From contig CAMCYC010000012.1 of assembly GCA_945883795.1 (NCBI GenBank), positions 1 to 51,235 on the forward strand: DNA of 51,235 bases, read 5' to 3'. The position numbers were made by a program, and so were the translations under genes. The DNA comes from Sulfurimonas crateris. Lineage in GTDB: Bacteria; Campylobacterota; Campylobacteria; Campylobacterales; Sulfurimonadaceae. This document shows, piece by piece, positions 1-51,235 of this stretch. Every line of letters begins with the position of its first letter. Positions within the stretch are counted from its first letter, which is position 1. The notes beneath the pieces were generated by a model. The model had not been told where the DNA came from, made no database searches, and worked only from the letters and a program-made list of their open reading frames with translations.

Positions 1-1
1 T

Positions 2-649
2 CCTGCGACCATGGTATTTCAAGAAACACAAAATCGTATTAATACTTTTGGTACATCATTTGACTATGCAATAGATACGCCATTTGCTCCGATTATTTTA
101 CGCAGTGAGATTGTTTATGACAAAGATACGCTTCAACCTGTAGTTGACCTTGGTAAACTTGCTTATGGCGATATGGTTGGTGCATTCCAAAATGAAAGAG
201 CTGACTTTTTAAACTATGTTGTCGGACTTGATGTAACTGTCATGACAAATCTTTTTGTGAGTGTTCAATTCATGGATAAATGGAATCTTGATTATAGAGA
301 TGAAAAAGTTCAATATGATGGTAACTCTCAGGCATATGGCAAATTTACTGCAAATTCGGCTACTATGAGCCTTTCAAATGGTTTCAAAAAAGCTGAAGAG
401 CATCAAATTATGTATACATTATTCCTTTCTAAACCTATGTTGGAGAATGATGCACTTCGTGTAAATAATATTTTTCTTTTAGAAAATGAAAATGGCGGTT
501 ATTGGGATAGATTCGATTTAGAATACTCATATAGTGATGATATTATTTTATCTGCTGCTTATAACCAATATGGCGGAGATGAAAATGGGGTGTTTGGTCA
601 ATTTGAAAAAATGTCAAATGCTCAAATAGGTTTTAAATATATCTTTTAA
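2..649 (+). CDS. Outer-membrane beta-barrel protein, 3' part (DUF1302-like)
   Basis: Only the C-terminal part is in the window: the frame is open from base 2, and the ATG at base 11 is unlikely to be the true start. The visible ~215 residues alternate polar and hydrophobic/aromatic positions, as in antiparallel barrel strands (for example around VGLDVTVMTNLFVSVQFMDKW), and the chain ends in Phe (IGFKYIF), the usual C-terminal signature of an outer-membrane barrel recognised by BamA. Sixty bases downstream lies an RND/MMPL exporter; barrel proteins of the DUF1302 type often sit next to such exporters. Inference: outer-membrane partner of the exporter, perhaps for a hydrophobic substrate. The family name is from pattern memory and not certain. 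Confidence 0.6.
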   Translation, partial: PATMVFQETQNRINTFGTSFDYAIDTPFAPIILRSEIVYDKDTLQPVVDLGKLAYGDMVGAFQNERADFLNYVVGLDVTVMTNLFVSVQFMDKWNLDYRDEKVQYDGNSQAYGKFTANSATMSLSNGFKKAEEHQIMYTLFLSKPMLENDALRVNNIFLLENENGGYWDRFDLEYSYSDDIILSAAYNQYGGDENGVFGQFEKMSNAQIGFKYIF

Positions 650-666
650 TAAACACACTTTTAATA

Positions 667-690
667 TTCATAGAGTGAACACTCTATGAA
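667..690. promoter_or_regulatory. Perfect 11-bp inverted repeat between barrel gene and RND gene
   Basis: TTCATAGAGTG (667-677) is followed, after two bases, by its exact complement CACTCTATGAA (680-690). No T-run follows, so it is not a classical terminator. It lies 20 bases before the RND start codon. It could be an operator or an RNA hairpin that lowers expression of the downstream gene relative to the barrel gene. Confidence 0.5.
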
Positions 691-709
691 TTCACATAGG
701 ATTAAATAA

Positions 710-3481
710 ATGGAAAGAAACAAACAATTTACTTTTAAATATGCTGCTTTCGCAATGAAATATAGATGGATGATGTTTATACTCTCACTCATTTTTACCG
801 TTTTTACAGCATGGGAAATTCAATATGTCGATGTGCGAAACGACCCTGATACGCTTTTGCCTCAATCAAACCGATATGTTGCTACAAATAATTATGTTGA
901 AAGTACATTTGGCATGGGTAACTTATTTGTAGTCGGTATAGAAGTTAAAGAGGGTACTATATATCAACCATGGTTTGTAAATATCGTTCGTGATATTCAT
1001 AAAAAACTTGAAAATATGGAAGGTAGTAACAAATCAAACTTTATCTCTATTGCAGCAAATAAAGTAAAAAATATGGGTGTGGATGAAGAGGGAAGTCTTC
1101 TTTTTAAACGCCTTATCCCAAATGACGGTATTTCTATAACGGATTCGGTTGCCGCAAAAAAACAACTGGATTTTATGAAAGAAGGTTTAGATAACAATCC
1201 CGTCTTAAAGCCTATGATTATAAATGAAGTTGACCCAAAAACTGGTAAAAAATGTTTTAACAATGAAGAAGGTTGTATAGCAAAAGCAACTTTTGTTATC
1301 GCAGATTATGATGATAGTATTAAGCCTCATTATGTGGATTGGGTTCGTCAAGTTGTTGCAGATTTACAGCCGTATTATAATGATGACCGTATTAAAATCT
1401 CGATAGCAGGTGAGCCATACTTTCTTTCATGGATGATGGTAGAACTTTTAGATCACTGGTACCTTTTTGTTTTATCGGTTGTAATTGCCTTTGTTATATT
1501 GCTTGTAGAAACTCGTTCTTTGAGAGGGGCATTGTTCCCAATGATTGGTGTCGGAATGAGTATAGTGTGGACTTTAGGTGTTATGGGATTGAGCGGATTT
1601 AAACTGACAACCATGATGGTTCTAACTCCTATGCTTATACTTGCCGTTGGTATGGGACATGCCATCCAAATAACACGCCGTTATATGCAGTCTATACGAG
1701 AAGGTGAAGCGGTAGAAGAAGCTAGTATTACGGCTATGGGCTATACACTTGTACCTGCTACTTTAACCATTATTGTCGATGCTATAGGTTTTGCCGCACT
1801 TGCAGATGTTGATATCTCATTCTACAAAGATTATGCTTATTTTGGTGTTTTTGGTATGTTTAGTTTGCTTATTACTACAACTACGATTATACCGCTCATG
1901 ATGGTAATGTTTAAAAGTAAAAAGCCAGCTTCTGCTCCTTCGGAATATAAGTGGGAAATGAATTTTGGTATTATAATTGAAAAAATGTTAGCAGGATACG
2001 GAAAAATTATTCCTATAGCTTTTGTTCTTGCGGTTCTCGCAGTTGCTGGTCATTACACTAAAATTGATGAAGGTTTTAGTAACATAATGCAGGATAAAAC
2101 ATATTCTGGGATGGATAAACTTGGTAAAGTGCTAGAAGGTTCTACCTATGATTTGATGCCTGGAGTAGAAAAAGGGATAGATTATGCACAGGCCGCATTC
2201 AAAGATTATTCTCAGCCCGTACAAGATATTTTTAGGTTAAATACTATGATGCCGGGTGTTATCTCTTTTAATATTCCTATTCGTGGAAAAAAAGTACCAT
2301 TAAAAGAGTGTTCAGATGAATATTATGATGCTTTAGATGCTGCAACTGAAGCGGGAACTACGCCTCCTGAAAAAAATTGTTTTAATCCTGAAAAAGATGC
2401 GCCGCAAGGTGTTTTAAATAATGCTATGGTTTTAGCTGCCATGGAAAGGATGGAAACTGACCTTCGCCAAAACAAATTTATTGGTTTTACCGCATCTTAT
2501 GCACAGTATGTAAAGATTGCAAATATGCTTCTCATGACTGAGCCAGGCGATAGACCTAGTTTAAAAGATTTTAGAGTTCCAACACAAGAGTATTTAATGG
2601 CTCGTGATGCGAATGATGATCGTACAGCAGATAGTATTGTTTCTTTATATAACGGTCTTTTAGATTCTGCATCAAGTCCTGGAGACCTAGCTTCAATGAC
2701 TACGCAGGATTACAATAATGGCGTTGTTATGGGATTTATCAATACGATGCATCCAAAAGAGACGCATGAAGCGATGAAATTTATACAAGACTATATTGAA
2801 ACACATAAAAATGAGCCAGGATTCGATATGATTGAGTTTGGTTTTAGAAATGCCGATACTTCTGGAGATAGCGGTGAAATAGCGGATAGTACTAAACCGA
2901 CTTATGTAGAACCAGGCGTGGGTGGATTTTTAGGTGCAACTGAAGCAACTCGTGAAATAACTTTCGACAACTGGCTTCGTAATCCACTTGGAGCTGCTGC
3001 ATTGATTTTCTTGGCAATCGCTTTAATCTTCCGTTCATTTTATGTTGCAGGAGTATTGATGGTAATAGTATTTATCACACTTTTTACACAATACGGAATG
3101 GCTGGATACTATACTTCAATCCAATTCTGGAGCGGTAATTTACACTTTGCCAATCTGGTGTCACTTGCTATCGCTATGGGGCTAGGAATCGATTTTAGTA
3201 TCTATATATTGTCTAGATTACGAGAAGAGTATATGGTAACGAAAGATTGGTCAATTTCTTTAAGAAACACTCTTTCAACAACTGGTTCTTCAGTTATTAT
3301 TTCTGTTGTCGTATTGATTGGCGCATTTATACCGCTTATGGCTACGACATTGGGTAACACTTGGGGAGTTGCAACTTACATAATCGAGGCAATCTTAGTC
3401 GATGTAGTTACATCTTTAACATTCCTACCTATCTTATTGTTCATATTGAAACCAAAATTTATTTTTGGCAAACAAGACTAA
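710..3481 (+). CDS. RND superfamily (MMPL/HAE3-type) exporter
   Basis: A 923-residue inner-membrane protein with the two-fold RND layout: one N-terminal membrane helix (about 20-40), a large periplasmic domain, five clustered helices (about 250-400), a second helix/periplasmic domain (from ~435) and five more helices (about 755-915). Segments such as GVGMSIVWTLGVMGLSG and LAIAMGLGIDFSIYILSRLR are typical of the MMPL/hydrophobe exporter branch, which uses the proton gradient and acts without the drug-efflux type of fusion protein. The ATG follows an AGGA ribosome site. The gene follows an outer-membrane barrel gene, so the two may move a hydrophobic compound (lipid, sterol-like or hydrocarbon). 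The substrate is unknown. Confidence 0.85.
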   Translation: MERNKQFTFKYAAFAMKYRWMMFILSLIFTVFTAWEIQYVDVRNDPDTLLPQSNRYVATNNYVESTFGMGNLFVVGIEVKEGTIYQPWFVNIVRDIHKKLENMEGSNKSNFISIAANKVKNMGVDEEGSLLFKRLIPNDGISITDSVAAKKQLDFMKEGLDNNPVLKPMIINEVDPKTGKKCFNNEEGCIAKATFVIADYDDSIKPHYVDWVRQVVADLQPYYNDDRIKISIAGEPYFLSWMMVELLDHWYLFVLSVVIAFVILLVETRSLRGALFPMIGVGMSIVWTLGVMGLSGFKLTTMMVLTPMLILAVGMGHAIQITRRYMQSIREGEAVEEASITAMGYTLVPATLTIIVDAIGFAALADVDISFYKDYAYFGVFGMFSLLITTTTIIPLMMVMFKSKKPASAPSEYKWEMNFGIIIEKMLAGYGKIIPIAFVLAVLAVAGHYTKIDEGFSNIMQDKTYSGMDKLGKVLEGSTYDLMPGVEKGIDYAQAAFKDYSQPVQDIFRLNTMMPGVISFNIPIRGKKVPLKECSDEYYDALDAATEAGTTPPEKNCFNPEKDAPQGVLNNAMVLAAMERMETDLRQNKFIGFTASYAQYVKIANMLLMTEPGDRPSLKDFRVPTQEYLMARDANDDRTADSIVSLYNGLLDSASSPGDLASMTTQDYNNGVVMGFINTMHPKETHEAMKFIQDYIETHKNEPGFDMIEFGFRNADTSGDSGEIADSTKPTYVEPGVGGFLGATEATREITFDNWLRNPLGAAALIFLAIALIFRSFYVAGVLMVIVFITLFTQYGMAGYYTSIQFWSGNLHFANLVSLAIAMGLGIDFSIYILSRLREEYMVTKDWSISLRNTLSTTGSSVIISVVVLIGAFIPLMATTLGNTWGVATYIIEAILVDVVTSLTFLPILLFILKPKFIFGKQD

Positions 3482-3497
3482 TCCTTTGGGATTAGTC
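3476..3497 (+). terminator. Hairpin at the end of the RND gene
   Basis: GACTAATCC (3476-3484) pairs with GGATTAGTC (3489-3497) around a 4-base loop and overlaps the stop codon. The T-run (3511-3516) starts about 13 bases after the stem, so it is at best a weak terminator. Confidence 0.4.
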
Positions 3498-3525
3498 AGC
3501 CTCCGAATTATTTTTTATATTTATG

Positions 3526-3531
3526 TATAAT
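3526..3531 (+). promoter_or_regulatory. -10 box upstream of the ABC transporter unit
   Basis: TATAAT preceded by a T-rich stretch (3511-3516), the pattern expected for a Campylobacterota sigma-70 promoter. It lies 34 bases before the ATG at 3566, giving a short leader. Confidence 0.45.
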
Positions 3532-3565
3532 ATATTTTTTTAATATTATTCTCCAATAGGATGTC

Positions 3566-5278
3566 ATGAATAATTTAGCTTATATATATAAACTCTGGCT
3601 TAGCATTGTACAAGCAAGCGGTAAGCTCACGACAAGCGATGTTTTATTAGCTGCAAAAAGGCTTGTTGAAGGGCATAGTGATGAAGATATAGCAATCTCA
3701 ATTGATGAATTTGATAAGTTTGCAAAAAATATCTCTTTGGATGAAATTTTGGAATATCTCTATGCAATAGAACCCGCCAAAAAATATGTCATTTTGATTA
3801 ATCTATTTATGGTAATAATGCTTAAAAATATAAGCAATGAAAGAGTTACTTTTAAGCAAATAGCAGCTCTAAAAGATATATATAAAAAATTATCAACCCC
3901 TTATCTTTATGATGTTTTATATCTTTTAATGAATAAAAAGTATTCAAAAGCCCATAAATTACTTGATGAACATGCACCAAATATTAATTTTATATGTTTT
4001 GACCAAAATGCAAGAAGTGAATTTAACCAATCGTTTGAGGAATATCAAATCCGTTTTATTATATTTAAAATAGATGATTTTTTTCTTTTGTTAAACAGCC
4101 ATAGTCATGATTTAAAAATATATACTTATATAAATAAGAATAATCTTACTCTTGCCCAAAAGTGTGTAGAATTTAAAGCGGAACCGTATGAATTTACAAA
4201 GCATAATATACGAGACCATTCAATATATTACATTGATGGGGATTCATTCCTTAGAATAACAAATGATAAAGGGGTGATATATTTAGATGAAAATGTTCTC
4301 ATTAAACTTTTTGGTCCAGTGAATGAAAAATTATTTTTGGTTTCAGAGATAAAAGAGTTTGATAAAAATATTTTTCAATGCTCTATTGCACCAGACCACA
4401 TTTATAATATTAAAAGTAATCATCTTTTTGGAGGATATTCTAGTCGAAATCCAATTATTCAAGATGTAAATTTTAATATAAATGAGGGGGAATTAGTTGC
4501 AATAATGGGACCATCTGGTTCTGGTAAAACTACACTTCTTCGTACATTTGTAAAACAAGCAAAGATTTTAAAGGGTTCTCTTCTTATAAATCATGAAAAT
4601 ATTTCAGAAAAATATTTTCATAGAATGGGTTATGTTGCTCAAGATGATGTTTTAATAAAAGATTTAAATGTTTATGATAATATGTATTATTATTACCGTT
4701 TACATTTTGGTAAAAAGAAAAGTGATGATGAAATTGATAAATTAATTAGTCAACAACTTCGTAGTTTAGGGATTTTAGAGATTAAGTACCAACCAATATT
4801 TAAGAATGGTAAATTTACTATTTCTGGTGGTCAAAGAAAAAGATTGAGCATTGCTCTTGAATTACTTAAAGATGTTGATTTAATTTTAATGGATGAACCA
4901 ACGAGTGGATTATCTTCTTTGGATTCCGAAAATATTATAAAAGAGCTAAAAAAAATTACCTTATTAAATAAGACTGTTATAATTAATATACACCAGCCAT
5001 CAACATCCATGTATAGACAATTTGACCAAGTTATAGTTTTTAATGAATATGGCAATAATATTTACACAAATAAATCAAGTGAAGTACTTAAAATTTTTAA
5101 ATTAGTTAAAACTGAAGATGCTTATTTATTTAATGAATCTGAGGAATCTCGTGAGGATGTTGAGTGCATGAAATGTGATAAAAGTGACCCTGAATTATTA
5201 CTTGAGATACAAGCAGATGAAAAAAGCAATTTTTGGAATCTTTTTAGTTATCTAAATAATTTTACAGTGAAAAAATAA
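3566..5278 (+). CDS. ABCG-type ABC transporter ATPase with extra N-terminal domain
   Basis: 570 residues. The ABC ATPase occupies the C-terminal half: Walker A GPSGSGKTT (315-323), signature ISGGQRKR (S420), Walker B LILMDEP (D443, catalytic E444) and the H-loop at IINIHQPSTSM, which resembles eukaryotic-type ABCG/White ATPases. The first ~290 residues are not part of the ATPase: a helical region (about 1-140, perhaps TerB-like) and a beta-rich region (about 150-280) that I cannot name. Near the C-terminus is a CxxC (C534, C537) in an acidic tail. The stop overlaps the permease ATG by one base (TAATG), so the two are translationally coupled. Inference: energises the permease at 5278. Substrate unknown. 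Confidence 0.88.
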   Translation: MNNLAYIYKLWLSIVQASGKLTTSDVLLAAKRLVEGHSDEDIAISIDEFDKFAKNISLDEILEYLYAIEPAKKYVILINLFMVIMLKNISNERVTFKQIAALKDIYKKLSTPYLYDVLYLLMNKKYSKAHKLLDEHAPNINFICFDQNARSEFNQSFEEYQIRFIIFKIDDFFLLLNSHSHDLKIYTYINKNNLTLAQKCVEFKAEPYEFTKHNIRDHSIYYIDGDSFLRITNDKGVIYLDENVLIKLFGPVNEKLFLVSEIKEFDKNIFQCSIAPDHIYNIKSNHLFGGYSSRNPIIQDVNFNINEGELVAIMGPSGSGKTTLLRTFVKQAKILKGSLLINHENISEKYFHRMGYVAQDDVLIKDLNVYDNMYYYYRLHFGKKKSDDEIDKLISQQLRSLGILEIKYQPIFKNGKFTISGGQRKRLSIALELLKDVDLILMDEPTSGLSSLDSENIIKELKKITLLNKTVIINIHQPSTSMYRQFDQVIVFNEYGNNIYTNKSSEVLKIFKLVKTEDAYLFNESEESREDVECMKCDKSDPELLLEIQADEKSNFWNLFSYLNNFTVKK

Positions 5279-6177
5279 TGAATTCTAATTTACTTAAAAC
5301 ACAAATTGCTTATCAAATTAGACGCCAATTTAAGGTTAAAACTTATGAACGATTAAATTTAATTGTATCATTTATTATAGCTCCACTTTTGGCATTTCTT
5401 TCAGCTTTTATTTTTCGCTCAGATATAGATTTGGTACAAAATCAAGCATATCCTAACTTTTTATTTTTTATGTTAATTTCAGGCATATTCTTTGGTTTAA
5501 TTGGCTCTGTTTTTGAGATTATCAAAGACAGAAGTACAGTACAAAGAGAAAGACTTGGAGGTGTATCCTTATTTGGATATTATGTATCTAAATATTTTGT
5601 ATTAACTTTTTTTGGATTTATTCAAACAATTTTATATAATATAATAGGGATGGTATTTTTGCATATACCACTTGCTTTGGTGGCATTTAACTCTTTTGTA
5701 ATGCTTCTTACTGTGATTATAAGTATATCTTTTGGCTTATTTATATCATCTTTAACTAGAAGTACACTCATAGCATCTAATCTTATTCCAATTCTTATTA
5801 TCCCTCAAATTTTACTTGGTGGACTTATCCCTTATGCTAATATGGATAAATCAATATACTTATGGGAAACAAATTATGATACAGCGCCACCTATTGCCAG
5901 AATTATTCCAGTGAAATATGCCTATGAAGCTATAATTACGGGTAATGTGGCTTTTACTGGAGGCAATAACGAAATAAATGACCAAATTTCTCAAATAGTT
6001 GATTATCTTCAAGACAATCAATTTATGAGCATAGATACACAAAGTTATGTAAGTTATTTAAAGTGTCCATTTTGTTCAAAAACTTGGTTTTATGATATTT
6101 TAATACTTATTGGGTATATTACAGTTACCTTTATTCTAGGGTATATTATTTTTTATAGAAGGATTTTTAATGGTTAA
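5278..6177 (+). CDS. ABC-2 type permease partner of the ABCG-like ATPase
   Basis: 299 residues with about six membrane helices in the ABC-2/ABCG permease arrangement: a cytosolic N-terminus, helices near 27-46, 62-80, 105-128, 138-158 and 165-182, a long extracytoplasmic loop (about 186-268) and a last helix (about 272-293). The loop carries a CPFC motif (263-266) just before the last helix. The motif KDRSTVQRERLGG resembles the coupling-helix region of ABCG permeases. The start overlaps the ATPase stop by one base. A half-size permease would act as a homodimer with two ATPase subunits (family knowledge). The CxxC in the loop may bind metal or form a disulfide, which is inference. Confidence 0.85.
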   Translation: MNSNLLKTQIAYQIRRQFKVKTYERLNLIVSFIIAPLLAFLSAFIFRSDIDLVQNQAYPNFLFFMLISGIFFGLIGSVFEIIKDRSTVQRERLGGVSLFGYYVSKYFVLTFFGFIQTILYNIIGMVFLHIPLALVAFNSFVMLLTVIISISFGLFISSLTRSTLIASNLIPILIIPQILLGGLIPYANMDKSIYLWETNYDTAPPIARIIPVKYAYEAIITGNVAFTGGNNEINDQISQIVDYLQDNQFMSIDTQSYVSYLKCPFCSKTWFYDILILIGYITVTFILGYIIFYRRIFNG

Positions 6178-6580
6178 AATCATGTTGCTAGTTATGTTAG
6201 GTCTTGTGAGTTTGTATGCAAAAAATAGTGTTGATGCTTGTATTCCAATTGGAAAGATTGTGATTCTCAAAAAATCAATCATGGGGCTTGACCTTTCAAA
6301 AGCTCAGAAAGATGAACTTTTAAAGTATGAAGAGGAATTAAAAGAGAAGTTAGGTGACATCAAAGATGGTGCTTATGACAAAAAAGAGAGATTGTCTGAC
6401 TTGTTTAATGAAAAAGAGTTTTTAAGAGCAAAATTTACTGATATTACAGTAAAAGAAAATGTTATTGTAACGAATGCAATTGCAGAATATTTTGAAAAAA
6501 TGTATAAAACACTTAATCAAGAACAAAAACATGCACTTTTAAAGAAATTTAAGAGAATTGAGAAAAAAAGAAATAACTAG
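6170..6580 (+). CDS. Small periplasmic Spy/CpxP-like helical protein
   Basis: 136 residues with a signal peptide (residues 1-17, ending SLYA). The mature part is charged and helical and contains two LTxxQ-like elements (LDLSKAQ 40-46 and LNQEQK 115-120), as in Spy/CpxP/ZraP-type periplasmic chaperones and metal-sensing proteins. One Cys (C24) lies near the mature N-terminus. The start overlaps the permease end by 8 bases, so it belongs to the same unit as the ABC transporter. Inference: envelope-stress or metal-related accessory protein of the transporter. Assignment to the family is by motif and shape only. Confidence 0.6.
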   Translation: MVKIMLLVMLGLVSLYAKNSVDACIPIGKIVILKKSIMGLDLSKAQKDELLKYEEELKEKLGDIKDGAYDKKERLSDLFNEKEFLRAKFTDITVKENVIVTNAIAEYFEKMYKTLNQEQKHALLKKFKRIEKKRNN

Positions 6581-6588
6581 AACGATTA

Positions 6589-6614
6589 AAGTTGTGCTTG
6601 TAAAAGCACAACTT
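6589..6614. terminator. Hairpin between convergent genes
   Basis: AAGTTGTGCTT (6589-6599) and AAGCACAACTT (6604-6614) form a perfect 11-bp stem with loop GTAA. It fills most of the 39-base gap between the Spy-like gene and the convergent leftward gene ending at 6620. Neither side has a strong U-run, so it may be a weak bidirectional terminator. Confidence 0.5.
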
Positions 6615-6619
6615 GAGTG

Positions 6620-6871
6620 CTACATGACAAGACGAATTAATTTCTCATATTTAGCAGGTAGTTCTATTTTTTTACTAGGGAGAAAATTTTCAATAGCAAT
6701 ATTCATCCATTCTCGATTTGTTTTCATCTCAGAGATTTCGATAAAAAATTTGTTTCCTTCGTTGATAAGCTCATACTTTTCAACTGTAAACTTGATTGGA
6801 CCTTGTTCCCCTTTGGGATGTATCTCAAATTCTATTGAATGTGTTTGAGGATTTAATTGAAAATTAATCAT
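6620..6871 (-). CDS. Small protein of unknown function, NREWM domain (copy 2)
   Basis: 83 residues, predicted mixed alpha/beta, no signal peptide or membrane segment. I do not recognise the family. It matches the C-terminal ~80 residues of the product at 7384-7755: both have a KGE..PI.....YE segment, then NREWM (52-56 here), an ELP/LP element and a terminal Met. It lies 20 bases after the gene at 6892-7332, so it is the last gene of a leftward three-gene unit. GAAGG upstream of the ATG fits a ribosome site. Likely a cytoplasmic component of the 6620-10226 island; role unknown. Confidence 0.7.
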   Translation of the reverse strand: MINFQLNPQTHSIEFEIHPKGEQGPIKFTVEKYELINEGNKFFIEISEMKTNREWMNIAIENFLPSKKIELPAKYEKLIRLVM

Positions 6872-6891
6872 CTTATCTACCTTCTTAAGTG

Positions 6892-7332
6892 TTATTTTTT
6901 ATATTTAACATCGACTACAAGACCAATTGCGCCTTTTTTACCTAATCCAATGAGAACATCTTGGTCATTAATCTCTTTCTTAAGTTGTCCAATATTTACA
7001 CCATTTGCTTGTGCAGCTGTAAAAGTAAGATGAAGTTCCTCAAAGGTATCTTTTCCCTCTTTGATGAGGTTTACGATTTGGTCAAAAGTGATATTTTCAA
7101 CTTTATTCATGTCATTTTCATTGATAGCTTTATCCATCATTTCCATCATCCCCTTACCTACAGTGTAGCTCATGCCCAGTGGAGAATACTTAAGAATTTT
7201 TTTTGCAGCACTAACAGCTCTATCTTTTAAAGAACTTTTTTCATCTATTGCTTGACCATCTTCATCAAGAATTTGAATCTCTTTTGTTTCAAAATCAATC
7301 GTAGCATTTACTATTTTTTTTTCTTCTGACAT
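6892..7332 (-). CDS. Hypothetical protein, island component
   Basis: 146 residues, not recognised. The N-terminal ~30 residues are acidic and probably beta-strand (NATIDFETKEIQIL). A central stretch (about 37-62) is amphipathic to mildly hydrophobic and Met/Gly rich (GMSYTVGKGMMEMMDKA), and the rest is helical and ends KKGAIGLVVDVKYKK. There is no signal peptide. AAGGAA precedes the ATG. It is the middle gene of the leftward unit 7755-6620, between the two proteins that share the NREWM domain. The central segment could sit on a membrane or hydrophobic surface (inference). Confidence 0.7.
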   Translation of the reverse strand: MSEEKKIVNATIDFETKEIQILDEDGQAIDEKSSLKDRAVSAAKKILKYSPLGMSYTVGKGMMEMMDKAINENDMNKVENITFDQIVNLIKEGKDTFEELHLTFTAAQANGVNIGQLKKEINDQDVLIGLGKKGAIGLVVDVKYKK

Positions 7333-7383
7333 TTTATTTCCTTATTTTGTATATGCATAATTTTATCGAAAATTTTTGAAGTC

Positions 7384-7755
7384 TTACATAAAGGTTTGAA
7401 TAGGAGTATTAAATTTTTTTGGAAGTTCAAACTCTTTGTTTAAGATAAATAAATCTAAAACAGTTTGCATCCATTCTCTATTTGCCTTTAAACTATATAT
7501 AATGACCGATGTAGAATCATCATGTTGAATAAATTCATATTTACTAATCTCAATTCTAATAGGAAGTATTTCACCTTTTAGCATCAACTCAATTAAAAAA
7601 GAACGGTCCTTAGAATCTATTTTAAATGCAAGAACACTACCATAACTTTTTATAACTTGATTAATGATAGTTTTAAAAAGTTTTGAATTTGTCGTGTCTT
7701 TACTCGTGTACATAGTATCTTTAACTATATTTTTAAATGTATCCATCATAGACAT
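7384..7755 (-). CDS. Protein of unknown function, NREWM domain (copy 1)
   Basis: 123 residues. The N-terminal ~40 residues are helical (MSMMDTFKNIVKDTMYTSKD...), and residues ~42-123 carry the domain shared with the 83-residue product at 6620-6871, including NREWM (92-96), ELPKK and a terminal Met. A strong AAAGGGG lies before the ATG. First gene of the leftward unit, 51 bases from the next, and divergent from the repeat protein at 7872. The family is unknown to me; the two copies suggest duplication and functional pairing. Confidence 0.7.
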   Translation of the reverse strand: MSMMDTFKNIVKDTMYTSKDTTNSKLFKTIINQVIKSYGSVLAFKIDSKDRSFLIELMLKGEILPIRIEISKYEFIQHDDSTSVIIYSLKANREWMQTVLDLFILNKEFELPKKFNTPIQTFM

Positions 7756-7781
7756 ATTATTGAAACCCCTTTAAAATTATG

Positions 7782-7790
7782 TGATATAAT
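7782..7790 (+). promoter_or_regulatory. Extended -10 promoter (TGATATAAT)
   Basis: TGATATAAT is a TGn plus TATAAT extended -10 element in the divergent region, 82 bases before the ATG at 7872. Downstream in the leader there is a small hairpin, TGCAC-TTC-GTGCA (7822-7834), which may be regulatory. The same nine bases recur at 10361-10369. Confidence 0.5.
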
Positions 7791-7871
7791 TATAGGGTAA
7801 TTAAGATAAATAAAGACTTATTGCACTTCGTGCATTTGGGTGTGCATGCTATAAATAAAAGGGTTTTGTTA

Positions 7872-9107
7872 ATGAAAATAAAGGATTTGTCATACAATGA
7901 TAAGGCTGTAAAACTGTTCATAAATGACTTTGATGAGTTCTTTTTAGATGATAAAGGTGTGGAAACTGGTTTTAATATTCATGATGATGAATTGAAAAAG
8001 ATAGCAGATAAAAATAAAGAGCGTTTTAAAGAAAAAAAAGATTATTTTTTGGATAAACAAAAAAATCGTTTTTGGAGTAAGTTGGGTGTTATAAAGTTTG
8101 GTTTTTTTTGTGATAATGACCATGTTATGGATTTTATTGATTTCTTGGAAAATATACATTTAGAGAAAAATAATAATAAGCCACTTAGCGAAGGTATTTC
8201 TAAAGATAATCTTATTGCTATTTATAAAACACTTGAGAATAAATTTGTTGATTTTTCAAAAAAAATTGAGCAAGAAGATAATGTAGATATGAATGAATTG
8301 AAGCAATTTATAGAAACATTTAATCTTTTTGTGAAAACAAGAGCAGATTTATTACCTCATGAATCAATTCCTGTGCCAACTGCACTTCTTAAAAATACTC
8401 AAAATAAAAAGGGTGGTATTTTTAATAATCTATTTAATCTTGCCTCAAAAACTGGTGCAGATGCTATGGATTTTGCATCCAAAACAAGAGACCAAGCGTA
8501 TGGTTTTGGTATTCAAACAGAAAAAGATGCATTTAATTTTACACAAGATACTCGTGATAGTGCATATAACTTTGCGACTAAAACAGAGGATGATGCTTTT
8601 AATTTTGCAACAAAAATGGAAGATGATGCTTATAAATTTGTATCTAAAATGGCAGATGATGCCTATCATTTTGCTAGTGATGGTATGAATTATGGTTATA
8701 TGTTTGCTTCTCAAGGTGAAGAACTGGGTCCTATGGCAAATCGTGTTTTATGGATGGCATCAGAAATTGGATTGATGGCTGATAGAATAGGTGAGATGAG
8801 TGATAGAATAGTGCATACGGAGCATTTAATAATCAATATGTCTGTTATGATATTAAATTTTGGTTTATTGATTGATGGCACTATTAAAACAATAGCAGAA
8901 TCAGGGTTACATGCTCTTAGCATGATATATGATAGAAGTGAAGTTTTCGAACTTAAATCATCATCACAGCATATAGACCTTATAGGTAAAAATATTGAGT
9001 TAATACTCACGCAACAGCATGAATATGATTTAAGAGTTTTGGAAAATCAAAAGGATTTACGAGAAATCACTCTTTCAGCACTTGATAAGATTAATCTAGA
9101 ATATTAA
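7872..9107 (+). CDS. Repeat protein: antirepressor-like N-domain plus 11-mer amphipathic repeats
   Basis: 411 residues from the ATG at 7872, preceded by AAAGGG; a longer reading would need TTG at 7821 and is less likely. Residues ~40-97 (NKERFKEKKDYF, SKLGVIKF, DFIDFLENIHL) resemble ORF6N/KilA-N-type phage antirepressor domains and match the 193-residue product at 9104-9685. Residues 190-286 are eight to nine tandem 11-residue units of form FA.KT..DA[FY]., then four heptads MA.RI.. (288-315), then a hydrophobic helix (about 320-350) and a charged C-terminus. Hendecad repeats make amphipathic helices that in alpha-synuclein, perilipins and apolipoproteins lie on lipid surfaces. Inference: a peripheral lipid-, granule- or membrane-surface protein. 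Function unknown. Confidence 0.8.
   Translation: MKIKDLSYNDKAVKLFINDFDEFFLDDKGVETGFNIHDDELKKIADKNKERFKEKKDYFLDKQKNRFWSKLGVIKFGFFCDNDHVMDFIDFLENIHLEKNNNKPLSEGISKDNLIAIYKTLENKFVDFSKKIEQEDNVDMNELKQFIETFNLFVKTRADLLPHESIPVPTALLKNTQNKKGGIFNNLFNLASKTGADAMDFASKTRDQAYGFGIQTEKDAFNFTQDTRDSAYNFATKTEDDAFNFATKMEDDAYKFVSKMADDAYHFASDGMNYGYMFASQGEELGPMANRVLWMASEIGLMADRIGEMSDRIVHTEHLIINMSVMILNFGLLIDGTIKTIAESGLHALSMIYDRSEVFELKSSSQHIDLIGKNIELILTQQHEYDLRVLENQKDLREITLSALDKINLEY
8439..8729 (+). repeat. 33-base tandem coding repeats (11-residue units)
   Basis: Units begin at 8439, 8472, 8505, 8538, 8571, 8604, 8637, 8670 and (partial) 8703, exactly 33 bases apart. Encoded units include LASKTGADAMD, FASKTRDQAYG, FATKTEDDAFN, FATKMEDDAYK and FVSKMADDAYH. 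The aromatic/aliphatic first residue, small residues and alternating charges recur at the same positions. Conservation is at protein level more than DNA level, so the array is not a recent expansion. Confidence 0.85.
8733..8816 (+). repeat. Four tandem heptads after the 11-mer array
   Basis: MANRVLW, MASEIGL, MADRIGE and MSDRIVH follow directly after the 11-residue units, each 21 bases long. The change from 11- to 7-residue period suggests a surface-lying helix passing into a coiled coil. Confidence 0.7.
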
Positions 9108-9685
9108 AATTTTTTCGATTTTGGAATTGTATGTGACTGTGCTAAATTAAGTACAGTTTGGAGAATACCATTTAAGTTTATCGTATCAGAACTTTTTTCT
9201 ACTGTTGTTTCTCTTTGCTTTCTTATGAGATTGTCTAATGTTAAAATAAAATGATTAATTTCTTCAAGTGGAATATCAGGATTCTTTTTAATTTTATCTA
9301 ATCGTTCTCTTAGCACATCTTCAATTTCAAGATAAAAATTGTGTGTAATTTTTTCTTGTTGCTCATTTTCGCTTAAGTTGATGTCTTCTATAAATTCCAA
9401 AAATTTTAGAGCATCATCACTTTTGAGAGAATATGCTAATCGTATAATTCCCAATTTTGAGAAAAAAAGTATAGAAGAAGTTGTTTTATTTTTGATATAT
9501 TCAATTGCCTCATAACTATAATGCTTTCCTTCGGTCAAAGTTTCTAATAAATTAATAATTTCAGGAACAGAAACATTAAATGCTAGTGCAACTTCTTTAT
9601 ATGAAAGAAACCAATTATTGTAAATTATTAAAGGATGAAGTTCTAGAATATCATATTCTAAAAGTGTAAGAAAATGTTTAGTCAT
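9104..9685 (-). CDS. Antirepressor-like protein related to the repeat protein's N-domain
   Basis: 193 residues. Residues ~24-60 look like a helix-turn-helix (LSYKEVALAFNVSVPEI...) followed by EGKHYSYE, and residues 76-104 (SKLGIIRLAYSLKSD..., FLEFIEDINL) match residues 69-97 of the 411-residue neighbour. The pattern resembles phage antirepressor/ORF6N-type DNA-binding domains. The C-terminal half is helical and charged. The gene is tail-to-tail with the neighbour, their stop codons sharing TTAA (9104-9107). Inference: either a regulator of the island or a binding partner that uses the shared domain. No phage genes are nearby. Confidence 0.7.
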   Translation of the reverse strand: MTKHFLTLLEYDILELHPLIIYNNWFLSYKEVALAFNVSVPEIINLLETLTEGKHYSYEAIEYIKNKTTSSILFFSKLGIIRLAYSLKSDDALKFLEFIEDINLSENEQQEKITHNFYLEIEDVLRERLDKIKKNPDIPLEEINHFILTLDNLIRKQRETTVEKSSDTINLNGILQTVLNLAQSHTIPKSKKF

Positions 9686-9737
9686 AACAAACCTTTAAGT
9701 ATAATCACAAGATAGACGAGAGAATCAAATAATGAAG

Positions 9738-9765
9738 TAAAAATTGCGGAGACTTATGCTCCGCA
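9738..9765 (-). terminator. Intrinsic terminator of the 9774-10226 gene
   Basis: On the minus strand TGCGGAG, a 7-base loop, and CTCCGCA (9745-9765) are followed by ATTTTTAC (9738-9744). The GC-rich stem with a U-run just after the stop codon is a good intrinsic terminator and marks the gene as a single transcription unit. Confidence 0.75.
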
Positions 9766-9773
9766 TAAAAAAA

Positions 9774-10226
9774 TTAATCAGTAATTTTTTTATAGATACC
9801 TTTAGCAGCACCCGCCATGATAATCATAGGCACCATACCAGTCATAACACCAACACCCGCAGCTTCACCCATATACCCAGCTAATTTAGTAATTAAATCA
9901 GTAAGTTTATTTTCTCCACCGAACTCTTTTACTATCTCTTTTGCACGGTCAGAACCAGCTAAACGAGCATCTTGAAGTTGTTGGTCTAGAGCATTCAATG
10001 CATTCACAATAGTTTCTGCTGTAGCGTCAAATTGACCCTCAACAATACCTGCTAATGTAGCATCACTTTTAACCACAACAACTTCTTCACTTTTCTTAGG
10101 AGTAGCAACTTTTGTCTTTTCAGCTTTAGGAGCTGCCACTTTTGTTTTCTCAGCCTTAGGAACCACTACTGGTTTTACTTCTGTTTTTGGTGTTGTTTCT
10201 ATTTCCGTGTTAATTGTTTCTGACAT
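9774..10226 (-). CDS. Lys/Ala/Pro-rich protein with hydrophobic C-terminus (phasin- or H1-like tail)
   Basis: 150 residues from the ATG at 10226, eight bases from CTGGAG; the in-frame TTG at 10232 overruns the spacing. Residues ~15-48 are low complexity with a duplicated PKAEKTKVA unit, as in histone-H1-like or phasin (PhaF-type) basic tails. Residues ~60-110 are helical, and the end (about 115-143) is Gly/Ala/Met rich and hydrophobic (GVGVMTGMVPMIIMAGAA), long enough to enter a membrane or coat a hydrophobic surface. Monocistronic, with its own terminator. Inference: a polymer- or DNA-tethering protein of the island, for example linking a hydrophobic body to the nucleoid. Not recognised by name. 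Confidence 0.72.
   Translation of the reverse strand: MSETINTEIETTPKTEVKPVVVPKAEKTKVAAPKAEKTKVATPKKSEEVVVVKSDATLAGIVEGQFDATAETIVNALNALDQQLQDARLAGSDRAKEIVKEFGGENKLTDLITKLAGYMGEAAGVGVMTGMVPMIIMAGAAKGIYKKITD
10095..10160 (-). repeat. 27-base coding repeat (PKAEKTKVA)
   Basis: Two near-identical 27-base units on the minus strand encode PKAEKTKVA twice, followed by a partial third copy (TPKK). Differences are mostly synonymous. Confidence 0.75.
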
Positions 10227-10270
10227 TATCAAATCTCCAGTTTTTTTATTTATGATATATACATTTTAGT

Positions 10271-10279
10271 AATATAGCA
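10271..10279 (-). promoter_or_regulatory. Possible extended -10 for the 9774-10226 gene
   Basis: On the minus strand TGCTATATT resembles TGn plus a -10 box and lies about 45 bases before the ATG at 10226. Confidence 0.35.
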
Positions 10280-10360
10280 TTTACAAAATTGTACTTAACA
10301 CACTATTAATTTAAGCTGATTTTAATTCAATTAATTTGATTCATGATAAATGATAAACAA

Positions 10361-10369
10361 TGATATAAT
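10361..10369 (+). promoter_or_regulatory. Extended -10 promoter (TGATATAAT) of the coaX-hisG unit
   Basis: TGATATAAT is identical to the element at 7782-7790. Predicted transcription from about 10376 leaves a ~28-base leader to the ATG at 10404, which supports that start over the ATG at 10350. Confidence 0.5.
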
Positions 10370-10403
10370 TAAAAAATTAATTTTAAAAAGGCACAATATA
10401 AAG

Positions 10404-10724
10404 ATGCAAATGATAATAGATAGTTTGAGAAAAAAAGGGAAAATTTATAAAAAAATGCAAGAGATTGCACCAAAAGAGCTAGGTATTAGAAATAAAATCA
10501 AGATGTATAAAGCGACAGATGTAGCTGGGTATTTTTGGGCAATTTTTGCAGTGACTCAAAAAAGTAAACTATTGATGAAAGATGTACATAAATTTGAAGA
10601 GATATATGCTAAGTTGGTTTTATTTTTTGACCATAACTTTAAACATAAAATTATTTTTATTGATGCACCTCTTTGTTCTAAAGCAAAAGAAGCTTTTATT
10701 GCGCAAGGTTGGAAAATCATATAA
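10404..10724 (+). CDS. Conserved hypothetical protein upstream of coaX
   Basis: 106 residues from the ATG at 10404. An ATG at 10350 in the same frame would add 18 residues but lies upstream of the likely promoter and has no ribosome site. The protein is basic and mixed alpha/beta with no signal or membrane helix; segments include KATDVAGYFWAIFAV and HKIIFIDAPLCSKAKEAFIAQGW. I do not recognise it. The stop overlaps the coaX start (TAATG), so it is translationally coupled to CoaX and then HisG. A housekeeping role linked to that unit is possible, but nothing in the sequence gives the activity. Confidence 0.7.
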   Translation: MQMIIDSLRKKGKIYKKMQEIAPKELGIRNKIKMYKATDVAGYFWAIFAVTQKSKLLMKDVHKFEEIYAKLVLFFDHNFKHKIIFIDAPLCSKAKEAFIAQGWKII

Positions 10725-11341
10725 TGTTACTTTGTGATATAGGGAACACTTCTTATCATTTTTGTGAAGAGGATAAGGTATACAAAAGAGATGTAAAATT
10801 ATTTGAACCATCAGATATTAAAGAAATAGTTTTTTATATTTGTGTAAATCCACAAGTAAAAATTTTATTACATCGATTAGATAATTGGATTGATTTATCG
10901 CCTTATGTTGCAATGACTAATTATTATGTCACGATGGGGATTGATAGAATTTTTGCATGTGAAGCGATTGAGAGTGGAATTATTGTTGATGCAGGAAGTG
11001 CTATCACTGTTGATATTGTTCAAAATGGAGTTTTTGAAGGTGGTTTTATTTATCCTGGCGTGAATGCCATGAGTCAAACTTATAAAAATATTTCTACAGC
11101 ATTGGATTACTCATTTAACTTTGAGTTAGATTTAGATAAAATGCCAAAAAATTCGAGAGATGCTATAAGTTATGGATATTTAAAAACACTTTATAATGAA
11201 GTCATAGCACATAATATGAATATATATTTAACGGGTGGAGATGCAAAAAAATTTGCTTTTTTATTTTCACAAGCAACGATAGATGAAACTCTAATATTTA
11301 AAGGAATGAAAAAAATTATGAAAAAGGGTAATTTATGCTAA
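10724..11341 (+). CDS. coaX: Type III pantothenate kinase
   Basis: Phosphorylates pantothenate in the first step of coenzyme A synthesis in the cytosol; type III enzymes need a monovalent cation. Motifs in order: DIGNTS (5-10), GIDR (72-75), DAGSAITVD (89-97, substrate/phosphate binding), GGFIYPG (106-112) and LTGGDA near 165. At 205 residues it is shorter than the usual ~255, as in other Campylobacterota. The true start is the ATG at 10724, which overlaps the previous stop and gives the canonical N-terminus MLLCDIGNT; a TTG at 10709 is out of keeping with the family. The 3' end overlaps hisG by 7 bases. Confidence 0.92.
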   Translation: MLLCDIGNTSYHFCEEDKVYKRDVKLFEPSDIKEIVFYICVNPQVKILLHRLDNWIDLSPYVAMTNYYVTMGIDRIFACEAIESGIIVDAGSAITVDIVQNGVFEGGFIYPGVNAMSQTYKNISTALDYSFNFELDLDKMPKNSRDAISYGYLKTLYNEVIAHNMNIYLTGGDAKKFAFLFSQATIDETLIFKGMKKIMKKGNLC

Positions 11342-11961
11342 CAGTTGCACTTCCAAAAGGTCGCATTGCAAAAGAGACTTTAGAAATTTTTGAAACTATT
11401 TTTGGTGATAGTTTTGCATTTGATGATAGAAAACTGATTCTTGATACTCCAAATTTTCGTTTTTTACTTGTAAGAAATCAAGATGTGGCAACTTATGTTT
11501 TTCATCAGGCTGCTGATATTGGCGTTGTTGGACTTGATACTTTAGAAGAGCAGGGCTTAGATGTAATCCGCCTACTTGATTTAAGAAAAGGGATTTGTAA
11601 AGTTTCTATTGGGATGCGCAAGGGTGAAAAACTTGACCTTGATAAACCTGAGATAAAAGTTGCTTCAAAGATGGTAAACATTACAAAGCGTTATTTTGAG
11701 CAACGAGCAGTTTCTGTAGAGATAATTAAGCTTTATGGTTCAATTGAACTCGCACCACTTATTGGTCTTGCTGACATGATAGTAGATGTGGTTGAAACTG
11801 GTGCAACAATGAAACAAAATGGACTGGAAGTTGTAGAAGACATTATGACTTCATCCACTTACCTTATAGCAAATAAAAATAGTTATATTGCCAAGAAAGA
11901 TGAGGTTTTAGATATTTATGAGAAAATAAATAAGGTTATAAAAGCAGAAAAAAATTCATGA
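11335..11961 (+). CDS. hisG: ATP phosphoribosyltransferase, short form
   Basis: Joins ATP and PRPP in the first step of histidine synthesis. 208 residues, the short form lacking the C-terminal regulatory domain; it begins MLTVALPKGRIAKETLEIF and carries the PRPP-binding stretch DMIVDVVETGATM. Short-form HisG works as a hetero-octamer with HisZ (family knowledge), which is not in this window. Overlaps coaX by 7 bases and the next gene by 4 (ATGA), so it is translated within a tight unit rather than a his operon. Confidence 0.95.
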   Translation: MLTVALPKGRIAKETLEIFETIFGDSFAFDDRKLILDTPNFRFLLVRNQDVATYVFHQAADIGVVGLDTLEEQGLDVIRLLDLRKGICKVSIGMRKGEKLDLDKPEIKVASKMVNITKRYFEQRAVSVEIIKLYGSIELAPLIGLADMIVDVVETGATMKQNGLEVVEDIMTSSTYLIANKNSYIAKKDEVLDIYEKINKVIKAEKNS

Positions 11962-12641
11962 CAAATTTAGACCTTTATGCGAAAGCTGAACATTTATTGG
12001 GAATAGAAGAGGCAACAGAAGCACTTTATGATTTATACCGTTCAGAACTTGAAGACAAAGAAGTAAAAACTCTTTTGGATGTTGGTTGTGGTCGTGGTGG
12101 TTTTATGAGACGCATGATTAGTGATGGTGTTACATGTAAAGGCGTAGATTTGAGTCTTGTCATGATAAAAGAGTGTAAAGAACAAGGTTTGGACGCTGAG
12201 TGCATTGATGTGGCTAAAGTGGATGGGCAATATGATGCAGTCGTTTGTATTTTTGATGTTTTAAATTTTTTAAATCAAGAAGAACTCATTAGATTTTTAG
12301 ATGCTATTTCTCAAAAGCTAAATGATAATGGAATTTTTATAGCGGATATAAATACTCGTTATGGTTTTAGTGATGTAGCTGATGGTACAATGAGTAGTGA
12401 GAATGAAAAAGAGTTTTTAAGTGTAGACGCTATATTTGAAAATGAGAAACTTGCAACGAAATTTACGCTATTTGAGAAAAATGAAGACGAGAGTTATACG
12501 AAATATCAAGACACAATAATTCAATATTTTCATAAAATAAATATTTTTCAAAAGCTAAAAAATTTAAAGCTTATTGAAAAACAAAATTTCTCACTCTACG
12601 ATACGGGCGATAAGACACTTCTAATATTTAAAAAGAAGTAA
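11958..12641 (+). CDS. SAM-dependent methyltransferase
   Basis: 227 residues with a Rossmann methyltransferase fold: motif I LLDVGCGRGGFM (39-50), an acidic motif II region (CKGVDLSLVMI) and a motif IV-like stretch YDAVVCIFDVLNFL. Soluble, no signal peptide. It starts inside the hisG stop (ATGA) and ends the unit. The substrate cannot be read from sequence; it could act on a small molecule or a tRNA/protein. The position after hisG does not by itself indicate a histidine-related role. Confidence 0.85.
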   Translation: MTNLDLYAKAEHLLGIEEATEALYDLYRSELEDKEVKTLLDVGCGRGGFMRRMISDGVTCKGVDLSLVMIKECKEQGLDAECIDVAKVDGQYDAVVCIFDVLNFLNQEELIRFLDAISQKLNDNGIFIADINTRYGFSDVADGTMSSENEKEFLSVDAIFENEKLATKFTLFEKNEDESYTKYQDTIIQYFHKINIFQKLKNLKLIEKQNFSLYDTGDKTLLIFKKK

Positions 12642-12657
12642 CATTCTTTTTAAATAT

Positions 12658-12954
12658 TTAATTGTGAGAATGTGTTAAATAAATCCAAAATTCTTTGTGT
12701 GAATAACCTTTATTCAAAAAATAAATTTGAAGAATTGTAACTCTATAAAGTGTTATAAGCATTTTGGCAAAAGGGATAAATAAACTCAAACTAACAAGTA
12801 TAGATTGTTGTTTGTCACCCTTGGATTGCATCATTTCTTGTATACCAATATTTTTACTTAAGTAAATTCCAAAAACTATTGAAAATATAAAGTTCAGTAA
12901 AAGACCAAAAATTATATACGCTATAAAATCTTGTTCGTTCATTCCAGCTATCAT
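12658..12954 (-). CDS. Small membrane protein, unknown
   Basis: 98 residues with two or three membrane helices (about 10-32, 48-66 and perhaps 68-80) and a polar C-terminus. AAAGGA lies nine bases before the ATG at 12954, favouring it over the internal ATG at 12942. No recognised family. It is convergent with the methyltransferase gene (16-base gap) and 72 bases downstream of the DUF3817 gene on the same strand, so the two may be co-transcribed. Confidence 0.6.
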   Translation of the reverse strand: MIAGMNEQDFIAYIIFGLLLNFIFSIVFGIYLSKNIGIQEMMQSKGDKQQSILVSLSLFIPFAKMLITLYRVTILQIYFLNKGYSHKEFWIYLTHSHN

Positions 12955-13026
12955 TTTATCGTTTTTCCTTTAATTTATTAGGTTTGATTAGGCTTGGATT
13001 CTATCTAAAAAATTCTTTAGAATTAT

Positions 13027-13317
13027 TTATTCATAACTTTTGACTTTTCTATCTGTAAAAAAAGTTCCAAAAGGTATCAATGATGCTACAAAAAATAAAA
13101 AACTTTCTTTTTGTGACCATTTTGCATCATCCAACGCTTTGAATAATAAAAGACAAAAAAGTATAAACAAAACACCATGCGTCATACCCACCAATTTTAC
13201 ATAAATCGGATATCCAGCTAAATATTTTAACGGCATGGCAATAAAAAGAAGAACTAAATAAGAATAACCCTCTATTTGACCCATAAGTCTAAAATTTTTT
13301 ACACTATTTTTAAACAT
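13027..13317 (-). CDS. DUF3817 family membrane protein
   Basis: 96 residues with three membrane helices. The family pattern is clear: an N-terminal basic stretch, EGYSYLVLLFIAMPLKY, then a central GMTHGVLFILF and the C-terminal ASLIPFGTFFTDRK. DUF3817 proteins are small inner-membrane proteins of unknown function, sometimes fused to transporters. It diverges from the oadGAB operon, with 160 bases between the two starts. Confidence 0.8.
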   Translation of the reverse strand: MFKNSVKNFRLMGQIEGYSYLVLLFIAMPLKYLAGYPIYVKLVGMTHGVLFILFCLLLFKALDDAKWSQKESFLFFVASLIPFGTFFTDRKVKSYE

Positions 13318-13431
13318 GTATCCTTCTTTTTGTATTTTTATTATAAAATTTTTGGAATTATATAGCTAAAAGGTAACAGTTTACTTATTTTAAAAAATAT
13401 AAATAGAGACTTAAAAAAAAGTTTAAACATC

Positions 13432-13444
13432 TTTACACTATACT
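13432..13444 (+). promoter_or_regulatory. Possible promoter of oadGAB
   Basis: In the 160-base divergent region, TATACT (13439-13444) lies about 34 bases before the oadG ATG and leaves room for the ribosome site AAAAGG (13463-13468). A TATAAT at 13457-13462 is closer in sequence but would leave almost no leader. The rest of the region is AT-rich with nothing else evident. Confidence 0.3.
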
Positions 13445-13477
13445 ACAATCTGCAAATATAATAAAAGGTGTATTAGT

Positions 13478-13705
13478 ATGGATACAAACCTCGTAGTCGA
13501 AGGTATAAAATTTATGGTTTTAGGAATGGGGAGTGTTTTTCTATTTTTAATTATCATGATATTCTTTATGAATATTATGTCGGTTATCATACACAAATTT
13601 TTCCCTGAACCAAGACCTGTTATACCTGGCGAAAAAAAAGCACAAGATAATAGAAAAGTTGTTGCAGCTATCACAGCGGCGATTATTCATCACAGACAAG
13701 GGTAA
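13478..13705 (+). CDS. oadG: Oxaloacetate decarboxylase gamma subunit
   Basis: 75 residues: one N-terminal membrane helix (about 10-35, GMGSVFLFLIIMIFFMNIM), a Pro-rich cytosolic part (PEPRPVIPGE) and a terminal AITAAIIHHRQG. The A..AAI..HR ending is typical of the gamma subunit, which anchors the alpha subunit and helps bind zinc. First gene of a three-gene operon, eight bases before oadA. Confidence 0.88.
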   Translation: MDTNLVVEGIKFMVLGMGSVFLFLIIMIFFMNIMSVIIHKFFPEPRPVIPGEKKAQDNRKVVAAITAAIIHHRQG

Positions 13706-13713
13706 GGATTGAT

Positions 13714-15498
13714 ATGGCTAAAAAATTTATAGATATAATGGATACAACTTTTAGAGATGGTTTTCAGTCAGTTTTTGGTGGTCGTGTACTTATGGATGAT
13801 TTTTTTCCAGCAGTAGAGGCAGCAAAACATGCAGGGATAACTCACTTTGAATTTGGTGGTGGAGCAAGGTTTCAATCACTTTACTTTTACTTAAATGAAG
13901 ATGCTTTTACGATGATGGATAGATTTCGTGCCATTGTTGGACCTGATGCAAATCTTCAAACATTAGCTCGTGGTGTAAATACCGTGATGCTTGATACTGG
14001 TTCAAAAGACCTTATCGATTTACATGCAAAAATGTTTAAAAAACACGGTACGACAACTATTCGTAATTTCGATGCTTTAAATGATGTTGAAAATTTAAAA
14101 TATTCAGGTGAAAGAATAGTGCATCATGGATTAAAACATGAAGTAGTAGTAACTATGATGGATTTACCTCCTGGATGTTATGGTGCTCATGATGTGGCAT
14201 TTTATGAAAAAACTCTTCGTGAAATTTTAGATAGTGGAATTCCATATAGTAGTATTTGTTTTAAAGATGCAAGTGGAACTTCTAGTCCTAAAAAAGTTTT
14301 TGACACTATAAAAATGGCTCGTAAATTAGTTCCAGCAGGAACACATTTACGATTGCACACTCATGAAACAGCAGGCGTTTCAGTTGCTGCTTATATGGCT
14401 GCACTTGATGCTGGTATTGATGGGATTGACATGGCTGCGGCACCTGTTTCTGGGGGAACTTCTCAACCAGATATTTTAACGATGCTTCATGCAACTAAAG
14501 GGATGAATTATGACCTTGGTGGATTAGAAATAGATAAAATTTTAGCGTATGAGAAAGTTGTTCATAGTTGTTTAGAAGATTATTTTATGCCTCCAGAAGC
14601 GACGATGGTTTCTCCATTGATTCCATTTTCTCCAATGCCAGGTGGTGCTTTGACTGCAAATACTCAAATGATGCGTGATAATAATATTCTTGAACGATTT
14701 CCAGAAGTTATAGAGGCTATGCGTGAGGTTGTTGAAAAAGGTGGTTATGGTACAAGTGTAACTCCAGTTTCTCAATTTTATTTCCAACAAGCATTGAATA
14801 ATGTAATGCAAGGTCCTTGGAAAGCTATTGCTCCAGGTTATGGAAAAATGGTTCTCGGATATTTTGGTAAAACTCCAGTTGCACCAGATGCGGAAGTGGT
14901 GAGAATTGCTTCTGAAAAACTGAATTTACAGCCAACAACAGAGAAAGTTCTTGATTTAACTGAAGCAGATGAGACAAAATCTTTGGCTCATTGGAGTAAA
15001 AAGTTAGAAGAAGAGGGGATTGCGACAACTGAAGAAAATATTTTTATAGCGGCAGCATGTGGAGAAAAAGGTATCACTTTCTTAAAAGGTGAAGCAGAGG
15101 TTAATGTTAGAAAATTATCAAATATGAAAAAAGAAGGAAGTACAAATATGGGTAGCGGAAATTATACAGTTGTAGTAGATGGTCAAAAGTTTAGTGTTCA
15201 AGTAGCAGAGGGCAATGCAGATATTCAAGTAACAGCCGTAAATGGTGAGAAAGTAGAAATATCTAGTCCTAAAAATGCAGGAACTGACCTTCCTATAAAA
15301 GCTCTTCTACCAGGTAGTGTTTGGAAATTAGTTGCTAATCCAGGACAAAGTGTTGCTGAGGGTGATGTAATCCTTATTATAGAATCTATGAAAATGGAAA
15401 TTGATGTAGTAGCACCTCGTGGTGGTGTTGTGAAATCTATAAATGTTGCGACAAACGATACTGTAGTAGAAGGTCAAGTCGTAGCAGTGCTAGGATGA
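13714..15498 (+). CDS. oadA: Oxaloacetate decarboxylase alpha subunit (biotin-containing)
   Basis: 594 residues. Carboxyltransferase domain (about 1-300) with [10 protein letters not shown], the carboxylation-site lysine in CFKDASG and metal ligands in LHTHETAG; a conserved central PYC_OADA domain (about 300-460); a linker; and a C-terminal biotinyl domain with ESMKMEID, biotinylated lysine K560. It moves the oxaloacetate carboxyl group onto biotin, for release by the beta subunit. A close relative is PycB of two-subunit pyruvate carboxylase, but adjacent oadG and oadB argue for the Na+ pump. Overlaps oadB by 4 bases. Confidence 0.92.
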
Positions 15499-16832
15499 TG
15501 GATATGAAGAAGAATATTCTTAAATTTATATTACTTTTTATGTTTTTAGGATTTTCAAATCTTTTTGCAACTGAACATGCTTCCTCAGATGTGATAATAT
15601 CAGAACATAAAGAGGAAACTTATCAGACACAACCTATAGTAGACATGGTAAGTGGTTTTTTGCAATCAACAGGTATTTATGTTTTATTTAAGCCAAATCC
15701 AGATGAATTAAACTCACATGGTGAAATTATGAGTGATTTTCATAAGACTGGTGGTCGTGTTATTATGATTCTTATCACTTTCTTATTGTTTTATTTAGCA
15801 ATCAAAAAAGGGTTTGAACCACTTTTACTTCTTCCAATAGCATTTGGTGGTCTTTTAGCAAATATTCCAATTGCAAATATGGCTGGGGCAGATGGCTTTT
15901 TGGGAATAATTTATCATATGGGATTATCTAATCAGCTTTTTCCAATTCTTATTTTTATGGGTGTTGGTGCTATGACAGATTTTGGTCCACTTCTTTCTAA
16001 CCCAAAAACAGCACTTTTAGGCGGTGCTGCACAGTTTGGAATTTTTGGAACACTTGTTGGTGCAGTAGCACTTTCTCAATACACAACTATTTTTGATTTT
16101 ACTTTACAACAATCTTCTGCAATCTCTATTATTGGTGGAGCAGATGGTCCAACATCTATTTTTATTGCAACAAAACTTGCACCTGAACTTTTAGGTGCTA
16201 TCGCAGTTGCATCGTATTCATACATGGCAATGGTTCCTATTATTCAACCTCCAATTATGAAAGCACTTACAACAGATGCTGAAAGAAGAATTAGAATGAC
16301 GACACTTCGTCATGTGTCCCGTTTAGAGAAATTAATATTCCCTATTATGGTTTTAGTTTTAGCTATTTTTGTTTTACCAGAATCAACTCCATTAATCGGT
16401 GCTTTTATGTTTGGTAATTTCTTAAAAGAGAGTGGTGTTGTTAATAGATTGAGTGATACGATGCAAAATGCACTCATTAACACTATAACTATTTTTTTAG
16501 GCTTGGCAGTTGGTTCTAAACTTTCTGCTGACCAATTCTTGGTGCCTGAGACTTTAGCTATTTTAGCGCTTGGTATTGTTGCATTTTCCGTTGGTACGGC
16601 AGCAGGTGTTATTATGGCAAAAATTATGAATCTTTTTCCTGGACATAAAATAAATCCATTAATTGGTTCAGCTGGAGTATCTGCTGTTCCTATGGCTGCT
16701 CGTGTATCAAATAAAGTGGGTATGGAGTATGATAGAACAAACATGCTTTTAATGCATGCTATGGGTCCAAATGTGGCAGGTGTTATCGGTTCAGCTGTTG
16801 CTGCTGGTATGCTTATATCGTTTTTTAAATAG
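15495..16832 (+). CDS. oadB: Oxaloacetate decarboxylase beta subunit, Na+ pump
   Basis: 445 residues. Multi-spanning membrane subunit that decarboxylates carboxybiotin and exports Na+, making a sodium gradient. The hallmark [10 protein letters not shown] lies at 214-223, with further conserved Gly/Ala-rich helices to the end ([29 protein letters not shown]). Residues 1-25 look like a signal peptide or first helix ([22 protein letters not shown]), then a hydrophilic stretch (26-85) before the conserved core; this N-terminal region is a little longer than in the classic Klebsiella/Vibrio forms. ATGs at 15495, 15498 and 15504 are all possible starts; the first overlaps the oadA stop. Confidence 0.92.
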
Positions 16833-16840
16833 TAGTTACA

Positions 16841-16873
16841 AAGAATCTTCTCATATAGTATGAGGAGATTCTT
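16841..16873. terminator. Bidirectional terminator between oadB and cheV
   Basis: A 15-base arm (16841-16855, AAGAATCTTCTCATA) pairs with 16859-16873 (TATGAGGAGATTCTT) around a 3-base loop, with a single G-U wobble. ATTTT follows on the plus strand. It touches the cheV stop codon, so it probably serves both convergent genes. Confidence 0.75.
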
Positions 16874-17810
16874 ATTTTATGAGAGAAATAATAAGAGGTA
16901 TTATATTGTGACTTTTTGTTTTATCTATAAAACCATCCGCACCCAAATCTTCCGCTTCTCTTCTGTTGTTTTCACTAGTCATTGAGCTATTTACAACAAT
17001 AGGGATATTTCTAGTACTAGGGTTTACTTTTAATATTTTAACAACGGTGAAACCTGACATTTCAGGCATCTCTATATCTGTAATTATGGCTGGAATTTCT
17101 GAAACTTTAGCACCTAGAGAATGTATATATTCTACAAGTTGTTTTCCATTATTAAATAATTTCATTTTCAAGTGTGCATGTTCAAAAATTTGAGTGAGCG
17201 CTCTTTGTGCTGTTTTTGAATCTTCTGCTATAAGAACAGTTCCTTTTTTAAGTTTGTCTGGAATTTTTAGATTTTTTATATCAGCAATATTTTCAGAAAC
17301 ATCGACCAAGGCTTGAGGGATAACATCAGCTAAAAGTTTTTCATAATCTAATATAAGACATAAACTTCCATCTTCTAATCTTGTATCATTCATAACTAAA
17401 CCATCTTCTTTAAGTCTATATCCATCTGGAGCATGCATATCATTCCAATTTTTTTTGATAACTCTGTAAGCGGACATAATTCTAAGACCAATTACAATTC
17501 CATTAAAATCGCAAATAAGAATATTGGAATTAAGCTTTTCCGCTTTTGTGAGTTTTATACCAAGCCAAGATGGCAAATCAAGTATAGGAATTTGTAATCC
17601 ACGAAGAATGATTGTTCCCTCAAGAAGAATATGAGTTGAGGGTATTTGTGTTAAAAAATGGTTTCTTGATTCAACAACTTCTCTTGTTTTGAAAACATTT
17701 ATAGCATAAAAAGCAGACTCATGACTCTCGCTTACTCTGAAAACTAAAAGCTGAAGCTCATTATTCTTAGCGAGGTTTGTAGAAGCATCAACATTATCTA
17801 AAACTGACAT
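16872..17810 (-). CDS. cheV: Chemotaxis coupling protein CheV (CheW-REC)
   Basis: 312 residues: CheW-like domain (about 15-165) and a receiver domain (190-312) with acidic pair E196/D197, phospho-acceptor D245 (TDIEMPEMSG), switch residue in VVNSSMTS (275-276) and conserved lysine K297 (FIDKT). CheV links chemoreceptors to CheA and its phosphorylation tunes the array; Campylobacterota use CheV together with CheW. All receiver residues are present, so it should be phosphorylatable. It is away from the core che genes but the window also has two chemoreceptors. Confidence 0.93.
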   Translation of the reverse strand: MSVLDNVDASTNLAKNNELQLLVFRVSESHESAFYAINVFKTREVVESRNHFLTQIPSTHILLEGTIILRGLQIPILDLPSWLGIKLTKAEKLNSNILICDFNGIVIGLRIMSAYRVIKKNWNDMHAPDGYRLKEDGLVMNDTRLEDGSLCLILDYEKLLADVIPQALVDVSENIADIKNLKIPDKLKKGTVLIAEDSKTAQRALTQIFEHAHLKMKLFNNGKQLVEYIHSLGAKVSEIPAIITDIEMPEMSGFTVVKILKVNPSTRNIPIVVNSSMTSENNRREAEDLGADGFIDKTKSHNIIPLIISLIK

Positions 17811-17907
17811 AATTACCCTTTAATTAAAAGTTCTATAATAATATCTAAAATACAATGAAATATAAGTGATGTCTGGGTAGAATAAGCATATTTTTTAGAA
17901 GAGGTGC

Positions 17908-18711
17908 ATGAAGTTGAAGGTTTTATTTGTATTGTTTTTTATGTTTAGTATAGCATTTTCAAAAGTGTATTATTCCAAAATTGAGCCATATGAGATTCGC
18001 AATATATCATCAAATATATCTGGCCTTATTTTAGCAATAGATGAGGAAAGTATCGGAAAAGAATTAACGGATAAAGCATATATTCGTATTGATTCAGAGC
18101 TTGATGAAAAAGAGTTGCAATTTCTTAATGATAAGCTTAATTATTTAGAGGCGATGGTTGCTACAAATGAAAAAGTATTTGTAAATTTGAAAGATACTCT
18201 TTCTAAAAAGCAAGGTAATTATGACACAATAAAATCTCTTAAAATTAAGTCGATAGTTGAAAAAGACAACTCATTTTATGATTTGGTATCTACGCAAAAT
18301 CAACTTCTAAATACTCAAAAAGAGATTCAAAATCTCAGAGTGCAAATGATAGATTTAAAATTTAGAATTACGCAATTAAAAAGAAATATAAGTGATAAAT
18401 ATATTGTAGCAGATGGTTTTGTACTTTATAATATTTTCGTAAGAGCAGGTCAGGTTGTTGGCTTGGCAACGCCACTTGCACAAGTAGCAGATATTTCAAA
18501 AGCAAAACTTACAATTTATCTTGATGAAGAAGATGTTTTGAATGCCGAGAAACAAGTGGTTTATATTGATGGAGAAAAAACTGCTTATAAGGTTTCAAGA
18601 TTATTAAATATTGCAGATAGCAAAAACATATCAAAATATATGGCACAAATTATTATTCAATCTCCAAAATTATTTTCAAAGCTTGCAAAGATAGAGCTAA
18701 AAAATGAATAA
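17908..18711 (+). CDS. HlyD-like periplasmic adaptor protein
   Basis: 267 residues with a signal peptide (1-18, FSIAFS). After a short beta segment (YYSKIEPYEIRNISSNISGLIL) comes a coiled-coil hairpin (about 60-165), then a lipoyl/barrel-sandwich half-motif (DGFVLYNIFVRAGQVV) and a beta-barrel stretch (SKAKLTIYLDEEDV), the membrane-fusion-protein order. It is short for a full adaptor and there is no transporter next to it. The end overlaps the molybdopterin oxidoreductase by 8 bases. A TolC-like gene 6 kb downstream could be a partner (inference). The ribosome site GAGG is unusually close (3 bases) to the ATG. Confidence 0.75.
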   Translation: MKLKVLFVLFFMFSIAFSKVYYSKIEPYEIRNISSNISGLILAIDEESIGKELTDKAYIRIDSELDEKELQFLNDKLNYLEAMVATNEKVFVNLKDTLSKKQGNYDTIKSLKIKSIVEKDNSFYDLVSTQNQLLNTQKEIQNLRVQMIDLKFRITQLKRNISDKYIVADGFVLYNIFVRAGQVVGLATPLAQVADISKAKLTIYLDEEDVLNAEKQVVYIDGEKTAYKVSRLLNIADSKNISKYMAQIIIQSPKLFSKLAKIELKNE

Positions 18712-20443
18712 TATTACAACAGCTTGTTCATTGGATTGTTATGATGCATGTACAGTTGTTTATGATAATGGTAAATTAAAAGGAAAAAAAGAGGGTTATA
18801 CTCAAGGTTTTTTATGCCCACATCTTAATCATTATAATGCATACGAACAAATTAAAATGGCTCGTTATAAGGGTCAAGAGATAAGTTTGGATGAAGCCAT
18901 GATAAAATTAAAAGAGATTTTAAACGCATCTTCAAGTGATGAGGTACTTCACTATCGTGGTCATGGAAATTTTGCTCTCATGCAAGAGGTGAGTGAACAT
19001 TTTTTTTCTCTCTTTGGTGCGACACTAACGAATGGTTCACTTTGTGATGGAGCGGGTGAATCAGGGATAATTGAGGGAAGAGGAAGCAATCTAAATATGC
19101 CACTCTCAGAGATAAAAAAATCTGAAGTGGTTATTATTTGGGGGAGGAATCCACATACGACTTCAAGCCATCTTCTACCAATTATTAAAGATAAAACAAT
19201 CATTGTGATTGACCCTCGTAAAACAAAAATTGCAAAAATTGCACATTTACATATTCAGATAAAACCTCATGGAGATTTGTCTTTAGCACTATTACTTAGC
19301 CGTTTTTTACATATAGAAAATAGTTGTGATGAAGAGTTTTTAAATAAGTATGCGAGTAAGCATCAAGACTATTATGAACTCACTCAAAATGTAAGGATTA
19401 AAGCAACTTTAGATGAAATAGATGTAACTCTTGGGCAAATTGGTGACTTATTAGCGTTGGTAAAAAATAAAAAAGTGGCTATTGTTTGTGGTGTTGGTAT
19501 TCAAAAATATAGTGATGGCGCAGATGTCATGCGAGCGATAGATGGTTTTGCAGTTTTTCTTGGTTTATTTGGCAAAGAGGGGTGTGGCGTTGCATATCTT
19601 GGAAACTCTAAAGATAAAATACAATCCCCTTTTCACACAAAAGCAAAGCGAGTATCAAAGGTAAATACAGAATTTAGTGATTTTAAGACTGTTTTTATTC
19701 AAGGTGCAAATCCTCTTGCACAAATGCCTGATTCTTTGAGAGTGAAATCCTCTATAGAAAAAGTACAAAATATTATCTATTTTGGTCTTTATGAAAATGA
19801 AACAAGTGAAATAGCAGATTTGATTATTCCAGCCAAAAGTTTTTTATATAAAGACGATATACGAACATCTTATTCTCATCATGGCATGATGAATATGCCA
19901 AAGGTAAGCGAGAGTAAATTTGGGATAAGCGAATACGATTTGAGTGCATATTTATGCAAAGAGTTTGCAATTGAGTTACAAACAGAACAGTTTTATTTGG
20001 AACATTTTAAAAATTTTGCATTACACCATGAAGATAGTAGTTGGCGTGTAAAAGATAGAGATGCGATTCCTTATAAAAATGGGTTTGATACAGATGATGG
20101 AGAGTTCTGTTATTTAGAAGAGTTTGAGCAAAATGAGAGTAACAATGAAAAACTATTCTTGATTACTCCCAAAAGTGCTATAAGTTTAAATTCACAGTTT
20201 AAGCGTGAAGAGCATGTGTATCTTCATAGTTGCCATGGTTTTGATGAAAATGAACTGATACTTATTAGTTCAAAAAATGGCACTTTAAAACTCAAAGTAA
20301 AACTAGATAACGATTTAAGAAAAGATTGTATTCTCATTTATAGTGGCACAAAAGGTGTCAATAACTTAACCTCTTCAAAACATTCATTTGATGGTAAAAA
20401 TGCAATATTTCAAGAGAATAAAGTAGAAGTTTTTAGTTTATAA
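18704..20443 (+). CDS. Cytoplasmic molybdopterin oxidoreductase with 4Fe-4S site
   Basis: 579 residues. N-terminal 4Fe-4S motif C8-x3-C12-x3-C16...C38 (CSLDCYDAC, GFLCP), the MGD-binding molybdopterin domain (GSLCDGAGESG; C114 is a likely Mo ligand or near it; then VVIIWGRNPHTTSSH and VIDPRKTK), and a C-terminal beta-barrel MGD domain (FLITPKSAISLNSQF). No Tat signal, so it is cytoplasmic. It belongs to the formate dehydrogenase/DMSO reductase superfamily but is shorter than FdhF-type enzymes, and its substrate is not evident. No electron-transfer subunit is adjacent; instead it lies between an HlyD-like gene and a ZorAB-like pair. Confidence 0.85.
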   Translation: MNNITTACSLDCYDACTVVYDNGKLKGKKEGYTQGFLCPHLNHYNAYEQIKMARYKGQEISLDEAMIKLKEILNASSSDEVLHYRGHGNFALMQEVSEHFFSLFGATLTNGSLCDGAGESGIIEGRGSNLNMPLSEIKKSEVVIIWGRNPHTTSSHLLPIIKDKTIIVIDPRKTKIAKIAHLHIQIKPHGDLSLALLLSRFLHIENSCDEEFLNKYASKHQDYYELTQNVRIKATLDEIDVTLGQIGDLLALVKNKKVAIVCGVGIQKYSDGADVMRAIDGFAVFLGLFGKEGCGVAYLGNSKDKIQSPFHTKAKRVSKVNTEFSDFKTVFIQGANPLAQMPDSLRVKSSIEKVQNIIYFGLYENETSEIADLIIPAKSFLYKDDIRTSYSHHGMMNMPKVSESKFGISEYDLSAYLCKEFAIELQTEQFYLEHFKNFALHHEDSSWRVKDRDAIPYKNGFDTDDGEFCYLEEFEQNESNNEKLFLITPKSAISLNSQFKREEHVYLHSCHGFDENELILISSKNGTLKLKVKLDNDLRKDCILIYSGTKGVNNLTSSKHSFDGKNAIFQENKVEVFSL

Positions 20444-20466
20444 ATATTTTAATTAGAGGAAAAAAG

Positions 20467-21765
20467 ATGATAACAGAACGAGTGTTTGATGAACTTTCAT
20501 ATATTTTAGCAAGAGGAAATAAATGTGGACTTCGCCTTGTTTGGCTAGTTTTAGTTCCGCTCTTTTTATTTTTGTTTTCAATTGCTGGTTTTATTGGAAT
20601 TGTAAATTTCAATATTAAGATTCATAGTGTTGTGATGATGGGTACAATTTTTATAATTTATCTTTTTTTCATGAGACATAATGCTTACTTTGCGGCTTGT
20701 AGTTTTAGAAAAAATTTTATGGGAGTCAAAAATCAATTGATTGTTTATATGAATAAAAACTTGCTCTCTATTGCAGGGGTTGAAAAAACAAATGCCTCTT
20801 TTGATGATTTTTTGGCTGATATGTCAAAAACATTACGAAATGAAAATTTTTCATCTGTGGCAGCTGGTGTATTTCCAACGCTTGGTATTTTAGGAACTTT
20901 TATAAGTATTGCGGTTTCCATGCCAGACTTTTCAGTGCAAACTTCACAGCTTTTAGAAGAGGAAATATCAAAACTTTTAGGAGGTGTTGGCACTGCATTT
21001 TATGTTTCTATCTATGGTATATTTTTATCTTTATGGTGGATTTTCTTTGAAAAAACTGGTACGAGCCGTTTTCAAAATGATGTACATAAAATAAAAGAAT
21101 CTACCAAAAATTTCTTTTGGGGTAAAGAGGAGATAGAGCAAACATATTTTAAAAAAAGCATGGAAAATTTTGAGAAACTCAATAGCGTATTTGATGCTAT
21201 TTCATCAGAAGATTTTATCACTTCCATGAATAAAACTTTGGCACAACGGGTAAGTATTTTTGAGAAAATTATTGAGCATGAACAAGATGCGACAATTAAA
21301 GTATCAAAAATACTCGAACAAGCTTTACACCAACAAGAGAGTGTAGTGCAAAGACAACAGCGATTAGGTGATACACTTAAAATTATTGTAGAAAAATTTG
21401 AACTTTTTGTGATGAATTTAGAGGAGCAAAATATCCATTTTAATAAATCCAATAATTTACTCAAAGCGGAATTTTCACAAGTAACTCTTATTGCTGAAAC
21501 CTTAAGTAAAAGTACGCTCAAACTGAGTGAATCCCTCTCAAATGTGAGTGCAGATAATATTAAAAATCTCTATAGTGGAGTAATTCAAAATGTAGATTCA
21601 CTCAAAAAAGAGATGGATAAAATTGGTTTATCTTTTGAACTGAAAATGGACTCATTTGATGCAAAATTTTTGGATAAACTTCAAACTACACTCAAAATGA
21701 TAGATTCAGAAACAGCCCAAATAGTAACGCAATTATCAAAACTTAAAGAAAATGGAGTTGATTAA
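20467..21765 (+). CDS. MotA/TolQ/ExbB-family channel protein, ZorA-like
   Basis: 432 residues. Two helices near the N-terminus (about 23-70), a cytoplasmic stretch, then the conserved channel core PTLGILGTFISIAVSMPDF (about 139-157) and LLGGVGTAFYVSIYGIFLSLWWIFF (about 173-197), followed by a ~230-residue helical, coiled-coil cytoplasmic tail. The order and the long tail resemble ZorA of Zorya defence systems and other MotA-like ion channels. AGAGG precedes the ATG. Three bases separate it from the MotB/ZorB-like gene, so the two form a proton- or sodium-driven stator complex. No ZorC, D or E is nearby, so a defence role is not shown. Confidence 0.8.
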   Translation: MITERVFDELSYILARGNKCGLRLVWLVLVPLFLFLFSIAGFIGIVNFNIKIHSVVMMGTIFIIYLFFMRHNAYFAACSFRKNFMGVKNQLIVYMNKNLLSIAGVEKTNASFDDFLADMSKTLRNENFSSVAAGVFPTLGILGTFISIAVSMPDFSVQTSQLLEEEISKLLGGVGTAFYVSIYGIFLSLWWIFFEKTGTSRFQNDVHKIKESTKNFFWGKEEIEQTYFKKSMENFEKLNSVFDAISSEDFITSMNKTLAQRVSIFEKIIEHEQDATIKVSKILEQALHQQESVVQRQQRLGDTLKIIVEKFELFVMNLEEQNIHFNKSNNLLKAEFSQVTLIAETLSKSTLKLSESLSNVSADNIKNLYSGVIQNVDSLKKEMDKIGLSFELKMDSFDAKFLDKLQTTLKMIDSETAQIVTQLSKLKENGVD

Positions 21766-21768
21766 GGT

Positions 21769-22962
21769 ATGTTAAAAAGAGACCATACCCAAGAGCAAAA
21801 TTTTTGGATATCTTATGCCGATTTGATGGCAGGTTTGTTGTTCGTTTTTATCCTAGTTGTGGGAGCAATTGTGGTAAAGAGCGAATTAATTCAAAGTGAT
21901 TTGCAAGCAATTCGTGCAGATTTACAAAGAGAGAAAGAAGCCTTAGGGTTGAGTGAAGATAGTTTGTCTCAAAAAAAGAAAATACTTTTGAAAATACAGC
22001 AAGAATTACTATCAACTCGTGAAGAAAATACCCATTTGAGTTTACAAATAGCACTTTTAGAAAGTCAAAACACAAGACTCAATGATACGATTCTCTCATT
22101 AGGTTCTCAAATATCTCAAAAAGCAGAAGCCTTAGCTTTGAGTGTAGCTGAAATGGAATCTTTAAAAAATTTACTTTTAGAAAATGAACAAGATTCTGAA
22201 ATACTTAGATATTCAAATGAGTCATTAAGTAATGACTTAAATAATTCAAAAGCAGAAATTGCACAATTACAGTCATTTGTGACTGATTATAATAGACGGC
22301 ATGTGATTGATAGTAATTTAATCCAATTACGAGATGATGAGATTGCACAACTTGAAAAAGCCCTTTTACTCAAAAAAAGAGCATATCAGCAAGTGGTGGA
22401 AGATTTGAATATAACCCGTACAAAAATTAAAAGTTTAACGGGAATAAAAATAAAAGTTGTGCAAAGATTAAAAGAAAAAATGGGTAATTCAATAAAAATT
22501 GACCCACAAACTGGAGCTTTGAGATTTTCTGCAAATATACTTTTTAATCAAGGAGAATTTATTTTAAAACCAGAAGCAAAACAAGAGTTGAGCAGAATTT
22601 TGGGTACATATATAGACACATTACTCAATGATACACAAATGAGTCAATATATAGATACGATTACGATACAAGGGCATACAAATTCAGATGGAAGTTATCT
22701 TTATAACTTGGATTTATCGCAACAAAGAGCATTGGCAGTCATGAGCTTTTTATATCAAGAGTATCCACAAAATAGAAAACTTTTTGAAAAATATTTGAGT
22801 GCAAGTGGACGCTCTTTTTCTGACCCTATTTTGGATAATAACAATACAGAAGATAGAGATGCTTCAAGACGCATAGAGATACAATTTCGTATTAAAAACG
22901 AGGAAGCTGTCAAAGAATTAGTGAATTATTTGAATAAAGAAGTATTGAATGAAAAAGAATGA
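21769..22962 (+). CDS. MotB/OmpA-family protein, ZorB-like
   Basis: 397 residues: a short cytoplasmic start, one membrane helix with the stator motif FWISYADLMAGLLFVFILVV (ion-binding D18), a long coiled coil (about 40-225) and a C-terminal OmpA/MotB peptidoglycan-binding domain (about 250-385) with IQGHTNSDG, SQQRALAVMSFL and DASRRIEIQF. It would anchor the channel complex to the cell wall. The long coiled coil is more extended than in flagellar MotB. The 3' end overlaps a 49-residue ORF by 14 bases. Pair partner is the gene at 20467. Confidence 0.85.
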   Translation: MLKRDHTQEQNFWISYADLMAGLLFVFILVVGAIVVKSELIQSDLQAIRADLQREKEALGLSEDSLSQKKKILLKIQQELLSTREENTHLSLQIALLESQNTRLNDTILSLGSQISQKAEALALSVAEMESLKNLLLENEQDSEILRYSNESLSNDLNNSKAEIAQLQSFVTDYNRRHVIDSNLIQLRDDEIAQLEKALLLKKRAYQQVVEDLNITRTKIKSLTGIKIKVVQRLKEKMGNSIKIDPQTGALRFSANILFNQGEFILKPEAKQELSRILGTYIDTLLNDTQMSQYIDTITIQGHTNSDGSYLYNLDLSQQRALAVMSFLYQEYPQNRKLFEKYLSASGRSFSDPILDNNNTEDRDASRRIEIQFRIKNEEAVKELVNYLNKEVLNEKE

Positions 22963-23098
22963 TTTGTTAATTAGACCGCTAAAATTAGAGGCGTTACGAA
23001 AACAACTGGAACAAAAAGTGAGGGTTCAAGAGGAGTTGAATTTGGTCAAAAAGAATAATTTTTTTACTAAATTTAAAAAATTTTTAGGTTTAAAATAG
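22949..23098 (+). CDS. 49-residue basic protein at the end of the ZorAB-like unit
   Basis: ATG at 22949 lies inside the end of the ZorB-like gene in another frame; the ORF ends TAG at 23096-23098, 11 bases before an intrinsic terminator. The product begins MKKNDLLIRPLKLEALRK, is helical and strongly basic, and ends in an amphipathic FFTKFKKFLGLK tail. GTATTGAATGA upstream gives no clear ribosome site, so coupling to the upstream gene is likely. Being flanked so tightly by gene and terminator supports a real gene; the function is unknown, possibly a small partner of the channel pair. Confidence 0.55.
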   Translation: MKKNDLLIRPLKLEALRKQLEQKVRVQEELNLVKKNNFFTKFKKFLGLK

Positions 23099-23109
23099 TG
23101 TTGTTTTGA

Positions 23110-23142
23110 GAGATTTTACACAAAAATCTCCCATTATTTTTT
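23110..23142 (+). terminator. Intrinsic terminator after the ZorAB-like unit
   Basis: GAGATTTT (23110-23117), loop ACACA, AAAATCTC (23123-23130), then CCATTA and six Ts (23137-23142). It closes the unit that starts at 17908. Confidence 0.7.
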
Positions 23143-23151
23143 GGATATAAT
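23137..23151 (+). promoter_or_regulatory. argD promoter
   Basis: TTTTTTGGA followed by TATAAT (23146-23151): a T-rich stretch directly upstream of the -10 box is the Campylobacterota sigma-70 pattern. Transcription from about 23158 would leave a 17-base leader with AGG before the ATG at 23175. The T-run is shared with the preceding terminator. Confidence 0.6.
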
Positions 23152-23174
23152 CCTACAAAAAAGTCAGGTAAATT

Positions 23175-24356
23175 ATGAATACACAAGAATTAGATAAAAA
23201 ATATGTTTTGCCTACATATGCAAGAGCCAATGTAGAATTTGTAAGCGGAAAAAACGCTAGATTAGTGGATGCAAATGGTAAAAATTATATTGATTTTACA
23301 TCAGGAATTGCAGTGTGTAGCGTAGGTCATGGAAATGAGCGACTGACCCATGCACTGTGTGAACAAGCGAAGAATCTTATTCACATGTCAAACCTTTATT
23401 ATAACGCTTCTCAGGCAAAAGCTGCCCAAAAATTGGTGGAAGCAAGCGGCTATGACATGAAATGTTTTTTTGGCAATAGTGGTGCTGAGGCAAATGAAGG
23501 TGCTATTAAAATTGCAAGAAAATATGGGGAAAAAGATGGAGAGATTAAAAGATATAAAATTATCACTTTAAACCACTCTTTTCATGGCAGAACTATCACA
23601 ACAGTAAAAGCAACAGGACAAGCTTCTATGCATAATTATTTTGGACCTTTCCCTGATGGGTTTGTGTATGCCAATGACATAGATGAAATTGAATCTTTAA
23701 TAGATGGGCATACAGTAGCCGTGATGATTGAGCTTGTACAAGGTGAGGGTGGAGTGCAACCTCAAGATAAACAAAAAGTGCAAGATTTGGCAAAAATGTT
23801 AAAACAAAGAGATGTTTTACTGATTATTGATGAGGTACAAACTGGGGTTTATAGAACAGGGAAATTTTTGGCATCAAACTTTTATGAGATAGAGCCAGAT
23901 GTGATTACTTTGGCAAAAGGTGTTGGTGGTGGAGTCCCTGTTGGCGTTGTCATGACAAGTAAAAAAGATATTTTCAATGCAGGTGACCATGGTTCAACAT
24001 TTGGTGGAAATTATTTAAGCTCAACTGCAATTTGTGAAGTTATGGATATTTTAAATGAGCATGATGCAAGCGGAGAATTAGAGATAAACATGTTGATGTT
24101 TGATAAAGCACTCGAAAAATTTTATCAAGCTAATCCAACACTTTTTACTCAAAAAGTAGGGATTGGAATGATGGCGGGACTTAGAGTAAAAGATGCTCAA
24201 ACTCTTACACAAATTATTAACAATGCCAGAGAAAGTGGTGTGATGGTTTTAAAAGCTGGAAGAAATACTTTGAGATTTTTACCACCACTTACAATAACAA
24301 AAGAGGAAATAGATGAAGGTTTTAAAGCTCTTAATCACGCTGTCGCTTCTTTGTAG
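23175..24356 (+). CDS. argD: Acetylornithine aminotransferase
   Basis: 393 residues, class III PLP aminotransferase. Features: FTSGIAVCSVGHGNE, phosphate-binding FFGNSGAEANEGAIKIAR, NHSFHGRT, LLIIDEVQTGVYRTGK and the PLP lysine K248 in TLAKGVGGGVPVG. Catalyses the glutamate-dependent step of arginine synthesis (and often the succinyl-DAP step of lysine synthesis). Full length for the family. Its last 44 bases overlap the start of the TolC-like gene, an unusually long overlap for unrelated genes. Confidence 0.93.
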   Translation: MNTQELDKKYVLPTYARANVEFVSGKNARLVDANGKNYIDFTSGIAVCSVGHGNERLTHALCEQAKNLIHMSNLYYNASQAKAAQKLVEASGYDMKCFFGNSGAEANEGAIKIARKYGEKDGEIKRYKIITLNHSFHGRTITTVKATGQASMHNYFGPFPDGFVYANDIDEIESLIDGHTVAVMIELVQGEGGVQPQDKQKVQDLAKMLKQRDVLLIIDEVQTGVYRTGKFLASNFYEIEPDVITLAKGVGGGVPVGVVMTSKKDIFNAGDHGSTFGGNYLSSTAICEVMDILNEHDASGELEINMLMFDKALEKFYQANPTLFTQKVGIGMMAGLRVKDAQTLTQIINNARESGVMVLKAGRNTLRFLPPLTITKEEIDEGFKALNHAVASL

Positions 24357-25524
24357 TTATGAACTACTAGCAGAGCAGACAGTTCAAAATTTAGAAACTT
24401 ATATATCAAAAAATAAAAAAGAGCAGTTTTCGTATGATTATAAAAAAATAGAAGAAGACAGTGCAAAGCTTAGAGATTCATGGATTGCACCGTTAAATTT
24501 GCAATATAGTTACTCTAAAAGTAACCCTTATATCGATGAGCAAACGGCCGAGAATGCCATGATAAAAATGGACCAACCTATTTTTCAAAGTGGTGGTATT
24601 TATTATGGAATTAAGTTTGCAGAGGCTTCAAAAATATATTCAGATTATAGTGTAGATGTTGCTAAAAGAAAATTGATAAAAGATGCTATTTCACTTTTGA
24701 TGCAGATAAAGCAAGCAAGCTTAAGGATGGAAAAACAAAATTATCTCATCAAAAATTCTGAGATAAACTTAGAACTTAAAAAAGAGCAATATTTAAGCGG
24801 ACAGCTTGATTCAGGGTTTTTAGACAGTGCAATTATTGAGAGAAATGTTGTTATTCAAGCACTTTATGACATACAAACAAATAAAGAAAGAGTTGTCTCA
24901 AAATTTGAAGCTATTAGTGATATTTCGTATGAAGATGCAAAAATACCACATTTGGAACTTTTAGATGAAAACAAATTTTTAGGTGAAAATCTTGTTTTAG
25001 ATATGAGCCAGAGTCAAACTCAAAGAGATAAATATAATAAAGATATAACAGTAGCAAAATATCTTCCAAGAGTGAGTATTACCGCTGGATATAATTGGTC
25101 TAAGAGCGATTCCCCATTTCAGTTTGGTTCGACTGAAAAAGATTATTATGATTATGGTTTCAAAGTGAGCATGCCATTGGATGTAAATATTGCAAGAGAT
25201 ATAGAATCTTCAAAAATTACTTATCTCAAATCAAAAGTTGTAGAAGTGGATAAAAAAAGGGAACTTAAAGCTCTTTTTGAACAAGTGATGCAAAATATTA
25301 GCAATCTTGATAAAAAGAAACTCCTTAGCGTGGAGAATAAAAAACTCTATGAAAAATTGCTTTTAGATACAAAATCTTTGTTTAATGCTGGATATAAAAC
25401 TCAGTATGATGTGGAGTTATTAAAAAATTCTGTTGCAATTCAAACCATTGATGCAAATATTTTTGAAATAGATAAACAACTTGAACTTTTATCACTGTAT
25501 GAGATGTATAAGAATGCAATTTAG
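24313..25524 (+). CDS. TolC-family outer-membrane efflux protein
   Basis: 403 residues with a signal peptide (1-20, LLITLSLLCSYELLA) encoded within the 3' end of argD in another frame. The mature protein has long helices and barrel strands in the TolC order, for example NLQYSYSKSNPYID, the repeated-helix region 110-170, RVSITAGYNWSKSDSPFQFG and a second helical half (about 310-400). Each TolC repeat is short, and the chain is about 50 residues shorter than E. coli TolC. There is no adjacent inner-membrane pump. A possible partner is the HlyD-like protein at 17908. The end overlaps the next gene by 11 bases. Confidence 0.82.
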   Translation: MKVLKLLITLSLLCSYELLAEQTVQNLETYISKNKKEQFSYDYKKIEEDSAKLRDSWIAPLNLQYSYSKSNPYIDEQTAENAMIKMDQPIFQSGGIYYGIKFAEASKIYSDYSVDVAKRKLIKDAISLLMQIKQASLRMEKQNYLIKNSEINLELKKEQYLSGQLDSGFLDSAIIERNVVIQALYDIQTNKERVVSKFEAISDISYEDAKIPHLELLDENKFLGENLVLDMSQSQTQRDKYNKDITVAKYLPRVSITAGYNWSKSDSPFQFGSTEKDYYDYGFKVSMPLDVNIARDIESSKITYLKSKVVEVDKKRELKALFEQVMQNISNLDKKKLLSVENKKLYEKLLLDTKSLFNAGYKTQYDVELLKNSVAIQTIDANIFEIDKQLELLSLYEMYKNAI

Positions 25525-26521
25525 TGAGTACATGAATAGATGGTTGTATGGCGAAAATGGGTACTATGCAACTTACAAAAATATTGGAAAAAGTGGTGAT
25601 TTTTATACTGCAGTAAGTACAAGTAAATTTTTTGGTGGTACGATTGCCAAACATATTATCTCTTTAGTTGATGAGGGATTTTTGCAAGAAAATGGAACTA
25701 TTTGTGAGATAGGCGCACATCATGGCTATTTTTTAGCAGATGTGATAGAGTTTATTTATACACTTCGACCAAAACTACTTGAAACATTGCAGTTTGTAAT
25801 TATCGAGCGATTTGATGATTTACAACAGTTCCAAAAAAACTATTTTGAAGACTCTTTTGGTGAAGCAATTTCACTTACACATTACAAATCATTAAATGAA
25901 TTGAAATGTAAAAATGGCTTTTTTATAGCAAATGAGATTTTTGATGCTTTTGGATGTGAACTTTATTACAAAGGTAAAACTGCTAGAGTAAATGGTCATG
26001 AAGTGGTATTTGATGTACAAAATTCTTGGGTAGAAGAAAAAGCAAAGAAATATTACAAAGATAGAGGTGAAATAGCTGTTGGTTATGAAACTTTTGCAAA
26101 AGAGATGGCAACTGCATGCGAGCAATTTGAATTTATCAGTTTTGATTATGGAGAGATGCAAGCACGACCAGATTTTTCTCTAAGAGTGTATACGCAACAC
26201 AAAGTAATCCCATTTTTTGATGAAGAGATAAAGCGAGATGAACTATTTGCAAAATCCGACATCACTTATGATGTAACTTTTGCACATGTCAAAGATGCTT
26301 ATGAAGAGGTCGGGGTAAAATTTGTGGAGTTAAAAACTCAAATGGTTGCACTTATTGAGATGGGAATATTAGAACTTCTTGAGATTTTAAAAAATAATGT
26401 AGAAGAAAAAATATACACTCAAGAGTTGGAAAAAGTCAAAATGCTCATTATGCCAAATTCTTTGGGTGAACGATTTAAGATGATAAAGTTTAGGAAAGAG
26501 AGATTAAAAAAGATATTATAG
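25514..26521 (+). CDS. SAM-dependent methyltransferase, MidA/NDUFAF7 family
   Basis: 335 residues from the ATG at 25514 (MQFSEYMNRWLYG, the family N-terminus); a longer reading from TTG at 25481 is less likely and an ATG at 25499 is possible. Motifs: GKSGDFYTAVS (25-35), motif I CEIGAHHGYFLADVI (64-78) and NEIFDAFGCELY, all typical of COG1565/DUF185. In mitochondria the homologue NDUFAF7 methylates an arginine of a complex I subunit; a similar NuoD role here is inference. It overlaps the TolC-like gene by 11 bases. Confidence 0.85.
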   Translation: MQFSEYMNRWLYGENGYYATYKNIGKSGDFYTAVSTSKFFGGTIAKHIISLVDEGFLQENGTICEIGAHHGYFLADVIEFIYTLRPKLLETLQFVIIERFDDLQQFQKNYFEDSFGEAISLTHYKSLNELKCKNGFFIANEIFDAFGCELYYKGKTARVNGHEVVFDVQNSWVEEKAKKYYKDRGEIAVGYETFAKEMATACEQFEFISFDYGEMQARPDFSLRVYTQHKVIPFFDEEIKRDELFAKSDITYDVTFAHVKDAYEEVGVKFVELKTQMVALIEMGILELLEILKNNVEEKIYTQELEKVKMLIMPNSLGERFKMIKFRKERLKKIL

Positions 26522-26538
26522 AACGCTATGAGCGTAGC

Positions 26539-27093
26539 GTGGATGGGAAAATTATCATTGATATTTCCGCTCAAAGAATTGAAGATTTATATGATAATTT
26601 TGATAAAAAAGCACAATTTTTAAAAAAAGACCTCAATCAAGAACTTGTTGAATATATCATTGATAGCGTTTCAGAAATAGATAAAGAGCCATTTGTAATA
26701 CAGTTTAATTTAGAGGTAACTTCAGAAAAAGAATTAATTAGAAGATTAGTAAAAAGTGTGAATACTTTTTTTCTTTATATGCAAGAGTTAGAAGCTAAAA
26801 AGATGCAAGAGATGATACGAACATCCATAATCCTTTTGTTTATTGGTCTTGTTGCAGTGACACTTTCTGTACTTGTAAATGAAATTAAATTGGTTTCAGA
26901 TAAGATTATGCTTGCAGTGCTTGCAGAGGGATTAACCGTTGCGGCATGGGTTTCGCTTTGGGAGTCTTTAGCCACTTTTTTGATTAAATGGATGCCATAC
27001 AAAAAAAAGATTGTACTCTATAAGCGTATTGCCAATGCACAAGTGCAATGTGTTTTTAGCAAAAAAAATAATAAGGAATTTTGTGAAAATTGA
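26539..27093 (+). CDS. Membrane protein of unknown function
   Basis: 184 residues from GTG at 26539. Cytoplasmic N-terminal domain (about 1-90, DISAQRIEDLYDNFDKKAQFLKK), then two hydrophobic segments (about 93-115 and 120-152), and a basic C-terminus. The frame stays open and coding-like back to the MidA stop (reading REIKKDIIERYERS before the GTG), so translation may begin further upstream at a non-ATG codon such as ATT at 26506. No recognised family. Followed by a small membrane protein gene in an 11-base overlap. Confidence 0.65.
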   Translation: MDGKIIIDISAQRIEDLYDNFDKKAQFLKKDLNQELVEYIIDSVSEIDKEPFVIQFNLEVTSEKELIRRLVKSVNTFFLYMQELEAKKMQEMIRTSIILLFIGLVAVTLSVLVNEIKLVSDKIMLAVLAEGLTVAAWVSLWESLATFLIKWMPYKKKIVLYKRIANAQVQCVFSKKNNKEFCEN

Positions 27094-27322
27094 GAACCCA
27101 TTTGAATCTGGACACATAAAAAATTATATTCTTGCTTATGTAAGTGTTGTTGTTATCATGGTTTTATTTTTCGTGGCAACAACACTTTTTAATGATATAA
27201 AAGATGTAGATAAAAAAGTTTTTGATTGTAATACAACTCAGGTTCAAACCCAAAAAAAGGTGATGAAAAATATTGATGAGGTAAATGAAACAAGATTTCG
27301 CTTGATGGATAAACGGTATTAA
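27083..27322 (+). CDS. Small single-pass membrane protein, unknown
   Basis: 79 residues from GTG at 27083, with AAGGA five bases upstream. A longer reading from 27011 would overlap the previous gene and lacks a ribosome site. Residues ~14-38 (ILAYVSVVVIMVLFFVATTLF) form one membrane helix, followed by a polar helical tail. Overlaps the preceding membrane gene by 11 bases, so they are probably partners. Not recognised. Confidence 0.65.
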   Translation: MKIENPFESGHIKNYILAYVSVVVIMVLFFVATTLFNDIKDVDKKVFDCNTTQVQTQKKVMKNIDEVNETRFRLMDKRY

Positions 27323-27336
27323 TATATTTCCTTAGA

Positions 27337-27342
27337 TATACT
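27337..27342 (+). promoter_or_regulatory. Possible -10 box before the YcaO gene
   Basis: TATACT in the 52-base gap, 32 bases before the ATG at 27375. No -35 is evident. Confidence 0.3.
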
Positions 27343-27374
27343 TCCATCATAAAAACCAACAAAAAAGATACCAC

Positions 27375-29006
27375 ATGAATCTCCTCTCCAAAGAATCTCC
27401 ACTGGAAATAAGCATAGCGAAAATGAAAACTGTTTTGGCAGATGTCGGGTGTGAAACTTCGTTTTCATCACAAAAACATCCTTTGCAAAATTGTTATTCT
27501 GTTAATTTGGCTTCACATGAAGCACCAAGACATATCTATTCAAATGGAAAAGGTATTGTTTTAGATGCTTCCATCGCCAGTGCTTTGGGTGAATATATAG
27601 AAAGATTACAGACAAATAACTTCTTTATAGATTTTCACTTGCCAAGTAGAAAATATTATCCTGATGAAGTTGCCTTTGAATTTGGTGGAGGTTATCTCAA
27701 TGAGGAACTTCTTAAAATTTACAATCCAAGTTTAGAACTTCGTGATGAAGATTTGGTAGATTTTAACAGTGACTACGAAGATAAAGTGGTTGCGTTTGCT
27801 TTTATAAAACACTCCAACAAAGAGAAGGTTTATGTACCGCTCAATATCTTAAGTAATCTCTATTTGAGTAACGGTTTAGCAACTGGAAATACTCCCAAAG
27901 AGGCACAAGTTCAAGCACTGAGTGAAATTTTTGAACGGTATGCAAAAATTGAAATTATCAAAAATGGTTATGCACTTCCACACTTTCCAGAAGCAATAGT
28001 TCAATCATTTCCTAGAGTTTACAGTGATGTTTTAGCTCTTCGTGAATTAGGGTATATTATAGAAGTCTTAGATGCTTCTTTGGGTGGTAAATTCCCTGTG
28101 ACTGCCATCTCCCTTATCAATCCTAAAAACTCTACGCTTTTTGTCTCATTTGGAGCGCACCCAATTTTGGAAGTTTCTTTGGAGAGAACCATGACGGAAC
28201 TGATGCAAGGAAGAGGACTTGAAAATCTTGATGCTTTTGAAGTTCCAACTTTTGACATGAGCATAGTTTCAGACAGTTTCAATCTTGAATCTCACTTTGT
28301 CGATAGTAACGGAAAACTAGGGTTTGGTTTCTTAAGCTCTAAAAAAAGTTTTGATTATTTTCCATGGGCGTATAGGGAAAATGGGACAGATGCAGAGCAC
28401 AAATTTCTTCTAAATATCTTTAGGACAATGCAAAAAGAGGTTTACATGAGAGAGTATGATTACCTTGGATTTTACTCATGCCAGATAATTGTTCCAACTG
28501 TATCTGAGGTGTATCCGATAGATGATTTGATTTATAACAATAAAAATGGGGGGAAATTGATTCGTGATATGGTTTTGAATTTTAGAGATTATGACCCACA
28601 AGATATCCTTATAAATATCGAATCCCTAGAAGAATCTCTTAACATTGAGAAATATATAGGTGTTATTTTTAAGAATAATTTTACTATGCGTGAATTTAAA
28701 GCTCAAATTTTATTTCTCCTTCAAGAGAGTGATGAAGCCTTGGAATTGCTTGAATATGGGGAAGATAAAATGGGACATATCGTAGTTGAAATTGCTCGCA
28801 TGGAAGAAAAAGAACTTGATTTTTCAGAATATGAGGATGCTTTATATAATATTTTTGGTGAGCAGAGAGTTTTAAAAGCACTCAGAATTCTTGATGGTGA
28901 TGATTTTCTCATAGATGTGACGCTTCATGAAGATTACAATAATATGCTTGTTATGTATGACAAATTAGAGAAAAAAAAGTTAAAGCTTAAAGATTTTAAA
29001 CTTTAG
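27375..29006 (+). CDS. ycaO: YcaO-domain protein (E. coli YcaO type)
   Basis: 543 residues. YcaO core with LDASIASALGEYIERLQ, the ATP-binding GNTPKEAQVQALSEIFERYAK, and an acidic C-terminal helical region (about 420-543), the layout and size of E. coli YcaO (586 residues). That protein supports RimO in beta-methylthiolation of ribosomal protein S12 (established knowledge). There is no peptide precursor gene beside it, so a ribosomally made natural product is unlikely. Stand-alone gene with its own possible promoter. Confidence 0.85.
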   Translation: MNLLSKESPLEISIAKMKTVLADVGCETSFSSQKHPLQNCYSVNLASHEAPRHIYSNGKGIVLDASIASALGEYIERLQTNNFFIDFHLPSRKYYPDEVAFEFGGGYLNEELLKIYNPSLELRDEDLVDFNSDYEDKVVAFAFIKHSNKEKVYVPLNILSNLYLSNGLATGNTPKEAQVQALSEIFERYAKIEIIKNGYALPHFPEAIVQSFPRVYSDVLALRELGYIIEVLDASLGGKFPVTAISLINPKNSTLFVSFGAHPILEVSLERTMTELMQGRGLENLDAFEVPTFDMSIVSDSFNLESHFVDSNGKLGFGFLSSKKSFDYFPWAYRENGTDAEHKFLLNIFRTMQKEVYMREYDYLGFYSCQIIVPTVSEVYPIDDLIYNNKNGGKLIRDMVLNFRDYDPQDILINIESLEESLNIEKYIGVIFKNNFTMREFKAQILFLLQESDEALELLEYGEDKMGHIVVEIARMEEKELDFSEYEDALYNIFGEQRVLKALRILDGDDFLIDVTLHEDYNNMLVMYDKLEKKKLKLKDFKL

Positions 29007-29056
29007 AAAAGTAGAGATGTAAGGCTTTGCTTCATAGTTTCTCCATACTATTTTTA

Positions 29057-29062
29057 TATACT
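29057..29062 (+). promoter_or_regulatory. Promoter of the LamG gene
   Basis: TATACT preceded by TTTTTA, 35 bases before the ATG at 29097. A good ribosome site GGGAG (29086-29090) follows with six bases of spacing. Confidence 0.45.
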
Positions 29063-29096
29063 TTATGAGTTAAAATTTAAAAAGTGGGAGTGTGCT

Positions 29097-30674
29097 ATGA
29101 AAAATTTATTCTTAAGTTTTATTGCGGTGAGTACTATTTTTACATCCTATTCTTTTGCGAATGAAGATGTAAACTTAACAAATGGTCTTATTGCTCATTA
29201 TGAATTTGAAGATAATGCCAATAATAGTTCTGGAAATTATTATAATGGTGTAGTTCATGGTCATGAGATTTATACGAATGGGGTTTATGGAAAAGGTATA
29301 AAACTTGATAATTACTTAGACTTAGTTGAATTTGATAGCACTATATTAAATGGTCAAACAGATACAACTGTGTCCTTGTGGGTTGCTATGAAAGATTATA
29401 AAAGGCAATCTGGCATAATAAGTGCTGTGACAAATAGTGGGGCTAATAACTATTTGATGTTTTATAACAGTTCAAATACGCTCACATTTGAAACTTTAGG
29501 TACAGAATACACTGGACCAAATAAAATTCAAGATAATTTATTTCATTTACTCTCTATTACAACCACAAGTAATAATATTAAAGTGTATATTGATAATGAA
29601 TTAAATGAAGAATTTAACACTACCATTCAACCATTCGTAATAGACAGTAGTATTTGGCTAGGGAATGACCAAGATAGTCTCAATGGAAGCTGGGATTCTG
29701 CTCAACAATTGTATGGAATTGTTGATGATTTACGATTTTACAACAGAGCATTAAATGAGAGTGAAATTCAAAAGTTATATCAAATAGGTTCATCCTATAT
29801 TATATCAACTACAACTCTTCAATATGCAGATCGTATTTTAGATTCCCATTATAGTGGTGCCAATCCAGAGTTTACCTCTTTTTATGGCGGGGATTTAGAA
29901 TCTGGACCAAAATTAGTTCCTTTAAGCTATGCAATTGATGGAAATGAATCAACAGCGGTGTCACTTCCAACTGGCTCATATATCACAGTTGGTTTTTCAC
30001 AAATAAGCATAATAGATGCTCCAAATCAAGATGATTTATATATTGTTGAAGGTGGCGCTGGTGGCGAAGATGCCAAAATATATGTAAGTTCAGATTTTGT
30101 TAATTTCACATATTTGGGACTGGCTCAAGATGATGTGACAACCTCTTTTGACCTTGAAGATATTAATTTTACACAACCAGTTGTTGCAGTTAAAATAGTT
30201 GGTCAAGACAATGGTGGCTCATGGCCTGGCTTTGATTTATATGAAGTAAAAGGATTGGCGGGTTCTATCATTAAAAATGATACGCAATGCAAAGAGATTG
30301 TTCAAATATATGCAAAAAGTCCAAATACTAACAAATGGATTACATTTTCAAATCCATGTGATATTCCAGTTGAATGGGAAACAACAATACAAAAACCAGA
30401 AGAAAATTTACTGGTTGATTGCAACATCAGTGTAATTCCGAATATCACTCAAGTAAAAATTGACAACTTAACAACGGGTTGGCATCTTTTAGGAACAGCT
30501 TCTTATCTTAACGATACTTCAATTTTCAACAATACAATTACTGTGTGGAAATATGATAATGGCTGGCAAGCATATTCTCCAAATAGTACTCTTCAGTCAA
30601 TTATCGATAATAGTAATACTATACAAAGATTGGAAGATATTGAAGCAGACAGAGGTTTTTGGATAAACAAATAA
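29097..30674 (+). CDS. Secreted LamG-domain protein
   Basis: 525 residues with a signal peptide (1-21, TSYSFA). Residues ~25-230 are a LamG/concanavalin A-like domain (LIAHYEFEDNANNSSG..., GIVDDLRFYNRALNESEIQKL, its usual ending). Residues ~240-390 form a second beta-sandwich-like region (IDGNESTAVSLPTGSYITVGF..., VAVKIVGQDNGGSWPGFDLYEVKG), like the discoidin-type carbohydrate-binding fold. The C-terminal ~65 residues (GWHLLGTASYLND..., VWKYDNGWQAYS, ADRGFWI) resemble a short terminal domain found on exported Campylobacterota proteins. Probably cell-surface or secreted and glycan-binding (inference). No catalytic domain was seen. Good promoter and ribosome site. Confidence 0.78.
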   Translation: MKNLFLSFIAVSTIFTSYSFANEDVNLTNGLIAHYEFEDNANNSSGNYYNGVVHGHEIYTNGVYGKGIKLDNYLDLVEFDSTILNGQTDTTVSLWVAMKDYKRQSGIISAVTNSGANNYLMFYNSSNTLTFETLGTEYTGPNKIQDNLFHLLSITTTSNNIKVYIDNELNEEFNTTIQPFVIDSSIWLGNDQDSLNGSWDSAQQLYGIVDDLRFYNRALNESEIQKLYQIGSSYIISTTTLQYADRILDSHYSGANPEFTSFYGGDLESGPKLVPLSYAIDGNESTAVSLPTGSYITVGFSQISIIDAPNQDDLYIVEGGAGGEDAKIYVSSDFVNFTYLGLAQDDVTTSFDLEDINFTQPVVAVKIVGQDNGGSWPGFDLYEVKGLAGSIIKNDTQCKEIVQIYAKSPNTNKWITFSNPCDIPVEWETTIQKPEENLLVDCNISVIPNITQVKIDNLTTGWHLLGTASYLNDTSIFNNTITVWKYDNGWQAYSPNSTLQSIIDNSNTIQRLEDIEADRGFWINK

Positions 30675-30781
30675 ATGCACTTTTAATGTGCCGTTAATTT
30701 ACTGTTCAAACTTCTGTTAATGTTATTTTTTTGAATAAAAACTAGAATAGAACTTTTTGGTGCTGATATTTTTTATTAAGA

Positions 30782-31144
30782 TTAAAGCTCTAAAAACTTC
30801 TTACTTAGCGTTTCTAATTCAATCAGATTTATAGGTTTAATTATAAAATCAAGTGCGTCATATTTATGACTTTTTAAGACACGGTCCAAAGAGGCTTCAG
30901 CAGTCATCATAATTACATTAATTTGTGGTTTTATATTTTTTATTTCTCGTAATAATTCGATACCATCGAGGTTGGGCATTGTTATATCTGTGACAACTAA
31001 ATCTGTGTGATTCATTTTTATATAGTTTAACGCTCTTAATGAATCATTGAATGTTATTATACTAAGCGTATTAAATCTTCTAAAAAATCTCTCTAGTAAA
31101 ATTGTTATCTCTTGTGAATCATCAATAATTACGACTGATTTCAT
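30782..31144 (-). CDS. Single-domain response regulator
   Basis: 120 residues, all receiver domain: acidic pair D8/D9, phospho-acceptor D53 ([11 protein letters not shown]), T81 (MMTAEAS) and K103 (FIIKPINL). No output domain, so it acts by protein contact as CheY does. The start overlaps the chemoreceptor stop by 4 bases (ATGA). Last gene of a three-gene unit with a histidine kinase and a soluble chemoreceptor. Confidence 0.9.
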
Positions 31145-32469
31145 TTTTTATCCTTATTTGAAAATAGTTCAATTTTTGCTTCTTGCATCATGAAAATTGA
31201 TTTTTGTTCTACCATAGCATCTAAAGTTTTAAACACTTCTTGACTTGCTTTTTCTAATGTTACAACCATCTCTTCTATCTTTTCTTTCGCACATACAGCT
31301 TTATCATGCACACATTCCTCAACAAGTTTATTGGCAATATCATGAATAATTGCATGAGGTTTGTGAAGGTCTTTATAGGATGCAGTTGTTTTAAACTCCT
31401 TATAACCTTCCCCTGTGTCGTACCATTTTCCCAGTCTGCATTGTTCATGAGAAACTGTTTGAAAATCATTCTCTTCGCCAAAAAGCATTGCATAAACATC
31501 ATTTTTGTAAATAATATGGTCTATTTTTGCCAAAGTTGCAAAAATTTTATCGCTTAAATAACCCATTTCATATCGGTTACGGCTAGCGTTTTTTTGAAAA
31601 ACAACCATTTTTATCCCAAGTACATCTACATACTCTTTTGTTTTTTCTACTATTGCATTAAGGGATGTTGTGGTTTCTCTCATCTCAACACTCTCTTGCG
31701 AAATTGCTTTAACCACAATTTCTATCTCTTTTGTACCTTTTTGGGTTCTCTCTGCAAGTTTTCTTACTTCATCTGCCACGACAGCAAAACCTCGTCCATG
31801 TTCACCAGCTCTTGCAGCTTCTATTGCAGCATTTAATGCTAAAAGATTTGTTTGGTCTGCTATATCTTGGATGAGGCTAATAATTGCAACTATATCTATA
31901 CTTCTTTGGTACATATTTTGTGTTTTATTTACCGCATCACCCATACCAATTGCAAGAGAAATCATATTTGATTTTGTATTATTCGTGAGATTTAATCCCT
32001 CTGTAGCTTCTTTGGATATTTGTAGAGATTCTTGGTTTACACTTTTTAAATTTTCTAACAAGTGGGCAAAAGTGTGTTGTGTGTCATTTAATCCACTTTT
32101 AATAGAGCGTTGGTGCATAGAGAGCATATTACTTTGAGAACCATTTCTTACATCTGTCTTTATAATTATGTATGCTGTATCGCCAGATGGTAATTTATGC
32201 TCAATGATTTTGCCACTACAATCTCCAATCTCTATAGTTCCATGATTGGATTGAAGTTTTTGTATGAAAGTATGTTCATTTTTTATGATACTCTCTGCCA
32301 ATTCATTTTTGAATTTTATATGAGAATGTTTGTCAATAACAACTAATGATTCTTCATTCGATAAAGATGCTATTTTTTTATAATAAAGTACTTCTTCTTT
32401 TAAGCTCTCTATTTGAATTTGAAGTTGTATTATTTGTATCTCTTTTTCAGTACATTTTGAAAAAAACAT
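31141..32469 (-). CDS. Soluble chemoreceptor with CZB zinc-binding domain
   Basis: 442 residues with no membrane helix. An N-terminal coiled coil (1-35) and a PAS-like segment (about 40-105), the signalling hairpin with tip [21 protein letters not shown] (203-223; written here as positions, key residues [10 protein letters not shown]) and a C-terminal CZB domain with likely zinc ligands H318, C344 (QCRLGKWY), H369 and H376. CZB receptors sense zinc or hypochlorous acid (family knowledge). It overlaps the kinase gene by one base and the regulator by four, so it is tied to a two-component pair. The tip region is nearly identical to that of the receptor at 41050. Confidence 0.9.
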
Positions 32470-33362
32470 TATTGTTCCTTGTAAAATTTTACTATAAATT
32501 TAGCCCCATCTTTGATATTTTGAGCACTTATTTTTCCATTATATTTTTGCATAATGAGTCTGCTCATGTAAAGACCAATGCCTGAACCTTCTGTTGTATT
32601 TTTTGTAGAGATATACGGTTTAAAGATATCAGGTAATATTTTTTCATCTATCCCTCCAGCATTATCTTGAATTATTAAACTAAAATATGATGGCTTATTT
32701 TTAATTGATATGTTTATAAGACGATTTTGTATATTTTGTATATTAAAAGAATCTTTTGCGTTATTGATAAGGTTTATAAGAACATGTTGCACCTCATTCA
32801 TAGAACCATAAACAATATTTTCCTCCTCTAGTGTACATTTTATATTAATGTGATGTTTGAGCATTTCATCATGTAATAATTCTAAGGTTTCTAGTACCAT
32901 CGTATTTAAATTGAAAAACTCACTTTTATCTATAGGATGAAAAAAATGTCTAAATTTATTTAAAGTAGTTTGGAGATGCTTTGTCTGGATATTTATCGCT
33001 TTGATTGTTTCTTCGACATAATTTTTATCTACGAGTTTGTTTTTAAAATCTTCTGTAACTAAATTTACATGCATGTCTATGATGGAGAGTGGTTGTGCCC
33101 ATTGGTGTGCAACTGCATCTATCATCTCCCCCATGGCAGCAAGACGAGCTTGTCTTGTAATTATTTTTTCTTGTATTTGTCGTTTAGCAATCTCTTCTTG
33201 AACTCTTTGTTCAAGGAGTTCTTTATAATTTTGAAGAAATGTATAGGATGTTTTGAGTTCATTATATGCTTGTTGCAGTTCTTTTTCTTCTATTTTATTT
33301 TCGAAAAAGCGAAAGTGCTTTTTAAATAATTTAAATATTTTTTTGAGTTTTGGACTTTTCAT
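32469..33362 (-). CDS. Soluble sensor histidine kinase
   Basis: 297 residues without a membrane helix or recognisable sensor domain. An N-terminal coiled coil (about 20-75), an H-box with H86 ([10 protein letters not shown]), N-box (INNAKDSF, N201), G1 DNAGG (233-237) and G2 GSGIGL (259-264). The AHQWAQPL type is common in Campylobacterota kinases. It probably receives its signal from the chemoreceptor translated from the same mRNA and phosphorylates the single-domain regulator (inference). Its end overlaps the chemoreceptor start by one base. Confidence 0.9.
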
Positions 33363-33432
33363 AATCTAAGTGTATTTGATTATGATAACACTTTGGTTAC
33401 AAAGAAAACAATGAAAATAATTTAATTTTATG

Positions 33433-35193
33433 TTAAAGAAGTGTACTGATTGCCATGTTGTTAGAGGCATATTTAGCAACTTTTTTTTGTATTGATAAAA
33501 TATCGTTGAGATTAGAAATTGACCTTTTTTTTGTTTTAGGATGTACAAGAAGTATGGAAGCACTTACTGTTAAAAGTGGAAATTGTTTGGTGTTATTTTC
33601 TCTATCTTTGGATGTGATGTATCCTAATTCTCTATCCTCTTTTGAATAAAAAGATTTTACTTGCTCGGTAAATGTTTTTATAATTTCTATCGTTTCTTTG
33701 AGATGGTTTAGTTCATTTTCTGTATCAAATTGTACTGCTATAAAAAAATCATCTCCACCAATATGTGCAATAAAAAATTCGTTTGAGAGGCATGTTTTGA
33801 GTATGTCGGCAAAAAGTAATATCACTCTATCTCCGTTTCTAAATCCATAAACATCATTAAAAGCTTTAAAATTATCTAAATCAAAATAACAAAGTATAAA
33901 AGAATTTTCATTTTTAGAAGTGTTATCAATATATTTTTCTATCATGGAATTACCAGGGAGTTTTGTCAATGGATTTTGTTCTCTTGCAAATAAAAGATTA
34001 TCCTCATTCATAATTTTTATAATATCACTTGCAGATAAATAGCCATAATATTTAGAATTTTTTGTGACGATAATGCCTGCTGTATCAGGATTGTTTGAAA
34101 AAAGCTCAATGATTACAGAGATATTACTACTGATATCCGTATATCCACACGACTTTACTAGAGGTTTTAGCTTTGATTTGCCATTGGCTTCATTTTTTAA
34201 TAAAGAGATACCAAAAGGGGAATATAAAAAATCTTTGAGCTGTTTTTCATCTAAAGTTCCAATAGGTTCATGATTGGAATCAATAATTGGAACAATTGAT
34301 ATTTCCCTATTTTTTTTAAAATAATCTATAACATCACTCATTCTTGTTTTGATATTAATTGGTTTGATTTTTGTTATATACGCTTTTGTTTTAGAATCTA
34401 TGTCTAATTTTCGGTGTTCATCTTGAAGTATTTTTACTATATGAGAATATTCTTGTTCAATCTTTAGTACATCTTGTGTTGGTTTTTGTACCAGATAACC
34501 TTGCACTAAATGGCAACCAATATCTTTACAAATAAAAAACTCCTCTTTTGTTTCAATCCCTTCAGCAATAACTTTTATTCCAAGCTGAATAGCTAAATGA
34601 GTTATATTGCGAACCATGATTTTTTTCTTCATAGTTTTTTCAATATCTTGAAGAAAAAATCTATCAATTTTCAAAATATCAGGTGTGTTTTCGTAAAGTA
34701 ATTTGTATCCAGAATGTCCCATTCCAAAATCATCCAAAGCAATTGAGAAGTTTTCATCTTGATAATGATTCAAAACTGCACGAATATCACAATTTTGTAC
34801 AATTTCATGCCGTTCTGAAATTTCAAAACAGATATTATCTTGTTCTAAATTGAATTTTTTTAATAATTGATTCGTATTTCCTTTTTCAAAATCATGCATC
34901 TCAAAGAGCCTATTATCTAGGTTATAAAAAAGTTTCATGTTTTGGTGACCATCAATATGTGTAAACTTTTCAATTGCTTTTTCTCGAAGAGCAATATCAA
35001 AAACATATAAAATACCTTCACTATAGACTTCATCAAAAAGTGAAAAAATGGAATAAAATCCAAGCTCATGAAAATTTCTTAAAAGAGCTTCAACGCCATA
35101 TATTTTTCCAGTATTCATGTTTATAATTGGTTGAAAAGCTATATCCAAAATCTTTAGATTAGCTATCCATTTTTGAGGTAATTGATTTTTCAT
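33433..35193 (-). CDS. EAL-CBS-GGDEF c-di-GMP protein
   Basis: 586 residues: EAL domain first (about 1-245) with EALLR (35-39), NLDNR, FEISER, LDDFGMGHSG (153-162) and AEGIET (210-215); a CBS pair (about 270-400); and GGDEF domain (about 405-586) with GGDDF (479-483), a one-residue change from GGDEF. The CBS pair could bind a nucleotide and set the balance of the two activities (family knowledge). All EAL catalytic residues seem present, so phosphodiesterase activity is likely; cyclase activity with GGDDF is possible but uncertain. No membrane helix. Upstream of the kinase gene by 70 bases. Confidence 0.9.
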   Translation of the reverse strand: MKNQLPQKWIANLKILDIAFQPIINMNTGKIYGVEALLRNFHELGFYSIFSLFDEVYSEGILYVFDIALREKAIEKFTHIDGHQNMKLFYNLDNRLFEMHDFEKGNTNQLLKKFNLEQDNICFEISERHEIVQNCDIRAVLNHYQDENFSIALDDFGMGHSGYKLLYENTPDILKIDRFFLQDIEKTMKKKIMVRNITHLAIQLGIKVIAEGIETKEEFFICKDIGCHLVQGYLVQKPTQDVLKIEQEYSHIVKILQDEHRKLDIDSKTKAYITKIKPINIKTRMSDVIDYFKKNREISIVPIIDSNHEPIGTLDEKQLKDFLYSPFGISLLKNEANGKSKLKPLVKSCGYTDISSNISVIIELFSNNPDTAGIIVTKNSKYYGYLSASDIIKIMNEDNLLFAREQNPLTKLPGNSMIEKYIDNTSKNENSFILCYFDLDNFKAFNDVYGFRNGDRVILLFADILKTCLSNEFFIAHIGGDDFFIAVQFDTENELNHLKETIEIIKTFTEQVKSFYSKEDRELGYITSKDRENNTKQFPLLTVSASILLVHPKTKKRSISNLNDILSIQKKVAKYASNNMAISTLL

Positions 35194-35288
35194 AACGGAA
35201 GTTTAATCTTCAATTATTGCAATAGGGTTACATTTATTATGTTGAGGTATTACCAAAGTAAATTTAAAATGAATACTACTCATTTACT

Positions 35289-37304
35289 TTAAATTTCTAT
35301 GATACTGTTCGGTTCTAGTGGTTGTGGGAGTGGCATGGAGATATAATATCCTTGGAGTAAATCAACCCCTATTGTTTTGAGTGTTTCAAATATCTCTTTA
35401 TCGGAAACAAATTCTGCTACTGTTTGCATGCCGAGTTCTCTTGCAAACATGACAATTGATTGGACAATTATTTTTGCATTCATATCTGTATTTATGTGTT
35501 TGATTAAAGAACCATCAATTTTTAAAATATCAATTTCAAGATTGATAAGATAAGCAAAATTAGAATAACCACTTCCAAAATCATCAATAGCGATACTAAT
35601 TCCATTCTCTTTGAGTTGTGTTATCACTTTACTAAAAGCTTCAAAATTATCTACACCTTCAGATTCTAAAACTTCGGCAACGACACGCCCTTGCATCTTG
35701 TATTTGGAAACTGTCGTGACAAAAAAATTCATAGTATCTGTATCGAGCAAATCTTCAATTGATACATTGACTGTTACTGTTTCTTCTCTATTTGCAAAAG
35801 TACTACATGCTTGCGTAATGACTGTTCTTGTAATTGCACTATAAAGAGTAGAGCGTTTTGCAATTTTTAAGAATTTATACGGGGAAATAACAGTGCCATC
35901 TTCCGCAATTAAGCGTACTAAAGATTCATATTTAATAATTTTTTTTGATGTGATGTCATAGATTGCTTGGTAGTAGGCTTGAATTCTCTCTTCAAGAAGT
36001 GCTTCTTTGATTTTTTTTGTCCATTCAAAATTTTGTTCATACTCTTGTTGTTTTGATGTACTTTTATCAAAAAAATGTAAAAAATGTTTGTTGTTTTTGG
36101 CAGAATCAAGTGCATCTAGGGCGGCTTCTAAAAGGTTTTGTGTTTGATTACCTTTATATGCGATGGCACATGTAAAGTTTATATCAAAAGAAGTTCCTTT
36201 ATAACTAAATGGATGCCCCTCTACAAAAGAGTTTAAAGTGTAAGCTAAATCTTCAAACTCTTGTGTAAATTTCCCTGATTTGTGAATTACAAATTCATCT
36301 GCGGATATACGATAGAGTGTTGTACCATTTATAGGTCTGATAAGCTTACTTATTGTATCTGCTATATAAATTAAAGCTTCATCTCCTAGTTTTATTCCAA
36401 ATAATAAATTTATCTCTTTAAAATGCTTAATATCAAAAATAATTAAAGTTGCATCTTTTTTATTTTTAATATCTTCTTGTAATTTAATTCTATTTGGAAG
36501 ACCTGTGAGTCTATCTGTAATAATCTCTCTTTGTAATTGTTTTTTATTTAAAATGAGATTTGTAATATCTGTTTTAATAGATATAAATTCAGCAATTTCA
36601 TCATTTTTATCAAGAATTGGTGCTATTGTAGTTTCGATATAAAAATCTTCACCATTTTTACTTTGATTTTTTATCAGTCCTTGCCAAACTTTTTTTGTAA
36701 GAATTGTTTCCCAGAGATTTTTATAAAAGTTTTGTGGCATATCTGGATGGCGAACTATACTGTGAGGTTTGCCTAATAGTTGCTCTTTTGTGTATCCACT
36801 TAAAGCACAAAATTTATTATTGACATAGGTGATAATTCCTCTTTTGTCTGTAATAGTAATATGATTACTCAAATCAACGATATGTTTATATTGTTCTAGT
36901 AAAATTTTTTGTTCTTGAAGTTCACGCTTGAGGGATAATTCTAAAGATATATTTTTTATCATCTCAAGCAGTTTTGGCATATCAACAGGTTTTGTCAAAA
37001 AATGGTTTACTTTTAAGTCTATAGCTTTGATAAAACATTCTGGTTCCCTAAATGCAGATACAATGATAATTGGCATGTCAGGATATATATGTCGAATCTC
37101 TTTTACCATCTCTAAACCACTTTGACCTTCCATTTTAATATCTGTAATAAGTATATCTGGCGTAAATATTTCAAGCGCCTCTAATGCTTTGATAGCTTGA
37201 GGATAAGATTGTACTAAGTGTAATTCTTTTTTTAAAATTTTTTCTAACATCTCTCTTAATTGTGTATCATCTTCTACAAGCATTAGACTAACATCAATCA
37301 TCAT
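35289..37304 (-). CDS. REC-PAS-GGDEF-EAL response regulator
   Basis: 671 residues. Receiver (1-120) with D11/D12, phospho-acceptor D55 and K105; PAS (about 140-255) with the Aer-type stretch RHPDMP (185-190); a degenerate GGDEF domain (SADEF, 334-338); and an EAL domain (about 425-671) with ESLVR (460-464), NVSIEDL, DDFGSGYS (574-581), DILKIDGSL and LLQGYY. The cyclase site is degenerate, and EAL is intact apart from EAL to ESL, so c-di-GMP breakdown or binding is the likelier output. Divergent from the RimB-like gene. Lies upstream of the other c-di-GMP gene. Confidence 0.9.
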   Translation of the reverse strand: MMIDVSLMLVEDDTQLREMLEKILKKELHLVQSYPQAIKALEALEIFTPDILITDIKMEGQSGLEMVKEIRHIYPDMPIIIVSAFREPECFIKAIDLKVNHFLTKPVDMPKLLEMIKNISLELSLKRELQEQKILLEQYKHIVDLSNHITITDKRGIITYVNNKFCALSGYTKEQLLGKPHSIVRHPDMPQNFYKNLWETILTKKVWQGLIKNQSKNGEDFYIETTIAPILDKNDEIAEFISIKTDITNLILNKKQLQREIITDRLTGLPNRIKLQEDIKNKKDATLIIFDIKHFKEINLLFGIKLGDEALIYIADTISKLIRPINGTTLYRISADEFVIHKSGKFTQEFEDLAYTLNSFVEGHPFSYKGTSFDINFTCAIAYKGNQTQNLLEAALDALDSAKNNKHFLHFFDKSTSKQQEYEQNFEWTKKIKEALLEERIQAYYQAIYDITSKKIIKYESLVRLIAEDGTVISPYKFLKIAKRSTLYSAITRTVITQACSTFANREETVTVNVSIEDLLDTDTMNFFVTTVSKYKMQGRVVAEVLESEGVDNFEAFSKVITQLKENGISIAIDDFGSGYSNFAYLINLEIDILKIDGSLIKHINTDMNAKIIVQSIVMFARELGMQTVAEFVSDKEIFETLKTIGVDLLQGYYISMPLPQPLEPNSIIEI

Positions 37305-37398
37305 AAAAACCTTAAAACCTTTTAGATTAAATTATATCTCTTGACAAAATTATAGCTTTTTATTGTTTAATTATTTCTCACTATGAATTTACAGAGTG

Positions 37399-37407
37399 TG
37401 TTATAAT
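37399..37407 (+). promoter_or_regulatory. Extended -10 promoter of the rimB-like gene
   Basis: TGT plus TATAAT (37402-37407), a TGn extended -10, with the ribosome site GGAGG at 37422-37426 and TTG start at 37435. Confidence 0.5.
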
Positions 37408-37421
37408 CTTGTTTTCATCAG

Positions 37422-37437
37422 GGAGGGTTGAGCATTG
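37422..37437 (+). promoter_or_regulatory. Ribosome site that fixes the TTG start
   Basis: GGAGG (37422-37426) lies 8 bases before TTG 37435; there is no ATG nearby in frame. This supports the non-ATG start. Confidence 0.6.
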
Positions 37438-37857
37438 AATAAAAAGATAATTGGAAGGGTTGAAACTATATCTATTTTGGATTTAGAATTGTATGATTTA
37501 GATGCAAAAGTAGATACTGGTGCCGATTCAAATACAATACATTGTGACAATATAGAAATAGATGGGAAGTATGTTAGTTTTAGATTATTAGATGAAGTTC
37601 ATGCAGCCTATCATGGTAAAAAAATAAGAGTACCACTTTATGAAATGAAAAAAGTTAAAAGTTCAAATGGTCAAATACAGTTTCGCCCATTTATCAAGGT
37701 GAGCGTTATTTTTTTTGGAAAAAAATATAAAACAATTATCTCTTTAACAGACCGTTCTGACATGAGATATCCCATGTTAATAGGCAGAAAGTTTTTGAGT
37801 AATAAATTTTTAGTAGATGTCTCCAAAGAATATTTATGCAAGCAAGCATATAATTAA
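37435..37857 (+). CDS. RimB-like retropepsin (ATP-dependent zinc protease family)
   Basis: 140 residues, TTG start. The aspartic-protease motif [11 protein letters not shown] (26-36) and a later GRKFLSN are those of the COG4067/RimB retropepsin-like family. In Pseudomonas, RimB removes glutamate residues added by RimK to ribosomal protein S6 (established knowledge). It is the first of a unit with rimK (8-base gap), which supports that assignment. RimA is absent. A strong ribosome site explains good translation from TTG. Confidence 0.82.
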
Positions 37858-37865
37858 GGAAAAAA

Positions 37866-38798
37866 ATGCGAGTATATATCTTATCCAGAAATTCATCTTT
37901 GTATTCCACAAAGAGGTTAGTCGAAGCCGGAGAACAAAGAGGCTGGGAAATGAAAGTTGTTGATTATTTGGCGTGTAGTATAGAAATTATGAAAGGTGCA
38001 TTGCAAATTAATTATCAAGGGGAAGTACTTCCAGCACCTGACGCTATTATCCCAAGAATTGGTGCAAGTAGAACTTTTTATGGAACAGCTATGGTGAGGC
38101 ATTTTGAGATGATGGATACTTTTAGTATAGCAGGTAATTTAGCTATAGCTAGAAGTAGGGACAAATTAAGAAGTTTACAAATTCTTTCAAAACATGGTGT
38201 AGATATGCCACGAACAGTATTTGCATCAAATAAATCAAATGCAAAAGATGTTATTGCACTTAGTGGTGGTGCGCCTTTGGTTTTAAAAATACTAGAAGGG
38301 ACACAAGGGGTTGGTGTTGTTTTGGTGGATAGTGAAAAAGCTGCAAAATCTGTTTTAGATGCATTTTATGGCATGGATGTAAATTTACTTGTTCAAGAGT
38401 TTATTGAAGAAGCTGGTGGTGCTGATATTAGAGCTTTTATTGTAGGTGGCGAAGTTGTCGGTGCTATGAAACGACAAGGTGCAGAGGGTGATTTTAGGTC
38501 AAATTTGCATCAAGGTGGAAGTGCTGAAGCACATAAACTTACACGAAAAGAAAAAACAACAGCATTAGCTGCTGCAAAGGCGATGGGACTTGGTGTTTGT
38601 GGTGTCGATATGATTCCATCGGTTCGTGGTCCGCTTGTCATGGAGGTAAACTCTTCGCCTGGATTAGAAGGGATTGAACTATCTACTGGAATAGATATAG
38701 CTGGAAAAATTATGGACTATATAGAAAAAAATGTCACACCTCAATCAGATATAATCAATTCAAAAATAAAAAGAAAAAAAGATAGTATAGGAGCGTAA
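37866..38798 (+). CDS. rimK: ATP-grasp ligase RimK (ribosomal S6 glutamate ligase)
   Basis: 310 residues with the ATP-grasp fold: N-terminal [29 protein letters not shown], the ATP site [19 protein letters not shown] (about 137-155), [19 protein letters not shown], and the metal/catalytic stretch [17 protein letters not shown]. Adds glutamates to the C-terminus of S6; a related use is poly-glutamate synthesis. The final ~15 residues are Lys-rich. In one unit with a RimB-like protease and an M42-like peptidase (3-base gap). Confidence 0.93.
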
Positions 38799-38801
38799 GA
38801 G

Positions 38802-39851
38802 ATGGAACTTTTTTATGACATCTTAAAACAACTCATAAGAGTACCAAGTGTGGTAGGTGCAGAACACCCTTTTTTTATGTTTGTAAAAAGAGAACTCGAA
38901 GAGATTGGTGTTGAGGTTGAGTATTTTGATGGTGTACTCGTTGGAAAAGGAAAAAAACCAGAGAGCGGATATATATCAGCACATTCAGATAGACATGGAC
39001 TTATCTGTACAGGTGCAAATGAGTTTCAGTATGCTGCTTTTATTGCAAAAAATAGGGCAGATTTAACAGGAAATTCAAACTCCGAACAGATGCTTAAAAA
39101 CTTTACCAAAAGATTTGTGGATGAAAAAGTTCAAGCTTATGAACCATGGTCTGGAACTTATCTTGGGTTAGGACGAATCAAAGAGGCTTCACTTTGTCAA
39201 AGAAGAAATAACATTATTTTTACCGTTGAAGGTTTTGATTATTTGATGCCAGGAACTCCTATTGCTTTTATGGATAAGTTGGAATTTAAAGATAAACTCA
39301 TTAGTGCGCAACTTGATAATGTTTTGTCTGTTGCTTTAATAATTTATCTCTATCATAAAGGGTACGAAGGAACTTCATTTTTTACAGCTTCCGAAGAAGC
39401 TGGAAAAAGTTGGAGATTTTTGCTTGAATGGTTTAGACGATTTGATATTTCTACAGATGAGCTTTTAGTTTTAGATACAAGTCCCTATGAAACATTAGAG
39501 GACATGTCAAATATTGATGTAGTCTTGCGAAATCGTGATGTCAATGCTGTTTTTAAATCTCCACTCAAGCAAAAAATAAAAAAGATAGCGATAGAAAATG
39601 GGATTAAATACCATTATAAAGATGCTTATCTCAAAAATAAAATGGCACGAGATATAAATCTTCAAAATAAATCGATTGGTACAACCGAACTAGGAAGACT
39701 CATTGCAGCAACAAAAGGGACTCTTCAAGGGACAACTTTACAAATTCCAACGATTGAATACCATACGGTTAATGAAACAGCATCGATAAAATCAGTTGAG
39801 AGTGTTATCACTATTTTAAAAAAGTTATATATAAACGGGAGTGGCGTATAA
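38802..39851 (+). CDS. M42/M20-like zinc peptidase
   Basis: 349 residues. Dinuclear-zinc peptidase ligands: H61/D63 (SAHSDRHG), D172 (AQLDN), catalytic E198/E199 (ASEEAG), D225 (LDTSPY) and H321 (EYHTVNE), the M42/M18/M20 pattern. Three bases after rimK; it may trim glutamates or peptides made in that pathway (inference). No signal peptide. The closest family is M42, from memory. Confidence 0.82.
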   Translation: MELFYDILKQLIRVPSVVGAEHPFFMFVKRELEEIGVEVEYFDGVLVGKGKKPESGYISAHSDRHGLICTGANEFQYAAFIAKNRADLTGNSNSEQMLKNFTKRFVDEKVQAYEPWSGTYLGLGRIKEASLCQRRNNIIFTVEGFDYLMPGTPIAFMDKLEFKDKLISAQLDNVLSVALIIYLYHKGYEGTSFFTASEEAGKSWRFLLEWFRRFDISTDELLVLDTSPYETLEDMSNIDVVLRNRDVNAVFKSPLKQKIKKIAIENGIKYHYKDAYLKNKMARDINLQNKSIGTTELGRLIAATKGTLQGTTLQIPTIEYHTVNETASIKSVESVITILKKLYINGSGV

Positions 39852-39866
39852 CTTTATTTTTTACTT

Positions 39867-39901
39867 AAAATTACTGCAAAGTAATATTTTTATATTATAA
39901 T
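39867..39901 (+). promoter_or_regulatory. Weak hairpin and -10 box before the acidic-protein gene
   Basis: ATTAC (39870-39874) and GTAAT (39881-39885) form a 5-bp hairpin followed by a T-rich stretch, and TATAAT lies at 39896-39901, 47 bases before the ATG at 39948. It could be a partial terminator followed by a second promoter. Confidence 0.35.
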
Positions 39902-39947
39902 TTCGGAATTAAAAAACAAGAATTTTTAGAGGAGAAAAAGTAAACTG

Positions 39948-40187
39948 ATGGAAAGCTCGGTTTTAAATGCACTTAAAGCAAGTGATGTAAAAGAGGAAGA
40001 TATTGCATTTTTGCAAAAAAAGTTTAAAGGTAAATTTTTTAATGTTGAAGAGTGCGATAAAGAGCTGGTAAAACTAGGGTATGAACCTGTCTTTGTTATT
40101 GATTATGATGATGACAATGATGAATATGACGATTATGATGATGGTGAATATGAAAAAATACATCACAAAAAAAATTTTGACGATTAA
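39948..40187 (+). CDS. Small protein with Asp/Glu/Tyr-rich C-terminal tail
   Basis: 79 residues. Residues 1-50 are a small mixed helix/strand domain (ALKASDVKEEDIAFLQKKF), then a strongly acidic tail (IDYDDDNDEYDDYDDGEY, 51-68) and KIHHKKNFDD. GAGGAG precedes the ATG. No recognised family. Placed after the rimB-rimK-peptidase unit and 11 bases before a SnoaL-like gene. The tail could bind divalent cation or basic protein surfaces. Whether it relates to glutamylation is speculation. Confidence 0.65.
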   Translation: MESSVLNALKASDVKEEDIAFLQKKFKGKFFNVEECDKELVKLGYEPVFVIDYDDDNDEYDDYDDGEYEKIHHKKNFDD

Positions 40188-40198
40188 AAGCGAATGAG

Positions 40199-40603
40199 AT
40201 GACAAATAAAGAGTTAGTAAAATCTTATTATGAAGATTTATGGAACAAACAAGATAAAAGTTATATTGATAAAATTCTTTCAGATGATGTGGAATTTCAT
40301 GGTTCGCTTAATATCTCTACACAAGGTAAAAAAGCGTTTGAAGAGTACATGACTATGATACTCTTTGCTATCCCAAATCTTTACCATGGTATTGAACTTA
40401 TGATAAACGAAGGAAATACAGTCGTTGTTAGAGCTATTTACAACGGAACGCATGAGGGAAAGTTGTTTGATTTTGAAGCAACAAACAATCGAATTCGCTA
40501 TAACGGTGCAAGTTTTTTTACTATTAAAGATGGCAAAATAAAAAATATTTGGGTTCTTGGTGATTTAAATTCACTTTTTAAACAACTCAAAGAAGAAGAT
40601 TAG
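40199..40603 (+). CDS. SnoaL-like (NTF2-fold) protein
   Basis: 134 residues with the SnoaL/NTF2-like pattern: LVKSYYEDLWNKQDKSYIDKILSDDVEFHG, then a strand-rich half (VVVRAIYNGTHEGKLFDF, NGASFFTIKDGKIKNIWV). Such proteins are cone-shaped pockets acting as small-molecule cyclases, isomerases or binders; the activity cannot be told. No signal peptide. Overlaps nothing; 8 bases before the next gene. Confidence 0.8.
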   Translation: MTNKELVKSYYEDLWNKQDKSYIDKILSDDVEFHGSLNISTQGKKAFEEYMTMILFAIPNLYHGIELMINEGNTVVVRAIYNGTHEGKLFDFEATNNRIRYNGASFFTIKDGKIKNIWVLGDLNSLFKQLKEED

Positions 40604-40611
40604 GTCATTTT

Positions 40612-41028
40612 ATGAAAAAAAATTTATTAGTGATAGCAGGTTTATCTCTTTTGGCAATAAATAGTTATAGTTTAGACAATATAGAGCCAAAAGATGTAGC
40701 TACAAAAGTTTGCTTGGCATTGCAAAAAATGGATTATCAAGAGCTTAAAAAGTATGCTGATGAGCCAGCTATTATCAAGATAGATACAAATGAAGAAAAC
40801 AAAGCTAAAACCGAAGCACACCTTAAACTTCTTTCAGAAGATAAAAGAGAGGAAGCGCAAAAATCGTATGATGATAAAATGTGGAGAATGAAAAGTGCTA
40901 TGTCGGCACTTGATTGTAAGAATATTGTCATAATGGATGGAATTGATGCGAATAACAAAGTGGCTATTATTGATAATAAGCCAACCTCACTAAAACTTAT
41001 AAATGGAGTTTGGAAGCTTACTCAATAA
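40612..41028 (+). CDS. Small exported protein, unknown
   Basis: 138 residues with a signal peptide (1-20, LLAINSYS). The mature part is helical at first, with a highly charged stretch (KLLSEDKREEAQKSYDDK), then strands at the end (DCKNIVIMDG, ANNKVAIIDNKPTSLKLINGVWKLTQ), an NTF2-like ending. Periplasmic. Last gene before a short palindrome and the convergent chemoreceptor gene. Confidence 0.68.
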   Translation: MKKNLLVIAGLSLLAINSYSLDNIEPKDVATKVCLALQKMDYQELKKYADEPAIIKIDTNEENKAKTEAHLKLLSEDKREEAQKSYDDKMWRMKSAMSALDCKNIVIMDGIDANNKVAIIDNKPTSLKLINGVWKLTQ

Positions 41029-41035
41029 AAATATT

Positions 41036-41052
41036 TAAGCCTTTAAGGCTTA
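41036..41052. terminator. Short bidirectional hairpin between convergent genes
   Basis: TAAGCCTTTAAGGCTTA is a 17-base palindrome in the 21-base gap between the exported-protein gene and the chemoreceptor stop. A tight stem of AAGCC/GGCTT. Confidence 0.5.
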
Positions 41053-42918
41053 GGTATGGAATGCTTCAAGTTTAGCATGTAAGTCCTCAGTTGTAGAATT
41101 GAGATGATGCGCAACAGCTACTATCTCCTCAACATTTCTAGCATTTTGTGAAGAAAATTCATTTATCTCTAAAACTTGCGAAACGATGTATTCAATATTT
41201 TTTCCTGTTGTTTCAAAATCAGTTACAGTTTTATTACTTGCGTCCACTGCATGTTGTACTGTTTTTAGGCTGATATTGATTTTTTCTTCTACATCTATGG
41301 AAATATTTGCAAGTTCTTGTACTTCAGTTGAGTTCGAGTTGAGTTGTCCACTTACATCGCCTATAGATTGAACAATAACATTGATAGTTGCATTAATTTC
41401 AGTCAGTGATTTTTGTGTTCTCTCTGCAAGTTTTCGCACTTCATCAGCTACAACTGCAAAACCTCTTCCATGTTCACCAGCTCTTGCTGCTTCAATTGCA
41501 GCGTTAAGTGCTAAAAGATTTGTTTGGTCTGCAATATCTGAGATAACATCAAGCACAGTTTTTACTGCACTTGCTTCATGAGAGAGAGTATCCATTCTAT
41601 GAGCGAGTTCAACTTCAAGTTGTGCACTTTGTTGCACTCTTGAAGTAAGTGTTACTATTTCGTTACGAGCTGTAGTGAGATTTTTATCTGCGTTTTTAAT
41701 ATCTTTTTGACTCTCTTGTGCATCTTGTATTGCTATCATAATTTTATTTTTTATTTCACTTGCTTTAAGTGCTGCTTGTTCAATGACACTGACCGATTTT
41801 TCAATATTAGTTCCAACACTTAAAGCAGTTGTTGAGAGTTCATGTGAGATTGAAGCATTTTCATGAGAGCTTTGTTTTGCGTCACTTATCACATTTTTTA
41901 GTTCTTTAAACATAATATTAAGCTCTTTTGCAAGATTGCTAATTTCATCTTTTCCATCAATTATAATAGGCGATGATAAATCTTTTGTGTGTGTAATATA
42001 GCTTATGCTATTGGCTATATTTTGGATTTTTGAGTTGATTTTTTTAACAACTAAGAAAATGAATAAAGCCATAACAAACAGTAAAAGAGTGAATACAATG
42101 ATTGTTAAATTAGAAAGAGTATTCTCTTTTTCTTTGATAGCAAGATTCATATGTTCATGAAGTTTTTGAACCGCTTTATCTGATTTATGTATAGTGGTTC
42201 TGAGTTCTCCTAAAGCAGCATCATTTGGAGTTAAACCCACTTCAGTATACCCTTTAACTAAATTATAAAAATCGTTTTTATAATTATTTAAAAGTTCCAT
42301 AGCTTGTGTATGATTTGGTAATTTTGCATCTTGTGCGTTGCTTAAAAAGATTTTGAAAGAATCATCAAACTTTTTAAGATATTCAAGGTCACTGCGTAAC
42401 ATGAAATCTTTTTCAGCACGACGCAACATAAGCATATCAACTTGAAGTTTATAGCTATTATTTTCTTTGAGGAGAGTTTCTAGATTATGCACACTTTCTC
42501 TTAATGAACCATATAAGCCATCTTTAGGATGAAGTCCAATGCTTTTAGAAATGGAGATAATTGTATAAAAATTTGTAGAATATATTTTGAGAATATTTTT
42601 TAAACTTCCAATTGTGTCTTGTTGCAGACCATGGTGTTGAATACTCAAAGATACTTTGTCTAGATTTAATATCAATTTCTCATAATTCTTCTTAAATTCA
42701 GCTTCATATTTTAAATCTTTTCTAGCCAAAAAATCTTTTTCATTACGGCGTAAAAGGAGCGTTAAAGTTTCAAGGTTTTTTATCTCATACTTTAACTGTG
42801 AGAGTTCCTTTATATTTTGTGAAGAATTATAAAAAAAGAATCCCAATATTACAAACAGCAACATAGATATTGCACCCATTGCAATGAGCATTCTCTTAAA
42901 AGTTTTCAAAAAAAACAT
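41050..42918 (-). CDS. Methyl-accepting chemoreceptor with HBM-like sensor
   Basis: 622 residues from the ATG at 42918 (GGAGG five bases before it; an ATG at 42930 has none). Membrane helix (about 8-28), a periplasmic helical sensor in two halves with repeated LRRxEKDF..R.D..Y..F motifs (around 52-70 and 165-185), the helical-bimodular (HBM) pattern, then a second helix (about 280-300), HAMP, and the signalling domain with [16 protein letters not shown] and [21 protein letters not shown] receptors bind TCA-cycle intermediates or other organic acids (known for Pseudomonas McpS), a ligand guess only. Confidence 0.93.
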
Positions 42919-42979
42919 TCCTTCCTCCATGGTTAAAAAGTCAATAGATTATAACTCATTATTATAAATAGCTTCTAGA

Positions 42980-44284
42980 TTATTTTTTGTCAAAAAATCT
43001 GTAATAAAAATCTTTTATCAAAGTAAGTTTTGTTCTACTAATGGCAAGAGACCCTTTTGCTACTGTTCCACTTGTAACAGTAGTTCCAGCTGCAATCATG
43101 ACATTATCTTCTATCGTTACGGGTGCAATGAGTTGGCTATCACTTCCTACAAAAACATTTTTACCTATAATAGTTTTATATTTTTTGATGCCGTCATAGT
43201 TACATGTAATAGTTCCAGCTCCAATATTTGTCCCCTCATCAATCTCTGCATCTCCAATGTAGCTAAGATGTCCCGCTTTTACACCTTTGAGTGTGCTTTT
43301 TTTAATCTCAACAAAGTTGCCTACATGAGTATCTTCTACATAGGAAGCAGGGCGCAAGTGTGCCAAAGGACCAATATCTGAATTTATAATAGTGGAATCT
43401 TCTATAACACTTCCTGCTTTAATGTGGGAGTTAATTATGAGCGTTTTACCTGTGATGCGACACCCATTTTCTACGATACATTCCCCCTCAAATATAACTC
43501 CTTCTTCAATATAAATAGTTGCAGGAAGTTGCATGATAACGCCCTCATTCATCCATCTTGTATTTATTTTATTTTGCATTATCGCCTCTGCATCTGATAA
43601 ATCTTTTTTAGAATTAACCCCTTTGAATTCTGTTTCATCGACCAAAAGAGGAAAGATATTGAAATTATCTGCTTTTGCCATGGCGATTACATCTGTGAGA
43701 TAATACTCTGCTTGAGCATTTTTATTTTCAAGTAGAGGAATATACTTTTCTAGGATATTTTTGGAAAAAGCGTAAATTCCTGCATTGACAGTGCCGACTT
43801 TGAGTTCATCTGCTGAGGCATCTTTTTGTTCTACGATTTTTTGAACATGAGTATTCTTAATAATAACTCGACCATATCCATCAGGATTTGTTAAATCAAA
43901 GATTGACATAATAATGTCCTCTTCTTTATCCAAAAAACCTTTGAGTGAATCTGAGGTGATGAGTGGCATGTCACCATTGAGAACTAAAACTTTTTCATTT
44001 TTTGGTGCTACATTTTTCATAGCACCACCTGTTCCTGGGAAGTTTTGCGTATCTTGCACTACGAAATTTATATTATCAAAATAAGCACTTATTTGTTTTT
44101 GAACATCCTCTTTTTGGTGTGCTATAACAACAGTAATATCGTTTGAAATCTCTTGAGAGGCTTTGATGATATGATATAGCATAGGTTTGCCACAAATCGT
44201 ATGAATCACTTTTGCTTTTGGGGATTTCATGCGGCTTCCCTTGCCTGCTGCTAAAATAACTATACTTACTTTATTTTTATCCAT
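42980..44284 (-). CDS. glmU: Bifunctional UDP-GlcNAc pyrophosphorylase / GlcN-1-P acetyltransferase
   Basis: 434 residues from the ATG at 44284; a longer reading from 44347 lies inside the neighbour and lacks the family N-terminus. Nucleotidyltransferase domain with LAAGKGSRMKS (11-21) and VLNGDMPLI, then a left-handed beta-helix acetyltransferase domain (about 230-434). Makes UDP-GlcNAc for cell wall and LPS. The start overlaps the upstream metallophosphatase by 8 bases. Length matches Campylobacter GlmU. Confidence 0.95.
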   Translation of the reverse strand: MDKNKVSIVILAAGKGSRMKSPKAKVIHTICGKPMLYHIIKASQEISNDITVVIAHQKEDVQKQISAYFDNINFVVQDTQNFPGTGGAMKNVAPKNEKVLVLNGDMPLITSDSLKGFLDKEEDIIMSIFDLTNPDGYGRVIIKNTHVQKIVEQKDASADELKVGTVNAGIYAFSKNILEKYIPLLENKNAQAEYYLTDVIAMAKADNFNIFPLLVDETEFKGVNSKKDLSDAEAIMQNKINTRWMNEGVIMQLPATIYIEEGVIFEGECIVENGCRITGKTLIINSHIKAGSVIEDSTIINSDIGPLAHLRPASYVEDTHVGNFVEIKKSTLKGVKAGHLSYIGDAEIDEGTNIGAGTITCNYDGIKKYKTIIGKNVFVGSDSQLIAPVTIEDNVMIAAGTTVTSGTVAKGSLAISRTKLTLIKDFYYRFFDKK

Positions 44285-45593
44285 TTGTTTTATTCTCACA
44301 TTTTGTATTATTTTTTTTGATTGTAAACTCATCTGCAATAGTACCATCTATTGTTAGAAATTTAGAGTTGAGTGTGGTTGGTGTGACTTCAAGTATCACA
44401 GAACCTAGTTTTTCAAAACTAAAAGGCATAGCAGGATGTTGAAGTGTTGCATGGTCGAGTTTGGAAGATGAACCCGCAACCATATAAATTGTGCCACTAT
44501 TTGGTGTCATCTTCAGTGGTTTTGTATAACAAGAATCATGGTTTTGTACAAGATTTTTTGTAATATCAAATGTACTACTTTTACCTAGATGATTGACCAT
44601 GAGTTTTGAGCGTTCATATCCATGTGAGTGACCACTTAAAACTAAATCAACGCCAAATTCATCAAAAATAGGGACAAAGTTTTCTCTCATATTTTCCATG
44701 CGAGCACCACTATCTGAACTATTGTCAGATTTATGCCCTCCATCAGAGTAGGGTGGTGTATGAAAAACCACTAGAGTCCAAGGTTTTGTATTTACTTGTA
44801 AATCTTTTTTGAGCCAATTTGCCATGTCGCCATCTTTATTTAAATTAATGTTTTGGTTATCTAACATGACAATGTGTAAATTTCCATCATTGATAGCGTA
44901 ATATTCATCATGTCCGCTTGCAACACCGCCAGATTCTCCATTTTTTGGAAAATCCCAAATATCATAAAATGCCCATCGTCTTGCATCATGATTACCCGTA
45001 ACTGCCCAAGGAACAAACCGTTTTACAAGCTCTTTATAAGGTTCAAATAAATTTTGATTAAACTGTTTTTGTGTTCCACTTCTATAGGCATTATCGCCTA
45101 ATAGAATCCAGAAATTGAGCTTATGCAAATCATGGTCTATATAATTGAGCATCTGATTATAAACACCATTTTGTCCTTTGCCTCGCTCTCCACTATCACC
45201 AATCACCCATACTCTTTGCGTCTTTTCATTTTCACAAAGAGTGGTAAAACTTCTTCCCTCATTATCAATTTTAAGAGAACTGGAATCGACACTATATTTA
45301 TATTTGGCACACTCATGTAAGCCACTAATTGTAAGTGCGTGTTTTTTTGTTCCTTTGTTATCACTGATATTTTGTTCTAAATTTCCTGAAAGAGGGCTAT
45401 AGTGTATAGTACCAATCTCCTCTTTTGGAGTTTGCCATTTAATTGTAATAGAGTTTTGTGTTTGCATCACCATGTACGGCTCTCGCTCTATAAATTTGTA
45501 ACTGTCATAAGCTACAACACCAATTCTTCCAACACCATAAAGTGCAACAATAATAATTAAACTAATGGCAATTTTTTTAAATAACTTTTTCAA
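44277..45593 (-). CDS. Purple-acid-phosphatase-type metallophosphoesterase
   Basis: 438 residues: N-terminal membrane anchor or signal (about 8-28), an FN3-like PAP N-domain (EPYMVMQTQNSITIKWQTP..., YKYSVDSSSL) and the metallophosphatase domain with GDSGE, LLGDNAYR, GNHDARR, HTPPYSDGG and SGHSHGYERS, the full set of metal ligands. Exported and periplasmic. Overlaps the PAP2 gene by 17 bases and glmU by 8 bases. Substrate unknown; could release phosphate from lipid or sugar phosphates. Confidence 0.88.
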   Translation of the reverse strand: MKKLFKKIAISLIIIVALYGVGRIGVVAYDSYKFIEREPYMVMQTQNSITIKWQTPKEEIGTIHYSPLSGNLEQNISDNKGTKKHALTISGLHECAKYKYSVDSSSLKIDNEGRSFTTLCENEKTQRVWVIGDSGERGKGQNGVYNQMLNYIDHDLHKLNFWILLGDNAYRSGTQKQFNQNLFEPYKELVKRFVPWAVTGNHDARRWAFYDIWDFPKNGESGGVASGHDEYYAINDGNLHIVMLDNQNINLNKDGDMANWLKKDLQVNTKPWTLVVFHTPPYSDGGHKSDNSSDSGARMENMRENFVPIFDEFGVDLVLSGHSHGYERSKLMVNHLGKSSTFDITKNLVQNHDSCYTKPLKMTPNSGTIYMVAGSSSKLDHATLQHPAMPFSFEKLGSVILEVTPTTLNSKFLTIDGTIADEFTIKKNNTKCENKTNG

Positions 45594-46251
45594 GTTTTTT
45601 CCTCATTTTGGAATATATAAAGAGTGTAGAGAGTGTTCCAACTAAGACACCTGCAAGGATGTCACTCAAAAAATGGTCGTTATCAAGAAGTCTTGCACTT
45701 GCCAAAATTACACTTATCCCCAACCATAGATACATATATTTTGGAAATAAAATAATTATGTAAGTAAATATAGCAAAGATAGTTGTGCTATGTCCAGAGG
45801 GAAAAGAGGTGTAAGTTGTAGGTGAATCGACGAGAGTGATAAATTGGTATTTAAATTTTTCAATTACGCCTATATCAAAATTTTGAAAAAGTAAAAATCC
45901 AAATTCATCACCATTATCTCTGAACCCCCAAGGTCGAATTCGTCCAAATATAAATTTGGAAACCAAACTAATAAGTCCAGAGAAGATATTGATATAGAGT
46001 AAAAATAAAAATTGTTGTTTCAATAATTCATCTTTTTTGTAATAATTAAAGTAAGTAAAGCCAAGAATACCAACTCCTATATACCAATGTGATTCCCCAA
46101 ATTTACTCAAAAAATCGCCAATGACTTCATAACTATCTACATGAGATAAAAAATAGTGTGCTATTGTTTTATCCAAAAAAAAGTAAGAAAATAGTATAAG
46201 TGCTACAAAAAAAAGTGTATAGTAAAAAAAGTGTTTGGGAGAAAATGTCAT
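45577..46251 (-). CDS. PAP2-family membrane phosphatase
   Basis: 224 residues with about six membrane helices. The active-site motifs are KFIFGRIRP (99-107), SFPSGHSTT (149-157) and R187-(x)5-H193-(x)3-D197, the KxxxxxxRP / PSGH / SRxxxxxHxxxD signature. Likely removes phosphate from undecaprenyl pyrophosphate or from lipid A (inference). Overlaps GT39 by 4 bases. Confidence 0.9.
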   Translation of the reverse strand: MTFSPKHFFYYTLFFVALILFSYFFLDKTIAHYFLSHVDSYEVIGDFLSKFGESHWYIGVGILGFTYFNYYKKDELLKQQFLFLLYINIFSGLISLVSKFIFGRIRPWGFRDNGDEFGFLLFQNFDIGVIEKFKYQFITLVDSPTTYTSFPSGHSTTIFAIFTYIIILFPKYMYLWLGISVILASARLLDNDHFLSDILAGVLVGTLSTLFIYSKMRKKLEKVI

Positions 46252-47684
46252 CTAAGTCCTTGAAAATTTTTGCACTTAGTTAATTTGATAGTGTTTACTT
46301 TATTTTTGTTTAACACTATATCAAATTCTAAGAGAGGAATTACAGTATCACATTGCATGAAACTTGCAATATCTTTTTTGAAAAAGTGGGTGTTTATCAT
46401 TATCAAATCTTTTCCTATTGGAGATGTTTTTTCCCAAATATCAAACTGGTCTTTTCTATCATCTATAAGATACACTGAAGCGTTATAATCTTTATTATAA
46501 TATAAAGCACGAGAAGCAAGTGTCCAGTTTGTGACTCCAAGAGCTTGTTTTTTTGTATCAGTTATTTGCCCATTTGCTTTTTTCATGACAGTATCCCAAC
46601 CATAAATATCACGATGCAAAGATTGATAATCAGGAAGAGGAATAATTTTAAATCCTAGTTCTGCATAAGCAATAGCACTGATAATAAGTCCAAAAGTGAT
46701 AGCAAATTTGAAATATTTTTGTTTGGAAGTTTGTAAAATATAATAACTCCCAATGGGGATAAAAAGCATATAAAAAAGAGCACTCCAATGGGGAAGGGCG
46801 GTTTTATATAAAGAGGCATACGAAAAAAATAAAATTAAGACCAAACCAAATAAACCACTCAGGTAGAGAGTGGAATTTTTATTTGTAAGTGCTTTGTATA
46901 ATCCATAAAAAGCAACAGGAAATAAAAATGGGTTATACGCTCCAAATTGCGCACCAATAGAGTTTAAAAAGGCTTTAAGATTCATACCATTTTCACCAAC
47001 TACATGGTCACTTTGATAGAGAAAACTACTCCAATGATTTTGCATATTCCAGATAATTACAGGAGAGATAATTATGAATGCTACAACAATGGCAGGAATT
47101 ATTTTTGGAGTGTAAAAAAGCTCATATCTTTTTTTTGTGATGAAATACAATACTATTGGAATTACAAATAAAACTGCTGTATATTTAGAAAGACCAGCCA
47201 AACCAAGAAGTGCGCCAAGGAGAATCCACTGATAAAGTGAGTTTTCTTTTTCGAGTTTGATAACCGTAAATATAAGAGGAAGAATCAGTAAAAAAAGAAG
47301 CGTATCAGGCATAAGCATTAAAAAAAGTGCGTTAAATAAAAAAGAAGCATGGAGTGCCACAACAGCCAAAAAAGCCTCTTTTGATTTTTGCTCAATATCG
47401 TAAATAAGTTTGTACAAAAAAAGAGATGTAAAAAAACCTATCATGATAGCTGCAACTCGTGAGCCAAATTCTTCATTGCCAAAGAGTGAGATAAAAATAT
47501 ATTGAATCCAACCAACCAAAGGTGGATGGTCAAAATAGCTCAAATCAAGATGAAAAGCATAGAGTACATAATGTGCTTCATCCACTCCAAGCCCAACAAA
47601 TGGAGCAAGAGCGAGTCTGATTATAGCTATAAAAGTAATAAAAGCTAAAAAAGGGTGATGTTCTTTATTTAGTAAATTCATCAA
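46248..47684 (-). CDS. GT39/ArnT-like membrane glycosyltransferase
   Basis: 478 residues with 10-12 helices and a periplasmic C-terminal domain. The first-loop motif GVDEAHYVLYAFHLDLSY..., DHPP matches GT39/ArnT/PMT (catalytic Asp and DxPP region). Uses lipid-linked sugar donors, for example to modify lipid A or protein. Paralogous to the gene at 49892. Overlaps the GT9 gene by 20 bases, so the genes are co-transcribed. Confidence 0.88.
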   Translation of the reverse strand: MMNLLNKEHHPFLAFITFIAIIRLALAPFVGLGVDEAHYVLYAFHLDLSYFDHPPLVGWIQYIFISLFGNEEFGSRVAAIMIGFFTSLFLYKLIYDIEQKSKEAFLAVVALHASFLFNALFLMLMPDTLLFLLILPLIFTVIKLEKENSLYQWILLGALLGLAGLSKYTAVLFVIPIVLYFITKKRYELFYTPKIIPAIVVAFIIISPVIIWNMQNHWSSFLYQSDHVVGENGMNLKAFLNSIGAQFGAYNPFLFPVAFYGLYKALTNKNSTLYLSGLFGLVLILFFSYASLYKTALPHWSALFYMLFIPIGSYYILQTSKQKYFKFAITFGLIISAIAYAELGFKIIPLPDYQSLHRDIYGWDTVMKKANGQITDTKKQALGVTNWTLASRALYYNKDYNASVYLIDDRKDQFDIWEKTSPIGKDLIMINTHFFKKDIASFMQCDTVIPLLEFDIVLNKNKVNTIKLTKCKNFQGLR

Positions 47685-48888
47685 GTTTAAATTTGAGTGT
47701 GTTAAATACCCAATCAGGGGTGATTATTTTGATACATTGGTTGTCTGTACATGGTGTTTTACGGTGGTTTGATGCACTCACACATGGGCTACAAGCCATG
47801 CTAGCGTAAATGGGTGTGGTTGCTCCAAGTGAGCCATACAAAGCAGGTGTTTCAGGTCCAAAAATTACAAATGTATGCATGTCTGTAATAGAAGCAAAAT
47901 GAGCTGGTCCAGAGTCATTTGTAAGCATAAATTTACTGATACTGTACAACGCAGGGAGTTGTAAAAACTTCACTCCACCCGCAAAATTGATACATCTTCT
48001 GTCATCGACATATTTGGCTAAAAGTTCAGCACCCTCTTTTTCGGCAGGTGCGCCTGTGAGAAGGATAATAGCGTCAGAGTTATAAGCCAATATCTTTTTA
48101 ATCACATCACCATAATTTTCTCTATCCCAACGCCGTTGCGGTAAAAGGTCTGAAGCATTAGAATTGACTAAAATAACAGGATTTTTATCTTGGTCAAATC
48201 TTTCATACATGCTAGCAATCGTATTTAAAACTTCAAGTTGTTCTTCTTGTGAAATTTCTGCTTTTGCTATTTGTATCTCCCAATCGTCAATCACCCTTTT
48301 TGTAAATGGAAGTTCTTGCTGTTGGCTTAAAAGTGCATCTACGAGAGAGATGAAATTTTTTGAGATATGTTGGTGCGGATTATAAGCAACTTTTTTGGTT
48401 AAAAAATCTCCTCTGTAGAGTCCTTCATTATGAAATGCATGAAAACCAACACGATTGACTGCACCACTTGCTCCTGTTAAAAGTGCAGTAAAGCGAGAAA
48501 AAAGTTCCAAATCTATCACAGAATCAATCTCTTTTTCTCTACACCATTTTAAAAACTTTAAAGAAGTTGTGGCAATTTTAAAAATACCACTTTCATCAAT
48601 TGTAAAGATATTTTCCTCTTTTACAGTACCTAAGAGTTGCAGACTCACTTTATTTTTAGCAAAAATAACAAAAAAGAGTTCCCCTTCAATATTTTCTTTG
48701 AGTTTTCTCATAGCAGGGTCAACTAAAATAGCACTTCCCATTTCAGAGAGTTCAATCAGTAAAACATTTTTTACCTTTATTGGTATCTCTGGCGAAACAA
48801 GATTGAGTGTTTTTTTAAGAAGAGTTCCTAAAAATGCAAGTGGAACACCCGCATAGTGGTCAATATTTCTCATAGTATCTACATTCAT
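47665..48888 (-). CDS. GT9 family ADP-heptose-type LPS glycosyltransferase
   Basis: 407 residues: N-terminal Rossmann half (VLLIELSEMGSAILVDPAMRKL), C-terminal half with the GT9 donor motif TNDSGPAHFAS and a Cys-rich end (CSPCV...TPCTDNQCIK), as in heptosyltransferases I/II/III. Adds heptose to the LPS core in the cytoplasm. It lies among membrane glycosyltransferases. The exact sugar position cannot be told. Confidence 0.88.
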   Translation of the reverse strand: MNVDTMRNIDHYAGVPLAFLGTLLKKTLNLVSPEIPIKVKNVLLIELSEMGSAILVDPAMRKLKENIEGELFFVIFAKNKVSLQLLGTVKEENIFTIDESGIFKIATTSLKFLKWCREKEIDSVIDLELFSRFTALLTGASGAVNRVGFHAFHNEGLYRGDFLTKKVAYNPHQHISKNFISLVDALLSQQQELPFTKRVIDDWEIQIAKAEISQEEQLEVLNTIASMYERFDQDKNPVILVNSNASDLLPQRRWDRENYGDVIKKILAYNSDAIILLTGAPAEKEGAELLAKYVDDRRCINFAGGVKFLQLPALYSISKFMLTNDSGPAHFASITDMHTFVIFGPETPALYGSLGATTPIYASMACSPCVSASNHRKTPCTDNQCIKIITPDWVFNTLKFKLDEFTK

Positions 48889-48900
48889 AAAAATCCTTTT

Positions 48901-49806
48901 TTAAGTTGTTTGTTTACTTTTTATCCAGTAGTAAGAACCTGGTAACGAACTAATAATAAGTAAAAGCCCATAGAGGATTGACATTGCTAAAACTTTTGTT
49001 TGGTCTGCTCCAACAAGCATAAATATCCCAACCATAGCACCTTCACGAATTCCCCAACCTGCAAGAGAAATAGGGATAATTGTGAGTAAAAATACAGGTG
49101 GAACAGCGATTAAAAATGTCTGAAATGAGATATGAAAATCAATACTCCATGCAAGTGCATACAAAACCAATACAGAAAGAAGATGAACACCTACAGAAAT
49201 AGCTACATGTAAAAAAAGTTTTGCTTTGGAATCGTAAAGTTTGTTGAGTCTTATCGAGAGGCGATGAAAAAGATTGAGAACTTTAATATTTTTTAAAAAA
49301 GTGATTTTTTCAAGATAAAATAGCAGAGTAAATCCGCTAATTCCACCTAATGTGATAAGAATAATTAATGATGAAAAATCTTTGTCAAAAGTGCCATAAA
49401 AGATGAGAGTTGCAAGCAAATTTAAAACTAAAAGACCAATAAGCCCGACAACTCTATCTACAAAAACACCATAAAAAGCATCTTTTTTATCATATCCTTT
49501 GTGTGCTAAGTCTATGATTCTAACCGCATCACCACCTATGCTACTAGGAAGAACCTGATTAAAAAATGTACCTTTAAAATAGCTTTGTACATAGTATGAA
49601 ACTCTCTCTTCAAAAATCAAAAGTTGCATGATTAAACGCCATCTATAAGCTGCTACAAAAGTGCTTGTAAGTTGGAAAAGGAGTGCTACAAATATAGTGC
49701 CACCATGGGATTTTGAAAGGATATGGATGAGATTTTGAAAATCTACATATTGAAATAAAAAATAAAACATCACAACTGTAATGATGAGTTTGATAAGATT
49801 TTTCAT
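48901..49806 (-). CDS. UPF0104/LPG-synthase-TM family membrane protein
   Basis: 301 residues with about eight helices. The conserved LPSSIGGDAVRIIDLAHKGYDKKDAF and GVFVDRVVGLIGLL mark the lysylphosphatidylglycerol synthase TM/UPF0104 (DUF) flippase-like family, here without a catalytic domain. Acts in the inner membrane, possibly moving a lipid-linked sugar for the neighbouring transferases (inference). 12 bases upstream of the GT9 gene. Confidence 0.85.
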   Translation of the reverse strand: MKNLIKLIITVVMFYFLFQYVDFQNLIHILSKSHGGTIFVALLFQLTSTFVAAYRWRLIMQLLIFEERVSYYVQSYFKGTFFNQVLPSSIGGDAVRIIDLAHKGYDKKDAFYGVFVDRVVGLIGLLVLNLLATLIFYGTFDKDFSSLIILITLGGISGFTLLFYLEKITFLKNIKVLNLFHRLSIRLNKLYDSKAKLFLHVAISVGVHLLSVLVLYALAWSIDFHISFQTFLIAVPPVFLLTIIPISLAGWGIREGAMVGIFMLVGADQTKVLAMSILYGLLLIISSLPGSYYWIKSKQTT

Positions 49807-49891
49807 TCTTGCGCCGTTTTTAAGATGGGTGTTATGGTAGCAAAATAATGATTAATTATAAATAATAGATAATTTTCTTTCGATTTCTTCA

Positions 49892-51235
49892 CTATTTTAC
49901 GCCTGATACTCGATATATATATAAAGTTTTTTTACTGTTAAAACCTTTCTTAAGTTTCAGAGAATCGATGAGGTTTACCTCTTTATACACATCTTTAAGC
50001 CTTGCCTCTTGGGGGTCGATTGTAAGCACTAAACCATCTTTTAAAAAATCTTCTTTTCTCCACATGTCGTATTGAGAAAAACGGCTTGGTACTGCTATAT
50101 CTGTATCTGGATGGTCTTGTAAATAGTATTTTAAATATGCTGCAATTGTTAAATGGTCACCATAAAAACTATCACCATCATTTACATGCGTTTGTAAAAG
50201 TTGCACCGCCTCTTTATTTCCATACATTCTATCTTGCACTATCTCAAGATAAAATAAAAATCCTAAACGACCTATAATTGTGAGAATAAGAGCAATAATT
50301 AAGCCAATTTTGAAAGTTTTTTTAAGCTCATAATGCTCAAAAATATAAGCACTTAAAATTGCTCCTCCAATGTAAGCTGGAGCTGTGTAGTTTAATGCCA
50401 TTCTTGTATAAAAACCTTTATAGAAGAAGAAAAGTAAAATAACTACAACATTTAAAGCAAGAAAAAAGAGTTTATTATCTTTGAAATAGAGTTTATCTTT
50501 CACTAAAAAATAAAATAATACAGCTGTAAATACAGGGGAAAACACACCAAATTGACCAGCAAAAAATTCAAAAAAGAGATTCGGAAAAATTTCAAATGTT
50601 TGTGTTGAACCATGCTCTACTTGAAAAGTAAAACTAATCCAATCATGTTGATAATTCCACAAAACCATAGGCGAAACAATAGCAAAAGCTAAAATTACTG
50701 CTAAATAAAAGTTACCATTAGTAAAAACATCTCTTCTTTTGAGGAGAAGAAAAATTAAGAGAGCAAACACAAAAAGTATAGAGCTGTACTTACTTAGCAT
50801 CATAAGCCCAAGAAAAATTCCACTCAAAGCATAATCAAAAGTTTTATTGTAAAAAATTGCTTTATAAGAGTAATAAAGTGTGAGTGTCCAAAATAAAATA
50901 AGCGGTGAATCAGGGGTTGTGATAATGTATCCAGCATGTACCAAAATAACACTTGAAAAAATTATAACTGCATTAAGTGCTATCTTTTGATTCAACATTT
51001 CACTTGTGAGTTTAAAAATAATTATAGCTGAGAAAGTCATAGAAAACACATTCGTGAGTCGAACTCCCCATTCAGATTCAGAGATAAAATTTGTGAGATA
51101 AATCATATATGCAATCATCGGAGGATGGTCATAATAGCCACTTTGGAGATGATGACTCCACATCCAATAATAGGCTTCATCTCCATGTAAAGGTAAAAAA
51201 GCATTATAAATAGTGCTGAAAATTGCTAAAAAAAT
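49892..51235 (-). CDS. GT39 membrane glycosyltransferase, 5' part missing
   Basis: The frame is open to the right edge: before the internal Met at 51163 it reads IYNAFLPLHGDEAYYW, which contains the catalytic DEAYYW motif, so the true start is outside the window. At least 447 residues: HGDEAYYW, YYDHPPM, a series of helices and a periplasmic C-terminal domain. Paralogous to the gene at 46248 (aligned DHPP, LSKYS, NYQHDW/NMQNHW segments). Separated from the flippase gene by 85 bases. Confidence 0.9.
   Translation of the reverse strand: MFLAIFSTIYNAFLPLHGDEAYYWMWSHHLQSGYYDHPPMIAYMIYLTNFISESEWGVRLTNVFSMTFSAIIIFKLTSEMLNQKIALNAVIIFSSVILVHAGYIITTPDSPLILFWTLTLYYSYKAIFYNKTFDYALSGIFLGLMMLSKYSSILFVFALLIFLLLKRRDVFTNGNFYLAVILAFAIVSPMVLWNYQHDWISFTFQVEHGSTQTFEIFPNLFFEFFAGQFGVFSPVFTAVLFYFLVKDKLYFKDNKLFFLALNVVVILLFFFYKGFYTRMALNYTAPAYIGGAILSAYIFEHYELKKTFKIGLIIALILTIIGRLGFLFYLEIVQDRMYGNKEAVQLLQTHVNDGDSFYGDHLTIAAYLKYYLQDHPDTDIAVPSRFSQYDMWRKEDFLKDGLVLTIDPQEARLKDVYKEVNLIDSLKLKKGFNSKKTLYIYRVSGVK

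Follow-up and report, generated by a model that had tools for sequence, protein, structure and literature searches.

Near the start of the window (the whole stretch of 51,235 nucleotides that was analysed) lies an open reading frame of 411 amino acids with an ATG start, here called HEND, which encodes a Bro-N-like domain, a run of 11-residue repeats (hendecads), a run of heptads and a C-terminal domain (C-domain). It is accompanied by exporter genes and by small genes designated p83, p146, p123, p193 and p152:

2–649, + strand: probable outer-membrane protein (OMP), C-terminal part only, itself without a Pfam match; its complete homologues show a remote relationship to DUF1302-type proteins
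710–3481, + strand: MMPL/HAE3-type RND exporter (Pfam MMPL, E 3.5e-36; TIGR00921 (HAE3), E 4.3e-27, below its cut-off)
3566–6177, + strand: ABC ATPase and ABC-2 permease, kept in five of the six named Sulfurimonas-type loci
6170–6580, + strand: LTXXQ-like protein, a conserved neighbour, below the Pfam cut-off
6620–6871, − strand: p83, a small protein related to the p123 core
6892–7332, − strand: p146, a kit protein that adjoins p123 in Thiovulum
7384–7755, − strand: p123, a kit protein
7872–9107, + strand: HEND
7872–8156, + strand: HEND N-domain, residues 1–95, Bro-N/KilA/APSES-like fold (pLDDT about 88)
8202–8351, + strand: helical pair, residues 111–160 (AlphaFold2 pLDDT about 60)
8463–8726, + strand: eight hendecads, residues 198–285, from the periodicity analysis
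8727–8837, + strand: heptad segment with the GxMADRI motif, residues 286–322, from lag-7 identities
8829–8885, + strand: hydrophobic segment, residues 320–338 (Kyte-Doolittle peak 1.68)
8961–9101, + strand: conserved C-terminal helix, residues 364–410, from the alignment and the AlphaFold2 model
9104–9685, − strand: p193, a paralogue of the HEND N-domain (E 8.2e-7)
9774–10226, − strand: p152, with a K/A/P-rich tail and a helical core; unlinked paralogues lie in the same genome

An earlier note on this DNA had described 11-residue repeats at a 33-base spacing. Indeed, residues 187–286 held 40 identities at lag 11 versus 6.8 expected from shuffles (z 13.4), with periodicity also at lags 22 (z 10.5) and 33 (z 8.5), and self-identity of the DNA peaked at 33, 66 and 99 bases (0.57, 0.57 and 0.56, respectively). 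Over the whole protein the 65 identities at lag 11 exceeded the shuffle maximum of 49 (any lag from 3 to 39, 2000 shuffles), and Tandem Repeats Finder reported a 33-base array of 3.5 copies at 8561–8674. The count of eight to nine hendecads and four heptads that had been given was slightly revised. Eight hendecads stood in register, with F at position 4 in 8 of 8, A or G at position 1 and Y, F or M at position 2, and the 11 identities at lag 7 in residues 286–322 corresponded to about five heptads. The hydrophobic helix placed after the heptads was recovered at residues 320–338, and 16 of the 23 rows of the alignment had a hydropathy peak at this offset. The lag-11 periodicity was present in all nine relatives measured, from all of the architectures described below (z 6.3 to 15.6, values inflated by picking the best window in each case); in three Thiovulum HEND proteins z was 12.4–14.2.

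On an 11/3 helical wheel, F (4), T/M/G (8), A (1), A (5) and Y/F/M (2) of the hendecads gathered on one broad face. The hydrophobic moment was modest (0.25, Fauchere-Pliska scale) and residues 186–285 were acidic (net charge −9). In this the HEND repeats are unlike lysine-rich membrane-binding 11-mers. Perilipin and alpha-synuclein also form 11-mer helices, with which HEND shares the 11-residue amphipathic periodicity; unlike these, it had no match to Pfam Perilipin, and its repeats are acidic and aromatic-rich rather than lysine-rich. No literature joining hendecads, lipid droplets and amphipathic helices was found.

An AlphaFold2 model built from the 23 rows contained long helices. Modelling had been suggested for residues 1–100 and 190–350; the first stretch returned a fold, whereas the repeats were poorly modelled (block mean pLDDT 36–59 past residue 167, unlike the value of about 88 at residues 1–95). 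The long helices, together with an a-d-e-h-like hydrophobic pattern in the hendecads and an a/d pattern in the MADRI heptads, would suit a filament-forming coiled coil, in which straight hendecads and canonical heptads make up a structural fibre capped by the N-domain. The recurrence of the MADRI heptad in otherwise different proteins would also fit a generic oligomerisation element. The low confidence of the model, however, lends a defined coiled coil no support, and a soluble filament would not ordinarily contain a very hydrophobic 19-residue segment such as the one that holds its position in 16 of the 23 rows. A filament is considered quite unlikely.

The heptad motif was also followed outside HEND. 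Matches to LSDDIGxMADRIxEMADRI (L015, L017, L019–L031, L055–L111) lay in many small proteins (those read looked mostly secreted), in arrays of tandem genes and in one frame of 3675 aa (G089), from Sulfurimonadaceae, Gammaproteobacteria, Desulfobacterota, Chloroflexota and Haloarchaea. One such protein scanned (L023) had no Pfam match over the cut-off, and the match in Halochromatium (L109) was a 94-aa protein with no evident signal peptide. A link to sulfur globules through the heptad alone was rejected: the heptad is not a sulfur-globule marker because it is present in Haloarchaea, Anaerolineales and small proteins of 85–115 aa.

The ORF6N/KilA-like N-domain that had been proposed was recovered at the level of fold. 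Against PDB structures, the modelled N-domain matched granulovirus Orf22 (4ye7_B) with Z 9.0 (2.6 Å over 90 residues), Mbp1 with Z 6.3 and Bqt4 with Z 5.2, and parts of it matched other winged-helix proteins (ParA2, RacA, MerR, Ski/Dachshund) with Z 4–6. Against viral models, antirepressor, KilA-N and Bro-N matches were obtained with a match probability of 1.00 and E from 1.4e-4; five reached E 0.001 or better, with low TM over the whole chain. No Pfam Bro-N, KilA-N, ORF6N or other DNA-binding domain was matched in HEND. Residues 1–95 resemble the N-domains of Bro-N/KilA-N/ORF6N antirepressors at the level of fold only; the differences are the lack of a Pfam match, the acidity of the domain and the absence of relatives among the phages and plasmids searched.

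The net charge of the N-domain was −3 in HEND, −8 in L037, −1 in L035 and −1 in the Thiovulum copy L039. Since the domain is acidic here and in the three relatives measured, DNA binding is doubtful and a role in protein binding is at least as likely. The link to DNA that had been suggested for HEND was accordingly not borne out, the domain being acidic, matching no Pfam DNA-binding domain and having a shortened start in the Thiovulum copies.

The same domain could be read as that of a domesticated phage antirepressor-type regulator, whose head binds DNA or a repressor and whose repeats serve as a long dimerisation arm. Besides the fold, the p193 orthologue in L003 matched the anti-repressor Ant (phrog_5060, E 7.8e-4; in Pfam p193 reached only DUF2482, below the cut-off), and relatives of the N-domain without repeats occur in other Sulfurimonadaceae genomes (L016, L018 and G103:C1:243661-243951; E 1.6e-8, 4.4e-6 and 8.4e-4, respectively), with N-domain-only relatives in G096, G024 and G103 among the genomes of the family. 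Yet the domain is acidic, searches of phages and plasmids with HEND and of viral_contigs with the C-domain found no relatives, HEND has conserved chromosomal genes for neighbours, and the N-domain is missing elsewhere while the repeats and C-domain persist. Such a regulator appears very unlikely, and phage origin or mobility of HEND was rejected on the searches of viral_contigs (C-domain), phages and plasmids (HEND).

HEND had no match in Pfam at E<=1 and none over the cut-off in NCBIfam (best E 0.029), and its profile found only chance-level PDB sequences (best E 0.059). Matches in PHROGs were weak (best 0.0092), apart from that of the hendecads of the orthologue L005 to phrog_20836 (E 6.5e-4), to which no function is assigned there; PHROGs, Pfam and NCBIfam matches of HEND and its orthologues were otherwise weak and inconsistent. 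The repeats and C-domain nevertheless constitute a real, well-conserved family without a name in the libraries searched. A scan of the genome collection returned at least 79 loci, and among the matches listed 22 (L033–L054) covered most of the C-domain. Three architectures were distinguished among these. Proteins with the N-domain, cytosolic by eye, came from Sulfurimonas/Sulfurimonadaceae (L033–L038) and Candidatus Thiovulum (L039–L041). Tat-type lipoproteins of about 540–700 aa (L042–L049; the open fragment L047 lacks the N-terminus, and the L043 gene is broken into two frames) came from Thiomicrorhabdus, Thiotrichales, Sulfuricurvum, Sulfurimonas and Campylobacterales. Short forms came from Desulfobulbaceae (L050) and unclassified Pseudomonadota MAGs (L051–L054). 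The taxa of L033–L048 are ones that we take to be sulfur oxidisers. Loci consisting of the same DNA were counted once (L033/L003, L035/L004, L037/L005, L044/L011, L045/L012, L048/L010 and L049/L013), and Tat signals and missing signal peptides were judged by eye, as were the names TolC, HlyD and restriction genes and, for genes beyond the window, ABC.

The N-domain was missing from the Tat and short architectures, in which the repeats and C-domain persist. The pairing of hendecads with an antirepressor-like fold, which the earlier note had singled out, is present in this one protein; what it had missed is that the conserved core is the C-terminal half and that other lineages lack the N-domain. 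In a midpoint-rooted tree of the 23 rows, a single branch separated each of the four groups (Sulfurimonas, Thiovulum, Tat and short) from the remaining rows (support 91/94 to 100/100). One hendecad/heptad domain thus occurs both without a signal peptide and, across the membrane, as a Tat-type lipoprotein, a point that would hold even if the cargo were lipid.

Among 200 genomes of the family, 46 contained some HEND match at E 0.01, five carried the cytosolic form (the G026 copy only as a contig-end fragment) and eight had the C-domain inside larger proteins. Most other matches were to the short MADRI heptad and lay in small proteins that, where read, were mostly secreted; a few were to the N-domain alone. 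Among 298 genomes of the phylum, eight matched HEND at E 1e-8, four of them only around the heptad.

The gene order OMP-MMPL-ABC-ABC-LTXXQ-p83-p146-p123-HEND-p193-p152 was kept in L033–L036 and L038 where contigs reach; in L037 the cluster was rearranged, with no ABC genes in its 20 kb. In L038, type I restriction-like genes and a nucleotidyltransferase-like gene (10548–16644) split the cluster between HEND and p193. A LolA-like gene lay upstream of the OMP gene in L037 and L135. In the Tat architecture, a LolA-like gene directly followed the Tat gene in 12 of 12 loci seen (L006–L009, L042–L049), confirmed over the Pfam cut-off (PF17131) in seven and named by eye in the others (L007–L009, L044, L047). 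Where contigs reach, there followed a divergent transporter of about 613–622 aa, whose helix groups are laid out RND-like in hydropathy plots, and an outer-membrane-type protein whose profile proved related to that of the Sulfurimonas OMP (probability score 91) and which Pfam assigns to DUF1302 in L048 but in neither L042 nor L046. A YcaO-like protein (by eye) is encoded at 27375–29006 of the window, and the Tat-lipoprotein gene of Thiomicrorhabdus is immediately preceded by a similar one (L042, 6581–8326). Near the Tat loci, a conserved secreted-looking protein of ~330 aa is encoded divergently from the transporter genes (L048 7296–8279, L045 6634–7626, L049 15378–16361); the L048 copy had no Pfam match.

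These neighbours raise the prospect that the C-domain is an envelope scaffold aiding an MMPL-LolA-outer-membrane machine, or its RND-like counterpart, in moving a lipid or other hydrophobe, working from the cytosolic side in Sulfurimonas and, as a Tat-lipoprotein, from the periplasm, with no inclusion involved. The regular succession of Tat and LolA-like genes speaks for it, as do the RND-like layout of the Tat-locus transporter and the presence of LolA-OMP-MMPL in Sulfurimonas-type genomes and in T. imperiosus (43–60% identity by pieces). T. karukerense and T. stygium, however, had no MMPL match at E 1e-10, yet both carry HEND and p152. The Tat-locus transporter matched no Pfam or NCBIfam model and aligned only weakly with MMPL by profile (probability score 19), the two LolA-like groups aligned weakly with each other (probability score 24) although both match PF17131, and HEND, p123, p146, p152 and p193 have no signal peptide by eye. 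An envelope scaffold is rated as possible, on the doubtful side. With two of three Thiovulum genomes lacking an MMPL match, the exporter is taken to be optional, so that the core consists of HEND, p152 and p123/p146.

A described cassette with similar transporter classes is AmeABCD, a combination of an HAE3 RND protein, DUF1302 and a LolA-superfamily DUF1329 protein, tied in the accessible text to tolerance and efflux of apolar monoterpenes and to Nile Red efflux (PMC6394551). Such classes adjoin the HEND family in two of its architectures. The differences are that no hendecad protein is mentioned for AmeABCD in that text, that the LolA-like proteins here belong to PF17131, and that only in L048 does Pfam place the outer-membrane protein in DUF1302. 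MMPL, RND, lipoprotein and FadL go unmentioned in the available portion of PMC10045233.

The small genes around HEND were strongly co-distributed. Six of the 200 family genomes had p146, and exactly these six also had p152; five of them carry cytosolic HEND; the sixth (G028, 80% complete) holds p123-p146-p83-p152. Identical sets of six would arise by independent draws with probability 1.2e-11, a value to be read with the relatedness of the genomes, which are not independent. The p152 profile was found in all three Thiovulum and all five Sulfurimonas-type genomes searched and in none of seven with the Tat or short architectures; another draw of 298 phylum genomes had it in the window's own genome only. 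HEND was present in all three Thiovulum genomes searched; two of these had p146, each with a p123 homologue directly upstream, and the third had no p146 match. The complete-genome record of T. stygium contains HEND, p152 and p123-p146.

Several p152 paralogues have K/A/P-rich tails, whose charge ranges from +2 in the window to +8 in one copy of L037, and members at unlinked sites include G000 C30, beside TolC-HlyD-RND-like genes, and G000 C36. A clear 11-residue periodicity was detected in two of six paralogues measured and was weak in the other four (z 2.5–3.9). One paralogue (L163) approached Phasin_2 (E 3.4e-5, 24.4 bits, under the cut-off of 24.9), another Apolipoprotein (E 2.3e-5, 24.6 bits, cut-off 90), and p152 itself matched Perilipin (PF03036) below the cut-off (E 0.007, 15.9 bits, cut-off 33; HEND had no match). 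The p152 model was helical but poor (pLDDT 49), and the p152 profile found only chance-level PDB sequences (best E 0.45).

The known proteins most like p152 are PhaF and PhaM, phasins of PHB/PHA granules with nucleoid-tethering tails that bind granules and, via histone-like domains, DNA, and AlgP of polyP granules, as described in the portion of PMC13052382 available. Like them, p152 is helical in its model and belongs to a family with tails rich in K/A/P, of which each genome has several paralogues; one of these nearly matches Phasin_2 (PF09361). The family is set apart by the variable tail charge, and the kit as a whole by the lack of a PHA synthase and of any phasin match in HEND. PhaC_N was matched over the cut-off in 0 of 200 family genomes (a single sub-cut-off match lay in G075, which is not a kit genome) and in 0 of 9 kit genomes, with a positive Caulobacter control in each search, and a PHA granule was rejected on this ground. 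WS/DGAT neutral-lipid synthesis was matched in 0 of 9 kit genomes, which is no evidence of absence because the control matched nowhere.

From the phasin likeness of p152, the lack of PhaC and the sulfur inclusions of Thiovulum, a phasin-like inclusion kit was proposed. HEND may form a large part of such a surface kit for a hydrophobic intracellular body, with sulfur as the leading cargo, a reading that we hold to be plausible but somewhat short of probable. Elemental sulfur leads because a sulfur-storing organism, Thiovulum, carries the kit: 20–30 sulfur inclusions per cell are reported for T. stygium in the accessible text of PMC9938260. The tie to a hydrophobic body that the earlier note had raised gains indirect support and remains a good lead, through the sub-cut-off phasin and apolipoprotein likeness of the co-occurring proteins and the adjoining MMPL exporter genes; its DNA side gained no support.

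We infer cellular location, surface binding, oligomerisation, partner binding and cargo as follows. The straight hendecad helix and the hydrophobic helix after it would lie on, or dip into, a hydrophobic surface, and the MADRI heptads and C-terminal helix would let HEND oligomerise. The Bro-N-like head might hold a partner protein at that surface, perhaps p193 or the p152 family. The latter, given its K/A/P-rich tails and the 11-residue repeats of some members, would act as a phasin-like coat. The body would not be PHA, elemental sulfur being the first candidate, and the adjoining MMPL/LolA/outer-membrane exporter could move apolar molecules across the envelope.

In its narrowest form, the proposal holds that HEND, p152, p146 and p123 are the dedicated coat or scaffold of intracellular elemental-sulfur inclusions in Campylobacterota, with what seems, from profile matches, only sub-cut-off likeness to described coat families; we regard this version as unlikely. 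Against an inclusion coat stand the cytosolic appearance of the kit by eye, versus sulfur globules generally held to be periplasmic (accessible text of PMC10386293), and phasin, perilipin and apolipoprotein matches that are all under cut-off. So do the acidity and modest moment of the hendecads, the poor modelling of the HEND repeats and of p152, the weak lag-11 signals of four of six p152 paralogues, and the Thiovulum genomes without an MMPL or p146 match. For the kit-bearing Sulfurimonas, MAGs among them, the parts of the literature found document no intracellular inclusion, and a cultured member of the genus, S. hydrogeniphila, makes extracellular sulfur (partial text of PMC7952632).

Sulfur oxidation is generally known from the group. 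As p146 and p152 are absent from 194 of the 200 family genomes, it does not by itself explain the kit.

The nearest sulfur-globule counterpart is SgpD of Allochromatium vinosum, for which a coiled coil has been suggested and whose gene adjoins that of an exporter of hydrophobic or amphiphilic compounds; the protein is Sec-exported, proline-patterned and nearly confined to Chromatiaceae (all from the available portion of PMC10386293). Compared by description only, SgpD and HEND are alike in being repetitive, possibly coiled-coil proteins of sulfur oxidisers with genes beside exporter genes, and differ in the Sec export, proline pattern and narrow distribution of SgpD. The coating of sulfur outside the purple sulfur bacteria seems little known. 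A search by title and abstract opening, which left most subscription literature outside, found no paper on sulfur globule proteins of Campylobacterota. If the sulfur reading is correct, the rare kit-bearing Sulfurimonas are predicted to store sulfur intracellularly too. The compact, strongly co-occurring set in giant Thiovulum and a few Sulfurimonas would supply named candidates for an inclusion coat, testable by inclusion proteomics.

Further features were observed beside kit genes in other genomes. TolC-HlyD-split-RND-like genes (by eye) adjoin a p152 paralogue or the kit at L133 790–6341, L135 2677–8172, L037 1508–7010 and L141 2287–5999. At L137 9747–10613 and L140 4195–5073 the p152 core is preceded by ~100 N-terminal residues that include two similar segments, in genes convergent with a DNA polymerase IV-like gene. 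In two Thiovulum genomes, small secreted-looking proteins or lipoproteins are encoded directly downstream of p123-p146 (L183 1927–3421, L193 9621–11426), several of them with Pro/Met-rich motifs (PPMLP, PPMPPMMLL).
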